A stretch of DNA of 39,959 nucleotides, taken from positions 1 through 39,959 of IMG/VR virus record IMGVR_UViG_3300046171_000350; one strand, 5' to 3'. Below are positions 1-39,959 of the stretch, piece by piece. The stretch is from a virus. A model generated the notes under the pieces. That model saw only the letters and a list, made by a program, of their open reading frames with translations. It ran no database searches and had not been told where the DNA came from. The translations under genes were made by a program, and so were the position numbers. Numbering within the stretch: position 1 is the first letter of the stretch; every line of letters begins with the position of its first letter.

Positions 1-961
1 GGGATAAGTTACCTCGCTGTATGTCTTCGGAAAGTGCGGAAAGACCTATAAATTCTCCATCTTTATCAAACCCTGCTTTTCTCGGTTCACCTACATAATT
101 AGCGAGACCTGCATCAACATCTGCCTGTGTTGCCTGTATATTTCTACTATCGCCCAATAGGTCGATCATGCCGTCACCCAACCGTTGCGGTGGCAGGGTG
201 ATTGTTTCAGTCATCCCCGCCTTAGATGCATCTTCTATTATATTTCCATCTTTGTCTTTGGCGTAAATAGGCGTTCCTTTGCCCGCAGGTAAGACAGTAG
301 CACCAAGAATTGCATCTTCATCAAATCGCTGAGAACTTAAATCAGTTCCCCCAAAGTAACCATTACCAACATCAAGGTTATCCCTAAGTTCATTCTTATA
401 TTCTGACGGGACTTGATCATTTTTATCTATCTTAGCAAATAGCTCTTTATTTAAGGCAGGTAGCACTAAAGTTTTTTGAGCTGCGGATGAAGCAGCTGAA
501 CCACCTCTTCCGTCAGCAATCTTTTCTACCTTTTCGATTACCTTCCCATCGGGTCCTACTAATTCAACCTGAACTTTGTTATAATCATAATTATTGTATT
601 GCCTTCCAAATTTATCTTTCGCTTTTGGTTTTCCGTCCGCATCTAAAACCTTAGTTCTGATTGTATAATTAGGAGCAGGTTTAAATCCTGATATTATCCG
701 ACCTTTATCATCATAGGTTACTTCTTGCTCCTCTCCTCCTGTTGTACTGCCAAGCAAGGTTTGCTTGAGAACATCAGTATCAGTTTGTGCTGTCTTTTTA
801 CGAACATTCTCTTCAAGCGGGAGAAGGGATTCAAGCGAACCTGTATTCTGAAAGTCTCCTGTACCCGTAAGTAGCTCGACCTGAGCTTTAAGAGCATCTG
901 CCATGCCCTCGCCGTAGGTTGGTTGCCGAGGCATATTGTAAGTTTGACTTGATCCGCACAT
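1..961 (-). CDS. Virion protein, N-terminal part of a gene crossing the window ends
   Basis: An ATG at 961 follows a clear Shine-Dalgarno AGGAGA, and 320 codons run to position 1 without a stop. The one leftover base joins the two leading bases at 39959 to make an Arg codon, and the frame continues through 19 more codons into the reading frame at 39900. The joined protein is 740 residues. This half begins MCGSSQTYNM, is hydrophilic and rich in D, K, G and T, and has no enzyme motif I recognise. It lies downstream of the tail and GNAT-like genes and upstream of the internal-virion candidates, so a structural or ejection-related virion role is inferred from position. Confidence 0.8.
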   Translation of the reverse strand, partial: MCGSSQTYNMPRQPTYGEGMADALKAQVELLTGTGDFQNTGSLESLLPLEENVRKKTAQTDTDVLKQTLLGSTTGGEEQEVTYDDKGRIISGFKPAPNYTIRTKVLDADGKPKAKDKFGRQYNNYDYNKVQVELVGPDGKVIEKVEKIADGRGGSAASSAAQKTLVLPALNKELFAKIDKNDQVPSEYKNELRDNLDVGNGYFGGTDLSSQRFDEDAILGATVLPAGKGTPIYAKDKDGNIIEDASKAGMTETITLPPQRLGDGMIDLLGDSRNIQATQADVDAGLANYVGEPRKAGFDKDGEFIGLSALSEDIQRGNLS

Positions 962-973
962 AATTAGTGTCTC

Positions 974-1345
974 CTAGATTTTTGGTAAGTTTTTGAAAAA
1001 AATGTTAGTAGGCCACACGGGCTCAAAACCGAAATGTTCCATATGTTTGTGGTAAGGGCTGTGCGAATTACATGCGATAAACGCTTGGTTCACGCCCTTC
1101 TCGGATAACATGCTTTCCTGTATTTGATTTAGAATTAAAGAGTCTTTAGCACCGACTTTCTTGGAGTGGTGCCATAGCAAGACCATCGGGACTTCGCATA
1201 AGTTCCAACCGCCCACTATGTCATCGCCTTTGATAACTGCATGGGTCGGCATCTTCATGTTGTCGTTATCCTCTTCTGCTAATTTAGACACTAGCTGAAA
1301 TGTTTTAGGGTCGTTAATCTTAATTACTTTGGGAAGGTTGCTCAT
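974..1345 (-). CDS. GNAT-like acetyltransferase-fold protein
   Basis: The protein has 123 residues. The C-terminal third (FIACNSHSPYHKHMEHFGF, about residues 89-107) resembles the end of GNAT N-acetyltransferases, where a helix precedes a Y-x-x-x-GF/GY strand. The middle (VIKGDDIVGGWNL) could be the central beta strands. Small GNAT-like proteins are common among tail genes of marine phages; their substrates are unknown. It sits 1 nt from the upstream 1347-1628 gene and 12 nt before the wrapped virion gene, so it is co-transcribed with virion genes. The acetyl-CoA loop is not obvious, so catalysis is uncertain. Confidence 0.6.
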   Translation of the reverse strand: MSNLPKVIKINDPKTFQLVSKLAEEDNDNMKMPTHAVIKGDDIVGGWNLCEVPMVLLWHHSKKVGAKDSLILNQIQESMLSEKGVNQAFIACNSHSPYHKHMEHFGFEPVWPTNIFFKNLPKI

Positions 1346-1346
1346 A

Positions 1347-1628
1347 TTATTCTGCGGTCAAATACTCCTCTGCATCGGAAGCACTTACTGTGCTTCCTAG
1401 GTTTACACGGACCCAGTTTGTACCATCATCAACGGCCAAGCATGGGTTGCCTCCGTCTCCGTTACTTACAAACACCAAGCGACCACTTGTGCCATTGGCT
1501 GGTAATTCAGAAACGGTAAAATTCTCCAGGGTGATTGATGTGGAATCTATTGAAGGTACCGTAACAGTTGGTTCTCCAAGTTGATTCAAATTACTTGGAT
1601 TTAGTTCAACCCCTGTGTTGAAGGTCAC
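1347..1628 (-). CDS. Small tail/fibre-associated protein
   Basis: 93 residues from a GTG. The motif GRLVFVSNGDGGNPCLAVDD followed by GTNW is the 'displayed value on a peptide surface' type of module seen in phage tail-fibre and tail-appendage proteins. The start is doubtful: an ATG at 1659, overlapping the previous stop and 8 nt after AAGGAG, is in another frame and stops after 17 codons. Removing one G from the GGG at about 1631-1633 would fuse it to this frame. The protein may therefore be about 10 residues longer. Role is inferred from motif and location. Confidence 0.6.
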   Translation of the reverse strand: MTFNTGVELNPSNLNQLGEPTVTVPSIDSTSITLENFTVSELPANGTSGRLVFVSNGDGGNPCLAVDDGTNWVRVNLGSTVSASDAEEYLTAE

Positions 1629-1658
1629 AGCCCTGGTAACTGTTGCAGGTTACGGCCA

Positions 1659-3275
1659 TCAGGCAATCTCCTTTCTGCCACCTAGTTGATTAACGGCTCC
1701 GCGAACCGTTAGATGGCGAATGACAGGGTTACCAGCAGAGATGTTTACTTCTACAGAAGAGGAGTAACCTCTTACCCTGGATCCGAAACGAAACAATGAA
1801 TCTTCTGATCCTGTGGCTGTATGGGTTAAAACTTGGGTAGGGCCAGAATCTGGATCCTTGGTTTCAAAATTTACTGTGAAGCTATCGTTATTGGTAGTGG
1901 TTACCGCCATCTGTCCACCCTTCCAATGTTTCACTCCACGATCACCAAATGTAAAGCTACGGGTTTTTAACTTCCCAGTTATCGCTGTTGTCCCACTTTC
2001 CGAGCTACTCCCTACCTGTCTACCTGAATCATCTACCGTCAAACCTGACCCTGTATATTGATACCATCCTGTTGAATTTGTAAGGAAAAGTTCTCGTCTC
2101 TGAGGATTCGACCCGAAAGGTAATTCAACCATATCGTCGATCTGAAAACCGATTGGGAAATTATCGATAGATTCAAAGGCATTATTTAGGATATTGTAGA
2201 CAAAGATTTTATTGTTGGTGGTTGATGATCCTGTAGGTACCGCAAAGTAAACTTTATTTTCATGTACCTTGCTTACCGCCTTGGAAGCGGCTGAAAGGTT
2301 CACTGTCTTGAATTGGTCCTCTACAGATTCAGTAAGTGGTTTTGCTTCACCACTAACTTTTGAAATGGCAACCCCTAGACCTTTAGCTGGGTCCAAGCCT
2401 TGTTGTAAGACCATGATTCCACGGTCTGAAAGGAAATATATTTGTGGTCCAGAATTAACGATAGACCTTCGGGCAATGCATCCAAACTCCCTGGTAATTT
2501 CAAAGACAGATGAACTGTCAATATTTGCAACATCTGTTATGAGGGAAATAGATTTTTCCATAAACACGATGAGCTGGTTTTCGAGGTATGGATGAAAAGC
2601 AACTAGCTCATCCGCACTTCCGCGATTTATCCGAAAGGTCGATGTGGTAGCGAATTGGTTGTCATCCAGAATATCTGAAAAGGTAAGTGAATACCTACTG
2701 TCAGTTGGTAGTGGAGTAACAATTCGGTTACGGAAACTTAGTCCAAATTCTACACTCGGCATAGCTATTCCAGCACTTGGGTTTGTGGCTGTACTGGTTT
2801 TTACCACAAAGTCATTTGATTGGTTGCCGTCCCATTCTAAGGGTCGTTTGGAGTTTCCACGAAACAGTATGAGTTTGGTGAAAGATTGTAATAAGGATGA
2901 GTTGTCGCCTGAAGCGACAACTTCACCGCCAGGATAATCAATGTCTATGCCGCTCCCATTTGATGAATTGTAAAGGATCAGTTTTGAACGAGTGGCAAAG
3001 GCCAAGTATTCCTCGCCTGTCCCTGGGTCCTTATAACTAGTGGAACAAAATATCTGCTCCGTACCTGCATTGTAAGAAAGGGTAACGGATCCGCCTTTGA
3101 AGGATAGCCCTTCTCTAAGAGTAGCCTTGTCACCATCCAGCCTCATGTTTTCAGAGTTGCTTACCAGGCCCTCTGTGAGAGTTGTGGGTTCCAGGAAGGA
3201 ATTTATTCCACGAAAAGATCCATCCCCATCCTCCAGGATTTGGTCATCTAATCTGCCAAACGAACGGTACCTCAT
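1659..3275 (-). CDS. Large tail/virion structural protein
   Basis: 538 residues, beginning MRYRSFGRLDDQIL. Near the N-terminus, FRGINSFLEPTTLTEGLVSN and then SENMRLDGDKATLREGL match a widespread phage virion family with a GxNx-P...L-G.v..a.N.R..ngga..R.G signature, found beside tail genes. The rest is beta-rich with many short polar repeats, consistent with a beta-propeller-like fold. The start ATG overlaps the holin-like gene's stop as ATGA. Exact tail position (tubular, stabilising or tip) cannot be told from the sequence. Confidence 0.7.
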   Translation of the reverse strand: MRYRSFGRLDDQILEDGDGSFRGINSFLEPTTLTEGLVSNSENMRLDGDKATLREGLSFKGGSVTLSYNAGTEQIFCSTSYKDPGTGEEYLAFATRSKLILYNSSNGSGIDIDYPGGEVVASGDNSSLLQSFTKLILFRGNSKRPLEWDGNQSNDFVVKTSTATNPSAGIAMPSVEFGLSFRNRIVTPLPTDSRYSLTFSDILDDNQFATTSTFRINRGSADELVAFHPYLENQLIVFMEKSISLITDVANIDSSSVFEITREFGCIARRSIVNSGPQIYFLSDRGIMVLQQGLDPAKGLGVAISKVSGEAKPLTESVEDQFKTVNLSAASKAVSKVHENKVYFAVPTGSSTTNNKIFVYNILNNAFESIDNFPIGFQIDDMVELPFGSNPQRRELFLTNSTGWYQYTGSGLTVDDSGRQVGSSSESGTTAITGKLKTRSFTFGDRGVKHWKGGQMAVTTTNNDSFTVNFETKDPDSGPTQVLTHTATGSEDSLFRFGSRVRGYSSSVEVNISAGNPVIRHLTVRGAVNQLGGRKEIA

Positions 3276-3421
3276 TTATCATCACGCAAGGCATGGTAGA
3301 TTTTGATACCCAAAAAGCAGATGGTAAATAGCCCCGCTAAAATTCCTACATATTCATGAAGTTTGCCTGACACGGTAGCCAGGGTTCCTCCGATTCCGTA
3401 AACAGTAACTCGATCAATCAT
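3272..3421 (-). CDS. Small holin-like membrane protein
   Basis: 49 residues, MIDRVTVYGIGGTLATV and onward. One strong hydrophobic segment (VGILAGLFTICFLGIKIY, about residues 25-42) is preceded by a Gly/Ala/Thr-rich stretch that could be a weak first segment. It ends with charged HALRDDK. This size and layout fit class II holins, which make inner-membrane pores at lysis. ATGA overlaps link it to the gene before and the gene after. Neighbouring tiny membrane protein and lipoprotein strengthen the lysis-cassette reading, but no endolysin is next to it. Confidence 0.6.
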   Translation of the reverse strand: MIDRVTVYGIGGTLATVSGKLHEYVGILAGLFTICFLGIKIYHALRDDK

Positions 3422-3534
3422 AAGCAGCAGTCGAGGATCAAGATGGTTATAATGATTCCAACAAAGAGGGTTATCATCTTTCCTCGCTTGGTTAAGGATT
3501 TGTATTTGTCGGCAAGTAGTTTGAAATTTTTCAT
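3418..3534 (-). CDS. Tiny single-pass membrane protein
   Basis: 38 residues: a basic N-terminus (MKNFKLLADKYKSLTKRGK) then one transmembrane helix MITLFVGIIITILILDCCL reaching the C-terminus. Start and stop overlap neighbours as ATGA on both sides, indicating translational coupling. Phage genomes often carry such short membrane peptides beside holins. A lysis or membrane-anchoring role is inference from position. Confidence 0.6.
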   Translation of the reverse strand: MKNFKLLADKYKSLTKRGKMITLFVGIIITILILDCCL

Positions 3535-3956
3535 GACTTTGAACTTGGACGGACTGGAAATGGTGGATTAGTAAGTCCCTTTCGCACTTCAGATTTAGAG
3601 CACCTTCTTGCTACGAAAATGGGAATGGTTAAATAGACCCCAAGGATGCAAGCGGCTCCAATGAGTATCCGCTTGATGTAAGTGGTAAATTCTTCAAAGC
3701 CTGATGCGTGTTCCCGCATCTTTGCATGAACAATTCCTTCCACATCACCGTGGGTAATAGCTTCTACCAATTCTTCATTTTCATCAGTAAGCTCGTAGAT
3801 CTTTCCACCAGCATACCCTACCCCTGCTCCCAGTGCTGCTCCACCTGGTCCACCTATGGACCCTACTGCTGCTCCTGAAATAGTCGCAGCAGGTGTCGCT
3901 AAGTTACGAAGACTGCAACCAGTGAGAAAAAGAAAAGCCAGTAGCACATAAATCAT
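3531..3956 (-). CDS. Glycine-zipper lipoprotein with C-terminal membrane helix
   Basis: 141 residues. The N-terminus MIYVLLAFLFLTGCSLRN is a lipoprotein signal peptide with lipobox LTGC (Cys14 lipidated). Residues about 25-53 form a glycine zipper (AAVGSIGGPGGAALGAGVG). After an acidic linker there is a membrane helix (ILIGAACILGVYLTIPIFVA) and a basic tail. Known glycine-zipper lipoproteins act at envelopes; in a phage next to a holin this could be a spanin-like or lysis-control protein. It would link outer and inner membranes, which suggests a Gram-negative host. Confidence 0.6.
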   Translation of the reverse strand: MIYVLLAFLFLTGCSLRNLATPAATISGAAVGSIGGPGGAALGAGVGYAGGKIYELTDENEELVEAITHGDVEGIVHAKMREHASGFEEFTTYIKRILIGAACILGVYLTIPIFVARRCSKSEVRKGLTNPPFPVRPSSKS

Positions 3957-4162
3957 TACTGCCCTGTAGCGTCACGATCAAACTGTGCTAGGGTCGCGTC
4001 AGATGATCCTGCGGTAGTCTCAGCCACATAGATTTTCTTGGTGTCAGTAGCAAAGTATAACTCACCTTGCACACACTCCTTCTTAAACTTTGACTTGTTC
4101 GCATCTGTCCCCGTCTTCACCGCAATGGTAAAGTCCTTCTTGTGCAATTTATTGAGTGCCAT
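3956..4162 (-). CDS. Small receptor-binding/fibre-associated protein
   Basis: 68 residues. The segment QGELYFATDTKKIYVAETTA matches the short GEl.y.tDt..lyvg module at the N-terminus of tail-fibre and Mtd-type adhesins. The basic N-terminal half (MALNKLHKKDFTIAVKTG) is different. It lies between the beta-helix spike and the lipoprotein gene, whose ATG shares its last base. A role in attaching or trimerising the spike is plausible but inferred. Confidence 0.6.
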   Translation of the reverse strand: MALNKLHKKDFTIAVKTGTDANKSKFKKECVQGELYFATDTKKIYVAETTAGSSDATLAQFDRDATGQ

Positions 4163-4168
4163 GACTAC

Positions 4169-5014
4169 TTAGCTTGCTGTTCCAGCACCGATACAAGGAG
4201 AGGATGGACGAAGGCGGTAATCGCCTGTCGAAGAGTCTACGAATTGTGGGTCTGTCTCATATAAAAAATCCGTAGCACCACTCAATGGACTCCCTGTAGT
4301 ATACGCTGTATCATTAAGACAGCAGTTTTTTATAACAGATGGACTCCATGATCCGATTGTTACGGCATAAGTAGACTTTCCTATAAGTATAGAATTTTTA
4401 AACTCACCTGCCCCACTAGAAGATAATCCCACATCAGCAGAGTTTGCATTCATCAGCAGAGTTGAACTTCTAACATTAAGAGTAGATGGAGTGCTTCCCT
4501 GTCTCGTCAAAGAAGTAGTATATCCTGATCCACTCCCAAAAATTATTATAGAATTTTCTATAGTGAATGTTTTATTATTGCTGTTATTCGCAAGAAAACC
4601 CCGTGATGTGGCTACATTTACACCCGAGTCAATTATGCATCCATCGATAACCATATCTGATTCGCAAGCGATGACACCAAGTCCAAAACTTGTAGAATCA
4701 TTTACGACTTTTATAGTCTCTAATCGAAAAGTACCTGTAGTTGCATTACAATCAATGGAATTACCTGTTGATGTATTCCGTAAAATAGCGGCAGTAGAAG
4801 CACCTACAATAGTTAAACCTGTTGTAGTAAATTCTATTTCACCTACACTATGTGTCCCATCTTTCACCGCTATTTGCCCATCATTACTGACAGCGGCTAA
4901 TGCCTCTGCGATTGTGTTGTAAGGTTCTGCGAATGTTCCTGACTCGGTTCCCGAATGGGCAGAGTCGAACCATATTGCATTAGGATATTTTGCTTGTACT
5001 GAAGAATTACTCAT
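4169..5014 (-). CDS. Right-handed beta-helix tail spike
   Basis: 281 residues. The start (AIWFDSAHSGTESGTFAEPYN) and the end (DPQFVDSSTGDYRLRPSSPC) are the two hallmark motifs of secreted parallel beta-helix proteins (pectate-lyase-like fold, DUF1565-type). Between them are serial short strands with stacked Ser, Asn and Val residues (VIDGCIIDSG, FTIENSIIIFG, FKNSILIGKS). In phages such folds form tail spikes that bind or cut host surface polysaccharide. No catalytic pair is evident, so enzymatic activity is open. It follows the fibre gene by 11 nt. Confidence 0.8.
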   Translation of the reverse strand: MSNSSVQAKYPNAIWFDSAHSGTESGTFAEPYNTIAEALAAVSNDGQIAVKDGTHSVGEIEFTTTGLTIVGASTAAILRNTSTGNSIDCNATTGTFRLETIKVVNDSTSFGLGVIACESDMVIDGCIIDSGVNVATSRGFLANNSNNKTFTIENSIIIFGSGSGYTTSLTRQGSTPSTLNVRSSTLLMNANSADVGLSSSGAGEFKNSILIGKSTYAVTIGSWSPSVIKNCCLNDTAYTTGSPLSGATDFLYETDPQFVDSSTGDYRLRPSSPCIGAGTAS

Positions 5015-5025
5015 TTTTTATTTAT

Positions 5026-6105
5026 TTAAGAGATTGAACCACCTGAAATTAAAAGTGGTGATGGATTAGCCCCAATATCGGGAAAGTTAAAACCTTGTCT
5101 GATTGGAAGCCCGTTGGCTCCTTTGGTGTCGGTATCTCCGCTGATTACTGAGTAAGTAGTGCCATCTGTATCGACCGCCTCTATATCAGGCTCTGTGCCG
5201 TCAGATTGAATACTAAACCCTTTAGCCAATGCGAGCCGGGATGAAGGTGTATTAACAAAAACATTTGCACCATCCTTCGTTAAAAACTCCAAGTTGCCAT
5301 CCGCATCGGTGATAACCATGAGGGATTGAGAGGGATTATCTATAACCTTTAACGATTGATTGGGAAACGCTCCGATATGTGGATTGTCTGTGCCTCGTAA
5401 ATTTTCGTCTGTAATTGGAACTGTCTGAAACGAGCAGGTTCCATCTCCGTCTTCCCGCAAGAATTTAGTAGCACCTGTTTCGCCTGTGGAGGTAACCTGT
5501 GTACCATCGACTGATCCGCTAGGTAAATTCGTTAATTGCGATCCGTCTACCGCAGGTAGCTTGGCAGTTCCGTCCAATTGAACCACATTGCTTGCCGAAG
5601 TCCCTACATCTTGCGATGCCGCTGTACCAAGATCACCAGGCTGAGTAGCACTATCTGCTAATGCTCCCTGTGCCGCAGTTGCGTAGTCGGAACTTGCTGT
5701 GGTAGCCGCTGTGCCGAGTCCTAGGTTTGTGCGGGCAGTTCCTGCATTATTTAAATCTGAGAGATTACTTGTGATCGCCAACTTTGTTGCATCAGTGCCT
5801 GAGACATTTGTTAGTTGTGATCCATCGACTGCGGGTAGTCCTGTGGAATCTAATTCAACTACATTACCGTTAGATGTTCCCACATCTTTAGTAGCTGCGG
5901 TACCCAGACCACTAACATCAGTATTACTTAAAGTTACTGCACCTGTCCTTCCTGCTACACTTTGCACAGGTGCGGCTCCCATTAAATTTGTTACCGTCAC
6001 CTTCTTCGTTGTTGGTGTTCCACTAACATCTGTAATGGGTAAAATATCTGCCCCTGCTGGTGTTGCCCCAAGTGCTGTTAAATCGCTGATTTTCTTATTT
6101 GCCAT
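5026..6105 (-). CDS. Tail fibre protein with repeated TA.TNLGLGTAA-type motifs
   Basis: 359 residues; ATG is preceded by AGTAGGAGAAA, a strong ribosome site overlapping the stop of the previous small gene. The N-terminus MANKKISDLTALGATPAGAD and DILPITDVSG is the phage fibre signature. Repeats include LGTAATKDVGTSNGNVVELD versus LGTAASQDVGTSASNVVQLD, LPAVDGSQLTN twice, and ARTNLGLGTAATTASSDYA. These build trimeric fibrous shafts. The C-terminal 120 residues are non-repetitive and probably contact the spike or receptor. The DNA-level repeats may allow recombination between fibres. Confidence 0.85.
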   Translation of the reverse strand: MANKKISDLTALGATPAGADILPITDVSGTPTTKKVTVTNLMGAAPVQSVAGRTGAVTLSNTDVSGLGTAATKDVGTSNGNVVELDSTGLPAVDGSQLTNVSGTDATKLAITSNLSDLNNAGTARTNLGLGTAATTASSDYATAAQGALADSATQPGDLGTAASQDVGTSASNVVQLDGTAKLPAVDGSQLTNLPSGSVDGTQVTSTGETGATKFLREDGDGTCSFQTVPITDENLRGTDNPHIGAFPNQSLKVIDNPSQSLMVITDADGNLEFLTKDGANVFVNTPSSRLALAKGFSIQSDGTEPDIEAVDTDGTTYSVISGDTDTKGANGLPIRQGFNFPDIGANPSPLLISGGSIS

Positions 6106-6117
6106 TGTTTGTTTCTC

Positions 6118-6258
6118 CTACTCGTCAAATGCTAAATACTGCCCTGCCTCTGTTCTTAAAAATTCACCTATCTCTGTTCGTAGAACACCATCGACAACTG
6201 GACCAACAATTGAGTCAATTGTTGCATCGATTCCAAGTATGATCCCTAGTTGAGGCAT
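6118..6258 (-). CDS. Very small protein between head/tail and fibre genes
   Basis: 46 residues (MPQLGIILGIDATIDSIVGP...). Its ATG overlaps the previous gene's stop as TAATG and its stop lies in the ribosome site of the fibre gene, so it fits tightly in the operon. Coupled start, no gap on either side and a sensible amphipathic composition support a real gene. The end (EIGEFLRTEAGQYLAFDE) could be a helix for docking. Function unknown. Confidence 0.6.
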   Translation of the reverse strand: MPQLGIILGIDATIDSIVGPVVDGVLRTEIGEFLRTEAGQYLAFDE

Positions 6259-6521
6259 TACTTTTTGTAGAGAATTGCTGCCCCTGAAGCCAAAGTAACC
6301 GAGGTGAGATTAGTAATGTACAATACCTGACCCTGGGAAAATACCGTAGCATCACTAACGAGAGCTGAAGAGTTTTCCAATGGTCCTGTAATTGCTGAAA
6401 GAACTGAATCTTCCGTAAACTGAATGGCTGTGAAGTCTCCAGTGTGAGCTGCTGTGTCGTTGATATATTTTGCCCCACCTGCTCCCATGGAGTTAAGTAC
6501 ATTGATTGATGAAAGTCCCAT
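6258..6521 (-). CDS. Small head/tail structural protein
   Basis: 87 residues. The sequence (INVLNSMGAGGAKYINDTAA, later LYITNLTSVTLASGAAILYK) resembles a family of small virion proteins, about 80-100 residues, that lie between the head-tail adaptor and the fibres in many marine phages, often described as decoration or tail proteins. It is beta-rich with no enzyme motif. It lies 2 nt from the adaptor gene. Virion location is inferred from family and synteny. Confidence 0.6.
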   Translation of the reverse strand: MGLSSINVLNSMGAGGAKYINDTAAHTGDFTAIQFTEDSVLSAITGPLENSSALVSDATVFSQGQVLYITNLTSVTLASGAAILYKK

Positions 6522-6523
6522 GA

Positions 6524-7159
6524 TTAAATGACGGTTTGGTGAACCAAGAGGTTCGAGTAATAGTTTGGATAGTTGTTAATCTTGATCCTGTTTTGAGATT
6601 CAAGTCGCTCGAATCTCTCAAGTTCCTGCTGATAGTATTCTTCAGCCCTTTGCTCTTCTGCTAATGCCTTTTCGTTCTGTCCATCTGATCGGTAGTAGTC
6701 AGAAATAGCGTATGCCAAAAGCATACGCTCCATGAACTGTGGGATTGATGTTGTGCCTGTTCCGTAGTCTGAAGCTGGCACCTGGTTACCCACTACAAAG
6801 ATTGTAGAAGTGGAAGCGTCTTTCGGTAAAACGATATAACCATTTACCAGAGTAAACTGTATCTCCTGGGCCGTGTTATCAGTGAAAGGATTCTTATCAT
6901 GAACCGAAAACACATCGAACAGATCAGTAGCATTATCTATTTGAACGGCTTTCTCTGCCTTGACAGTTGAAGTATCTACCGCAGCCACCGACTTGCTGAC
7001 TACTGTCATGAGTGGTGGCCATTTTGCCCTGGTCCAGATTTGACGGATCCTGTCGTTCAGGCTCCTTTGAAAAGCTGTGGTTTCAGCAGTAAGCAGCGAA
7101 TCCACTCCAATTGCAGAAGTGAACCTTCCAAGTAGATCGCTGTAGCTGACGGTCCTCAA
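6524..7159 (-). CDS. Head-tail connector/adaptor protein
   Basis: 211 residues, probable TTG start that overlaps the upstream TGA as TTGA (TTGAGGACC). The N-terminal half is helical (LLTAETTAFQRSLNDRIRQI), the middle is beta (FTLVNGYIVLPKDAS), and the C-terminal helices contain MERMLLAYAISDYYRSDGQN, followed by an E/Q-rich coil. Four-helix adaptors (P22 gp4/lambda gpW/tail-tubular-A-like) share this general pattern and gene position after the capsid. Identification is by position and pattern rather than a diagnostic motif. Confidence 0.55.
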   Translation of the reverse strand: MRTVSYSDLLGRFTSAIGVDSLLTAETTAFQRSLNDRIRQIWTRAKWPPLMTVVSKSVAAVDTSTVKAEKAVQIDNATDLFDVFSVHDKNPFTDNTAQEIQFTLVNGYIVLPKDASTSTIFVVGNQVPASDYGTGTTSIPQFMERMLLAYAISDYYRSDGQNEKALAEEQRAEEYYQQELERFERLESQNRIKINNYPNYYSNLLVHQTVI

Positions 7160-7455
7160 AGTCTAGTCTCTGGATTATCCCTAAGAAATTCTTTGGTGTA
7201 TCCTGGATCTGACATGCAGCCAGGTGATTGTTGCTCATGACGAAAGTAGGTCTGAGCATCGATCACAGCCTTTGCACGAACACCTTTTCCGAAGTTCCAC
7301 TTTTCGGCTGTCTTGCGGAGTTGCCTGGATCTTTCTTTGTATCCGTGCTTCTCGCGGATTGCTGCCTCTTCGTTGGCACGGGCAATTGTTTCGGCAACCT
7401 CTTCGTTGCTGACCTTCTTGGCCTTCATTCCATGGGTTATAATGTTTAATGGCAT
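7156..7455 (-). CDS. Conserved small head-module protein
   Basis: 99 residues from the ATG at 7455 (MPLNIITHGMKAKKVSNEEV); a longer reading from a non-preferred start at 7488 is possible. It is rich in Arg, Lys and Glu and largely helical, with SRQLRKTAEKWNFGKGVRAK in the middle and a C-terminus GYTKEFLRDNPETRL. It lies between capsid and adaptor genes, where head-completion proteins are often found. I do not recognise the family. Confidence 0.55.
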   Translation of the reverse strand: MPLNIITHGMKAKKVSNEEVAETIARANEEAAIREKHGYKERSRQLRKTAEKWNFGKGVRAKAVIDAQTYFRHEQQSPGCMSDPGYTKEFLRDNPETRL

Positions 7456-7523
7456 GATATTTAGATGTGGGTAAGGCTGGGACCACAAAAGCAGACCCAG
7501 CCTCCCAATAGGTTAAACTGTGA

Positions 7524-8579
7524 TCAAACGATGGATCCTAATGCTCTTGGATTAAGAACACAGAGAGTAAGGTGAGTCCTGCTTAGAAACCTTTCACCGC
7601 CTCCACCAACATCTGGAAGATCAATCACATTGATTGGTTCCATGACCTTGAGGGAAACACTGTCATCGCTTGGAATTAAAACTCCTGCATTTCGTCCTGC
7701 GGCCTCTAGTGCATTGCCACTTGTTCTGTTCAAAAACAACGATGGAATCACATCGACTTCACCAAAGTCTGTGACCAATTTTACAACTGATAGGCGAACG
7801 GTACCTCCTTGAACTTCAGCATCAAAATTTACTCCAGTTGAACCAACTGCATTAGTTGCACGACTGAAGTCAGTTAAGCTGTTCATGAGAGTTGGACCAG
7901 CAAACAACTTGTAGGAGCCAGACTTTCCTCCACCTTCGTAAACAGTTTGAAGAAGGTTACGAAAGTGAGCTTCTGTAAGAGTATTACTAGTAGCATCAAA
8001 ACGACTATTGGCTACAGATCCATCTTGTGCCCCAGCTCCACCGATTGAACGAAATGCTCTAGTCGCTGCTGCAGTAAATGCACCTGTAGTGCTATTTGGG
8101 TTTGTGAAGGCAAAAATACCCTCCATTTTGTCACCATTAGTTGTGTCATCTGCTGCTTGGACCTGTGCAGAACCGATTGCCGATTCAATGTCGGTTTTTA
8201 AGGTTATAAGGGTCCTTGCTTTTGATGCAGCCAAAAGACTTGTCTGCGGACCAGCAGAGTCGATCATGGATGCAACAGGTGCTACTGCTGCACTCCGAGA
8301 AAGAACCTGAACGCGATTACCCAATCGAACACGATCTGCAATTTCGTTGGTAAAACCACCATCGAAGGCTAAGTCTACGCCATCTCTAGGTGGAGAACCA
8401 AAGACGGGATTGGGCAAGCTGTCACAGAGCCACTCGGTAAGTAAAGCCTTAGGGGCCGCTGATTGTGGGAGAGTTGCATACATAGGGGTTTCCTGTGGTG
8501 CGACCCGTTTCAATTGATTTGAAAGGTCTTCCCGTGCCCCTTGTGTTGAAGTTACATTGTAAGAAGTTGCTATTGCCAT
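7524..8579 (-). CDS. Major capsid protein, SU10-like (HK97 fold)
   Basis: 351 residues. The N-terminus has the SU10-type capsid signature (formerly DUF5309): QGAREDLSNQLKRVAPQETP, then PMYATLP, then TEWLCDSLPNP. The middle contains KTDIESAIGSAQV and EAHFRNLLQTVYEGGGKSGS, the helix and glycine loop typical of this family, and the end VDVIPSLFLNR matches the conserved 'f..vp.r.l' strand. It forms the icosahedral shell. The upstream gene is the acidic scaffold, 19 nt away. No recognisable Shine-Dalgarno sequence precedes the ATG. Confidence 0.9.
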   Translation of the reverse strand: MAIATSYNVTSTQGAREDLSNQLKRVAPQETPMYATLPQSAAPKALLTEWLCDSLPNPVFGSPPRDGVDLAFDGGFTNEIADRVRLGNRVQVLSRSAAVAPVASMIDSAGPQTSLLAASKARTLITLKTDIESAIGSAQVQAADDTTNGDKMEGIFAFTNPNSTTGAFTAAATRAFRSIGGAGAQDGSVANSRFDATSNTLTEAHFRNLLQTVYEGGGKSGSYKLFAGPTLMNSLTDFSRATNAVGSTGVNFDAEVQGGTVRLSVVKLVTDFGEVDVIPSLFLNRTSGNALEAAGRNAGVLIPSDDSVSLKVMEPINVIDLPDVGGGGERFLSRTHLTLCVLNPRALGSIV

Positions 8580-8598
8580 GATAAATAAAAATTGAGTG

Positions 8599-9585
8599 TT
8601 AAGTAAGATATTGAGCGAACTGATTGGCCGATATATTTCCCTTTCCCAAGATGGCTTCTCGTTGTTTCTTCTGCCTGACTTCCTTCTTCTCCTGCGGTGG
8701 TGCTACTGCATCCGCTGGATCCGTAACAGGTGGAGTTTTTGCTTTTGTCTTAGGCTTCGCTTTCGCTTGTCGGGCTTTGACCGACTGAACCCCTTCAACC
8801 AACATTGCAGCGATGTAATCACCATTAGGTAAACCATCGAGCACATCCTTGTACTGACCACCATCCCGAATTTGTTGGAACAGTTCCCATTCGGGTCCTT
8901 CACCCTTGGCACTCCAAGGAAAGGTGTTGATCGTGTCCTGGATGTAGGACTGCTTCTGTTGTAGAAAATTCGCTCTTTGAGGAATTTTCTCAGACAAAAA
9001 CTCTTCTGCTTCCGTAAGGATATTTCTGATCTGATCGTCATCATACTCCTGTCCATTCACCTCGACATATTCGCGCCCCAAATTCTGTAGGGCCCACATC
9101 TTGGCTGCCTGGGCTTCTTTCCGAACCTTTTCCAACTCTGCAACATTCTGGACCTTGCTTAGGTTTGGTTTTGTATCGGGTTCCGCCTCTTTGGCTGGCT
9201 GGGTTTTTAACGATTCGACCTGTGCCTTGAGAGTGGCCACCTCTTCTTCCGCACCTTTAGCACGGGCTGTGAGACGGTTGATCTGCTTCAGAGCTTTCTG
9301 TAACCCCTTGGGTTGATCAGATGTTTCCTCTTCAGATTCCTCTTCGGCATCCTCTACGGTTTCGTCATCATTAGAAAGAACATCGCCCTCCTGATCCTCT
9401 GCTGCATCTACAACCGTAGTCTCGGTAACATCCTCGGTTGCCTCAGTAGTGGAATTATCTTCAGGTTCTGACTCGACCCTCTCCACAAAGGAAGCGGCTA
9501 AATCATCGACTGATAGATTGGCGTTGGTATTTTCTGCTACAGTTTCAGTTGTAGCCTCACTGTTATTTTCGGTATTTTCTTCCAT
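8599..9585 (-). CDS. Capsid scaffolding protein
   Basis: 328 residues from the ATG at 9585; a GTG at 9609 would add eight. The first 110 residues are strongly acidic (runs of E, D and T), followed by a coiled coil (LKQINRLTARAKGAEEEVAT) and a C-terminal basic tail rich in K, P and A. Phage scaffolds have this acidic, helical, Q/K-tailed design and precede the capsid gene, as here. They guide procapsid assembly and are expelled before packaging. The AGG abuts the ATG directly, as for the portal. Confidence 0.8.
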   Translation of the reverse strand: MEENTENNSEATTETVAENTNANLSVDDLAASFVERVESEPEDNSTTEATEDVTETTVVDAAEDQEGDVLSNDDETVEDAEEESEEETSDQPKGLQKALKQINRLTARAKGAEEEVATLKAQVESLKTQPAKEAEPDTKPNLSKVQNVAELEKVRKEAQAAKMWALQNLGREYVEVNGQEYDDDQIRNILTEAEEFLSEKIPQRANFLQQKQSYIQDTINTFPWSAKGEGPEWELFQQIRDGGQYKDVLDGLPNGDYIAAMLVEGVQSVKARQAKAKPKTKAKTPPVTDPADAVAPPQEKKEVRQKKQREAILGKGNISANQFAQYLT

Positions 9586-9678
9586 CCTGCGTTTAGGTTG
9601 TGTTCGCACTCACTCTGTGGACACGGAGTCCACCAACTTTTATTCTAGCAGATGAAAATGGAAAAAGATCAGGAAAGT

Positions 9679-9715
9679 TAGGTACGGGTAAAGGGGGTAT
9701 GCTTAGCCGTACCTA
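9679..9715. repeat. Stem-loop with 9-bp arms in the gap before the MORN gene
   Basis: TAGGTACGG at 9679-9687 pairs perfectly with CCGTACCTA at 9707-9715 around a 19-nt G-rich loop. It lies in the gap between the divergent scaffold start and the plus-strand secreted repeat gene. A second short hairpin (GTGGAC/GTCCAC) is at about 9616-9632. Could be an operator or transcript structure; neither has a T-tract, so terminator function is unlikely. Confidence 0.45.
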
Positions 9716-9786
9716 GGAATAGCAGTATTGGCTTGGGATATAAGCCGATTCTTGACGATGGTGAAAACAAGTGTTTGGTTGCAGTA

Positions 9787-10350
9787 ATGAAAGCAATACA
9801 CATTTTTTTTATATTCAGCATATTCAGCTTCAACGCTATTTTCGCAGAGGAGGAACCGAACCTCGATGACCCAAAAGTCCAAGACCAGATTATTGAAATT
9901 GCCGCACAAAAATTAGAAGGGCGAACGAAGGGAAATGGTTATATCCTTAGATACCTTCCGTTTCGACAGGTCCCATATACAGGTTGGGAGGTAAGTTTTT
10001 ATGCTAATGGGCAAGTCAAAGAGTTATGCCAATACAAGAATGGCAAGCCAGACGGGCTTTTTAGAAAGTGGAGAGTAGACGGGGAGAAGCAGATCGAAGG
10101 AAACTACAAGGACGGCAAGCGAGACGGGCTTTATACTGAATGGTTCAGGGATGGGCTTAAAAGGGAAGAAAACTACAAGGACGGCAAGCGAGACGGGCTT
10201 TATACTGAATGGTGGTTCAGGGATGGGCAGAAGAATCAGGAAGGAAACTACAAGGACGGCAAGAAGGATGGGCTTTGGTTTTTTTACAACGAAGACGGAA
10301 CAGTAGATTTTCGTGAAAACTACAAGGACGGCGAAGAAGTAAAAGACTAA
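9787..10350 (+). CDS. Secreted MORN-like (YwqK-type) repeat protein
   Basis: 187 residues from the ATG at 9787, where a clean signal peptide starts (MKAIHIFFIFSIFSFNAIFAEE). After a short linker, the mature protein is built of MORN-2/YwqK-type repeats: ANGQVKELCQYKNGKPDGLF, then four copies of NYKDGKRDGLYTEW-like units. Such repeats are common in bacterial surface proteins and in genes annotated as YwqK-type antitoxins. Placed opposite to the virion operon, it looks like a moron expressed in the lysogen. Target unknown. It ends 4 nt into the convergent gene at 10347. Confidence 0.7.
   Translation: MKAIHIFFIFSIFSFNAIFAEEEPNLDDPKVQDQIIEIAAQKLEGRTKGNGYILRYLPFRQVPYTGWEVSFYANGQVKELCQYKNGKPDGLFRKWRVDGEKQIEGNYKDGKRDGLYTEWFRDGLKREENYKDGKRDGLYTEWWFRDGQKNQEGNYKDGKKDGLWFFYNEDGTVDFRENYKDGEEVKD
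10101..10345 (+). repeat. In-gene tandem repeats, period 69-75 nt
   Basis: The string AAACTACAAGGACGGC starts at 10101, 10170, 10245 and 10317 (periods 69, 75 and 72 nt). The first two units are identical over more than 50 nt, which implies recent duplication. All steps are multiples of three, so the number of MORN units can change without breaking the frame. Confidence 0.85.
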
Positions 10351-10517
10351 CCCTCCTCAGGCTCAAACCCGACAATCTCTTCGTCCAGCCAGTCGCTGAT
10401 TGCATTGAAGGCAACTTGAGATAAATCTTCAGCATCTAGGTCAGACTCATCCCACCTGCGGTTCAGGTCAGCCTTAATTACAGACTCAAACTGTTTTGTT
10501 GCCTGGTGCTGGCTCAT
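10347..10517 (-). CDS. Small acidic head-module protein
   Basis: 56 residues from the ATG at 10517 (MSQHQATKQFESVIKADLNR), ending EEIVGFEPEEG. It overlaps the previous gene by 32 nt and ends tail to tail with the MORN gene. Acidic and helical; no family recognised. It is the last of a run of tiny genes between portal and scaffold. Confidence 0.5.
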   Translation of the reverse strand: MSQHQATKQFESVIKADLNRRWDESDLDAEDLSQVAFNAISDWLDEEIVGFEPEEG

Positions 10518-10710
10518 CTTTGAGGGTCTGATAAATTCTATCGAAGGATGCAATCTCTCCGCCTAGTCGGGCTAGGATGTAGGGATTGTCCATCGCACTG
10601 GGTTGCTGAAAATCTCCAATGAGATTTTCTCTTTCGTTTTCTAAGTATTCGAGGACGATGTTCCAATCGTCTCTGCCCCTTAATCTTGATAATGCTTGTT
10701 TGAAGGTCAT
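10486..10710 (-). CDS. Small helical head-module protein
   Basis: 74 residues (MTFKQALSRLRGRDDWNIVL...), with YILARLGGEIASFDRIYQTL near the C-terminus, a helical pattern seen in small conserved phage proteins near portal genes. ATG overlaps the upstream stop as ATGA. Virion or assembly role unproven. Confidence 0.6.
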   Translation of the reverse strand: MTFKQALSRLRGRDDWNIVLEYLENERENLIGDFQQPSAMDNPYILARLGGEIASFDRIYQTLKDEPAPGNKTV

Positions 10711-10964
10711 TTCTTTTTCTTCCTGGCAAAAGTTTTAACATTGGTTGGTTTGCCACCAACACCTTGGGCCTTTGCCCGTTTTCTTCTGACTGCTGACTTC
10801 TTTTGTGAGTCTGTCATCTTGGCAGCCTTTGCGGCTGGTACACATTTGGGATAACCCTTTCGGGAAGTGCTGGCTTTCTTTCTACCGCACTTGGGGTGAC
10901 CACCGCCTTTTTTCTTCCTGGAAATATCAACCCAGTTGTCTTTGAACCATTTCTTCAGGCTCAT
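10707..10964 (-). CDS. Small Lys/Cys-rich basic protein (DUF5872-like)
   Basis: 85 residues: KKWFKDNWVDISRKKKGGGH, then PKCGRKKASTSRKGYPKCVP, then SQKKSAVRRKRAKAQGVGGK and a Lys-rich tail. This pattern, with W-VDI, two PKC motifs and S-A-V-R-R-K-R, is one I recall from a family of unknown function (DUF5872, from memory) found in many marine viruses. The basic charge and paired cysteines suggest nucleic-acid binding or packing inside the head. Starts within the previous stop (ATGA). Confidence 0.7.
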   Translation of the reverse strand: MSLKKWFKDNWVDISRKKKGGGHPKCGRKKASTSRKGYPKCVPAAKAAKMTDSQKKSAVRRKRAKAQGVGGKPTNVKTFARKKKK

Positions 10965-11122
10965 GCGTTGCGGTACTTCCCTCCCCTTTTCTTATAGGTT
11001 TTGACAAGCCATGCATTAGCATAAGCTGATGGATAAACATCAAACTTACGCTTGGCCTCTGACTTTACCCTGGAGTAAAGAGCAGCATTAGTAGGTTTGG
11101 GTTTTTTCTTCTTAGCTACCAT
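10961..11122 (-). CDS. Tiny conserved basic phage protein
   Basis: 53 residues (MVAKKKKPKPTNAALYSRVK, then EAKRKFDVYPSAYANAWLVK, then TYKKRGGKYRNA). The motif FDVYPSAYANAWLV-YKKRGG is a very conserved small-protein signature in marine phage genomes. Start overlaps the upstream stop (ATGGTAG) and the stop overlaps the next ATG (ATGA). Function is not known; probably a head-associated or DNA-binding protein. Confidence 0.75.
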   Translation of the reverse strand: MVAKKKKPKPTNAALYSRVKSEAKRKFDVYPSAYANAWLVKTYKKRGGKYRNA

Positions 11123-11367
11123 TTTCTGCAACTCCAATAACGGGCTGAAAGTTTACTGTTCTTCTGATCACACTTGTGGCGTGCTCGGAATGATTTGCGG
11201 GCCTTAGGGTTAGACTTACGGATCTTCATGTTTGCATCCCCGTAACGAATTGTCTTCTGCTTGCCGCCTTCAGAGGCAAGGACCACAAACTTCTTCTTTC
11301 CGTACCCAGGTTCACCTTTTCGAATACGGCGGGGAGAGTTTACCTTACTTGGTCTTCCTTTTGCCAC
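11116..11367 (-). CDS. Small basic protein of marine phages
   Basis: 83 residues from a GTG at 11367. The core IRYGDANMKIRKSNPKARKS is followed by FRARHKCDQKNSKLSARYWS and CRKW. This 'D-NM-IRK-NP-ARK-FRARH-C...ARYWSC' signature is shared by small proteins next to portal or capsid genes of marine phages. His and Cys could bind zinc. It overlaps the preceding tiny gene by 23 nt. Role unknown, probably virion. Confidence 0.7.
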   Translation of the reverse strand: MAKGRPSKVNSPRRIRKGEPGYGKKKFVVLASEGGKQKTIRYGDANMKIRKSNPKARKSFRARHKCDQKNSKLSARYWSCRKW

Positions 11368-11473
11368 GACCTTTGCCGTAAGTCACTTTCTTGCCCATTT
11401 TCTTGGCTGCCTTTTTGGCGGCCTTCATTCCTTTGGGGGTATAACTGAATTTCATTTTTCCTACACCTGGCAT
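11345..11473 (-). CDS. Tiny Lys-rich protein at the head of the small-gene run
   Basis: 42 residues (MPGVGKMKFSYTPKGMKAAK, then a KKAAKKMGKKVTYGKGRGKR stretch). ATG at 11473 follows AAAGAAAGGATT, a reasonable ribosome site. The FSYTPKG-KAAKKAAKK pattern is found in tiny marine-phage proteins. Histone-like composition suggests nucleic-acid binding. It is the first gene after the portal on this strand, although a plus-strand gene intervenes. Confidence 0.65.
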   Translation of the reverse strand: MPGVGKMKFSYTPKGMKAAKKAAKKMGKKVTYGKGRGKRKTK

Positions 11474-11585
11474 GATACTAATCCTTTCTTTTTTGGAGGT
11501 TTTTTTGACTTAAATACATACTTATGCAATTTGTGTATTTGTTTGTTTCGTTTCATAAAAAAATATTAAAAACTAGGAGGTAAAT

Positions 11586-11783
11586 ATGTCATTTGTAGAA
11601 TGGATAGGTGTCACAGTAGTGTGTTTTATAGCAATTGGGGCTGCAGGTTTTGTAATCAATTTTTTTGGTATGAAGGATGATAATGGGGACTATCCGAATG
11701 ATGGTTTAAAAGCCTTTGGTAATTATGTATTCTTTATCGTAGTTATGTGCGTAGTCTTTTTCACATTGGTAAACATAGGATAG
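11586..11783 (+). CDS. Small two-helix membrane protein (moron)
   Basis: 65 residues with two transmembrane helices (VTVVCFIAIGAAGFVINFFG and FGNYVFFIVVMCVVFFTLVN) joined by an acidic loop with DDNGDYPNDG. A strong ribosome site, AGGAGG, sits 5 nt before the ATG. It is opposite to the virion operon and ends one base before the portal stop. An AT-rich upstream region (11490-11580) includes TTGACT at 11505, a possible -35 box. Likely expressed in the lysogen; function unknown. Confidence 0.65.
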   Translation: MSFVEWIGVTVVCFIAIGAAGFVINFFGMKDDNGDYPNDGLKAFGNYVFFIVVMCVVFFTLVNIG

Positions 11784-13859
11784 TTAGGCTGCGGCGGATC
11801 CTGGGACATTACCAGGTTGGGTACCCAGTCTTCCAGTAACAGCATTTTGTTGTTGTTGAATTTGGAAGGTGAGCTGCTTTTGATACAGCTCCATTCTCTG
11901 TCTAAATTTCTCGTCCTGCTGGAGTCTTTGCTGAACATCATCCGCTGGAATTTGCTCGGTTCCCTGGAGGTATTGCTGGAGTACCTGCAATCTCAATTGA
12001 GCATTCGCATTTTGTGGCGGATTAACTGCCTGACCTGATGCAATCTTGGCAATATCGTTTGAGGTTTCGATAATCTCTTTCGTCGTTGCCTCCTGCTGTG
12101 GCATGATCAATTGGCCAGCCAAGTTTGGATCAATAGCATCCAGGAAGGTACGAAGGAAAACATCATAGCGGGCTGTTCCCTGACGGTCATAGCTTGCCAT
12201 GATTTTACCAACAGTCTCCAGCTTTTCGATGACTTTGGATTCATCGTTGTTGAGAGTGTTGAAAGTAATATTGAAGTCATATTCGATACCAGTCTCATCC
12301 ATCACTAAGTTCATGCCTTGAGAATTATTGGTCACCCTAAACCAGACTTGTTGGTTGTAAGCTCGATCAAGGGCCCACATCTTTTTCATGATCTGGCTGA
12401 ATCCATGGAGCCAATTATTGACCATCTGTTGGCGAATGATATTCGCTTCAACCTGATCTTCAGGGCCTGTGGGCCGTCCTGTCATCTTATTTGCCAAGGC
12501 ACGAAGTTGCATTTCAACTTCCATGGATGCAGGTGACTGAGGCGGAATCTGCAAATATCCAATCTCTCCCCTTCTGCGAACTGGGACTATACTACCGGGG
12601 CCTATCCTTTCAACTCTGCGGCCCACGGTTGCTTCAATCGGAGGCACCGTACTCAGGCTGGCTCGGTCACGGCGTGAGTCCATTTCTGTTTTCACGGCCA
12701 ACTGATAATCCCTAAGAATTTCACAGTATCCACGGCTATCGAGGAGTCTTCTTGAAATGGTTTCCCTGGTGATTGCCACAAATGGATATTCACCAGCATC
12801 CACACTCATGGTGTAGGTCTTAGCATAATCTTCTGACTGCTCACTGAAAATAGTGATTTGGCACACGGGTACACCGTCTTCATCAATACGGCGGGAGTAG
12901 TTTACAATGATACGAATTAATCCTTCATACTGCTCAGGTGCTTCTGCCATGTAGGCCCCAAGTGCTTCAGCATATCCCTGGGTGTAGGTAAAATCACTGT
13001 CACCTGTGGTGTTTTCGATTACCTCGTCCACAAATTCTTCAGACCATCCTTCTGTCAGTACTTTCTCCTTCAATTGCTCAGGAGTGTAGTAATGAACACA
13101 ATACAGATTCCTGGCTGATTGAAGGTCCAGGATATTTGAATCAATAATAAGATCACGACCCAATTCGTAGGTCCGAAGGACTGGGCGATTCTTGGTTACC
13201 TTTTCGGTTGGAATCTCCGTAACACCATCGTCGCGAAGTTCCTTAAACATCTTGTTGATTCGTTTTTTCGATAAATTGGGGAAGGCGTTCTGGAGTAATT
13301 CCAGAACGCTTTCCTTCAAGTCGGGGTCAGCAATGGCGGTTGCAAGTTCGGGTGACATACTGCTTATCTCCTCTAATGATATGGGTCGATAGACCCTCCG
13401 TACCTCTCGACTGAAATAGACTCCAAGGAAACACACTCCTTGTTCCAGTAAATAGTTGGCAGCCACCCCAGCTTCCCTGGGTAATTCATTCATGGTGCTA
13501 AGTCTCCACCGCATAAACTCGGTGACCATCTTAGCACTCATTATGTCACCCGATTCTGTGGGGCTTGCGATGAGGTTACCCTTATTCAGGGCTGACTTTA
13601 AAATCGCAATATCCCCATCAATTAACGGGTTGATGAGCTGGGGGGAAAGGTCTGAGGCACCTTGCCAGGGAAACGCATCAGGATCCGTCTTTTGTCCATA
13701 GCGACCTTTACCAGGCCACATGTTCATACGGTCATCCCTCGCTGTCTCCTGTTGATCCAGGTAGTAGCTAAGATTTGCTCTACATCTGTCTAAATCATTC
13801 TTTAAGCCTGTAATATCAGGCTCGTCAGAAAATTCCTGCACCTCATTCTCTTCCGCCAT
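11784..13859 (-). CDS. Portal protein
   Basis: 691 residues. The N-terminal motif (about residues 62-84) AFPWQGASDLSPQLINPLID is the hallmark of a portal family common in marine podo-like phages. Later stretches such as AVKTEMDSRRDRASLSTVPP and the Gln-rich C-terminus also fit. The dodecameric portal forms the DNA gateway that binds terminase and the head-tail adaptor. ATG at 13859 follows AAAAGG directly. Unlike most phages, portal and terminase are separated by four small genes, two on the other strand. Confidence 0.9.
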   Translation of the reverse strand: MAEENEVQEFSDEPDITGLKNDLDRCRANLSYYLDQQETARDDRMNMWPGKGRYGQKTDPDAFPWQGASDLSPQLINPLIDGDIAILKSALNKGNLIASPTESGDIMSAKMVTEFMRWRLSTMNELPREAGVAANYLLEQGVCFLGVYFSREVRRVYRPISLEEISSMSPELATAIADPDLKESVLELLQNAFPNLSKKRINKMFKELRDDGVTEIPTEKVTKNRPVLRTYELGRDLIIDSNILDLQSARNLYCVHYYTPEQLKEKVLTEGWSEEFVDEVIENTTGDSDFTYTQGYAEALGAYMAEAPEQYEGLIRIIVNYSRRIDEDGVPVCQITIFSEQSEDYAKTYTMSVDAGEYPFVAITRETISRRLLDSRGYCEILRDYQLAVKTEMDSRRDRASLSTVPPIEATVGRRVERIGPGSIVPVRRRGEIGYLQIPPQSPASMEVEMQLRALANKMTGRPTGPEDQVEANIIRQQMVNNWLHGFSQIMKKMWALDRAYNQQVWFRVTNNSQGMNLVMDETGIEYDFNITFNTLNNDESKVIEKLETVGKIMASYDRQGTARYDVFLRTFLDAIDPNLAGQLIMPQQEATTKEIIETSNDIAKIASGQAVNPPQNANAQLRLQVLQQYLQGTEQIPADDVQQRLQQDEKFRQRMELYQKQLTFQIQQQQNAVTGRLGTQPGNVPGSAAA

Positions 13860-13933
13860 CCTTTTATTGTAACAGAGAAAAATGTGTTTCGCTCAGGGTT
13901 GACACAAATCATAGTCTGTGGTGACTTTCGTGT

Positions 13934-14491
13934 ATGATTTTAAGAGTATTAATAGTCGTAGCTATTGGCCTGAATTTTACATTTGTTGCTCAAGCAGAAG
14001 AGTGGGAGGGCCTCGTCGTAAGGGGAGATTATAAAAAACTAAATGTAGCGTGTCAGGTTGGTGAGAACCAATGGGGAATAACTAAAACTGATATTGAAAG
14101 AGCAGTTAAACTTCGCCTTCTAGGTAACGGAATAAAAATGCTGCCTCTTCCCGATGATGTTTCTCTATGGATGCATTACCTAAAGGTGCACTTAGATAGC
14201 GTTGGGGATGTTTACACCATGAATTTAAGGTTGTTGAAACTGAATGAGGTATATGCTGATGACGCATTTTTTTTGGGGCCCCTGATAATTCCAACGCAAG
14301 GCCCATACGGATCTTTTGGTAAAACTCCTAATAAGGCGGACATAATTAATTCCTTAAACAGTTGCATAGATGATTTTTTATTAGACTATCTCGAATCAAA
14401 CATAGAACACAGAGAAGCTTTACAGCAAATTAAGGAATTATCAGATAGATTGAAGAAGGAGAAGAAAGACGAAGAAAAATCAAGCGAGTAA
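13934..14491 (+). CDS. Secreted protein of unknown function (moron)
   Basis: 185 residues with a signal peptide (MILRVLIVVAIGLNFTFVAQ, cleavage likely after AQA). The mature part alternates beta and helical segments (VSLWMHYLKVHLDSVGDVYT) and ends in a Lys/Glu coiled coil. I recognise no domain. It runs against the late operon and overlaps the convergent sigma-like gene by 12 nt. Codon use is more AT-rich than its neighbours. Periplasmic or surface location predicted; lysogenic conversion is inference. Confidence 0.6.
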   Translation: MILRVLIVVAIGLNFTFVAQAEEWEGLVVRGDYKKLNVACQVGENQWGITKTDIERAVKLRLLGNGIKMLPLPDDVSLWMHYLKVHLDSVGDVYTMNLRLLKLNEVYADDAFFLGPLIIPTQGPYGSFGKTPNKADIINSLNSCIDDFLLDYLESNIEHREALQQIKELSDRLKKEKKDEEKSSE

Positions 14492-14707
14492 CCTCTTAAG
14501 CTTGGCCAGGGCTTTCTCCTCGATCCGTTTAATCGTATCCTTACTGCATCCGCAAAAGTCACCAATTTGGTCCCGTGTGAAATTAGGAGGAGGCTCCTCA
14601 TTATCCAGGGCAAAAAGGGCTGCCTCGACTACCATGCAGTTGAGCATTGCATCGATTCGTTTGTTTTGCTCTTCGGGGGTTTCTACTTGAATACTTTTTT
14701 TAGTCAT
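14480..14707 (-). CDS. Sigma-70 region 4-like HTH protein
   Basis: 75 residues from the ATG at 14707 (a TTG at 14740 would extend it). The C-terminal part FTRDQIGDFCGCSKDTIKRI followed by EEKALAKLKRLLA is a helix-turn-helix like sigma-70 region 4.2 (L..IG...G.S...V..IE..AL.KL). Such small proteins can bind DNA or core RNA polymerase. Located in the late operon between terminase and portal, it could regulate late transcription. A second sigma-like gene lies at 26222. Confidence 0.65.
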   Translation of the reverse strand: MTKKSIQVETPEEQNKRIDAMLNCMVVEAALFALDNEEPPPNFTRDQIGDFCGCSKDTIKRIEEKALAKLKRLLA

Positions 14708-14712
14708 CCTAA

Positions 14713-14955
14713 ATGAAGAAAATGCAACATGACTTAACAATCCCGCAGTTCATAATCTTAGTTTTACTTTCGATAGGTCCTGTTTTGTTAATAGTAACCG
14801 GCATATCTATGGGTATTGATCATTTAACTGATGGTTGGTGGTTCACACTTTTGGATAAATATAGTTGGATTGGCCCGTGTCTGAATGGGGGGGGGATTGG
14901 CATCTCTGTTTTGTTTCTTAATGACCTTGTGCACAAGTTTTGGACTAAATCTTGA
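14713..14955 (+). CDS. Small two-helix membrane protein (moron)
   Basis: 80 residues; helices at about residues 11-33 (FIILVLLSIGPVLLIVTGIS) and 55-72 (GPCLNGGGIGISVLFLNDL). It begins 6 nt from the divergent sigma-like start and ends overlapping the convergent HTH gene by 11 nt. Start may be the ATG four codons in. No family recognised; a membrane-located lysogen gene is a reasonable guess. Confidence 0.5.
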   Translation: MKKMQHDLTIPQFIILVLLSIGPVLLIVTGISMGIDHLTDGWWFTLLDKYSWIGPCLNGGGIGISVLFLNDLVHKFWTKS

Positions 14956-15331
14956 TAAGTCGGTATAAGGGTTCTTCACTTTCAAGTACTCGTTTTACTT
15001 TGAGGTTCATTCCTCTTGGATAATTAAATCCTGGACGAACGATGCATTTTGCATCGTCTTCAATTTCATCAAAATGAATGATAATTAGGCGGGGGTTGAT
15101 ACACGGCTTTTTGACTTTTGCATCAATCGTATCGTCAGGTAACGGGTTGTCCGTTGACTGTCGAGTCATGCCCTCCTTTATGTCAGCCTGTTCTTTCGAT
15201 TTGATAATCTTAATTACGGACGAGCGGCTTACCTTAGTCTGTTTGGCAATCTTGTCGTAACTTAGACCTGTTGCTCGTAACTCAAGGACCTTGGTTTTCT
15301 TCTGATCAGATATTCTAGAATTTGAAGGCAT
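14945..15331 (-). CDS. HTH DNA-binding protein beside the terminase
   Basis: 128 residues. Residues about 10-48 (KKTKVLELRATGLSYDKIAK, then QTKVSRSSVIKIIKSK) form a resolvase/Trp-repressor-type helix-turn-helix. The C-terminal half is beta-rich with no known fold. It overlaps the preceding nuclease-like gene by 17 nt, so it is part of the terminase operon. It could be a packaging-site (small terminase-like) or regulatory protein. Confidence 0.6.
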   Translation of the reverse strand: MPSNSRISDQKKTKVLELRATGLSYDKIAKQTKVSRSSVIKIIKSKEQADIKEGMTRQSTDNPLPDDTIDAKVKKPCINPRLIIIHFDEIEDDAKCIVRPGFNYPRGMNLKVKRVLESEEPLYRLIKI

Positions 15332-15785
15332 GTAAATTCTCCTGGTTAATTACAAAACATGAACCATGGCCAACATCGCCCTGGCTTGAAAATACTTCAT
15401 CCGAAGTGGCAAAACCCCGAATTGTGAAAGTGGGTAAATCACCGGTAATCAGAACATACCGATCCGATGGTTTATTCTTTTTTGCCAGGGGGACAATTAG
15501 TCTACCGTTGGCATGGTGAGTGGTCTTAACATCAATTGTTTTATTACCCAGCTTAAAGTCAGGGCCGCCTGATCTGATGTGAAAACATAGATCCAGGTAG
15601 ATGTTGTAAGTCTTTGCGAACACAATCTCCCCACAGATTCCGAGTAAATCATTTCTAAAATTATCCTGGCCTGGTATTTGAACATTATGGCTGGTCCCGG
15701 CTACTCGATTATTGCCAGTCCTTAGACTGGCAATTGTGCGAGCCAGCATAATTTCATTCTCATCCAGGGTGACCGTATGCTGCAT
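15315..15785 (-). CDS. PD-(D/E)XK nuclease-like protein
   Basis: 156 residues. The sequence GGPDFKLGNKTIDVKTTHHA gives D76 and D85-V-K87, the core of the PD-(D/E)XK endonuclease fold, and E53 (LLGICGEIVFAKTY) supplies the usual N-terminal acidic residue. Related folds include restriction enzymes and Holliday resolvases. The ATG overlaps the TerL stop as ATGA, so it is translationally coupled to the terminase. It may help packaging, junction resolution or host DNA attack; substrate unknown. Confidence 0.65.
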   Translation of the reverse strand: MQHTVTLDENEIMLARTIASLRTGNNRVAGTSHNVQIPGQDNFRNDLLGICGEIVFAKTYNIYLDLCFHIRSGGPDFKLGNKTIDVKTTHHANGRLIVPLAKKNKPSDRYVLITGDLPTFTIRGFATSDEVFSSQGDVGHGSCFVINQENLHAFKF

Positions 15786-17413
15786 CAGTATCCTCCTGAT
15801 TGAGTCGGCATAAGCTCTGACTCGTCGTAGTATTCAAAATTTCCAACCGCAACATATCGAAGGCAGTCAACAGGATCCTTACACACACCCTTTGGGCCAT
15901 CCTCGACCTTGTAGTTCATGCAGCAGTAAATTGTGTTACCGCACTCGTCTGAAAAAATTAACCTAGAGTGGTTATCGAAACCAATTTCCTTGGTTTTATC
16001 GTAGCTAAGTAAATTGTTTATGGCTTGAAGGCCGTCATCAATAGGCAGTCCATCGGCTGGATACGCTTGGATACCCTCGTCATGCAGATCCGCGATAATA
16101 TTACTTGTGCCCTCTGCTTTTGAATAGCTGGCGGATCCAAGTCGCGGATCGATTAAAATTTCACAGTCCTTACTGCCAATCATCTCCCGAATCACTTCAG
16201 CATAATCCTGTATACCGTATCCATTCGGTGCAGCCGCTTCACCAGGTCTGCCCTTTTCGCCTCGCTCAAGATCGGCCCAGGGGCCGAAGGATGGGTCAGG
16301 CCACTCTTTTACCACATAATGAACACCGTTGGCTGCAACAGCTACCAGGACCATAAACCAACTTTTGTTTCCTGCTGGGTCAATTGATAGCACCCAGTTA
16401 GCTGGGTGGTTAACAGGGTCCTTTATTACAGGAATTTCACTGTGCTTCATGACTACCCTGTCATCCAGATTTTGAAATACCGTATTGCTCGGTTTTGTCG
16501 GGACTCCGTAAGCCCTGCATAATATTTCATCCCGCTTGGCTCCCTGGAGCTGGTTTTTCATCGACTCCCATCCTCCGTATGGATTTTCCGATGTGTGAAA
16601 ATATACGATACGCGAATTTGTACGGAGTGGCTGCTGGATAAGCGGGACCTTCTCGCCTTCCAGCAGTTCAGCTTCACGGTCCTCTACGGTCCTGGCTCCT
16701 GATAAATATCGGCTTACCATCGGGGTCCATCCGCTGATTGTCGTGAAAGTTGCAATCATACGAGCAGGGGTTCCGTCAGAGTCGGCCCTGGTCAAAGTTC
16801 TATAGGCAGTAGTGGACCAGTACGAAAGAGGAACCTCCTCGTCAAACCAAGCGGCGATGTTGAAGGTTCCCTCGACTGCATCGTTAGGGCAGCCAATTTC
16901 TCCGCCCTCAATTGACGAAATATCCTGACTCCAATTCTTGAACACCACCTGACTGCGGTTAGGCAGAACAAATGTCTGATTCGTGAATCCGTTTTTTACA
17001 GAGTAACGAACACTCGCTACGCGAGTATGGCCGATTGTCTTAAACTCATTAGGAAGGAATTTGTAGATGGCGGCCTGTTGGACCTGGATTGAACATTGGC
17101 TATTGCTCGCAAAACACCAAACAGTGGTTCCAGGGTTATGCACCACACACTGCACTACCCTTTTCGCAATTGCAGTGGTTTTACCACTGCGATTGCCTCC
17201 TAAAATAATTACCTCACCATATTTCTTGAGTGCATCGTCAGCCAATTTCCAGTGAGGCAATTCTGTGGAGAAATTAAATGGATCCTCAATCTCCCTTTCA
17301 ATGGCCGCTTCCCTTCGCTCATAGTATTCCAGCAATCGCTCTGGACCCATTGCCAGTTGCTCCTCTTGTGAGGGTATCTCCAAGATTGGATGATAAGTCC
17401 ATTGCAACGCCAT
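15785..17413 (-). CDS. terL: Terminase large subunit
   Basis: 542 residues from the ATG at 17413, preceded by an AGG-containing site; a GTG at 17458 would add 15 unlikely residues. ATPase domain: Walker A GGNRSGKTT (72-80) and Walker B AAWFDEE (187-193). Nuclease domain: SIDPAG (D345), LIDPRLGS (D422) and DPVDCLRY (D516), consistent with the RNase H-like metal site. It pumps DNA into the procapsid and cuts concatemers. The nearest small-terminase candidates are the HTH genes at 14945 and 18033. Confidence 0.93.
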   Translation of the reverse strand: MALQWTYHPILEIPSQEEQLAMGPERLLEYYERREAAIEREIEDPFNFSTELPHWKLADDALKKYGEVIILGGNRSGKTTAIAKRVVQCVVHNPGTTVWCFASNSQCSIQVQQAAIYKFLPNEFKTIGHTRVASVRYSVKNGFTNQTFVLPNRSQVVFKNWSQDISSIEGGEIGCPNDAVEGTFNIAAWFDEEVPLSYWSTTAYRTLTRADSDGTPARMIATFTTISGWTPMVSRYLSGARTVEDREAELLEGEKVPLIQQPLRTNSRIVYFHTSENPYGGWESMKNQLQGAKRDEILCRAYGVPTKPSNTVFQNLDDRVVMKHSEIPVIKDPVNHPANWVLSIDPAGNKSWFMVLVAVAANGVHYVVKEWPDPSFGPWADLERGEKGRPGEAAAPNGYGIQDYAEVIREMIGSKDCEILIDPRLGSASYSKAEGTSNIIADLHDEGIQAYPADGLPIDDGLQAINNLLSYDKTKEIGFDNHSRLIFSDECGNTIYCCMNYKVEDGPKGVCKDPVDCLRYVAVGNFEYYDESELMPTQSGGY

Positions 17414-17458
17414 GATCCTATTTTGGCATGTGCTGACATGGAACAAAAGGCATGTCAC

Positions 17459-17787
17459 CTATTGTCTTTAAATGACCGCTTTATTCAGGTTGTTTGGTCA
17501 TGTGGTGTTAGTTGCCAATAGGCCAATAAGGGCAATAGGGGCAGTTGGCCATTTGCAGAATTTTTTTCATTTCAGATAATCGGTCCATGGTGAGGTGCCC
17601 GCCCCCTCCCCGACCCCCTCCGCCCGTCAGTACAATGACAATAACTACATGTTTTTTGTCATCAAAAGCCAGGATCCCACTGTTTATGCGGATCCTCAGC
17701 GGTTTATATATCTGCTACGGGTTGGTGATTTGGATTTTGTGGAAACTTTCTGTATCCTTGCACCAATAATCTATGAATAGTGTAACA
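17459..17787. other. 329-nt gap upstream of terL
   Basis: No gene can be called with confidence. On the minus strand one frame stays open from about 17719 to 17512 (68 codons) and ends in a glycine-rich stretch and MDRLSEMKKILQMANCPYCP, but it has no good start except an internal ATG at 17588 and is preceded in frame by a TAG. Plus-strand frames here are proline-rich and look like shadows. The late promoter or terL leader may lie here; no clear -35/-10 pair was found. Confidence 0.4.
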
Positions 17788-18006
17788 CTAATCTGTACCC
17801 TTACTTTCGTTCCTCTGAAAGATCCAATTAATGCTCCTGTGGACTACAGCAATTGCTACTATAACCCCAACTACAAAGCCGTATGCCATAGGCTCAAATT
17901 CAATCAAGGAATTGATCAGGTTTTCAAGTCGAAGCTCAAGTACGATCCAAGTAATTGATCCGACATACAGAGCAAACACACATAATCTTCTTAAAGATTC
18001 TTTCAC
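17788..18006 (-). CDS. Two-helix membrane protein at the start of the late module
   Basis: 72 residues from a GTG at 18006, chosen because AGGAGG lies 6 nt upstream. Helices are RRLCVFALYVGSITWIVLEL (about 6-25) and AYGFVVGVIVAIAVVHRSIN (about 42-61), with a charged C-terminal tail. Size and topology resemble two-pass holins, but location upstream of terminase leaves the role open. A head-to-head gap of 26 nt separates it from the plus-strand HTH gene at 18033. Confidence 0.6.
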   Translation of the reverse strand: MKESLRRLCVFALYVGSITWIVLELRLENLINSLIEFEPMAYGFVVGVIVAIAVVHRSINWIFQRNESKGTD

Positions 18007-18032
18007 CCTCAACCTCCTAACCCAAAACTCCC

Positions 18033-18527
18033 ATGCCTACCAAGAAAAAACGAGTCCAGATAATCCCTGACAACCTTCCTGCCCTAACCCAACCCGAAGA
18101 AACCTGTCCGTCCCTGTTCACAGGAACCACCCTAGCCAAGAAGGATCCAGGTAAGTATGGCAGGGTGGTCCAGAAGTTGGCTGAAGGGATGAGTATGAAC
18201 CGTATAGCCAAGGTGGAGAAATTGTCACCTGGTACCGTTGCAGCCATAGCAAAGCGGGAACATAAGTCAGTGGATGCAGTCCAGACCTTAACGGCTGGAC
18301 TGACAAGTTATGCCAGTCAGGCTTGCTTGGAACGGATCATTGAGAAGTTGGATGCGGATGAAATACCCGCAGGGGTTCTCCCTATTTGTTTTGGTATCCT
18401 ACGGGACAAGGAACGGGGGGACCTAGGACAGGCTCAGACCGTGATTGAGCACAAGCAGACCCTGACGATTGATCAGGTGAAACGGGAGCTGGATCAAATG
18501 AAACGGAATGCGGAGGATGCGGGATGA
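18033..18527 (+). CDS. HTH protein, candidate small terminase or regulator
   Basis: 164 residues. KYGRVVQKLAEGMSMNRIAK, then VEKLSPGTVAAIAKREHK (about residues 47-84), is a helix-turn-helix. The rest is helical (ACLERIIEKLDADEIPAGVL, then PICFGILRDK) and ends in HKQTLTIDQVKRELDQMKRN. Proteins of this plan occur next to large terminase genes in marine phages. Small terminases bind the packaging site through such HTHs. Divergent from terL, it could instead be a regulator. No Shine-Dalgarno sequence precedes the ATG. Confidence 0.55.
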   Translation: MPTKKKRVQIIPDNLPALTQPEETCPSLFTGTTLAKKDPGKYGRVVQKLAEGMSMNRIAKVEKLSPGTVAAIAKREHKSVDAVQTLTAGLTSYASQACLERIIEKLDADEIPAGVLPICFGILRDKERGDLGQAQTVIEHKQTLTIDQVKRELDQMKRNAEDAG

Positions 18528-18578
18528 CAATAACCAAATTGCTTGGCATCTGTGATTTGGATGGGTTAGGAGATAGGG

Positions 18579-18893
18579 ATGGCAAATTACAAAGTAAATT
18601 ACAAAAATAGTGATAAGAAAGTTTATATTGAGGCTGACTCCCCAAGGCACGCATACATCAAGTTTTTAGAGCAGTCTGATATACATGAAAAGCCAGTCTT
18701 AGTTACCTCTGAAAGTACTTCGGGTAGTATTCCTCAAACCGAAACCTTCTCAGATCATGAAACATTATTTACTGTTAAAACCCAGCTAGATATTCTCAGC
18801 CAACTCAAGCAGATCAATTGGGCTATCAGAATTGGATTCTTGTTTATCATGGCAGTTGTCACAGGAATCATTAAGCCTGGTATCTTTGGGTAA
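18579..18893 (+). CDS. C-terminally membrane-anchored small protein
   Basis: 104 residues; AGGAGA lies 6 nt before the ATG. The N-terminal half is soluble and beta-like (MANYKVNYKNSDKKVYIEAD), and the C-terminus has a single membrane helix (AIRIGFLFIMAVVTGIIKPG). No known family. It follows the HTH gene by 51 nt and ends before a strong inverted repeat, so the two form a short plus-strand unit. Confidence 0.55.
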   Translation: MANYKVNYKNSDKKVYIEADSPRHAYIKFLEQSDIHEKPVLVTSESTSGSIPQTETFSDHETLFTVKTQLDILSQLKQINWAIRIGFLFIMAVVTGIIKPGIFG

Positions 18894-18945
18894 AAATCCC
18901 CTTAACAATCCCCACCTGGTTAAAGGGTATACAGGGTATAAGGTT

Positions 18946-18974
18946 AGAAAGTCTCTCTTAAGGAGAGACTTTCT
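18946..18974. terminator. Probable bidirectional terminator hairpin
   Basis: GAAAGTCTCTC (18947-18957) pairs perfectly with GAGAGACTTTC (18963-18973) around TTAAG; an outer A-T pair extends it to 12 bp. It lies between convergent genes ending at 18893 (+) and 19063 (-). The flanks are only moderately T-rich (TTAAAA), so termination is likely but not certain. Confidence 0.65.
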
Positions 18975-18992
18975 TAAAAGGGTCACCCTGTC

Positions 18993-19008
18993 ACCCTGTT
19001 AACAGGGT
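18993..19008. repeat. 16-bp perfect palindrome
   Basis: ACCCTGTTAACAGGGT is self-complementary, just after the terminator-like hairpin, and its left half CACCCTGT is repeated directly 9 nt upstream (18985-18992 and 18994-19001 region). Could be a protein-binding operator or part of the terminator region. Confidence 0.5.
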
Positions 19009-19062
19009 AAGCTCCCGTTGGTCGATTGTACTGGGGGCAGGAAATAAAACAAGCCGTGTCAC

Positions 19063-21237
19063 CTATTGTCCGTTATTATGGTTTTCGCAGAAAATAATTG
19101 CCACAGCTTCGGCTGAATATTTAGCAGCCCTTGTTGGTTCACGCGACCCTTCATAATTCTTTGCCTTCTCGCTGAAGAACTTAATGTCTTTAGCAGATAA
19201 ATCTAATTTCTTTAAATGTAATTTGAATGCCCCATCAATATCTGTGTTAAACTTCTTTGCATTCTTCAACTTGTTCACCGCCTCTGTTATTTCAGGGGAA
19301 TTAATTTTGGTTTCTTTAAATGCTTTCCTACATGCCTCAGTGAAGGCCTTTATTATAGCCTTCTCCTTTGTAAGAACATTGTAACCTTTGACTGGTTGTA
19401 AATCGTTTTCTTTTACAATTAGGTTTCCATTATTTTTGGCAGTACTGTTGGTTATGTAATTTTTGATTTTAGTAGGTTTTTTACCCTCTCTTTTCTCGGC
19501 TTCCATCATCTGTTCATGCTCAAGAGAATAAACCTGTTTGCCCTGGCACTTAGCAATGTCGATTACACTACACTCTGGACCGCCACCTAGTTTTTCCATA
19601 AAGCCACGATACAGATCCGTATCTTTCCATTTCTGTAGTTTCTCGGATTGTTCGAATTGCTGACTGTAACTATTCGAAGCAAGGGCTTCCTCTGTCGCGG
19701 TCCCTATCATTTTTTGATCCGTAGCTTTTTTCAATTTAACTTTTTCCACCATTTCTTTCGCATCATCCATCCCCTCTTCGAATCCTCGCATAAAATCATC
19801 GTAGCCTCCAATTTCATCAAGTTGTTTCTGTAAAATTTGTATTAAGCCTGGGCTAGGTTCTGTACTCTCCAGATATTCCTTTGTTGAATCTACAACGAAT
19901 GAATCAATCGGAACAATCTTCAGACCAAGTTCCTCAAGTTGCGGAGATAGTTCTTTGATTGCAGTCATCTTATCTTTGTAACCCTTGCTGGTTTTCGGTA
20001 ATTCATCACCCTTCCTTTGCATGTTCGATACAACAGTCTGGTCCGCTATGAATACGGATATGTCTTCATGGTCATAATCGTAAAGTTCGTAGCAATCCAA
20101 TACTGTAGAAATAGCTTTTTCAAAACTCTTGTCACTTACTGTCCGTACCCTTTTTTTATACCAATTCCAGATCACTTTCCTAGCCTTCATATATTCAGGC
20201 AGTTTAGAGGCACACAACTTCCAGTTCTCCAGGTTTTTACCACTGTATGAAAGGGACTGACCATACTTCATCAAAGTGTTGAGTGCCTTCTTCATTTCAT
20301 TCGAAGGGTTGCTCGCTAATCTTAGAAGCCTGTAGGGCAACATGCTATCATCAGCGAAAGTAACACCTGGTAAAGAAGGATAACTACGGGGGATATTAAT
20401 TCCTAAAGGGTATCTTTTCTGTCTATACACAATTTCATTCCAACGGTTGAGTACAAATAAACCTTCACCGCCATTTGGTACATTCAGTGAATCTAGATTC
20501 TGTTTGTATTCATTTGGATCCAAGTACTCTTCTCGCATCTCGATAACTAATCCTTGGTAATTAATAAAATTTACAACATGACAACATTGAGTGATGGCAA
20601 AATTAACTTTCGAAGTTAATTCTGCAACTGCCTCAATTGCATCTTCAACTAATGGTTGATGTAAAGCTATGGACCCAGGGTCAGGCACACCATCCTCTGG
20701 TGATAAAAAGTAGTAATAATCGTCAATAGATTCCTCATAGGCCATACCCATAAGGTTGGGGTTTTGCTGAGTCTCCAATAAATATTCGACCCATAAGTTT
20801 CCGTTTTTTCTAGTTTTATCGGCTGCAATAATTCCAGCAGACTCAGGAAAATTTCTTACCACACACTCATGAATCAATGCTACATTCTGTGCCAAATGGT
20901 TTCTTACTGCTCGTATTTCTAATAAGAATGTTTGATCCTCTGGGCTAAAGCGAACCTCTCCTAAATGCCACCTTTCATTAAAAGCTACCCAAGCGTCTAG
21001 GTGATTCTTCATGTGTTCATCCAGTTTTTCAGCAAATGCAGTTAAGATCGTGTTCGCTTTGGTCATCATCAAAAGTGCATGATCATTGACCATACCTCCT
21101 TGTATAACTTCCTCGGCGATCATGTGAAAAGGCTCGGGCCTAAGTAATCTTTCCAAACTTACTTCTGGGTTCTTACCCCACTTTTGGGCCATCTCCCAAA
21201 TCTGAAAATCAGTATTATTTGTAGCATTCATGCTCAC
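19063..21237 (-). CDS. Large protein of unknown function (724 aa)
   Basis: 724 residues from a GTG at 21237; an ATG two codons later (21231) is equally likely. No enzyme motif is recognised. The first 200 residues are helical (RAVRNHLAQNVALIHECVVR), the middle is mixed, and the last 250 are Lys/Glu-rich helices (ATDQKMIGTATEEALASNSY; TEACRKAFKETKINSPEITE). It is alone in its transcription unit, divergent from the replication operon, with TTGACA at 21266-21261 as a good -35 box that would make an almost leaderless transcript. Its position suggests early expression or a lysogen-expressed accessory (possibly host takeover or defence). Confidence 0.7.
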   Translation of the reverse strand: MSMNATNNTDFQIWEMAQKWGKNPEVSLERLLRPEPFHMIAEEVIQGGMVNDHALLMMTKANTILTAFAEKLDEHMKNHLDAWVAFNERWHLGEVRFSPEDQTFLLEIRAVRNHLAQNVALIHECVVRNFPESAGIIAADKTRKNGNLWVEYLLETQQNPNLMGMAYEESIDDYYYFLSPEDGVPDPGSIALHQPLVEDAIEAVAELTSKVNFAITQCCHVVNFINYQGLVIEMREEYLDPNEYKQNLDSLNVPNGGEGLFVLNRWNEIVYRQKRYPLGINIPRSYPSLPGVTFADDSMLPYRLLRLASNPSNEMKKALNTLMKYGQSLSYSGKNLENWKLCASKLPEYMKARKVIWNWYKKRVRTVSDKSFEKAISTVLDCYELYDYDHEDISVFIADQTVVSNMQRKGDELPKTSKGYKDKMTAIKELSPQLEELGLKIVPIDSFVVDSTKEYLESTEPSPGLIQILQKQLDEIGGYDDFMRGFEEGMDDAKEMVEKVKLKKATDQKMIGTATEEALASNSYSQQFEQSEKLQKWKDTDLYRGFMEKLGGGPECSVIDIAKCQGKQVYSLEHEQMMEAEKREGKKPTKIKNYITNSTAKNNGNLIVKENDLQPVKGYNVLTKEKAIIKAFTEACRKAFKETKINSPEITEAVNKLKNAKKFNTDIDGAFKLHLKKLDLSAKDIKFFSEKAKNYEGSREPTRAAKYSAEAVAIIFCENHNNGQ

Positions 21238-21403
21238 ATAAAAAATTTTTTTTGAAAATTTGTCAATATGTGACTTTTATGTGGAATATATATGGAATGC
21301 TATTCCATTCATGTGGAATAAAACTTCCTAGATTCTATATGTAATAGCGGTCAATAGCGGACACGGTTTGTTTTATGTTTCAAATGCATGTTAAGGTGGA
21401 TTC
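21238..21403. promoter_or_regulatory. Divergent promoter/operator region
   Basis: AT-rich gap between two divergent genes. It holds CTTTTATGTGG (21274-21284), identical to the inverted iteron at 24468; ATGTGGAATA twice (21279-21288 and 21311-21320); a palindrome ATGGAAT-GCT-ATTCCAT between them; and a direct repeat AATAGCGG (21343-21350 and 21353-21360). TTGACA on the minus strand (21266-21261) is a good -35 box for the 724-residue gene. This is the most likely switch region for early genes. Confidence 0.65.
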
Positions 21404-21637
21404 ATGTCCGATAAAACATCCACACAAAATAACGATACAAACAAGATTCCCGTTGAGCAACTCATTAGTTCAAAGGATATAGAATCTGCTTTCGAAGTTG
21501 GCCGCAGAACCGTCAGAAGATGGGCGAAACAATACAACTGGAGAGAGTACCGTTTTAGTCATAAAGTCCTTCGTTACCTCCGTAACGATGTAGAAAACTC
21601 CATGGGAGTATCTTTCGCCAATACCATAGAAGGTTGA
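21404..21637 (+). CDS. Small HTH regulator, first gene of the replication operon
   Basis: 77 residues; AAGGTGG lies 5 nt before the ATG. ISSKDIESAFEVGRRTVRRW followed by AKQYNWREYRF (about 26-55) looks like an excisionase/MerR-type winged helix-turn-helix. As the first gene after the operator region, it is a candidate repressor or activator of the operator repeats. Its stop overlaps the next start as TTGA. Confidence 0.6.
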   Translation: MSDKTSTQNNDTNKIPVEQLISSKDIESAFEVGRRTVRRWAKQYNWREYRFSHKVLRYLRNDVENSMGVSFANTIEG

Positions 21638-22077
21638 AGGCTTACTTTTTCATAGACCCTGGTCAATCAGGCGGAGTGGCTATCGCACTTGGATCCATGG
21701 ATGATCTAGTGGCCCATAACTTAGACGGAGTAAGTTCCCTTCAGGAATTACTCCAAGACTATGAATGCTATGACCGCCGTATCATCTGTGAAAATGTCCC
21801 CTCTTACACGGGCCGCAACATTCCAAGTCACGCGAGCTTTAAGTTAGGTAGATCATTCGGCCTAATTGAAGGGCTTGCCAGGGGCATGAGCCTACCCTGT
21901 GCCATGATTGGACCAAAGGTCTGGCAAAAGGGCCTAGACGGACTCAACGGCAAGACAGGCATGGCAAGGAAGCGTGTTCTAAAGGAACACGCACAAAGAC
22001 TATATCCGTCTGCAAAAGCGACTTTACGAACAGCCGATGCAATTTTGATCGGTCACCATTTTTTCAATAACCAATAA
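21634..22077 (+). CDS. RuvC-like Holliday junction resolvase
   Basis: 147 residues with a TTG start overlapping the previous stop. The fold signature is present: FIDPGQSGGVAIA (D8), IICENVPSYTG (E53) and RTADAILIG (D135), together with SFKLGRSFGLIEGLARG. RuvC-family enzymes cut four-way junctions made during recombination-dependent replication. TAATAACC and an 11-nt spacer lead to the SSB-like gene, so this is one operon. Confidence 0.8.
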   Translation: MKAYFFIDPGQSGGVAIALGSMDDLVAHNLDGVSSLQELLQDYECYDRRIICENVPSYTGRNIPSHASFKLGRSFGLIEGLARGMSLPCAMIGPKVWQKGLDGLNGKTGMARKRVLKEHAQRLYPSAKATLRTADAILIGHHFFNNQ

Positions 22078-22094
22078 CCAAAGGAGAAATAAGC

Positions 22095-22637
22095 ATGGCA
22101 ATACTGCAAGCAACTCAAAGCGGAGGAGACTACCGCTCTTACAAACTCGAAACCCTTGCTCCCAAGGGTACCTTTGCGGCCACATGTGTGGACTGCATGG
22201 AATCGATGGGGGTCGAACGCCAAAAGTATCAATCTGATGAAATGGAGACGGTGGATTTAATCCGTTACCTTTTCTTAGTTGATACGAAAGAAGGTCCATT
22301 CTTGGTCCAAACGAATGAGATGCGACTCTCTGCCTACAAGGAGGCGGCACTTGCCAAATTCATACAGGGCTGGACTGGGGATCTACCTGCACCAGGGTTC
22401 GACACAATGAATATGGTGGGAGAGGTTTGCCAATTGAGCATCAACCATAAGACCAGTGCTCGCGGCACCACCTACCCTATCATTACCTCAATCAGCCCAC
22501 TCTTAGATGAGTCCATGGCTCCTGATGCAAATGCATTAGAGATACCAGGTGGATCAAGATCTGGGGTTGTAGTTAAAACCGCTGATACTGAAACAGCAGA
22601 TTCTGCTGCGGCTAAATCCGAAGAAGACCCCTTCTGA
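22095..22637 (+). CDS. Phage ssDNA-binding-like protein
   Basis: 180 residues; AGGAG lies 7 nt before the ATG. The middle shows the phage SSB/DUF669-like pattern: FIQGWTGDLPAPGFDTMNMV, GEVCQLSINHKTSARGTTYP, then ITSISPLL, typical OB-fold strands. The last 20 residues are acidic and end SEEDPF, like the acidic-Phe tip by which SSBs recruit partners. It would coat single strands for primase and nuclease. Lies between resolvase and RecB-like nuclease genes. Confidence 0.7.
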   Translation: MAILQATQSGGDYRSYKLETLAPKGTFAATCVDCMESMGVERQKYQSDEMETVDLIRYLFLVDTKEGPFLVQTNEMRLSAYKEAALAKFIQGWTGDLPAPGFDTMNMVGEVCQLSINHKTSARGTTYPIITSISPLLDESMAPDANALEIPGGSRSGVVVKTADTETADSAAAKSEEDPF

Positions 22638-22639
22638 TC

Positions 22640-23404
22640 ATGGGTCACTTCTACGAAAAAAATGGTAGCCCCCGATTCGATGTGGGGGCTACCAAGGCCA
22701 AGCGAGAGGGCCTCCTATTTTCGGTGAACGAGCAATTCAAATTGCTCGCCAAACCAGGACTTGAAGCCTGGAAGGATTCCGAACTAGCTAAGGCTGCCTA
22801 CGCTGAACCTCCTCGCCCAGGTGAAACCGAGCAAGAATACTGCCGCCGTGTTAAAGCACTCCGTTACTCCCGTACCTGCGGAGCCGCCGATCTTGGAACA
22901 GCTGTACACAAGGGAATCGAAGATGTACTTCGCGGAGTAACCACACTTGAAAGTGCAGACAAGAATTACCTACCCTACATTCGTCCAGCGGTTGAATATA
23001 TCCGTGAGAAAAAGTTTGAGATAGAACATCTTGAGCGAGTTGTTGTCTCGGAAAAACATTCATTTGCGGGAACCTGTGACTTGATTGGTAAAACCCCAAA
23101 CGGCCAATCTTTCATTGGCGATTGGAAAACCAAAAAATCCACACCTGGTAAACCATTCGAACCATACCCTGAGAACAAGTGGCAAATCGCGAGCTACGCC
23201 GTTGCCCATTTCGGAGAAGCTGCGGTTGAGAACTGTGAAATATGGGGAGTCAATCTGTTCATCTCCAGCACAGAAGTGATTGATGGTACGGCTAGATTCC
23301 AAGCTCACTCCTACAACCCTCAAGAGGTTTTGGAAGCATGGAAAACCGCCAAGCTATTATTCGAGTTACACCGCAAAGTCCATGAGTACGACCCAAGATC
23401 ATGA
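22640..23404 (+). CDS. RecB/Cas4-type PD-(D/E)XK exonuclease
   Basis: 254 residues. All RecB-family motifs are visible: GTAVH (H90), FAGTCDLIG (D147), FIGDWKTKK (D161-W-K163) and WQIASYA (Q182-x3-Y186). Phage exonucleases of this group trim DNA ends for recombination. It starts 2 nt after the SSB-like gene; nuclease plus SSB plus RuvC form a recombination set. Four Cys as in Cas4 are not seen, so an iron-sulfur cluster is not expected. Confidence 0.85.
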   Translation: MGHFYEKNGSPRFDVGATKAKREGLLFSVNEQFKLLAKPGLEAWKDSELAKAAYAEPPRPGETEQEYCRRVKALRYSRTCGAADLGTAVHKGIEDVLRGVTTLESADKNYLPYIRPAVEYIREKKFEIEHLERVVVSEKHSFAGTCDLIGKTPNGQSFIGDWKTKKSTPGKPFEPYPENKWQIASYAVAHFGEAAVENCEIWGVNLFISSTEVIDGTARFQAHSYNPQEVLEAWKTAKLLFELHRKVHEYDPRS

Positions 23405-23556
23405 AAGTAAACATCCGTTACATGTTGATTTTCAATATACTTATGGGGGCCTGGGGCTGTGCGACTAAGATCGCACAGCATGACCCAGACCATGTACCTG
23501 GTTTATCCTGCCCTCGCCCTGGCCACGGAAGTTGCCCCTATGAATGCACGAAATGA
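23401..23556 (+). CDS. Small lipoprotein
   Basis: 51 residues (MKVNIRYMLIFNILMGAWGC...). The hydrophobic stretch followed by GAWGC is a type II signal peptide, Cys20 being lipidated. The rest is Cys/Pro/His-rich (SCPRPGHGSCPYECTK). It starts inside the nuclease stop (ATGA). A lipoprotein inside a replication operon is unusual; it may act at the envelope, for example in superinfection exclusion. That role is inference. Confidence 0.65.
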   Translation: MKVNIRYMLIFNILMGAWGCATKIAQHDPDHVPGLSCPRPGHGSCPYECTK

Positions 23557-23559
23557 GCG

Positions 23560-23811
23560 ATGAAAAAACACAAGCCACCACCACCTCCACAGGATTGCAC
23601 AATCATTGTTGTCAAAAAAGAACAGCAATGGGAATTGCTGCACTGGAACCGAATGCTGGGTCACTCAAAGATAGGTCCGAGACTAGCACGGAAGGATCCG
23701 TTACCGAATCTGCCGACTTCTGCTTCGACCAGGATGGAAGCAATGGATCTTGCGGATCAGTGGCAAGCATGGCTGGAAGATCGCCCGAAAAGAAAGCTCA
23801 AAACGAGATGA
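23560..23811 (+). CDS. Small protein of unknown function
   Basis: 83 residues (MKKHKPPPPPQDCTIIVVKK), ending in ASTRMEAMDLADQWQAWLED and a basic tail. It starts 3 nt after the lipoprotein stop and ends in an ATGA overlap with the next gene, so the coding frame is favoured over the longer overlapping frame from 23544. No family recognised. Confidence 0.6.
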   Translation: MKKHKPPPPPQDCTIIVVKKEQQWELLHWNRMLGHSKIGPRLARKDPLPNLPTSASTRMEAMDLADQWQAWLEDRPKRKLKTR

Positions 23812-24122
23812 GTGACTTACTTGATAAAGCCAGGAAAACCTGTGTCGAAAGAGGTAAAGATTACGGCCACCCATTTCATGACTTCACCAAGATCGCTAAA
23901 ATCTGGTCTGTTATTTTTGAAACTACGGTAACCCCTGAGCAGGTAGCACTAGCAATGATTGGGGTGAAGATGGCCCGTATTTGTCAGAACAGCGACTTCT
24001 ATCATGAAGATAGTGTTTTGGATATTTGTGGATACGCATCCTGCCTTGAGAAGGTTGCCAACTTCCCCAAATGTAATCCAGTAGATCCGTACCCCGAAGT
24101 AGATGACATTTTTGATGCATAA
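23808..24122 (+). CDS. DUF6378-like small protein
   Basis: 104 residues. ERGKDYGHPFHDFTKIAKIW followed by SVIFETTVTPEQVALAMIGV and DSVLDICGYASCLEKV are the conserved blocks of a family I know as DUF6378: a YGHP motif, a VTPEQVAL helix and a (V/L)DI-GY end. It is widespread in phages, with unknown function. The ATG at 23808 is favoured over an in-frame ATG at 23544 because that extension overlaps two other genes and lacks family similarity. Confidence 0.75.
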   Translation: MSDLLDKARKTCVERGKDYGHPFHDFTKIAKIWSVIFETTVTPEQVALAMIGVKMARICQNSDFYHEDSVLDICGYASCLEKVANFPKCNPVDPYPEVDDIFDA

Positions 24123-24162
24123 GGATTTGCCAATAATCAAAATCGTATCCGAGGAGGAAGAG

Positions 24163-24336
24163 ATGCATGTAAAACTCGGACTCGAAATGGATGATTCAAC
24201 ACATGCGATGCTGGTTGAATGGGGTAAAGAAGAGGCTACCGATGAAGACTACATCAATATTGCAATTAGCAATGGCCTAAAGGCTGCGATTGATGAAAAA
24301 ACGGACCAAGAAAATACGGGTGAGAAGCCAGATTAA
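24163..24336 (+). CDS. Small acidic protein
   Basis: 57 residues from the ATG at 24163 (MHVKLGLEMDDSTHAMLVEW), selected because AGGAGGAAGAG lies just before it. Acidic, with one short helix at ISNGLKAAIDEK. Function unknown. It is the last gene before the iteron region. Confidence 0.6.
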   Translation: MHVKLGLEMDDSTHAMLVEWGKEEATDEDYINIAISNGLKAAIDEKTDQENTGEKPD

Positions 24337-24422
24337 AGCACCTCATTGTGTGGCTTTTAAAGATCGAAAAAAAGCACACTCACATAAATGGTGCCGCGAT
24401 AAAAAAAAGTGGAATTTATAAT

Positions 24423-24478
24423 CCACACAAAAGCCACATAAAAGCCACATTATTGCCACATTGAAGGCTTTTATGTGG
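24423..24478. repeat. Iteron cluster, candidate replication origin
   Basis: Four consecutive 11-bp units: CCACACAAAAG (24423), CCACATAAAAG (24434), CCACATTATTG (24445) and CCACATTGAAG (24456), then an inverted perfect copy CTTTTATGTGG (24468-24478). Further copies or near-copies sit at 24499 and in the flanking AT-rich region. The 11-bp period is one helical turn, so a protein could bind the same face. It lies in a gene-free AT-rich stretch (24337-24576), which suits an origin or operator. Confidence 0.7.
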
Positions 24479-24576
24479 GTTACATTGATTGCCAATACCC
24501 ACATATTCTGACTAAATTATGTGTAGATGAAGCACAGTGCTAATTCACATAAATTAAATTAAAAATCCATTCGAAC

Positions 24577-25260
24577 ATGAAAATACAAATCCCAACATCT
24601 CATACCACTCACGACCAAAACGGTACACCTATTTACAGCAATAGAATGCTATGTAAAATCGTATCGAAAAACTTCGACATAAAATCTTATGGCAAGGTTG
24701 CTGATCATGACACGATATATGCGACCACCAATGCAACTATCTTTAATGAGAAATGCGTAAGATACATCCCTGGACTCGCCCCCAAAAACATTATTCGCCA
24801 TGACAATAATCGACTAGCAAGAGGTGAAGGTAGATGCACATTAAAAGCTTTCTGCCAAGCTCTACACCTTTCCCATTTTGATTGTAATGCTTCTGCGATT
24901 TACCGTTTTCTTAACGACATAGACCCTAACTTACTCGAAAACGGCAGTAAGAATTTTGTTCATTGCCCAACAGAAAACCCTGAAAAGAGAACTGTTACTG
25001 AAACATTCACTAGAACTGTGGGTGAACGAGAGGCAGACTCATGGACTGTGGGTGAAACCGCCGATCTACCACTTGATTTTAATGATGATGAACCACAATT
25101 TCTGAAAGCAACACTTCTTGCTGAACAACTCCTAGACATAGCATGTGAAGTGGGTGAACGAATCCGTAATGCATCTAAAGATGATACGGAAGAATCCATA
25201 TGCAATGAGTTACTTGGAGAGGTTCTTACATTTCTTCAAATCAACACGGAGGTAAAGTAA
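24577..25260 (+). CDS. Protein of unknown function beside the iterons
   Basis: 227 residues. MKIQIPTSHTTHDQNGTPIY begins a beta-like region, followed by a Cys/His-containing part (GRCTLKAFCQALHLSHFDCN) and an acidic C-terminal third with a repeated RTVGEREADSWTVGETADLP motif. No family recognised. Gene position, directly after the iterons, makes an iteron-binding replication initiator possible, but no helix-turn-helix is obvious. Confidence 0.55.
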   Translation: MKIQIPTSHTTHDQNGTPIYSNRMLCKIVSKNFDIKSYGKVADHDTIYATTNATIFNEKCVRYIPGLAPKNIIRHDNNRLARGEGRCTLKAFCQALHLSHFDCNASAIYRFLNDIDPNLLENGSKNFVHCPTENPEKRTVTETFTRTVGEREADSWTVGETADLPLDFNDDEPQFLKATLLAEQLLDIACEVGERIRNASKDDTEESICNELLGEVLTFLQINTEVK

Positions 25261-25261
25261 G

Positions 25262-25558
25262 ATGGAAGACTACACTTTAGCATTTTTGACTGGGCTCCGC
25301 CTATGCGAGGAGTTTGCATTATCAAAAGACTTTGTAAGGGTTGATCAATTCGATGACTCAAATGCCATCAAGGTGACGGTAAAACCTGAATGGTTTGATC
25401 CTTTGATCGACAGGATACCAGAGCCATGGATTTGCAGCGGTTTCAAAAAAACCACTTACTACTCTCCAACGAAGGAGAAGGATTGCCCCCTAATCGAAAT
25501 GTACTTTGCACTCATGTACGAAGACTTTCCACCTGAAGGACTTGAGGGAGTAGCATGA
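25262..25558 (+). CDS. Small acidic hypothetical protein
   Basis: 98 residues; GGAGG lies 8 nt before the ATG. MEDYTLAFLTGLRLCEEFAL and later KKTTYYSPTKEKDCPLIEMY; acidic and aromatic-rich. No family known. It lies 1 nt after the previous stop and overlaps the next ATG (ATGA), so it belongs to the same operon. Confidence 0.6.
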   Translation: MEDYTLAFLTGLRLCEEFALSKDFVRVDQFDDSNAIKVTVKPEWFDPLIDRIPEPWICSGFKKTTYYSPTKEKDCPLIEMYFALMYEDFPPEGLEGVA

Positions 25559-25851
25559 CCTACTACATGCTACCAGACCAAGACACCGTCACCCGTTGGA
25601 TAATTTCCGACGGCGAGGCAAAGGGACACAAGATCAACATACCAGTGGGCCACTCCAATGCATTCATGGGGTTACTTAGAACCCCATGGCCCACACCAAT
25701 ATTGGACGAGGAAATTGTAATCAACAACCTTGTCCGCCAAGGCATGACCAATGAGGAAATTTTAGACTTTCTTGGTCCACGATCAGTGGTTCGCCAAGAC
25801 GGCTCCCCCATGATTGCTCGTAAATACCATTACGAATTTTCACTTTCTTAA
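25555..25851 (+). CDS. Small hypothetical protein
   Basis: 98 residues starting MTYYMLPDQDTVTRWIISDG. The segment IVINNLVRQGMTNEEILDFL resembles the 'G-T-EEI...LG' helix of a helix-turn-helix, so DNA binding is possible. ATGA overlap with the upstream gene. No clear family. Confidence 0.55.
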   Translation: MTYYMLPDQDTVTRWIISDGEAKGHKINIPVGHSNAFMGLLRTPWPTPILDEEIVINNLVRQGMTNEEILDFLGPRSVVRQDGSPMIARKYHYEFSLS

Positions 25852-25853
25852 CA

Positions 25854-26111
25854 ATGATAACACCCACCAAATACTTGCAAGTCGCAGTCAGCGGTCCGTC
25901 TAAAAGCGGCACTGACCGTGAAAGGCCCTCGTATGGTGTGACGAGAGATTCGTCACCCGCCAGTTATCAGGCGTTCGAAACAAAGAGGGTTCCTGGTGGG
26001 CAAAAATCCGCAGACGGGCATAGAGTCTGTCGATGTGGCAGAACAAGGGGGCCCTCTGATACCTCCTATATTGAACACCTCTGCGGAACACTTTCTCACA
26101 ACCGTGGATGA
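25854..26111 (+). CDS. Uncertain small ORF
   Basis: 85 residues (MITPTKYLQVAVSGPSKSGT), 2 nt after the previous gene. Composition is rich in S, R, G and P with no pattern, and its second half overlaps the frame of the next candidate gene (25996). It could be real in its first half only. Weak support. Confidence 0.3.
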   Translation: MITPTKYLQVAVSGPSKSGTDRERPSYGVTRDSSPASYQAFETKRVPGGQKSADGHRVCRCGRTRGPSDTSYIEHLCGTLSHNRG

Positions 26112-26325
26112 CCACGAAACTATTATTGAAACTCGTACATGCTTGGCCTTGGCCGAGTTGTACAATGACCCGACCCCAGGGGTGAATCACTTCGACTGCC
26201 CCTGGCCCTGGAGAAACCACTATGAAAAATACACTACGACCCGAGACACTAAGATTACTAAAGCAAATGGAAACCGAACTAATGAAGTGCCTTCCATCCG
26301 ACGAGGAGTTGAAAACTCCTCTTAG
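25996..26325 (+). CDS. Uncertain hypothetical protein
   Basis: 109 residues from a GTG at 25996 with GAGG about 7 nt upstream. The part LNTSAEHFLTTVDDHETIIE and ETRTCLALAELYNDPTPGVN looks protein-like, but its last 35 residues overlap the start of the sigma-like gene at 26222 and are probably a shadow. No family recognised. Confidence 0.4.
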   Translation: MGKNPQTGIESVDVAEQGGPLIPPILNTSAEHFLTTVDDHETIIETRTCLALAELYNDPTPGVNHFDCPWPWRNHYEKYTTTRDTKITKANGNRTNEVPSIRRGVENSS

Positions 26326-26668
26326 ACTTAAGGACCGCCAAGAATGGGCGGACTGCATGTTGGAGATTCTATACATGATGGATTGCATCATCTGCCTCGA
26401 CCAAAATTACATTATGCCTCACAAGCTTAAGGAAATTGGTGCGATTGCAGAGATGACTTCCGAAAGAGTCCGTCAGATTGAAAAGCATGGATTGAAAAAG
26501 ATCCGCAACCTACTTCCACGAAGTGAGTACAAGGAACTTCAAAAGGCGTTGATTGATTATGTGAAAACCAAGGATGATAAAATCACCACTTTCACATCTC
26601 CAGAAATTGGAGGCGGTGAAGTTTACTCAACTCCATACGACGATCCAAATGGCAAAGCTTACGCCTGA
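26222..26668 (+). CDS. Sigma-70 region 4-like protein of the replication operon
   Basis: 148 residues. LKEIGAIAEMTSERVRQIEK followed by HGLKKIRNLLPRSE (about residues 69-101) is a good sigma region 4.2 match (L..IG...G.T.ERVRQIE..AL.K.R). The N-terminus is helical. It could act as a transcription regulator or a plasmid-type replication protein. It overlaps the primase gene by 20 nt. Confidence 0.65.
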   Translation: MKNTLRPETLRLLKQMETELMKCLPSDEELKTPLRLKDRQEWADCMLEILYMMDCIICLDQNYIMPHKLKEIGAIAEMTSERVRQIEKHGLKKIRNLLPRSEYKELQKALIDYVKTKDDKITTFTSPEIGGGEVYSTPYDDPNGKAYA

Positions 26669-27518
26669 TCCATACAAGCTATTCGCCAAGCTCGTTGAAA
26701 AGGCCAAAGCCGAAGGCAAAGGTTACAACGATCAAATCGGCATGGCTGCATGGGCGATGAAGCAACTCAATGTCCCTCCCCAACAAGCTGTTGAGATGAT
26801 AAGAGCAGCGAGTCAAACCGTGACCAGGAGAGAACCTGGTCGCGGTGAGATTGAGAGGTGGGTCAACAAGGTTTACCAATCCCAAGCTACGCTTAGACCA
26901 TATGATCAACCCAAGACTGGTATTCGTGTTGAGCAGAAACTTATCGACGAGTTTGCCAGCAAGGGTTCCATCAACAGGCTCCGTGAACGATCAGCCAGGA
27001 TACCGTCTCAACCTAATGAGATTCTAGCAAATCTATATGAGCCTGACACTTTACTTCACCTCACACCTCATTGGGGCCAACCCAAAGATGTGAAGACCTG
27101 TGCTGAATGGATTACATCAGATCTTTCCGAAAAACAGTTTATCTGCCCAGCTCACCTAAAATCCAGGGAACTTGGTCGCTGCATCGACAATGTAATGCAC
27201 AGACATTTTCTTGTGTACGAAAGTGACCGACCAGGGCTTGCTTCGAACTGGGACGGTCAGGCTGGATGCATCGAAAGACTAATGAAAGATATGCCCCTCC
27301 GTCTCATTGTCTGGTCAGGATCCAAAAGTCTACATGCCTGGTTTGATATTTCCACTCGAAGAAAAGACCATGTCCAAGATTTTATTGGAACATGCATTAA
27401 ACTTGGTGCGGACCCAGCCGCCCTCAGACCTGCCCAGCTTGTTCGAATGCCTTATGGCATTCGCAAGGAATACGGCAAACAACCCAAAAACCAAAAAGTA
27501 ATATTCTATGACAACTGA
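26649..27518 (+). CDS. Primase of the archaeo-eukaryotic type
   Basis: 289 residues from the ATG at 26649 (MAKLTPDPYKLFAKLVEKAK). The C-terminal 100 residues have an AEP-like core: FLVYESD (acidic pair, motif I), WSGSKSLHAWFD (S-x-H, motif II) and PAQLVRMP (motif III region). Phages often carry such primases directly before a RepA-like helicase, as here. The N-terminus is a separate helical domain with a probable ligand or DNA-binding role. Zinc ligands are not obvious. Confidence 0.75.
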   Translation: MAKLTPDPYKLFAKLVEKAKAEGKGYNDQIGMAAWAMKQLNVPPQQAVEMIRAASQTVTRREPGRGEIERWVNKVYQSQATLRPYDQPKTGIRVEQKLIDEFASKGSINRLRERSARIPSQPNEILANLYEPDTLLHLTPHWGQPKDVKTCAEWITSDLSEKQFICPAHLKSRELGRCIDNVMHRHFLVYESDRPGLASNWDGQAGCIERLMKDMPLRLIVWSGSKSLHAWFDISTRRKDHVQDFIGTCIKLGADPAALRPAQLVRMPYGIRKEYGKQPKNQKVIFYDN

Positions 27519-28632
27519 TGATTCAATTAACATGCTTGAAAATTTAGCAGACCCGAAGTCCTGGTCAGAAAGTGATGTTTCACATGATTATCAGCCTGAG
27601 CAAAAGGCTTACGATAATCATGAAACCAGGGAGGATGGATTGCCACCCATTGTAAGTGGAGCTGACTTTCCAAAGCAATATGACCTTCCACGCCGCCGAC
27701 CTTTGGTTGAGAACATTGTCAAACGAGGTGAACTTATGGCTTTGTTTGCAGCCAGTAAGATGGGCAAGTCATGGTTCTTTCAAAACATGGCAACCTGTCT
27801 AGCGGAGGGACTACCATTTCTAGATTCAGAAACGGTTAAGAGTAATGTTCTCATCATGGATCTGGAGCTTACCAAGGTCGATGCGATGGACAGGCTTTGG
27901 AACATCGCTTTGGCGATGGGCCTAAAGCACCCACCCAAAAACCTTCATCTCTGGTCATTGAAAAAACATTGTTACGATCTAGATCTGTTGACTGAAATAC
28001 TCCACTCGCGATTGGAAAACTCAGATCCATTTGATGCAATATTTCTGGATCCAATATATCTTTTCAATGTTTCAGAAGGTTTCGATGAGAATAATGCTGG
28101 ATGTATCACCAAGCTAATGATTGAGCTTGAGAAGATTGTATCCAAGCAAGAGGCCAGCCTAATGGTATCTCATCATTACCGTAAAGGGTCCATGGGCAAG
28201 GAGTCTCATTATGAGCGAGCGAGTGGATCGGGTGCCTTCGCCAGGTTTCCTGATGTGCTCACCACATTGTCAGAGCATCAACTTCCACAACATGCTATTT
28301 TTGAGATGACCAGCAGGTCCCAAAAAAGCCCCCTACCCTTTGTCATCAAAACGGAGCCACCTGTTTTCAGTGTGGCAGAAAACGCCGACCCTACTGCTCA
28401 CAGAAAATACGGTCAGGACTGTGCCCGAATCGAAATGACTCCCGACTCATTACTTGAATTGATTCCCATCGGGGAATCAATCACCAAGGCCCAATGGTTT
28501 TCCAAGGCCAGGATGCAAGGTGTTTCTGAAAATAAGTTCGATCATTTACTCTCTATGATTCGCCAATCAGGCATGGTCAAACAAACCAAGGATGATGGGG
28601 TTATCTTGTTCGAAAGAAATGCTGGCTTATGA
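27508..28632 (+). CDS. RepA-like AAA/RecA-fold replicative ATPase
   Basis: 374 residues. Walker A AASKMGKSWF (about 81-90), Walker B FDAIFLDPIY (D181) and SHHYRKG (222-228) are the RepA/KaiC-type ATPase motifs seen in RSF1010 RepA and phage helicase-like proteins. The N-terminal 60 residues are variable; the C-terminal 100 contain a winged-helix-like part (KAQWFSKARMQGVSENKFDH). It overlaps the primase gene by 11 nt, forming a helicase-primase pair. Acts at the replication fork. Confidence 0.85.
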   Translation: MTTDDSINMLENLADPKSWSESDVSHDYQPEQKAYDNHETREDGLPPIVSGADFPKQYDLPRRRPLVENIVKRGELMALFAASKMGKSWFFQNMATCLAEGLPFLDSETVKSNVLIMDLELTKVDAMDRLWNIALAMGLKHPPKNLHLWSLKKHCYDLDLLTEILHSRLENSDPFDAIFLDPIYLFNVSEGFDENNAGCITKLMIELEKIVSKQEASLMVSHHYRKGSMGKESHYERASGSGAFARFPDVLTTLSEHQLPQHAIFEMTSRSQKSPLPFVIKTEPPVFSVAENADPTAHRKYGQDCARIEMTPDSLLELIPIGESITKAQWFSKARMQGVSENKFDHLLSMIRQSGMVKQTKDDGVILFERNAGL

Positions 28633-28817
28633 GACGGCTCCTCAAGATAGATGATGTATGCAAAATTCTTGGAGTTGCCCGATCAACTGTCTGGAAGATG
28701 ACCAGGGATGGCAGACTTAAATCCATCTCCCTTGGAGCAGTGAGAACCGTCAGATTTAGGGAGGAAGATGTTCAGGAGTTGATTGATGATTTTACCACCC
28801 GACGAAGGGTTGGTTAG
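28629..28817 (+). CDS. Excisionase/AlpA-like HTH protein
   Basis: 62 residues (MRRLLKIDDVCKILGVARST...). The 'idDVc.iLGVaRSTVWkm-r-G.l....LG..RtvRF.ee.V' pattern is HTH_17/AlpA-like, which includes phage excisionases. Its ATG overlaps the RepA stop (ATGA) and it is last in the operon, directly before the attP region and integrase. It probably controls the integrase direction or the operon. Confidence 0.75.
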   Translation: MRRLLKIDDVCKILGVARSTVWKMTRDGRLKSISLGAVRTVRFREEDVQELIDDFTTRRRVG

Positions 28818-28840
28818 GTATTTGTCTTAGTGTTGTTGTT

Positions 28841-28870
28841 AAAGGCGGGAGGAAACTCCCGCCTTTTTTT
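28841..28870 (+). terminator. Strong intrinsic terminator after the replication operon
   Basis: GGCGGGAG (28844-28851), loop GAAA and CTCCCGCC (28856-28863) form a perfect 8-bp GC stem extended by AAA/TTT and followed by seven T. It closes the 21404-28817 operon. Confidence 0.92.
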
Positions 28871-29239
28871 GTGCAAATATCAGGTGCCGAAACCACATAA
28901 AACCTAACCTACCCAAAACAATGTCAAAAAGGGCCGAACTTCTGACATTGGAGAAAACAAAATGTCCACAATTGTCCATTATCGAAGTCAGTATTTATCG
29001 TAAGTCGTTGATTCACAAGGTACTTAGTACTCATTTTAAGTCCGCTGCGTCTACCAATTCCGCCACTCGGGCATATTCTGCATAAATACTGGGCTTCCGC
29101 CCGATTTTGATGAATTTATGACACGCGATTTTGACGAAATTCCTTGAATAATGTCAAAATTTTTGTCATTGTAATGAGTATAGCAAGTACCATTTGCCTC
29201 ATTACCTTTAACTGTCGTTTGTAAAATCATCATAAATTC
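28871..29239. other. attP region with candidate integrase arm repeats
   Basis: No gene. Besides the tRNA-Leu half (29032-29072) it holds inverted arms CAGTATTTAT (28989-28998) and ATAAATACTG (29082-29091) around the core, a direct repeat GATTTTGAYGAA in the 29103-29140 stretch, and an imperfect inverted repeat AATGTCAAAA/TTTTGTCATT near 29151-29172. Such layouts are typical of integrase and Xis binding sites. Confidence 0.6.
29032..29072 (-). other. attP core: 5' half of tRNA-Leu(UAA)
   Basis: On the minus strand the sequence begins GCCCGAGTGGCGGAATTGG (29072 downward), continues TAGACGCAGCGGACTTAAAA and ends at T/G 29033-29032. This is the acceptor 5' strand, D arm and anticodon stem/loop of a bacterial tRNA-Leu with anticodon TAA. 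Similarity stops just after the anticodon loop, so there is no 3' half and no functional tRNA. The integrase start is 167 nt away, so this is the probable crossover region shared with attB. Confidence 0.85.
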
Positions 29240-30652
29240 ATGAAAGCTGAAAACTGGACTCAGGACCGCCTCAAAATAGAATATGTCGAAACGGGTAAGC
29301 TCAATTACCTTCTGATTGGGACCTTACCACATGGCGAGCGGATAAGAAAGAAATTTTTAACTAAGGAATTAGCCAAGGTTGCAAAGCAAAAGATTATTAC
29401 TGACCTTGGAAACTCTATCGAGCGTTACACTGACTTGACTCTCGATCAGGAGGAGGAATACAAGTTGGCTCAGACTCTCATCGAGAAGTCTGATCGACTT
29501 CCCGAAGGGTTCACAATTATCCAGGCAGTTGAGTTTGCTAAACTTAATTTTCAACCCGATGTGGCCGTTGGTGTTACCATCAAACAAGCTACCGATAAAT
29601 GGGTCGAGATTCTTGAAGATGCCAACCGTGCTAAGAAATATGTTAACGACATGAAAGCCGTTGGCACTTGGTTGGGTGAAGCTTTTGGTCATGATTATCC
29701 TGTCGCATCAATTAACACTGAAGATGTGCGTAATTTTCTGTCCGTTGGTCCTAATGCAACAGGTCCTTGGAAGGGTAAAGTTTTGGCACCAATAACTCGA
29801 TTCAATCATCGTCACCGCTTATCCCTATTCTTTAACTTTTGCAGAGAGTTAGGGTATATTATCAAGAAGCCTCTTAACAAGACGATCAAGGTTCCTGAGA
29901 TACCCCAGAAGAAGATTGAGATACTTAGCCATGATGAAGTTGCCGATCTATTTAAGGCATGTGAAAACATCCGCCCCGAGATTACTATCCCTTACTTCGC
30001 CCTGGCGATCTTTGGTGGCCTTCGCCCACAAGAGTTATGCCACCCCGAGGGTAAGCAAGTTGTACAATGGGATAACTTCATCATTCGCCCCAATGGTAAA
30101 GATTGTGCCGTTGAGGTTGAGGGTGAGGCTGGCAAAACTGTTGAAAGACGGATTGTGGATCTGCCTGAGAATTGCATCAAGTGGATTAGACCGTACCTAA
30201 AGGAACACGGCCCAGTGATTCCATTATGTTACGAAGACTGGCGAGTCCTTTTCGATTGTGTTCGTTGCCATGCTGGTTTCAGCATCAATACCCAGGAGGC
30301 TTCCAGGTTCGACAAAAACATCAAGGAAGTGAATGACAAAAACACCAAGTCATGGGTCCAAGATGTTTGCCGTCATACCGCCCTCACCTACTACTTTGAG
30401 CGAGTCAGAAAGAATAAGTTTATCGCTGCTGATTGGGCTGGTAATCGTCCAGAGGTGTACAAGTCACATTACAACTCCAAGGTCAAGGGTACCCTTAAGC
30501 AAACCACTGAAGAGATTGTTGCTGACTTCTATTCCATCGAGCCTGGACCTAGCCTCGCGCATAAACCTCTCAGGCAATTCCATTCCCCCAGTCGCTGGTC
30601 AACACTTCCATTTGTAGAATTTGACTACAATAATGCTTTATCTTATGTGTAG
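29240..30652 (+). CDS. int: Tyrosine integrase
   Basis: 470 residues. The catalytic domain spans about 225-425: Arg I in GGLRPQEL (R262), box II DVCRHTALTYYF (R378-H379), ADWAGN (W399) and the nucleophile Y411 in VYKSHYNSKV. The usual H-x-x-R has Asp in place of the first His, as in related integrases. The N-terminal half holds the core-binding SAM-like domain (about 112-206). It integrates the phage, probably into tRNA-Leu(UAA). The last 30 or so residues read through repeat A and may be a non-native extension. Confidence 0.9.
   Translation: MKAENWTQDRLKIEYVETGKLNYLLIGTLPHGERIRKKFLTKELAKVAKQKIITDLGNSIERYTDLTLDQEEEYKLAQTLIEKSDRLPEGFTIIQAVEFAKLNFQPDVAVGVTIKQATDKWVEILEDANRAKKYVNDMKAVGTWLGEAFGHDYPVASINTEDVRNFLSVGPNATGPWKGKVLAPITRFNHRHRLSLFFNFCRELGYIIKKPLNKTIKVPEIPQKKIEILSHDEVADLFKACENIRPEITIPYFALAIFGGLRPQELCHPEGKQVVQWDNFIIRPNGKDCAVEVEGEAGKTVERRIVDLPENCIKWIRPYLKEHGPVIPLCYEDWRVLFDCVRCHAGFSINTQEASRFDKNIKEVNDKNTKSWVQDVCRHTALTYYFERVRKNKFIAADWAGNRPEVYKSHYNSKVKGTLKQTTEEIVADFYSIEPGPSLAHKPLRQFHSPSRWSTLPFVEFDYNNALSYV
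30564..30616. repeat. Direct repeat A (orphan polyvalent tail)
   Basis: 53 bp; 49 of 53 identical to repeat B. It is inside the 3' end of int on the plus strand. On the minus strand it reads PATGGMELPERFM, matching the C-terminus of the protein at 32691-37001. TTGACT follows at 30621. Confidence 0.8.
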
Positions 30653-30655
30653 TGG

Positions 30656-31124
30656 ATGAAGAGATTTTACATCGCAGCACTTTTCTTATCATTTTTCACA
30701 TCATTATCTTTAGCTAATCTCTACGATGGAAATAATTTACTTTCATTTGCCAGAGGATACGAAAAAATTATTCGTGGTGAAGGCGATACTAATGACGGAA
30801 TGGATTGTGGCATATACATGGGTTATATAGCGGGGGCGGTCGATGCTTTGCTGACAGCCAAAAAAGTTTCGATACCAGATCGCGTTACCTAAAACAACAC
30901 TGTATGATACTGAAAAAGTATCTTGAAAGTAATCCTGAGTATTTACATTTGCCAGGCGATGTTCTTGTTGAAATTGCCCTAAATCGTGCTTTCCAAAACC
31001 GAAATTAGACCCCAACAAAAAATATATTTTCGGTGAACCAACTGTTGACCGCAAAAAAATGATTAAAGAACTTGAGGAAGAAAAAAGGGGAATTGAAAAT
31101 CTTCTGAAGCAACTTAAAGAATAA
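30656..31124 (+). pseudogene. Rap1a/Tai-like immunity protein gene, split by two frameshifts
   Basis: A signal peptide (MKRFYIAALFLSFFTSLSLA) leads to DCGIYMGYIAGAVDALLTAK, then SIPDRVT and a stop at 30890. The reading continues in another frame as LKQHCMILKKYLESNPEYLH then LPGDVLVEIALNRAF, and in a third as PKPKLDPNKKYIFGEPTVDR to a stop at 31122. The GYI-G-VD, C-P, and YLE-NPE-H-P order is that of Rap1a/Tai-type immunity proteins, which protect against T6SS amidase effectors. One extra C at 30888 and one T near 30993 restore a single frame. Confidence 0.7.
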
Positions 31125-31138
31125 CAAATTTTCACCTA

Positions 31139-31191
31139 AACCTCTCAGGTAATTCCATCCTCCCAGCCGCTGGTCAACACTTCCATTTGTA
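31139..31191. repeat. Direct repeat B (orphan polyvalent tail)
   Basis: 53 bp, 49 identical to repeat A. On the minus strand it encodes PAAGRMELPERFR followed by a TGA stop, the polyvalent C-terminus with its stop. Downstream it shares TTTTTCGTT and TTGACTA spacing with repeat C. Confidence 0.85.
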
Positions 31192-31287
31192 ATTTTTTCG
31201 TTACCAAAAATTTATATTATTGACTACACTTTTCTTAATTTTTAAGTGAAATATTTAGTGTTTTATAAATAAGATTTAACAAAAAAT

Positions 31288-31683
31288 ATGATTGACCCAA
31301 GCAAACCTAGGCGGCCTGCATTATGGCACAAACTACTCAAGGATGCTGAAGACAGTGAGCAGTTTGGCCAAAATACTCCCTATAACCCAGATGTTCCAAT
31401 AACCGACTATTTCGACACAACTACGGACGTCATAGAAGAGCGATGTTGGGATTGGACAATTCACAATGAAGGGATGGATGGCCTGCCTGACGAGTTTGTT
31501 GATCCATTTTGGTGGGCTATGGGTGACATAATAGGCGTTCGTTATGACGTAAATAACGAAAAACCTTTTTGGGAAGCATTCCAAAAATGCATTGATGAGG
31601 GACTTACACTTGGTCAGTTCCATGATGTGATGGTTTCATTTGAAGAAAAAGGAAGTACGAAAAAACCCTCTGCACCAAGATAG
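31288..31683 (+). CDS. Cargo protein of unknown function (3' end probably frameshifted)
   Basis: 131 residues as it stands (MIDPSKPRRPALWHKLLKDA). Acidic with many Trp (RCWDWTIHNEG, DPFWWAMGD). After EEKGS the frame stops 9 residues later, but a shifted frame reads YEKTLCTKIDDGVEEPSLYQ and RISIWQRQQLMDD to a stop at 31755-31757. One extra A in GGAAGTAC (31650-31657) would restore it, giving about 155 residues. Preceded by repeat B and a shared upstream module. Not a recognised family. Confidence 0.55.
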   Translation: MIDPSKPRRPALWHKLLKDAEDSEQFGQNTPYNPDVPITDYFDTTTDVIEERCWDWTIHNEGMDGLPDEFVDPFWWAMGDIIGVRYDVNNEKPFWEAFQKCIDEGLTLGQFHDVMVSFEEKGSTKKPSAPR

Positions 31684-31774
31684 ATGACGGAGTTGAAGAG
31701 CCAAGCTTGTATCAAAGAATAAGTATTTGGCAAAGGCAGCAGTTAATGGATGATTAATTAACAATACCAAACAT

Positions 31775-32185
31775 ATGAAATATTTTATCTTAACAGGTCT
31801 CTTTTTTACATTAACGCAATTTGTTTACAGTGAAACACTCACTATGATTCACTATGATTTTCCGAAAAAAAACGTAATTGAATTATTATCTGATGATCCC
31901 GTCAGGAAAAAATTTAACTCCTCTAGTTTAAGGTCGTTGCCGGAGAATGGCCGTCTCGAAGCTACTGCTGCTGAATCAGATGTTAAAAAACAAGAGCTAG
32001 CAAAAGAATGTTGGGGGGAGCTTATTGGTGGATACTCCGACCTTAGTTCGGTCTTAGTAAAACTTTATGAATTAGGTTACAAACCAAGATCAGTTTCTTC
32101 TTTTGAAGCAACTGGACGCACACTCCTTGACGAGATGGCTTCTTATAAATACAATGTTCACACATTTATATTTGAGAAGAATTAA
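31775..32185 (+). CDS. Secreted protein of unknown function (cargo)
   Basis: 136 residues with a signal peptide (MKYFILTGLFFTLTQFVYSE). The mature part is helical (KKQELAKECWGELIGGYSDL) and ends YNVHTFIFEKN. No domain recognised. It follows the previous frame-shifted gene by about 17 nt, so the two may be co-transcribed; repeat C follows it. Confidence 0.6.
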   Translation: MKYFILTGLFFTLTQFVYSETLTMIHYDFPKKNVIELLSDDPVRKKFNSSSLRSLPENGRLEATAAESDVKKQELAKECWGELIGGYSDLSSVLVKLYELGYKPRSVSSFEATGRTLLDEMASYKYNVHTFIFEKN

Positions 32186-32213
32186 AGGTATAGTACTGGG
32201 CTATCTTCCCCTG

Positions 32214-32237
32214 AACCTCTCAGGCAATTCCATCCCC
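32214..32237. repeat. Direct repeat C (orphan polyvalent tail)
   Basis: 24 bp identical to the left part of repeat A apart from one base. On the minus strand it reads GMELPERFRGR then TAG. It is followed by TTTTTCGTTTT and TTGACTA, as in repeat B. Confidence 0.8.
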
Positions 32238-32304
32238 TACCGACAAGATCATCTTTTTCGTTTTAAAATTTGACTAATAAACGAAAGCATTCTTGTTTGC
32301 GTAA

Positions 32305-32658
32305 GTGAAAATAATTTTTATAAATCTGCTTTCTCTCTGTATTTTATTTATAAGTGGCTGCACTAAAACCAACCCAGTCACACAAATATCTGATGGTTGG
32401 AAAAGAGGATACGATAGAGGAAAACGATGGGGAGAAAATATATTTGGTAAGCCTTCCTACCAAACCACCTCAAGTGATAATCAAAATATTTACAATGCAG
32501 TCCAAGAGAGCCAAAGACAAACTAATGCATTGCAACAAAGAGATGATTACATGAGAACTTTCTACCAGCAACAGGCTGCCCAGCAACAATACCAGAATAA
32601 CATCAATGCAGCTAACGCTATTCAACAACAACAAACCCAAATTTACTTTAATCGTTAG
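32305..32658 (+). CDS. Gln-rich lipoprotein (cargo)
   Basis: 117 residues from a GTG. The signal MKIIFINLLSLCILFISGCT has lipobox FISGC (Cys19). The mature part is a polar linker and then a Gln/Asn-rich segment (NALQQRDDYMRTFYQQQAAQ and QQQTQIYFNR). Predicted to sit in the cell envelope of the lysogen. Function unknown. Preceded by repeat C and a leader like that of the 31288 gene; ends 32 nt before the convergent polyvalent stop. Confidence 0.65.
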   Translation: MKIIFINLLSLCILFISGCTKTNPVTQISDGWKRGYDRGKRWGENIFGKPSYQTTSSDNQNIYNAVQESQRQTNALQQRDDYMRTFYQQQAAQQQYQNNINAANAIQQQQTQIYFNR

Positions 32659-32690
32659 CAAAAGATTGGTAAGTGTATTGATTTACTCGC

Positions 32691-35600
32691 TTACCTGAAC
32701 CTCTCAGGCAACTCCATCCCCCCAGCCGCTACGGCGGCTGGTGCTAGAAAACGATTTACTCCGCTGGGCGTAGCTCTGGCGGAAGAATCTCGTACTCCTC
32801 TGGGTCTATCTCGTGTTCCGAGTCCCCGAACAGAAGGACGAAATAGTTGCCCTTCGTCAGAGGAAGCCCTGCCCTGTTGAGAGTCTCCGCTGCCTCTGGG
32901 TCTATTTTCTCCAGGGGTATTATTGCCTTCGGCCCAAGATGGTGGATCGATTCCACCTGCTTTGTCGAAGATTTTGGCTCTAAGCTCATCGATGCTGATT
33001 TTACCGTTTTCATACTGTTTGAACAAGTCGTTTATCTGTTGTTTGAACTTGGGTTGTTTTATCTCTTTTGGATAAAGTCCCCTGATGGCTTCCCAGGTGA
33101 TTGATTGCATTTCGCGGGGTAACACTCCCCTAGCCTTTGCAGCCCTTCTGTAAGCCTCTGCATAGACTCCATAGAGGCCACTAATACCTGCAATGGAACT
33201 ATTCTTAATTGATACATGCTGCTTACCTGTTGGTTTGGCACCTAGCATGTTTGCCACTTCAAGATCCTTACTTGCCAGTGGTCTAAGTAAACCCGCTGCA
33301 ACTGCATGGGTATCTATCGTTACCGCATCCTTGTCCATGAAAGGTAGAAGGATGTTGTTGTAGAAATTCCTAATCTTATGGGCTTCACCCATAACATTGG
33401 AAATGTTTGCTTTTGAGTCATCAGCCAATGCAGACAGGGCTTTAGTAATTTGACCGTAAGATAGCCAACTGTACTTGTCTATTTCACCGTTATCCTTGAG
33501 AGCTGGACCAATAAAGTCACCCTCAGGTGAAATAATCTGATAACTACGATCACGATTCAACTCATCAAAAGCCCTAATGAAATATGCCTGTTCCCTTTTA
33601 TTAAGATCTTTAAAAGCTTTACCAACCATTGTTTTGGTAATGGCTGTAATAGAAGGCTTATCAGTCTTACTGGCTGTCGATATGGTCTTTTTTGCCATAG
33701 CTTCATCATAGACTGTATCCTGCTCATCCTTGACCGTCTCAAGAATCCGCCGTGCCCGATCAACATTCTTATACCAATCCGTCTGTGGCGAAGTTGCAGC
33801 CATTGTAGCTGCAACTGCCTGGGGAGAAAATCCATACTTCTCTGCATACTCCAGGGCAATCTTCCTGGCACCTACATACCAGAGTTTTGAGCGTTCTCGT
33901 ATTTCAGGTTCCACTGAATCATACAAGTGTAGAAGGTTGCTTTCTACCATATCCACAAACTTCGCGATAACAGTCTCAGGTTTTGCCCTGGATGCTTTGA
34001 AGCCTGGATAACGGTTAACTGCCTTAGCATAACTCTCAGCGACTCCTGGAGCCTCTAGAATATCGTTTAAAGTGATTACCAGGTTTGATGCGACAGGGTC
34101 CTCTGTTCTGTTACCAGCCGTTGGGTTCCTGGTACTTATTTGAAATTCAAGGTCTGCCTCTTCCGTAGGAATGAATAAGTCACCAGTCTCTAACTCACGG
34201 CGGATAAGGTTAGCGGTTTTATCGTTATCCTTCGATCCGACTATATCTTCAGGTTTAATAAACTCTCTCCTCTGTGAAAATGGCTGATTGTTTTTATCAA
34301 AGCCAATAAATGGGTCCTGCTTATCATTGTCTGCAATTCCTGATAATCTGGCTCCGTCCTTAAGCATAACAGAACTTTTAAAGTTACGAGTTTTAGATGC
34401 TATATTACCTTGGGATTTTCTCCGAAAAGGACTGCCTGGACCTTCTTGAATTTCAGTAGGCTGGTAAAGATTCTCATCCGACTGCCTGAATGGGTTGTAG
34501 TTGTCGCGGATATTATTGTAGTCAAAGGCAAAGGCTTTATTCCTGCCCTTGGTAAGCCCTGCCAATGCTTCTACATCGTAGGAACGAAAACTCTTTTTGA
34601 CTGCTTTGGATTCAAGTAGGTCCCTCAATCCTGGGCTGGCTATGTTACCAGCAGATTCTTTCAATCCGAAAGCTACCGTCATTAATTCATTTTCCTTACG
34701 GCCCTCTGGATTAATTCTACCTTCAGGATCCTCCAGGGCTTTTTGCCCCTGATCCTCAAGCTGTCTCATAAAGTCAGCCTGGTCCTTGATATATCCCTTT
34801 TCGACTAAGACCTGGATGTTGTTTCTAACAACAGCCTGATCGTATCCTAAAACTTTGAGGTTTGGTCTGTCACGACCACTTACTTCGTATCCGTAAATAG
34901 CAACATCTCGTATCCTAAATGGATTCTGATACTTTCCCTTAGTACCGCTTCGATAACCGAAGCGGATACCAATCCTCTGAGTAATTGCTTCCTGTAAAGC
35001 ATCCAGGATATTGGCAACATTTCCGAAAGGATCATTTCGGGTAAAGATGGTCCTTAAATCAGGCAATAAATTCTTACCTACAAACTTCCCATTCTTGGTG
35101 ACTGACCAAGTGTCTGCTGGTTCATCCTTATATTTCTTTTTAAGATTCTGAAGCTCCCTGTTCAAAGATTTATTGGTGACGGCTAAATTCTTCGCATCCC
35201 TAAGACTTAGGCCCTGACCGCCAAATAATTCAGTATATCTATCCTCTCCAGTTTGTCCTTTCTTAGGAGTGATTTGCATACCGTTCTCAGCCAGGTTGCC
35301 TTTCTCATCCAATTCCAATGCACGGGCTTTACCGTAGTTTCTGTACAGTCTTTTAAGCACAGGGCTATTGAGCTGTATTTTGGATATTGGATTGGTTAAA
35401 GGGTTTCCAGTTACAGGTTCTGCTATTCCAACCGCCGTCAAAAGACGGCGTGTTGAATCAATAAGCATCCTTCTCAATCTTGGATGAAACTGCTCAAAGA
35501 CATTCGGGTTTTTACTGAACATCATGGCGAATTGGTCGGCTCCAATCTCCTGGGCTAACTTGGAAGCGTTACGGCCAATATCAATACCCTTCTGTTTGCG

Positions 35601-37001
35601 GGAATAGTCTGTAGCTATCTGTACGGCTTGGTCATTTAAATAGATCGGATCCCCGACAGGGTTTCCTTCCATATCATACTGAAAGTAAAAAGGTGTGCCT
35701 TTATCCTCGGTTGTTTTGTAGCCCTCAAGTAGCAATTGAAGCATGGTAGGATCATTACCTAATGCTTCGTGAAGGAAGGCATGACCTGTCTCATGAGCGG
35801 TAATTTCTAATCCTACCTGGGCAGATTTATTGATACGGTTTTCATTTAGAAAAACCGTCTTTGACTCCTTATTGAAATGTCCAGCAGGAGCACGATCCAA
35901 CAGGTCCAAGCCTTTACTTTCCCTGTCTTTATTAAGCATAGTCAAATATGCCTTATCTTCCATGATCAGAAATTTTGGGGCACCAATATTGGCTTCCTGT
36001 AAGGTTGCCAAAAATACCTGGGCTGACTTAGGAAGCTTCTTAAACATGGTACGCTGGTCCTCTGTCAGCTTCATTTTCATGTGGTTATCAATCGTCTGGG
36101 TTTCCCTGGCTGCGATTGACTTTCCACCTTGGGTTCTGGCTGGACCCATAGGAACGATACCACCTGCAACTAAGCCTGAACCTGCGGCAGCTCCTGAACC
36201 GTATGCATCTTCTCCAGCTAACCCTGCAAGACCACTATTTATTCCAGCAACGGTTAGACCGTTAGATAATGCATTAAACAACCCGTCTCCAATTGCAGTG
36301 CCGAAATTATCATATGCAATAGTTGCAAGCTTACGGGAAGCTGGTGAAACCTTTTCATTGGTAGCTACGCGATAAAGGAACCTTTTGCTCGAACCTGGAG
36401 CGGCAAAGTTCTTTAACAGTTCTCCACCTTCTCGCCCGATCTTTTTGGCCATTATGCCAACACCCTCTGCAATTCCTAATTCAAGGAAACCTGGAATACC
36501 ACCAGCAGCACCAGCTACCTGGCCACCAAATGCAGCAGCACCTGGTACACCTTCACTAACTCCTTTGAGTTTACCCGCTAAGGATGCAACAGCACGGCGA
36601 GGGGCTGACGCAACCTTTTCGGTTGCGGCCCCTACTGCCCCGATACCCTTGAGGGTATATCCTGCACCGCCAGCAAGACCCTTAAATCCTTTTCGCAATC
36701 CATATGCAGTTGCCTTAGAAGCCAGCTCTGTTGGATAGGCTCCAACTTTTCCTGCTATATCAATTCCTTTTCCTAATTTCTGTAATCCTTTGTCAGCCGT
36801 CTTGGCTACCTTTGCCACATTGACCAAGCCTCTGGACCTGGCAGCAGTAGCCCCTGCCGTTGCTGACTTTTGGGCAGCAACTATTGGGGCACGGGCGGCA
36901 AGTGAACCAAGTTTTGCCACTGGAAATATTAAAAATGGGTCTACGAAATTGGCTCCAAAATCTGTGATTTTTTTATACTCCACCTCATCGGATGCGAGCA
37001 T
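32691..37001 (-). CDS. Giant virion polyvalent protein with zincin motif
   Basis: 1436 residues. The first 300 are Ala/Gly-rich and amphipathic, like DNA-ejection proteins. Residues 403-407 are HETGH in EITAHETGHAFLHEALG, a HExxH zinc-protease motif, and E485 in QEIGADQFA could be the third ligand. A later domain (about 1030-1280) has YGFSPQAVAATMAATSPQTDW and ITIDTHAVAAG-like motifs of a family I know from phage polyvalent proteins (DUF7178-like). Such giants are packaged and injected with the genome to act in the host. Its likely N-terminus is in another frame upstream (36941-37099). Confidence 0.8.
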   Translation of the reverse strand: MLASDEVEYKKITDFGANFVDPFLIFPVAKLGSLAARAPIVAAQKSATAGATAARSRGLVNVAKVAKTADKGLQKLGKGIDIAGKVGAYPTELASKATAYGLRKGFKGLAGGAGYTLKGIGAVGAATEKVASAPRRAVASLAGKLKGVSEGVPGAAAFGGQVAGAAGGIPGFLELGIAEGVGIMAKKIGREGGELLKNFAAPGSSKRFLYRVATNEKVSPASRKLATIAYDNFGTAIGDGLFNALSNGLTVAGINSGLAGLAGEDAYGSGAAAGSGLVAGGIVPMGPARTQGGKSIAARETQTIDNHMKMKLTEDQRTMFKKLPKSAQVFLATLQEANIGAPKFLIMEDKAYLTMLNKDRESKGLDLLDRAPAGHFNKESKTVFLNENRINKSAQVGLEITAHETGHAFLHEALGNDPTMLQLLLEGYKTTEDKGTPFYFQYDMEGNPVGDPIYLNDQAVQIATDYSRKQKGIDIGRNASKLAQEIGADQFAMMFSKNPNVFEQFHPRLRRMLIDSTRRLLTAVGIAEPVTGNPLTNPISKIQLNSPVLKRLYRNYGKARALELDEKGNLAENGMQITPKKGQTGEDRYTELFGGQGLSLRDAKNLAVTNKSLNRELQNLKKKYKDEPADTWSVTKNGKFVGKNLLPDLRTIFTRNDPFGNVANILDALQEAITQRIGIRFGYRSGTKGKYQNPFRIRDVAIYGYEVSGRDRPNLKVLGYDQAVVRNNIQVLVEKGYIKDQADFMRQLEDQGQKALEDPEGRINPEGRKENELMTVAFGLKESAGNIASPGLRDLLESKAVKKSFRSYDVEALAGLTKGRNKAFAFDYNNIRDNYNPFRQSDENLYQPTEIQEGPGSPFRRKSQGNIASKTRNFKSSVMLKDGARLSGIADNDKQDPFIGFDKNNQPFSQRREFIKPEDIVGSKDNDKTANLIRRELETGDLFIPTEEADLEFQISTRNPTAGNRTEDPVASNLVITLNDILEAPGVAESYAKAVNRYPGFKASRAKPETVIAKFVDMVESNLLHLYDSVEPEIRERSKLWYVGARKIALEYAEKYGFSPQAVAATMAATSPQTDWYKNVDRARRILETVKDEQDTVYDEAMAKKTISTASKTDKPSITAITKTMVGKAFKDLNKREQAYFIRAFDELNRDRSYQIISPEGDFIGPALKDNGEIDKYSWLSYGQITKALSALADDSKANISNVMGEAHKIRNFYNNILLPFMDKDAVTIDTHAVAAGLLRPLASKDLEVANMLGAKPTGKQHVSIKNSSIAGISGLYGVYAEAYRRAAKARGVLPREMQSITWEAIRGLYPKEIKQPKFKQQINDLFKQYENGKISIDELRAKIFDKAGGIDPPSWAEGNNTPGENRPRGSGDSQQGRASSDEGQLFRPSVRGLGTRDRPRGVRDSSARATPSGVNRFLAPAAVAAGGMELPERFR
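32698..32729. repeat. Direct repeat D (native polyvalent 3' end)
   Basis: 32 bp; the in-frame original of repeats A-C. On the minus strand it is the last part of the 32691-37001 gene (GGMELPERFR, TAA). Confidence 0.85.
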
Positions 37002-37099
37002 GGCTGGCTGTACTTTGTATTGTAATCAAAATTCTCACGGTACCTTTTGTATTCTCGCTCAATCTCCTCTTCTTCAGAGTAGTTGCCGATTTTATCCAT
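36941..37099 (-). CDS. Probable true N-terminus of the polyvalent protein (frame-shifted)
   Basis: From an ATG at 37099, with GGGGGAGG 5 nt upstream (the best ribosome site here), the frame reads MDKIGNYSEEEEIEREYKRY and RENFDYNTKYSQP, and then diverges. The giant frame begins at 37001 with MLASDEVEYKKITDFGANFV. An extra C in CAGCCATG would fuse them into KYSQPMLASDEV..., a sensible charged sequence. The giant's own ATG has no ribosome site. The split may be a sequencing indel, real frameshift, or recoding. Confidence 0.55.
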   Translation of the reverse strand: MDKIGNYSEEEEIEREYKRYRENFDYNTKYSQPCSHPMRWSIKKSQILEPIS

Positions 37100-37139
37100 G
37101 GCAGCCTCCCCCAAGGTTTTAGCGAATCGTCCAAAGTCT

Positions 37140-37466
37140 TTACGGCCCTACATAGAAAATATCCCCTAGGGTTTCTATCTCGATACCCTTGTCGAATAAT
37201 TCACCCACTGCATCGTAGCCCTGTCCTGCTAAAATTCCTACACCATCAACTACACCTTTACCAAAGATTGCAGCCTGCTCACTAAGGGCCATGGCTTTAT
37301 CAGTATTTCGCTTTTGGACAAATTCATCCATGGTCATAGGAAGCATAGATAGCTCATTATTGAGCTGCTGGATCTGTGCCCTTACATCTGCTGAAGTAGG
37401 TCCAGCAATTCCCAGATCTGCACGGAGTGCATTGATCTGTGCCTGTACTTCTCTACTGGTTGGCAT
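37140..37466 (-). CDS. Small internal-virion-associated protein
   Basis: 108 residues (MPTSREVQAQINALRADLGI) with a coiled-coil N-terminal half and a Gly/Ala helix (EQAAIFGKGVVDGVGILAGQ). It overlaps the preceding 410-residue gene by 14 nt and precedes the polyvalent start by 41 nt. Past its stop another frame reads GRKDFGRFAKTLGEAAMDKI into the polyvalent N-terminus, so both may originally have been one gene. Probably an ejection-complex component by position. Confidence 0.6.
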   Translation of the reverse strand: MPTSREVQAQINALRADLGIAGPTSADVRAQIQQLNNELSMLPMTMDEFVQKRNTDKAMALSEQAAIFGKGVVDGVGILAGQGYDAVGELFDKGIEIETLGDIFYVGP

Positions 37467-38685
37467 TGATATTACCTAAGTCAGGTACATTTGGATTATT
37501 GAAATACTGTCCCATACCGCTCCTTTGCTGTTGGAGCTTCTTCAATCTTTCCAGCTCGGCTAACTCTTCGGCTGATGCTTCAGCCTCATCTGAGCCTTCC
37601 ATGTCACTTTCGATACTACCTATTGAGATTGGTCTATAGTTGTATCCCTTGAGAGTGCCATTTCGTTGGAAATAATCTCGCTGGTTCAGTTTTTCATCCA
37701 TCGCCTTTTGGATGGATTCCATCAATCGGCCTACCCTCTTTTTATTCTCCTTCTCATCAAGTTTAGGATTGTAAGCACGGCTGATTAACCTCTCTCCCTC
37801 TTTCTCTGTAAACTGTGCCCCTAGAACCAATCGCAGGTTCCTTTGGACCACTTCTTCTACAGCTTCGCGAACTTCAGCAGCCTTAGGATTTACCCTGTCT
37901 GCAAATGCGTTAGGCAGTAGGCTTACGATGGGTCCAGTAAGTGTATCAGATTCACCTAGAGCTTCATTGGCATCTTTGAGTTGAGCCAGACCTTTTCGAA
38001 CATCGGCCTCGTTAAACTCCATGATGCTTGTAGCAAATTCTTTATCTATTGTCTGTTCACCAGGCGTAAGTTGAATACCTCTTGATTGGGTTGCTTGTTG
38101 AGCTGCTACCCTTGGATCAATTCCTTTTGCGAGTTGTTGAGTAAGGAAAGGATTATTCTCTACCATGGCAACCTTACCAGCCTCCCTTGCATATGCTTGA
38201 GGATCTGTAATCGTACCGAGTGGTGGAACGGCTCCTGTGTTTGTTCCTAATTTGTAACCAGAAGCTAACTGTTCAGCCTCACGCACTTTTTTCAGACGGG
38301 CAAATTCATCCTCTTGCCTTTGATTTGCATCCATCGTCATTTGATTCTGTGCAAACATCATCGCTTGATTAACAAGCGATGGATCCTTTGAAATGTCTTT
38401 AGCTGCTGCCTTTGCCTCATCACGGTTCTGTATACCAAAAGACTGAAATATCGGGCTGGTAGGATTTTGATCGTACATCCGAACAAACATGTTTTCGGCT
38501 GCTACCTCCTGATCTTTCTTCTGCTTATTCTCCCTGAATTTTACAATGGATGAACCAATGGTTTGTCCAAGATTCTGAAACATCCGACCTTGGACAGCTC
38601 CAGCCTGTGCAATCAAATTTGCTGCATTGGCTGTAGAGCCTAATGCACTTCCGTAATTACCTGAAAAGAATGGTTTTCTAGCCAT
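37453..38685 (-). CDS. Internal virion/ejection-type protein
   Basis: 410 residues; TAGAAAGG lies 8 nt before the ATG. MARKPFFSGNYGSALGSTAN is followed by long helices (MMFAQNQMTMDANQRQEDEF, EAREAVEEVVQRNLRLV-like) and a Glu-rich end. Q/A-rich helical proteins in this place are usually internal core proteins ejected with DNA. No catalytic motif. Confidence 0.65.
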   Translation of the reverse strand: MARKPFFSGNYGSALGSTANAANLIAQAGAVQGRMFQNLGQTIGSSIVKFRENKQKKDQEVAAENMFVRMYDQNPTSPIFQSFGIQNRDEAKAAAKDISKDPSLVNQAMMFAQNQMTMDANQRQEDEFARLKKVREAEQLASGYKLGTNTGAVPPLGTITDPQAYAREAGKVAMVENNPFLTQQLAKGIDPRVAAQQATQSRGIQLTPGEQTIDKEFATSIMEFNEADVRKGLAQLKDANEALGESDTLTGPIVSLLPNAFADRVNPKAAEVREAVEEVVQRNLRLVLGAQFTEKEGERLISRAYNPKLDEKENKKRVGRLMESIQKAMDEKLNQRDYFQRNGTLKGYNYRPISIGSIESDMEGSDEAEASAEELAELERLKKLQQQRSGMGQYFNNPNVPDLGNINANQ

Positions 38686-38697
38686 GATTATACCTTT

Positions 38698-39959
38698 CTA
38701 TGAAAAGAGTCCCGCATTACCTAGTAAGCCTCCACCTAAGGCTCCAAGACCACCAAAGATTCCAGCAGATCTGTTCGCATCTGCTGCAAGTTGTGCACCA
38801 TACATATTTGCCTGATTAGCCGCCATATTGGATATGTATCCCAAGCCTGCTTCAGGGTTTAAGTATTGCGGTGCACTCTGTAGTCCATACCCCGCCTGAC
38901 CAAACACTGATTGCCCCTGTTGTAGTGCATTACCTCCACCTCGGCCTAGTAATGCCTGAAATGGATCGAGCATAAACTGATCTTCCATCTGTGCCAGGTT
39001 ACCAAGTGCATTGATGTAACTAATTAATCCCTGTTGCCTGAGTTGCTCATTTAATCTCTGAGCATCCATCGTGGCACCCACGCCAAACTGATTAGCTTGT
39101 TGCAACTGTGCCTGGTTTGCCAAGCCTGTTCGTTGAGCTGAATCTGCTCCGAATGCATTCGCCTGTTGATCCATTTGTGCCTGGGCAAGGTCTGACTTTT
39201 GTTGTAACCCAGCTTGCTGGGATTCTTGCCCCATACCTGCTGTAACACCAAATTGACTGGCTTGGTTTGTAGCTGCCTGATTAGCCAACTGAGCTTGCAT
39301 ATCTTGACCTGCTGAGAATTGACGAGCCTGATTGGTTGCTCCTTGGTTTGCGAGTTGAGCCTGTAAACCTCTACCTAAATCTTGATTTTGGATATTTGCC
39401 TCCTGACCTAACACTCCTTGAGCAAAAGCTCGATTTTGCATAAGTCTGTTACGGTCCCCTTCAATTACTGCCTGAGATTCCTGTACCGTTGCAGATGGGT
39501 CAAAAATTCTACCTGTTGCGGTTTGCCTGGCCCTGGAAGCCTGTTCAATGGAACTTCTCTCACGATCAGTCAAACCTTGATCAAGGGCTGACTCGGCTTG
39601 AGACATGAGTTTGGCTCGAAGTGGATCCGCACCAATCTCTCCACCTTGTACATTAGCCAAAGCATCAAACCCCCGTCCAGATATATTTGCCGATGGATCA
39701 TAAGATGTTCGGGCTTTTAGTTCAATTGGGTCGGCCACTTGTGCGGCATTCATCGTGGCTGCTTGAGCTTCTCCGCCAAAGGTACTACCTGAAGGTTCTT
39801 TAATGACCCCGCCACTTTGCGTAAGATTATCTTTTTGTTCCTCAAGTAAATCTCTCGCTCCTTGTAGTCCTTCAGTTGCGGCGGGTTTGTAATCTGCCAT
39901 TACATCTTGATAGCGTTCAGATAACCGCTCAACATCCGCCAGGTCAGCCTCGCGTTGAC
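38698..39959 (-). CDS. Virion protein, C-terminal part of the gene crossing the window ends
   Basis: The frame is open from the right edge: RQREADLADVERLSERYQDV precedes MADYKP at 39900, so the ATG at 39900 (no ribosome site) is internal. Residues about 340-740 of the joined protein. The middle has Gln/Asn-rich repeats of about 20 residues, e.g. ATNQARQFSAGQDMQAQLAN then NQASQFGVTAGMGQESQQAG, likely a helical rod. The end is Gly/Ala-rich (GIFGGLGALGGGLLGNAGLF), membrane-active in character. A DNA-ejection or internal-core role is inferred. Confidence 0.75.
   Translation of the reverse strand, partial: QREADLADVERLSERYQDVMADYKPAATEGLQGARDLLEEQKDNLTQSGGVIKEPSGSTFGGEAQAATMNAAQVADPIELKARTSYDPSANISGRGFDALANVQGGEIGADPLRAKLMSQAESALDQGLTDRERSSIEQASRARQTATGRIFDPSATVQESQAVIEGDRNRLMQNRAFAQGVLGQEANIQNQDLGRGLQAQLANQGATNQARQFSAGQDMQAQLANQAATNQASQFGVTAGMGQESQQAGLQQKSDLAQAQMDQQANAFGADSAQRTGLANQAQLQQANQFGVGATMDAQRLNEQLRQQGLISYINALGNLAQMEDQFMLDPFQALLGRGGGNALQQGQSVFGQAGYGLQSAPQYLNPEAGLGYISNMAANQANMYGAQLAADANRSAGIFGGLGALGGGLLGNAGLFS

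Follow-up and report, generated by a model that had tools for sequence, protein, structure and literature searches.

A variable slot for large genes beside the early operon of a group of integrase-carrying phages

BstA is an abortive-infection protein of prophage BTP1 and its relatives, and aba, a DNA element conferring self-immunity, lies inside its own locus (PMC8585504). Sbash 30/31 and CarolAnn 43/44 are defence genes expressed in lysogens (PMC6426596, PMC6426606). Repressor c of phage phiC31, a protein of 683 aa (Pfam PF25746), represses the lytic genes of a temperate phage. Here we describe a large gene in a variable slot next to the early operon of a phage, and relate it to these systems.

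The slot gene and its surroundings

The window, i.e. the whole stretch of DNA analysed, corresponds to a 39,959-base virus record in IMG/VR. When its ends are joined, a 744-aa ORF arises in frame across the junction (38698-39957 plus 2-961, minus strand). Because the two ends join in this way, the record, though classed as linear, probably represents a whole phage genome that is circularly permuted. The minus strand carries the terminase, portal-like, major capsid and further virion genes. The early operon, on the plus strand from position 21404, encodes an HTH protein, a RuvC-type resolvase, an exonuclease, a primase-like protein and a RepA-like helicase. Judged by the integrases encoded in the window and in seven related records, these phages are temperate. 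The sole annotated phage with a related terminase was 'Phage C75C1' (33%), on which a literature search found no paper. The features that matter for the slot are the following.

15785-17458, minus strand: terminase large subunit (TerL), anchor for finding related phages
18033-18527, plus strand: 164-aa protein containing an HTH, called TerS-like from its position alone, near-side anchor of the slot
18895-19076: hairpin region, terminator-like for both strands, extending 14 bases into the 3′ end of the slot gene
19063-21237, minus strand: slot gene, family A large protein, 724 codons from GTG 21237, no internal stop
19066-19665, minus strand: C-terminal 200 residues (525-724) of the slot protein, the portion conserved throughout family A
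21238-21403: divergent control region, with TTGACA at 21266-21261 (minus strand) and the palindrome ATGGAATgctATTCCAT at 21292-21308
21279 and 21311: control-region repeat ATGTGGAATA
21343 and 21353: control-region repeat AATAGCGG, twice
21404-21637, plus strand: 77-aa HTH protein (HTH77), first early gene, with weak BldC/MerR/excisionase-like matches
21634-22077, plus strand: RuvC-type Holliday junction resolvase, far-side anchor of the slot
29240-30652, plus strand: tyrosine-type integrase, marking the phage as temperate

Elsewhere in the window, a 55-bp direct repeat (92.7% identical, 30562-30616 and 31137-31191) repeats the 3′ end of the integrase gene 575 bp downstream, possibly as a remnant of an attachment site or of a duplication. 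A MORN-repeat protein (PF07661) is encoded at 9733-10350 on the plus strand, antisense within the virion operon; its homologues lie at differing locations in L059, L071/L165 and L146. A pair of small genes at 10707-11137 (minus strand; 58 and 85 aa) has counterparts of 81-90% identity in L010 and L099/L103. The remaining genes of these contigs are just 40-60% identical to those of the window, and this difference therefore points to recent exchange. The 1436-aa protein encoded at 32691-37001 (minus strand) matched DUF7178 (E 2.5e-30, three stretches) and, weakly, a zinc peptidase.

The slot ORF is a real gene, because an in-frame homologue stands at the same position in the related contig L002 (about 33-35% identity, E 5e-48) and a distant one in L054 (a score reached by 0 of 1000 shuffles, global z 5.8). 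Translation likely starts at ATG 21231, giving 722 aa. The initial annotation had called it the third-largest gene, a rank that holds if the junction-spanning ORF is counted; among ORFs lying wholly within the window it is second (1436 > 724 > 691 codons). The description of the gene as a unit of its own, between a bidirectional terminator and a divergent promoter and away from the virion genes, was borne out. The transcription unit of the slot gene contains no other gene. On one side the segment 18890-19062, which separates it from the converging plus-strand genes, folds strongly (z = -3.8); on the other side lies the early operon.

In the minus-strand promoter the TTGACA box is followed by a 17-base spacer and TTTTAT at 21243-21238, and a transcript from it would start near ATG 21231. 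No Shine-Dalgarno sequence is visible at the gene start. The proposal of a nearly leaderless transcript thus stood as far as the box and its spacing are concerned; a consensus promoter scanner does not list this promoter, because its -10 element has no A at position 2, and we regard the nearly leaderless promoter as plausible rather than established. The GC content of the slot gene is 0.391 (genome, 0.441), and it was below that of the genome in every member measured. The protein has a basic C-terminal third and no segment resembling a membrane span (highest 19-residue Kyte-Doolittle mean, 1.05).

Remote-homology searches and structure prediction, two of the checks that had been proposed for this gene, were both carried out. 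No credible match to the slot protein was found in Pfam, NCBIfam, PHROGs, PADLOC, PDB sequences or phage and plasmid records, nor by pattern scans of viral and genome contigs. There was no HTH or RHH profile match and no recognizable enzymatic motif, in keeping with the lack of motifs first reported. The segment RNHLAQN (residues 110-116) was considered as a HEPN motif and rejected, as the expected His is Gln and no profile matched. PADLOC-DB 2.0.0 profiles did not assign proteins P0001, P0002, L054, L056 or L059 to a family, and the L062 protein gave one match at chance level (E 0.02). Annotated phages contained no homologues of the L054, L056 and L059 slot proteins. The AlphaFold2 model of the full-length slot protein alone was unusable (pLDDT 36). 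For the C-terminal 200 residues, AlphaFold with two homologues gave a moderate model (pLDDT 75.8, pTM 0.49). The predicted structure is mostly helical, with two short hairpins, and ends in a helix-helix-hairpin-helix. A fold search of this model against PDB and BFVD returned no match; its resemblance to a winged helix is a hint only.

Slot alleles in related phages

Related contigs were gathered with the terminase and the TerS-like gene as anchors, and those with a TerS-like identity of about 60% or more formed the slot clade. Genes in these contigs are longest-ORF calls. In the clade the gene order is TerL, TerS-like gene, slot, RuvC, g180, exonuclease, and the slot gene has the orientation of TerL and points away from the early operon. 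The HTH77 counterpart in L054 has 87 aa.

Two kinds of protein are found in the slot. Fifteen contigs (L006/L043, L063-L068, L070, L072, L074, L076-L079) encode a small RHH protein of 72-114 aa, and nine encode a large protein of 608-785 aa. The large proteins belong to two families. Family A comprises the 724-aa protein of the window, the 785-aa proteins of L054 and L055, and the C-terminal 384 aa of the L002 protein, as L002 is a fragment ending inside the slot gene. Family B consists of the proteins of L056 (680 aa), L059 (608 aa), L062/L140 (645 aa), L163 (633 aa) and L167/L175 (649 aa). Family B members are related to one another by sequence comparison; homology between families A and B was not detectable. 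The RHH gene and the large gene are mutually exclusive, with no locus containing both. A profile of the RHH proteins gave no hit at E <= 0.1 among the ORFs of the window, nor any elsewhere in those large-gene records that were read. The integrase gene comes next after the slot gene, in the same orientation, in each of the five family B phages; in the window the two are not adjacent. The large slot gene is missing from sister phages whose replication and virion genes are the same, although these metagenomic contigs may be incomplete and the lack of a gene says little outside near-complete records; comparison of the genomes suggests that the large gene is dispensable. In L054 the 785-aa slot gene is followed on the same strand (2571-5051, minus) by genes for two proteins with FGE-sulfatase domains, of 285 and 537 aa; the first and shorter one has a lipoprotein-like start.

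In a terminase tree, which leaves out the later-found L163 and L167, the large-gene phages form one clade, divided into the sister groups A and B, and the RHH phages branch outside it (support 93/98). Since the RHH phages fall outside a single large-gene clade, the tree fits a single switch between the RHH gene and the large gene.

Closely related phages differed sharply in the slot. The window and L002 share 96.6% identity in TerL, 97.5% in the TerS-like protein and 97.3% in the DNA of the hairpin region, whereas DNA similarity ends 14 bases inside the slot gene. The hairpin region is thus the border of the allele exchange. Over 366 aligned residues the two slot proteins share 35% identity, and fourfold degenerate sites of the slot gene are 27% identical, as expected at random, versus 73-84% in the neighbouring genes. 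L163 and L167 form a second, independent pair. Their RuvC, integrase and TerL proteins are 97% identical and their control regions share about 95% of nucleotides, yet their slot proteins are 44.5% identical from start to stop. In both pairs, and gene-body replacement is documented by these two only, the differences appear to reflect exchange of long-diverged alleles as a unit, not drift in place.

The neighbourhood of the TerS-like gene also varies. The window has a 367-bp insertion relative to L002 (18528-18894), placed exactly between the stop codon of the TerS-like gene and the hairpin, which carries a 104-aa ORF (18579-18893). L002 has a 196-aa ORF of no known family (1838-2428, plus strand) between the TerS-like gene and TerL; it is absent from the window, and the TerS-like gene therefore has variable DNA on both sides.

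Possible roles of the slot protein

We tentatively favour, at somewhat less than even chances, the reading that the slot protein is cargo of the lysogeny module, serving exclusion, defence or counter-defence against a variable partner. Several features point this way: the conserved slot with its mutually exclusive occupants, the integrase gene that follows in every family B phage, the two independent gene-body replacements between near-identical phages, which weigh most, the low GC content, the dispensability of the large gene, and the precedents of BstA, Sbash and CarolAnn in comparable places. The gene stands by itself between the early operon and the TerS-like gene, with a putative divergent promoter of its own, and would be expressed in the prophage or soon after infection. 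Its protein may protect the lysogen or the infecting phage through superinfection exclusion, through abortive infection or by countering a host defence. Its variability would then reflect an arms race. The suggestion that the position suits a lysogen-expressed, early takeover or anti-phage gene gained from the temperate lifestyle, the integrase linkage in family B and the wholesale exchange, but its anti-phage part found nothing convincing in PADLOC. Against the cargo reading stand the lack of a match to a known defence family or of an enzymatic motif, the separation from the integrase in the window, and the substitution of the gene for a regulator, which also fits a regulatory role.

That substitution initially made a lysogeny repressor our first choice: a DNA-binding protein of unusual size that took the place of the small RHH regulator and represses the operon starting at 21404. 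The slot gene lies at the switch, divergent from the early operon, where sister phages hold the RHH protein, and the RHH profile search left the window without another such protein. The promoter would resemble that of lambda cI, which is near-leaderless, and phiC31 c offers a precedent for a phage repressor of this size. The basic C-terminal third, the helix-helix-hairpin-helix end predicted in the moderate model and the palindromic repeats of the control region are also consistent with DNA binding. The repeats, however, are enriched only modestly (32 of 1000 shuffles), the protein matched neither an HTH profile nor a known fold, and another putative regulator, HTH77, is present in the window. 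Dispersed operators of the phiC31 type were considered and dropped, as copies of the control-region palindrome in the window are no more frequent than expected by chance. Among the RHH phages, divergence of the regulator is accompanied by divergence of the control region (62-72% nucleotide identity where the RHH proteins are 44-74% identical), although these pairs also have a larger background divergence. In L163/L167, the family B pair to which the comparison for the large gene is confined, the protein changed throughout and the control region did not follow. We therefore demoted the operator-specific repressor to a doubtful reading, while noting that the L163 and L167 alleles could keep the same DNA specificity.

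Other explanations seem less probable still. Both large families may be non-canonical lysogeny regulators or immunity proteins replacing the RHH protein in the same switch, with their specificity, including any self-immunity site, inside the exchanged body and not in the conserved control region; we consider this unlikely. Slightly more doubtful is a host-takeover or counter-defence protein acting in the first minutes of infection and not in lysogens: a promoter of its own beside the early operon and gene-body exchange matching a variable host target would suit such a protein, but transcription runs away from the early operon and in family B the gene lies upstream of the integrase. A virion or injected protein is very improbable. 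The gene does lie on the virion-gene strand of the window, but converging genes and the strong hairpin separate it from the late genes, and phages with the same virion genes lack it and have the small RHH protein instead. Homology to virion proteins, which the initial annotation had named as one observation that would count against its proposal, was looked for among virion families, and nothing credible was found. A replication initiator with an internal origin, which would explain the body swaps, was rejected, as the large gene is missing from sister phages that have the same replication genes.

In this poorly known group of temperate phages of roughly 40 kb, two unknown large families and a small regulator interchange in one slot, and whole slot alleles are exchanged with sharp borders. 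A variable gene between near-identical flanks is the pattern expected in phage-phage or phage-host conflict. If the large proteins serve exclusion or defence, the slot is a compact place to find new ones and offers natural allele pairs in which specificity could be tested; should they be regulators, they would represent a new kind of phage switch. The near-isogenic natural pairs window/L002 and L163/L167 make the question of function directly testable.

Comparison with known systems

The large proteins share slot and strand with the RHH (Arc/CopG-like) proteins of sister phages (L043, L063, L065 and others), but differ from them in size (724 aa in the window versus 72-114 aa), have no sequence relation to them and have a control region that evolves differently. 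Repressor c of phiC31 is similar in size to the slot protein; the two are unrelated in sequence (hhalign probability 0.1%), the window lacks dispersed copies of a conserved palindrome, and the genome positions differ.

Sbash 30/31 and CarolAnn 43/44 are, like the slot gene, variable genes of unknown type situated mid-genome in temperate phages, near the integrase and repressor genes. Those systems consist of two genes, for a membrane protein and a RexA-like DUF4747 protein, whereas the slot holds one gene for a large soluble protein without those domains.

BstA resembles the slot protein as the product of a single prophage gene in the immunity region that varies between phages (PMC8585504). 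The slot protein has no PADLOC, Pfam or PHROG match, and PADLOC 2.0.0 may hold no BstA model. BstA is encoded downstream of the repressor gene, whereas the slot gene, first and only in its unit, does not follow a prophage repressor gene with a shared promoter. By analogy, joint movement of BstA with its aba element would fit the exchange of gene bodies between unchanged flanks seen at the slot.
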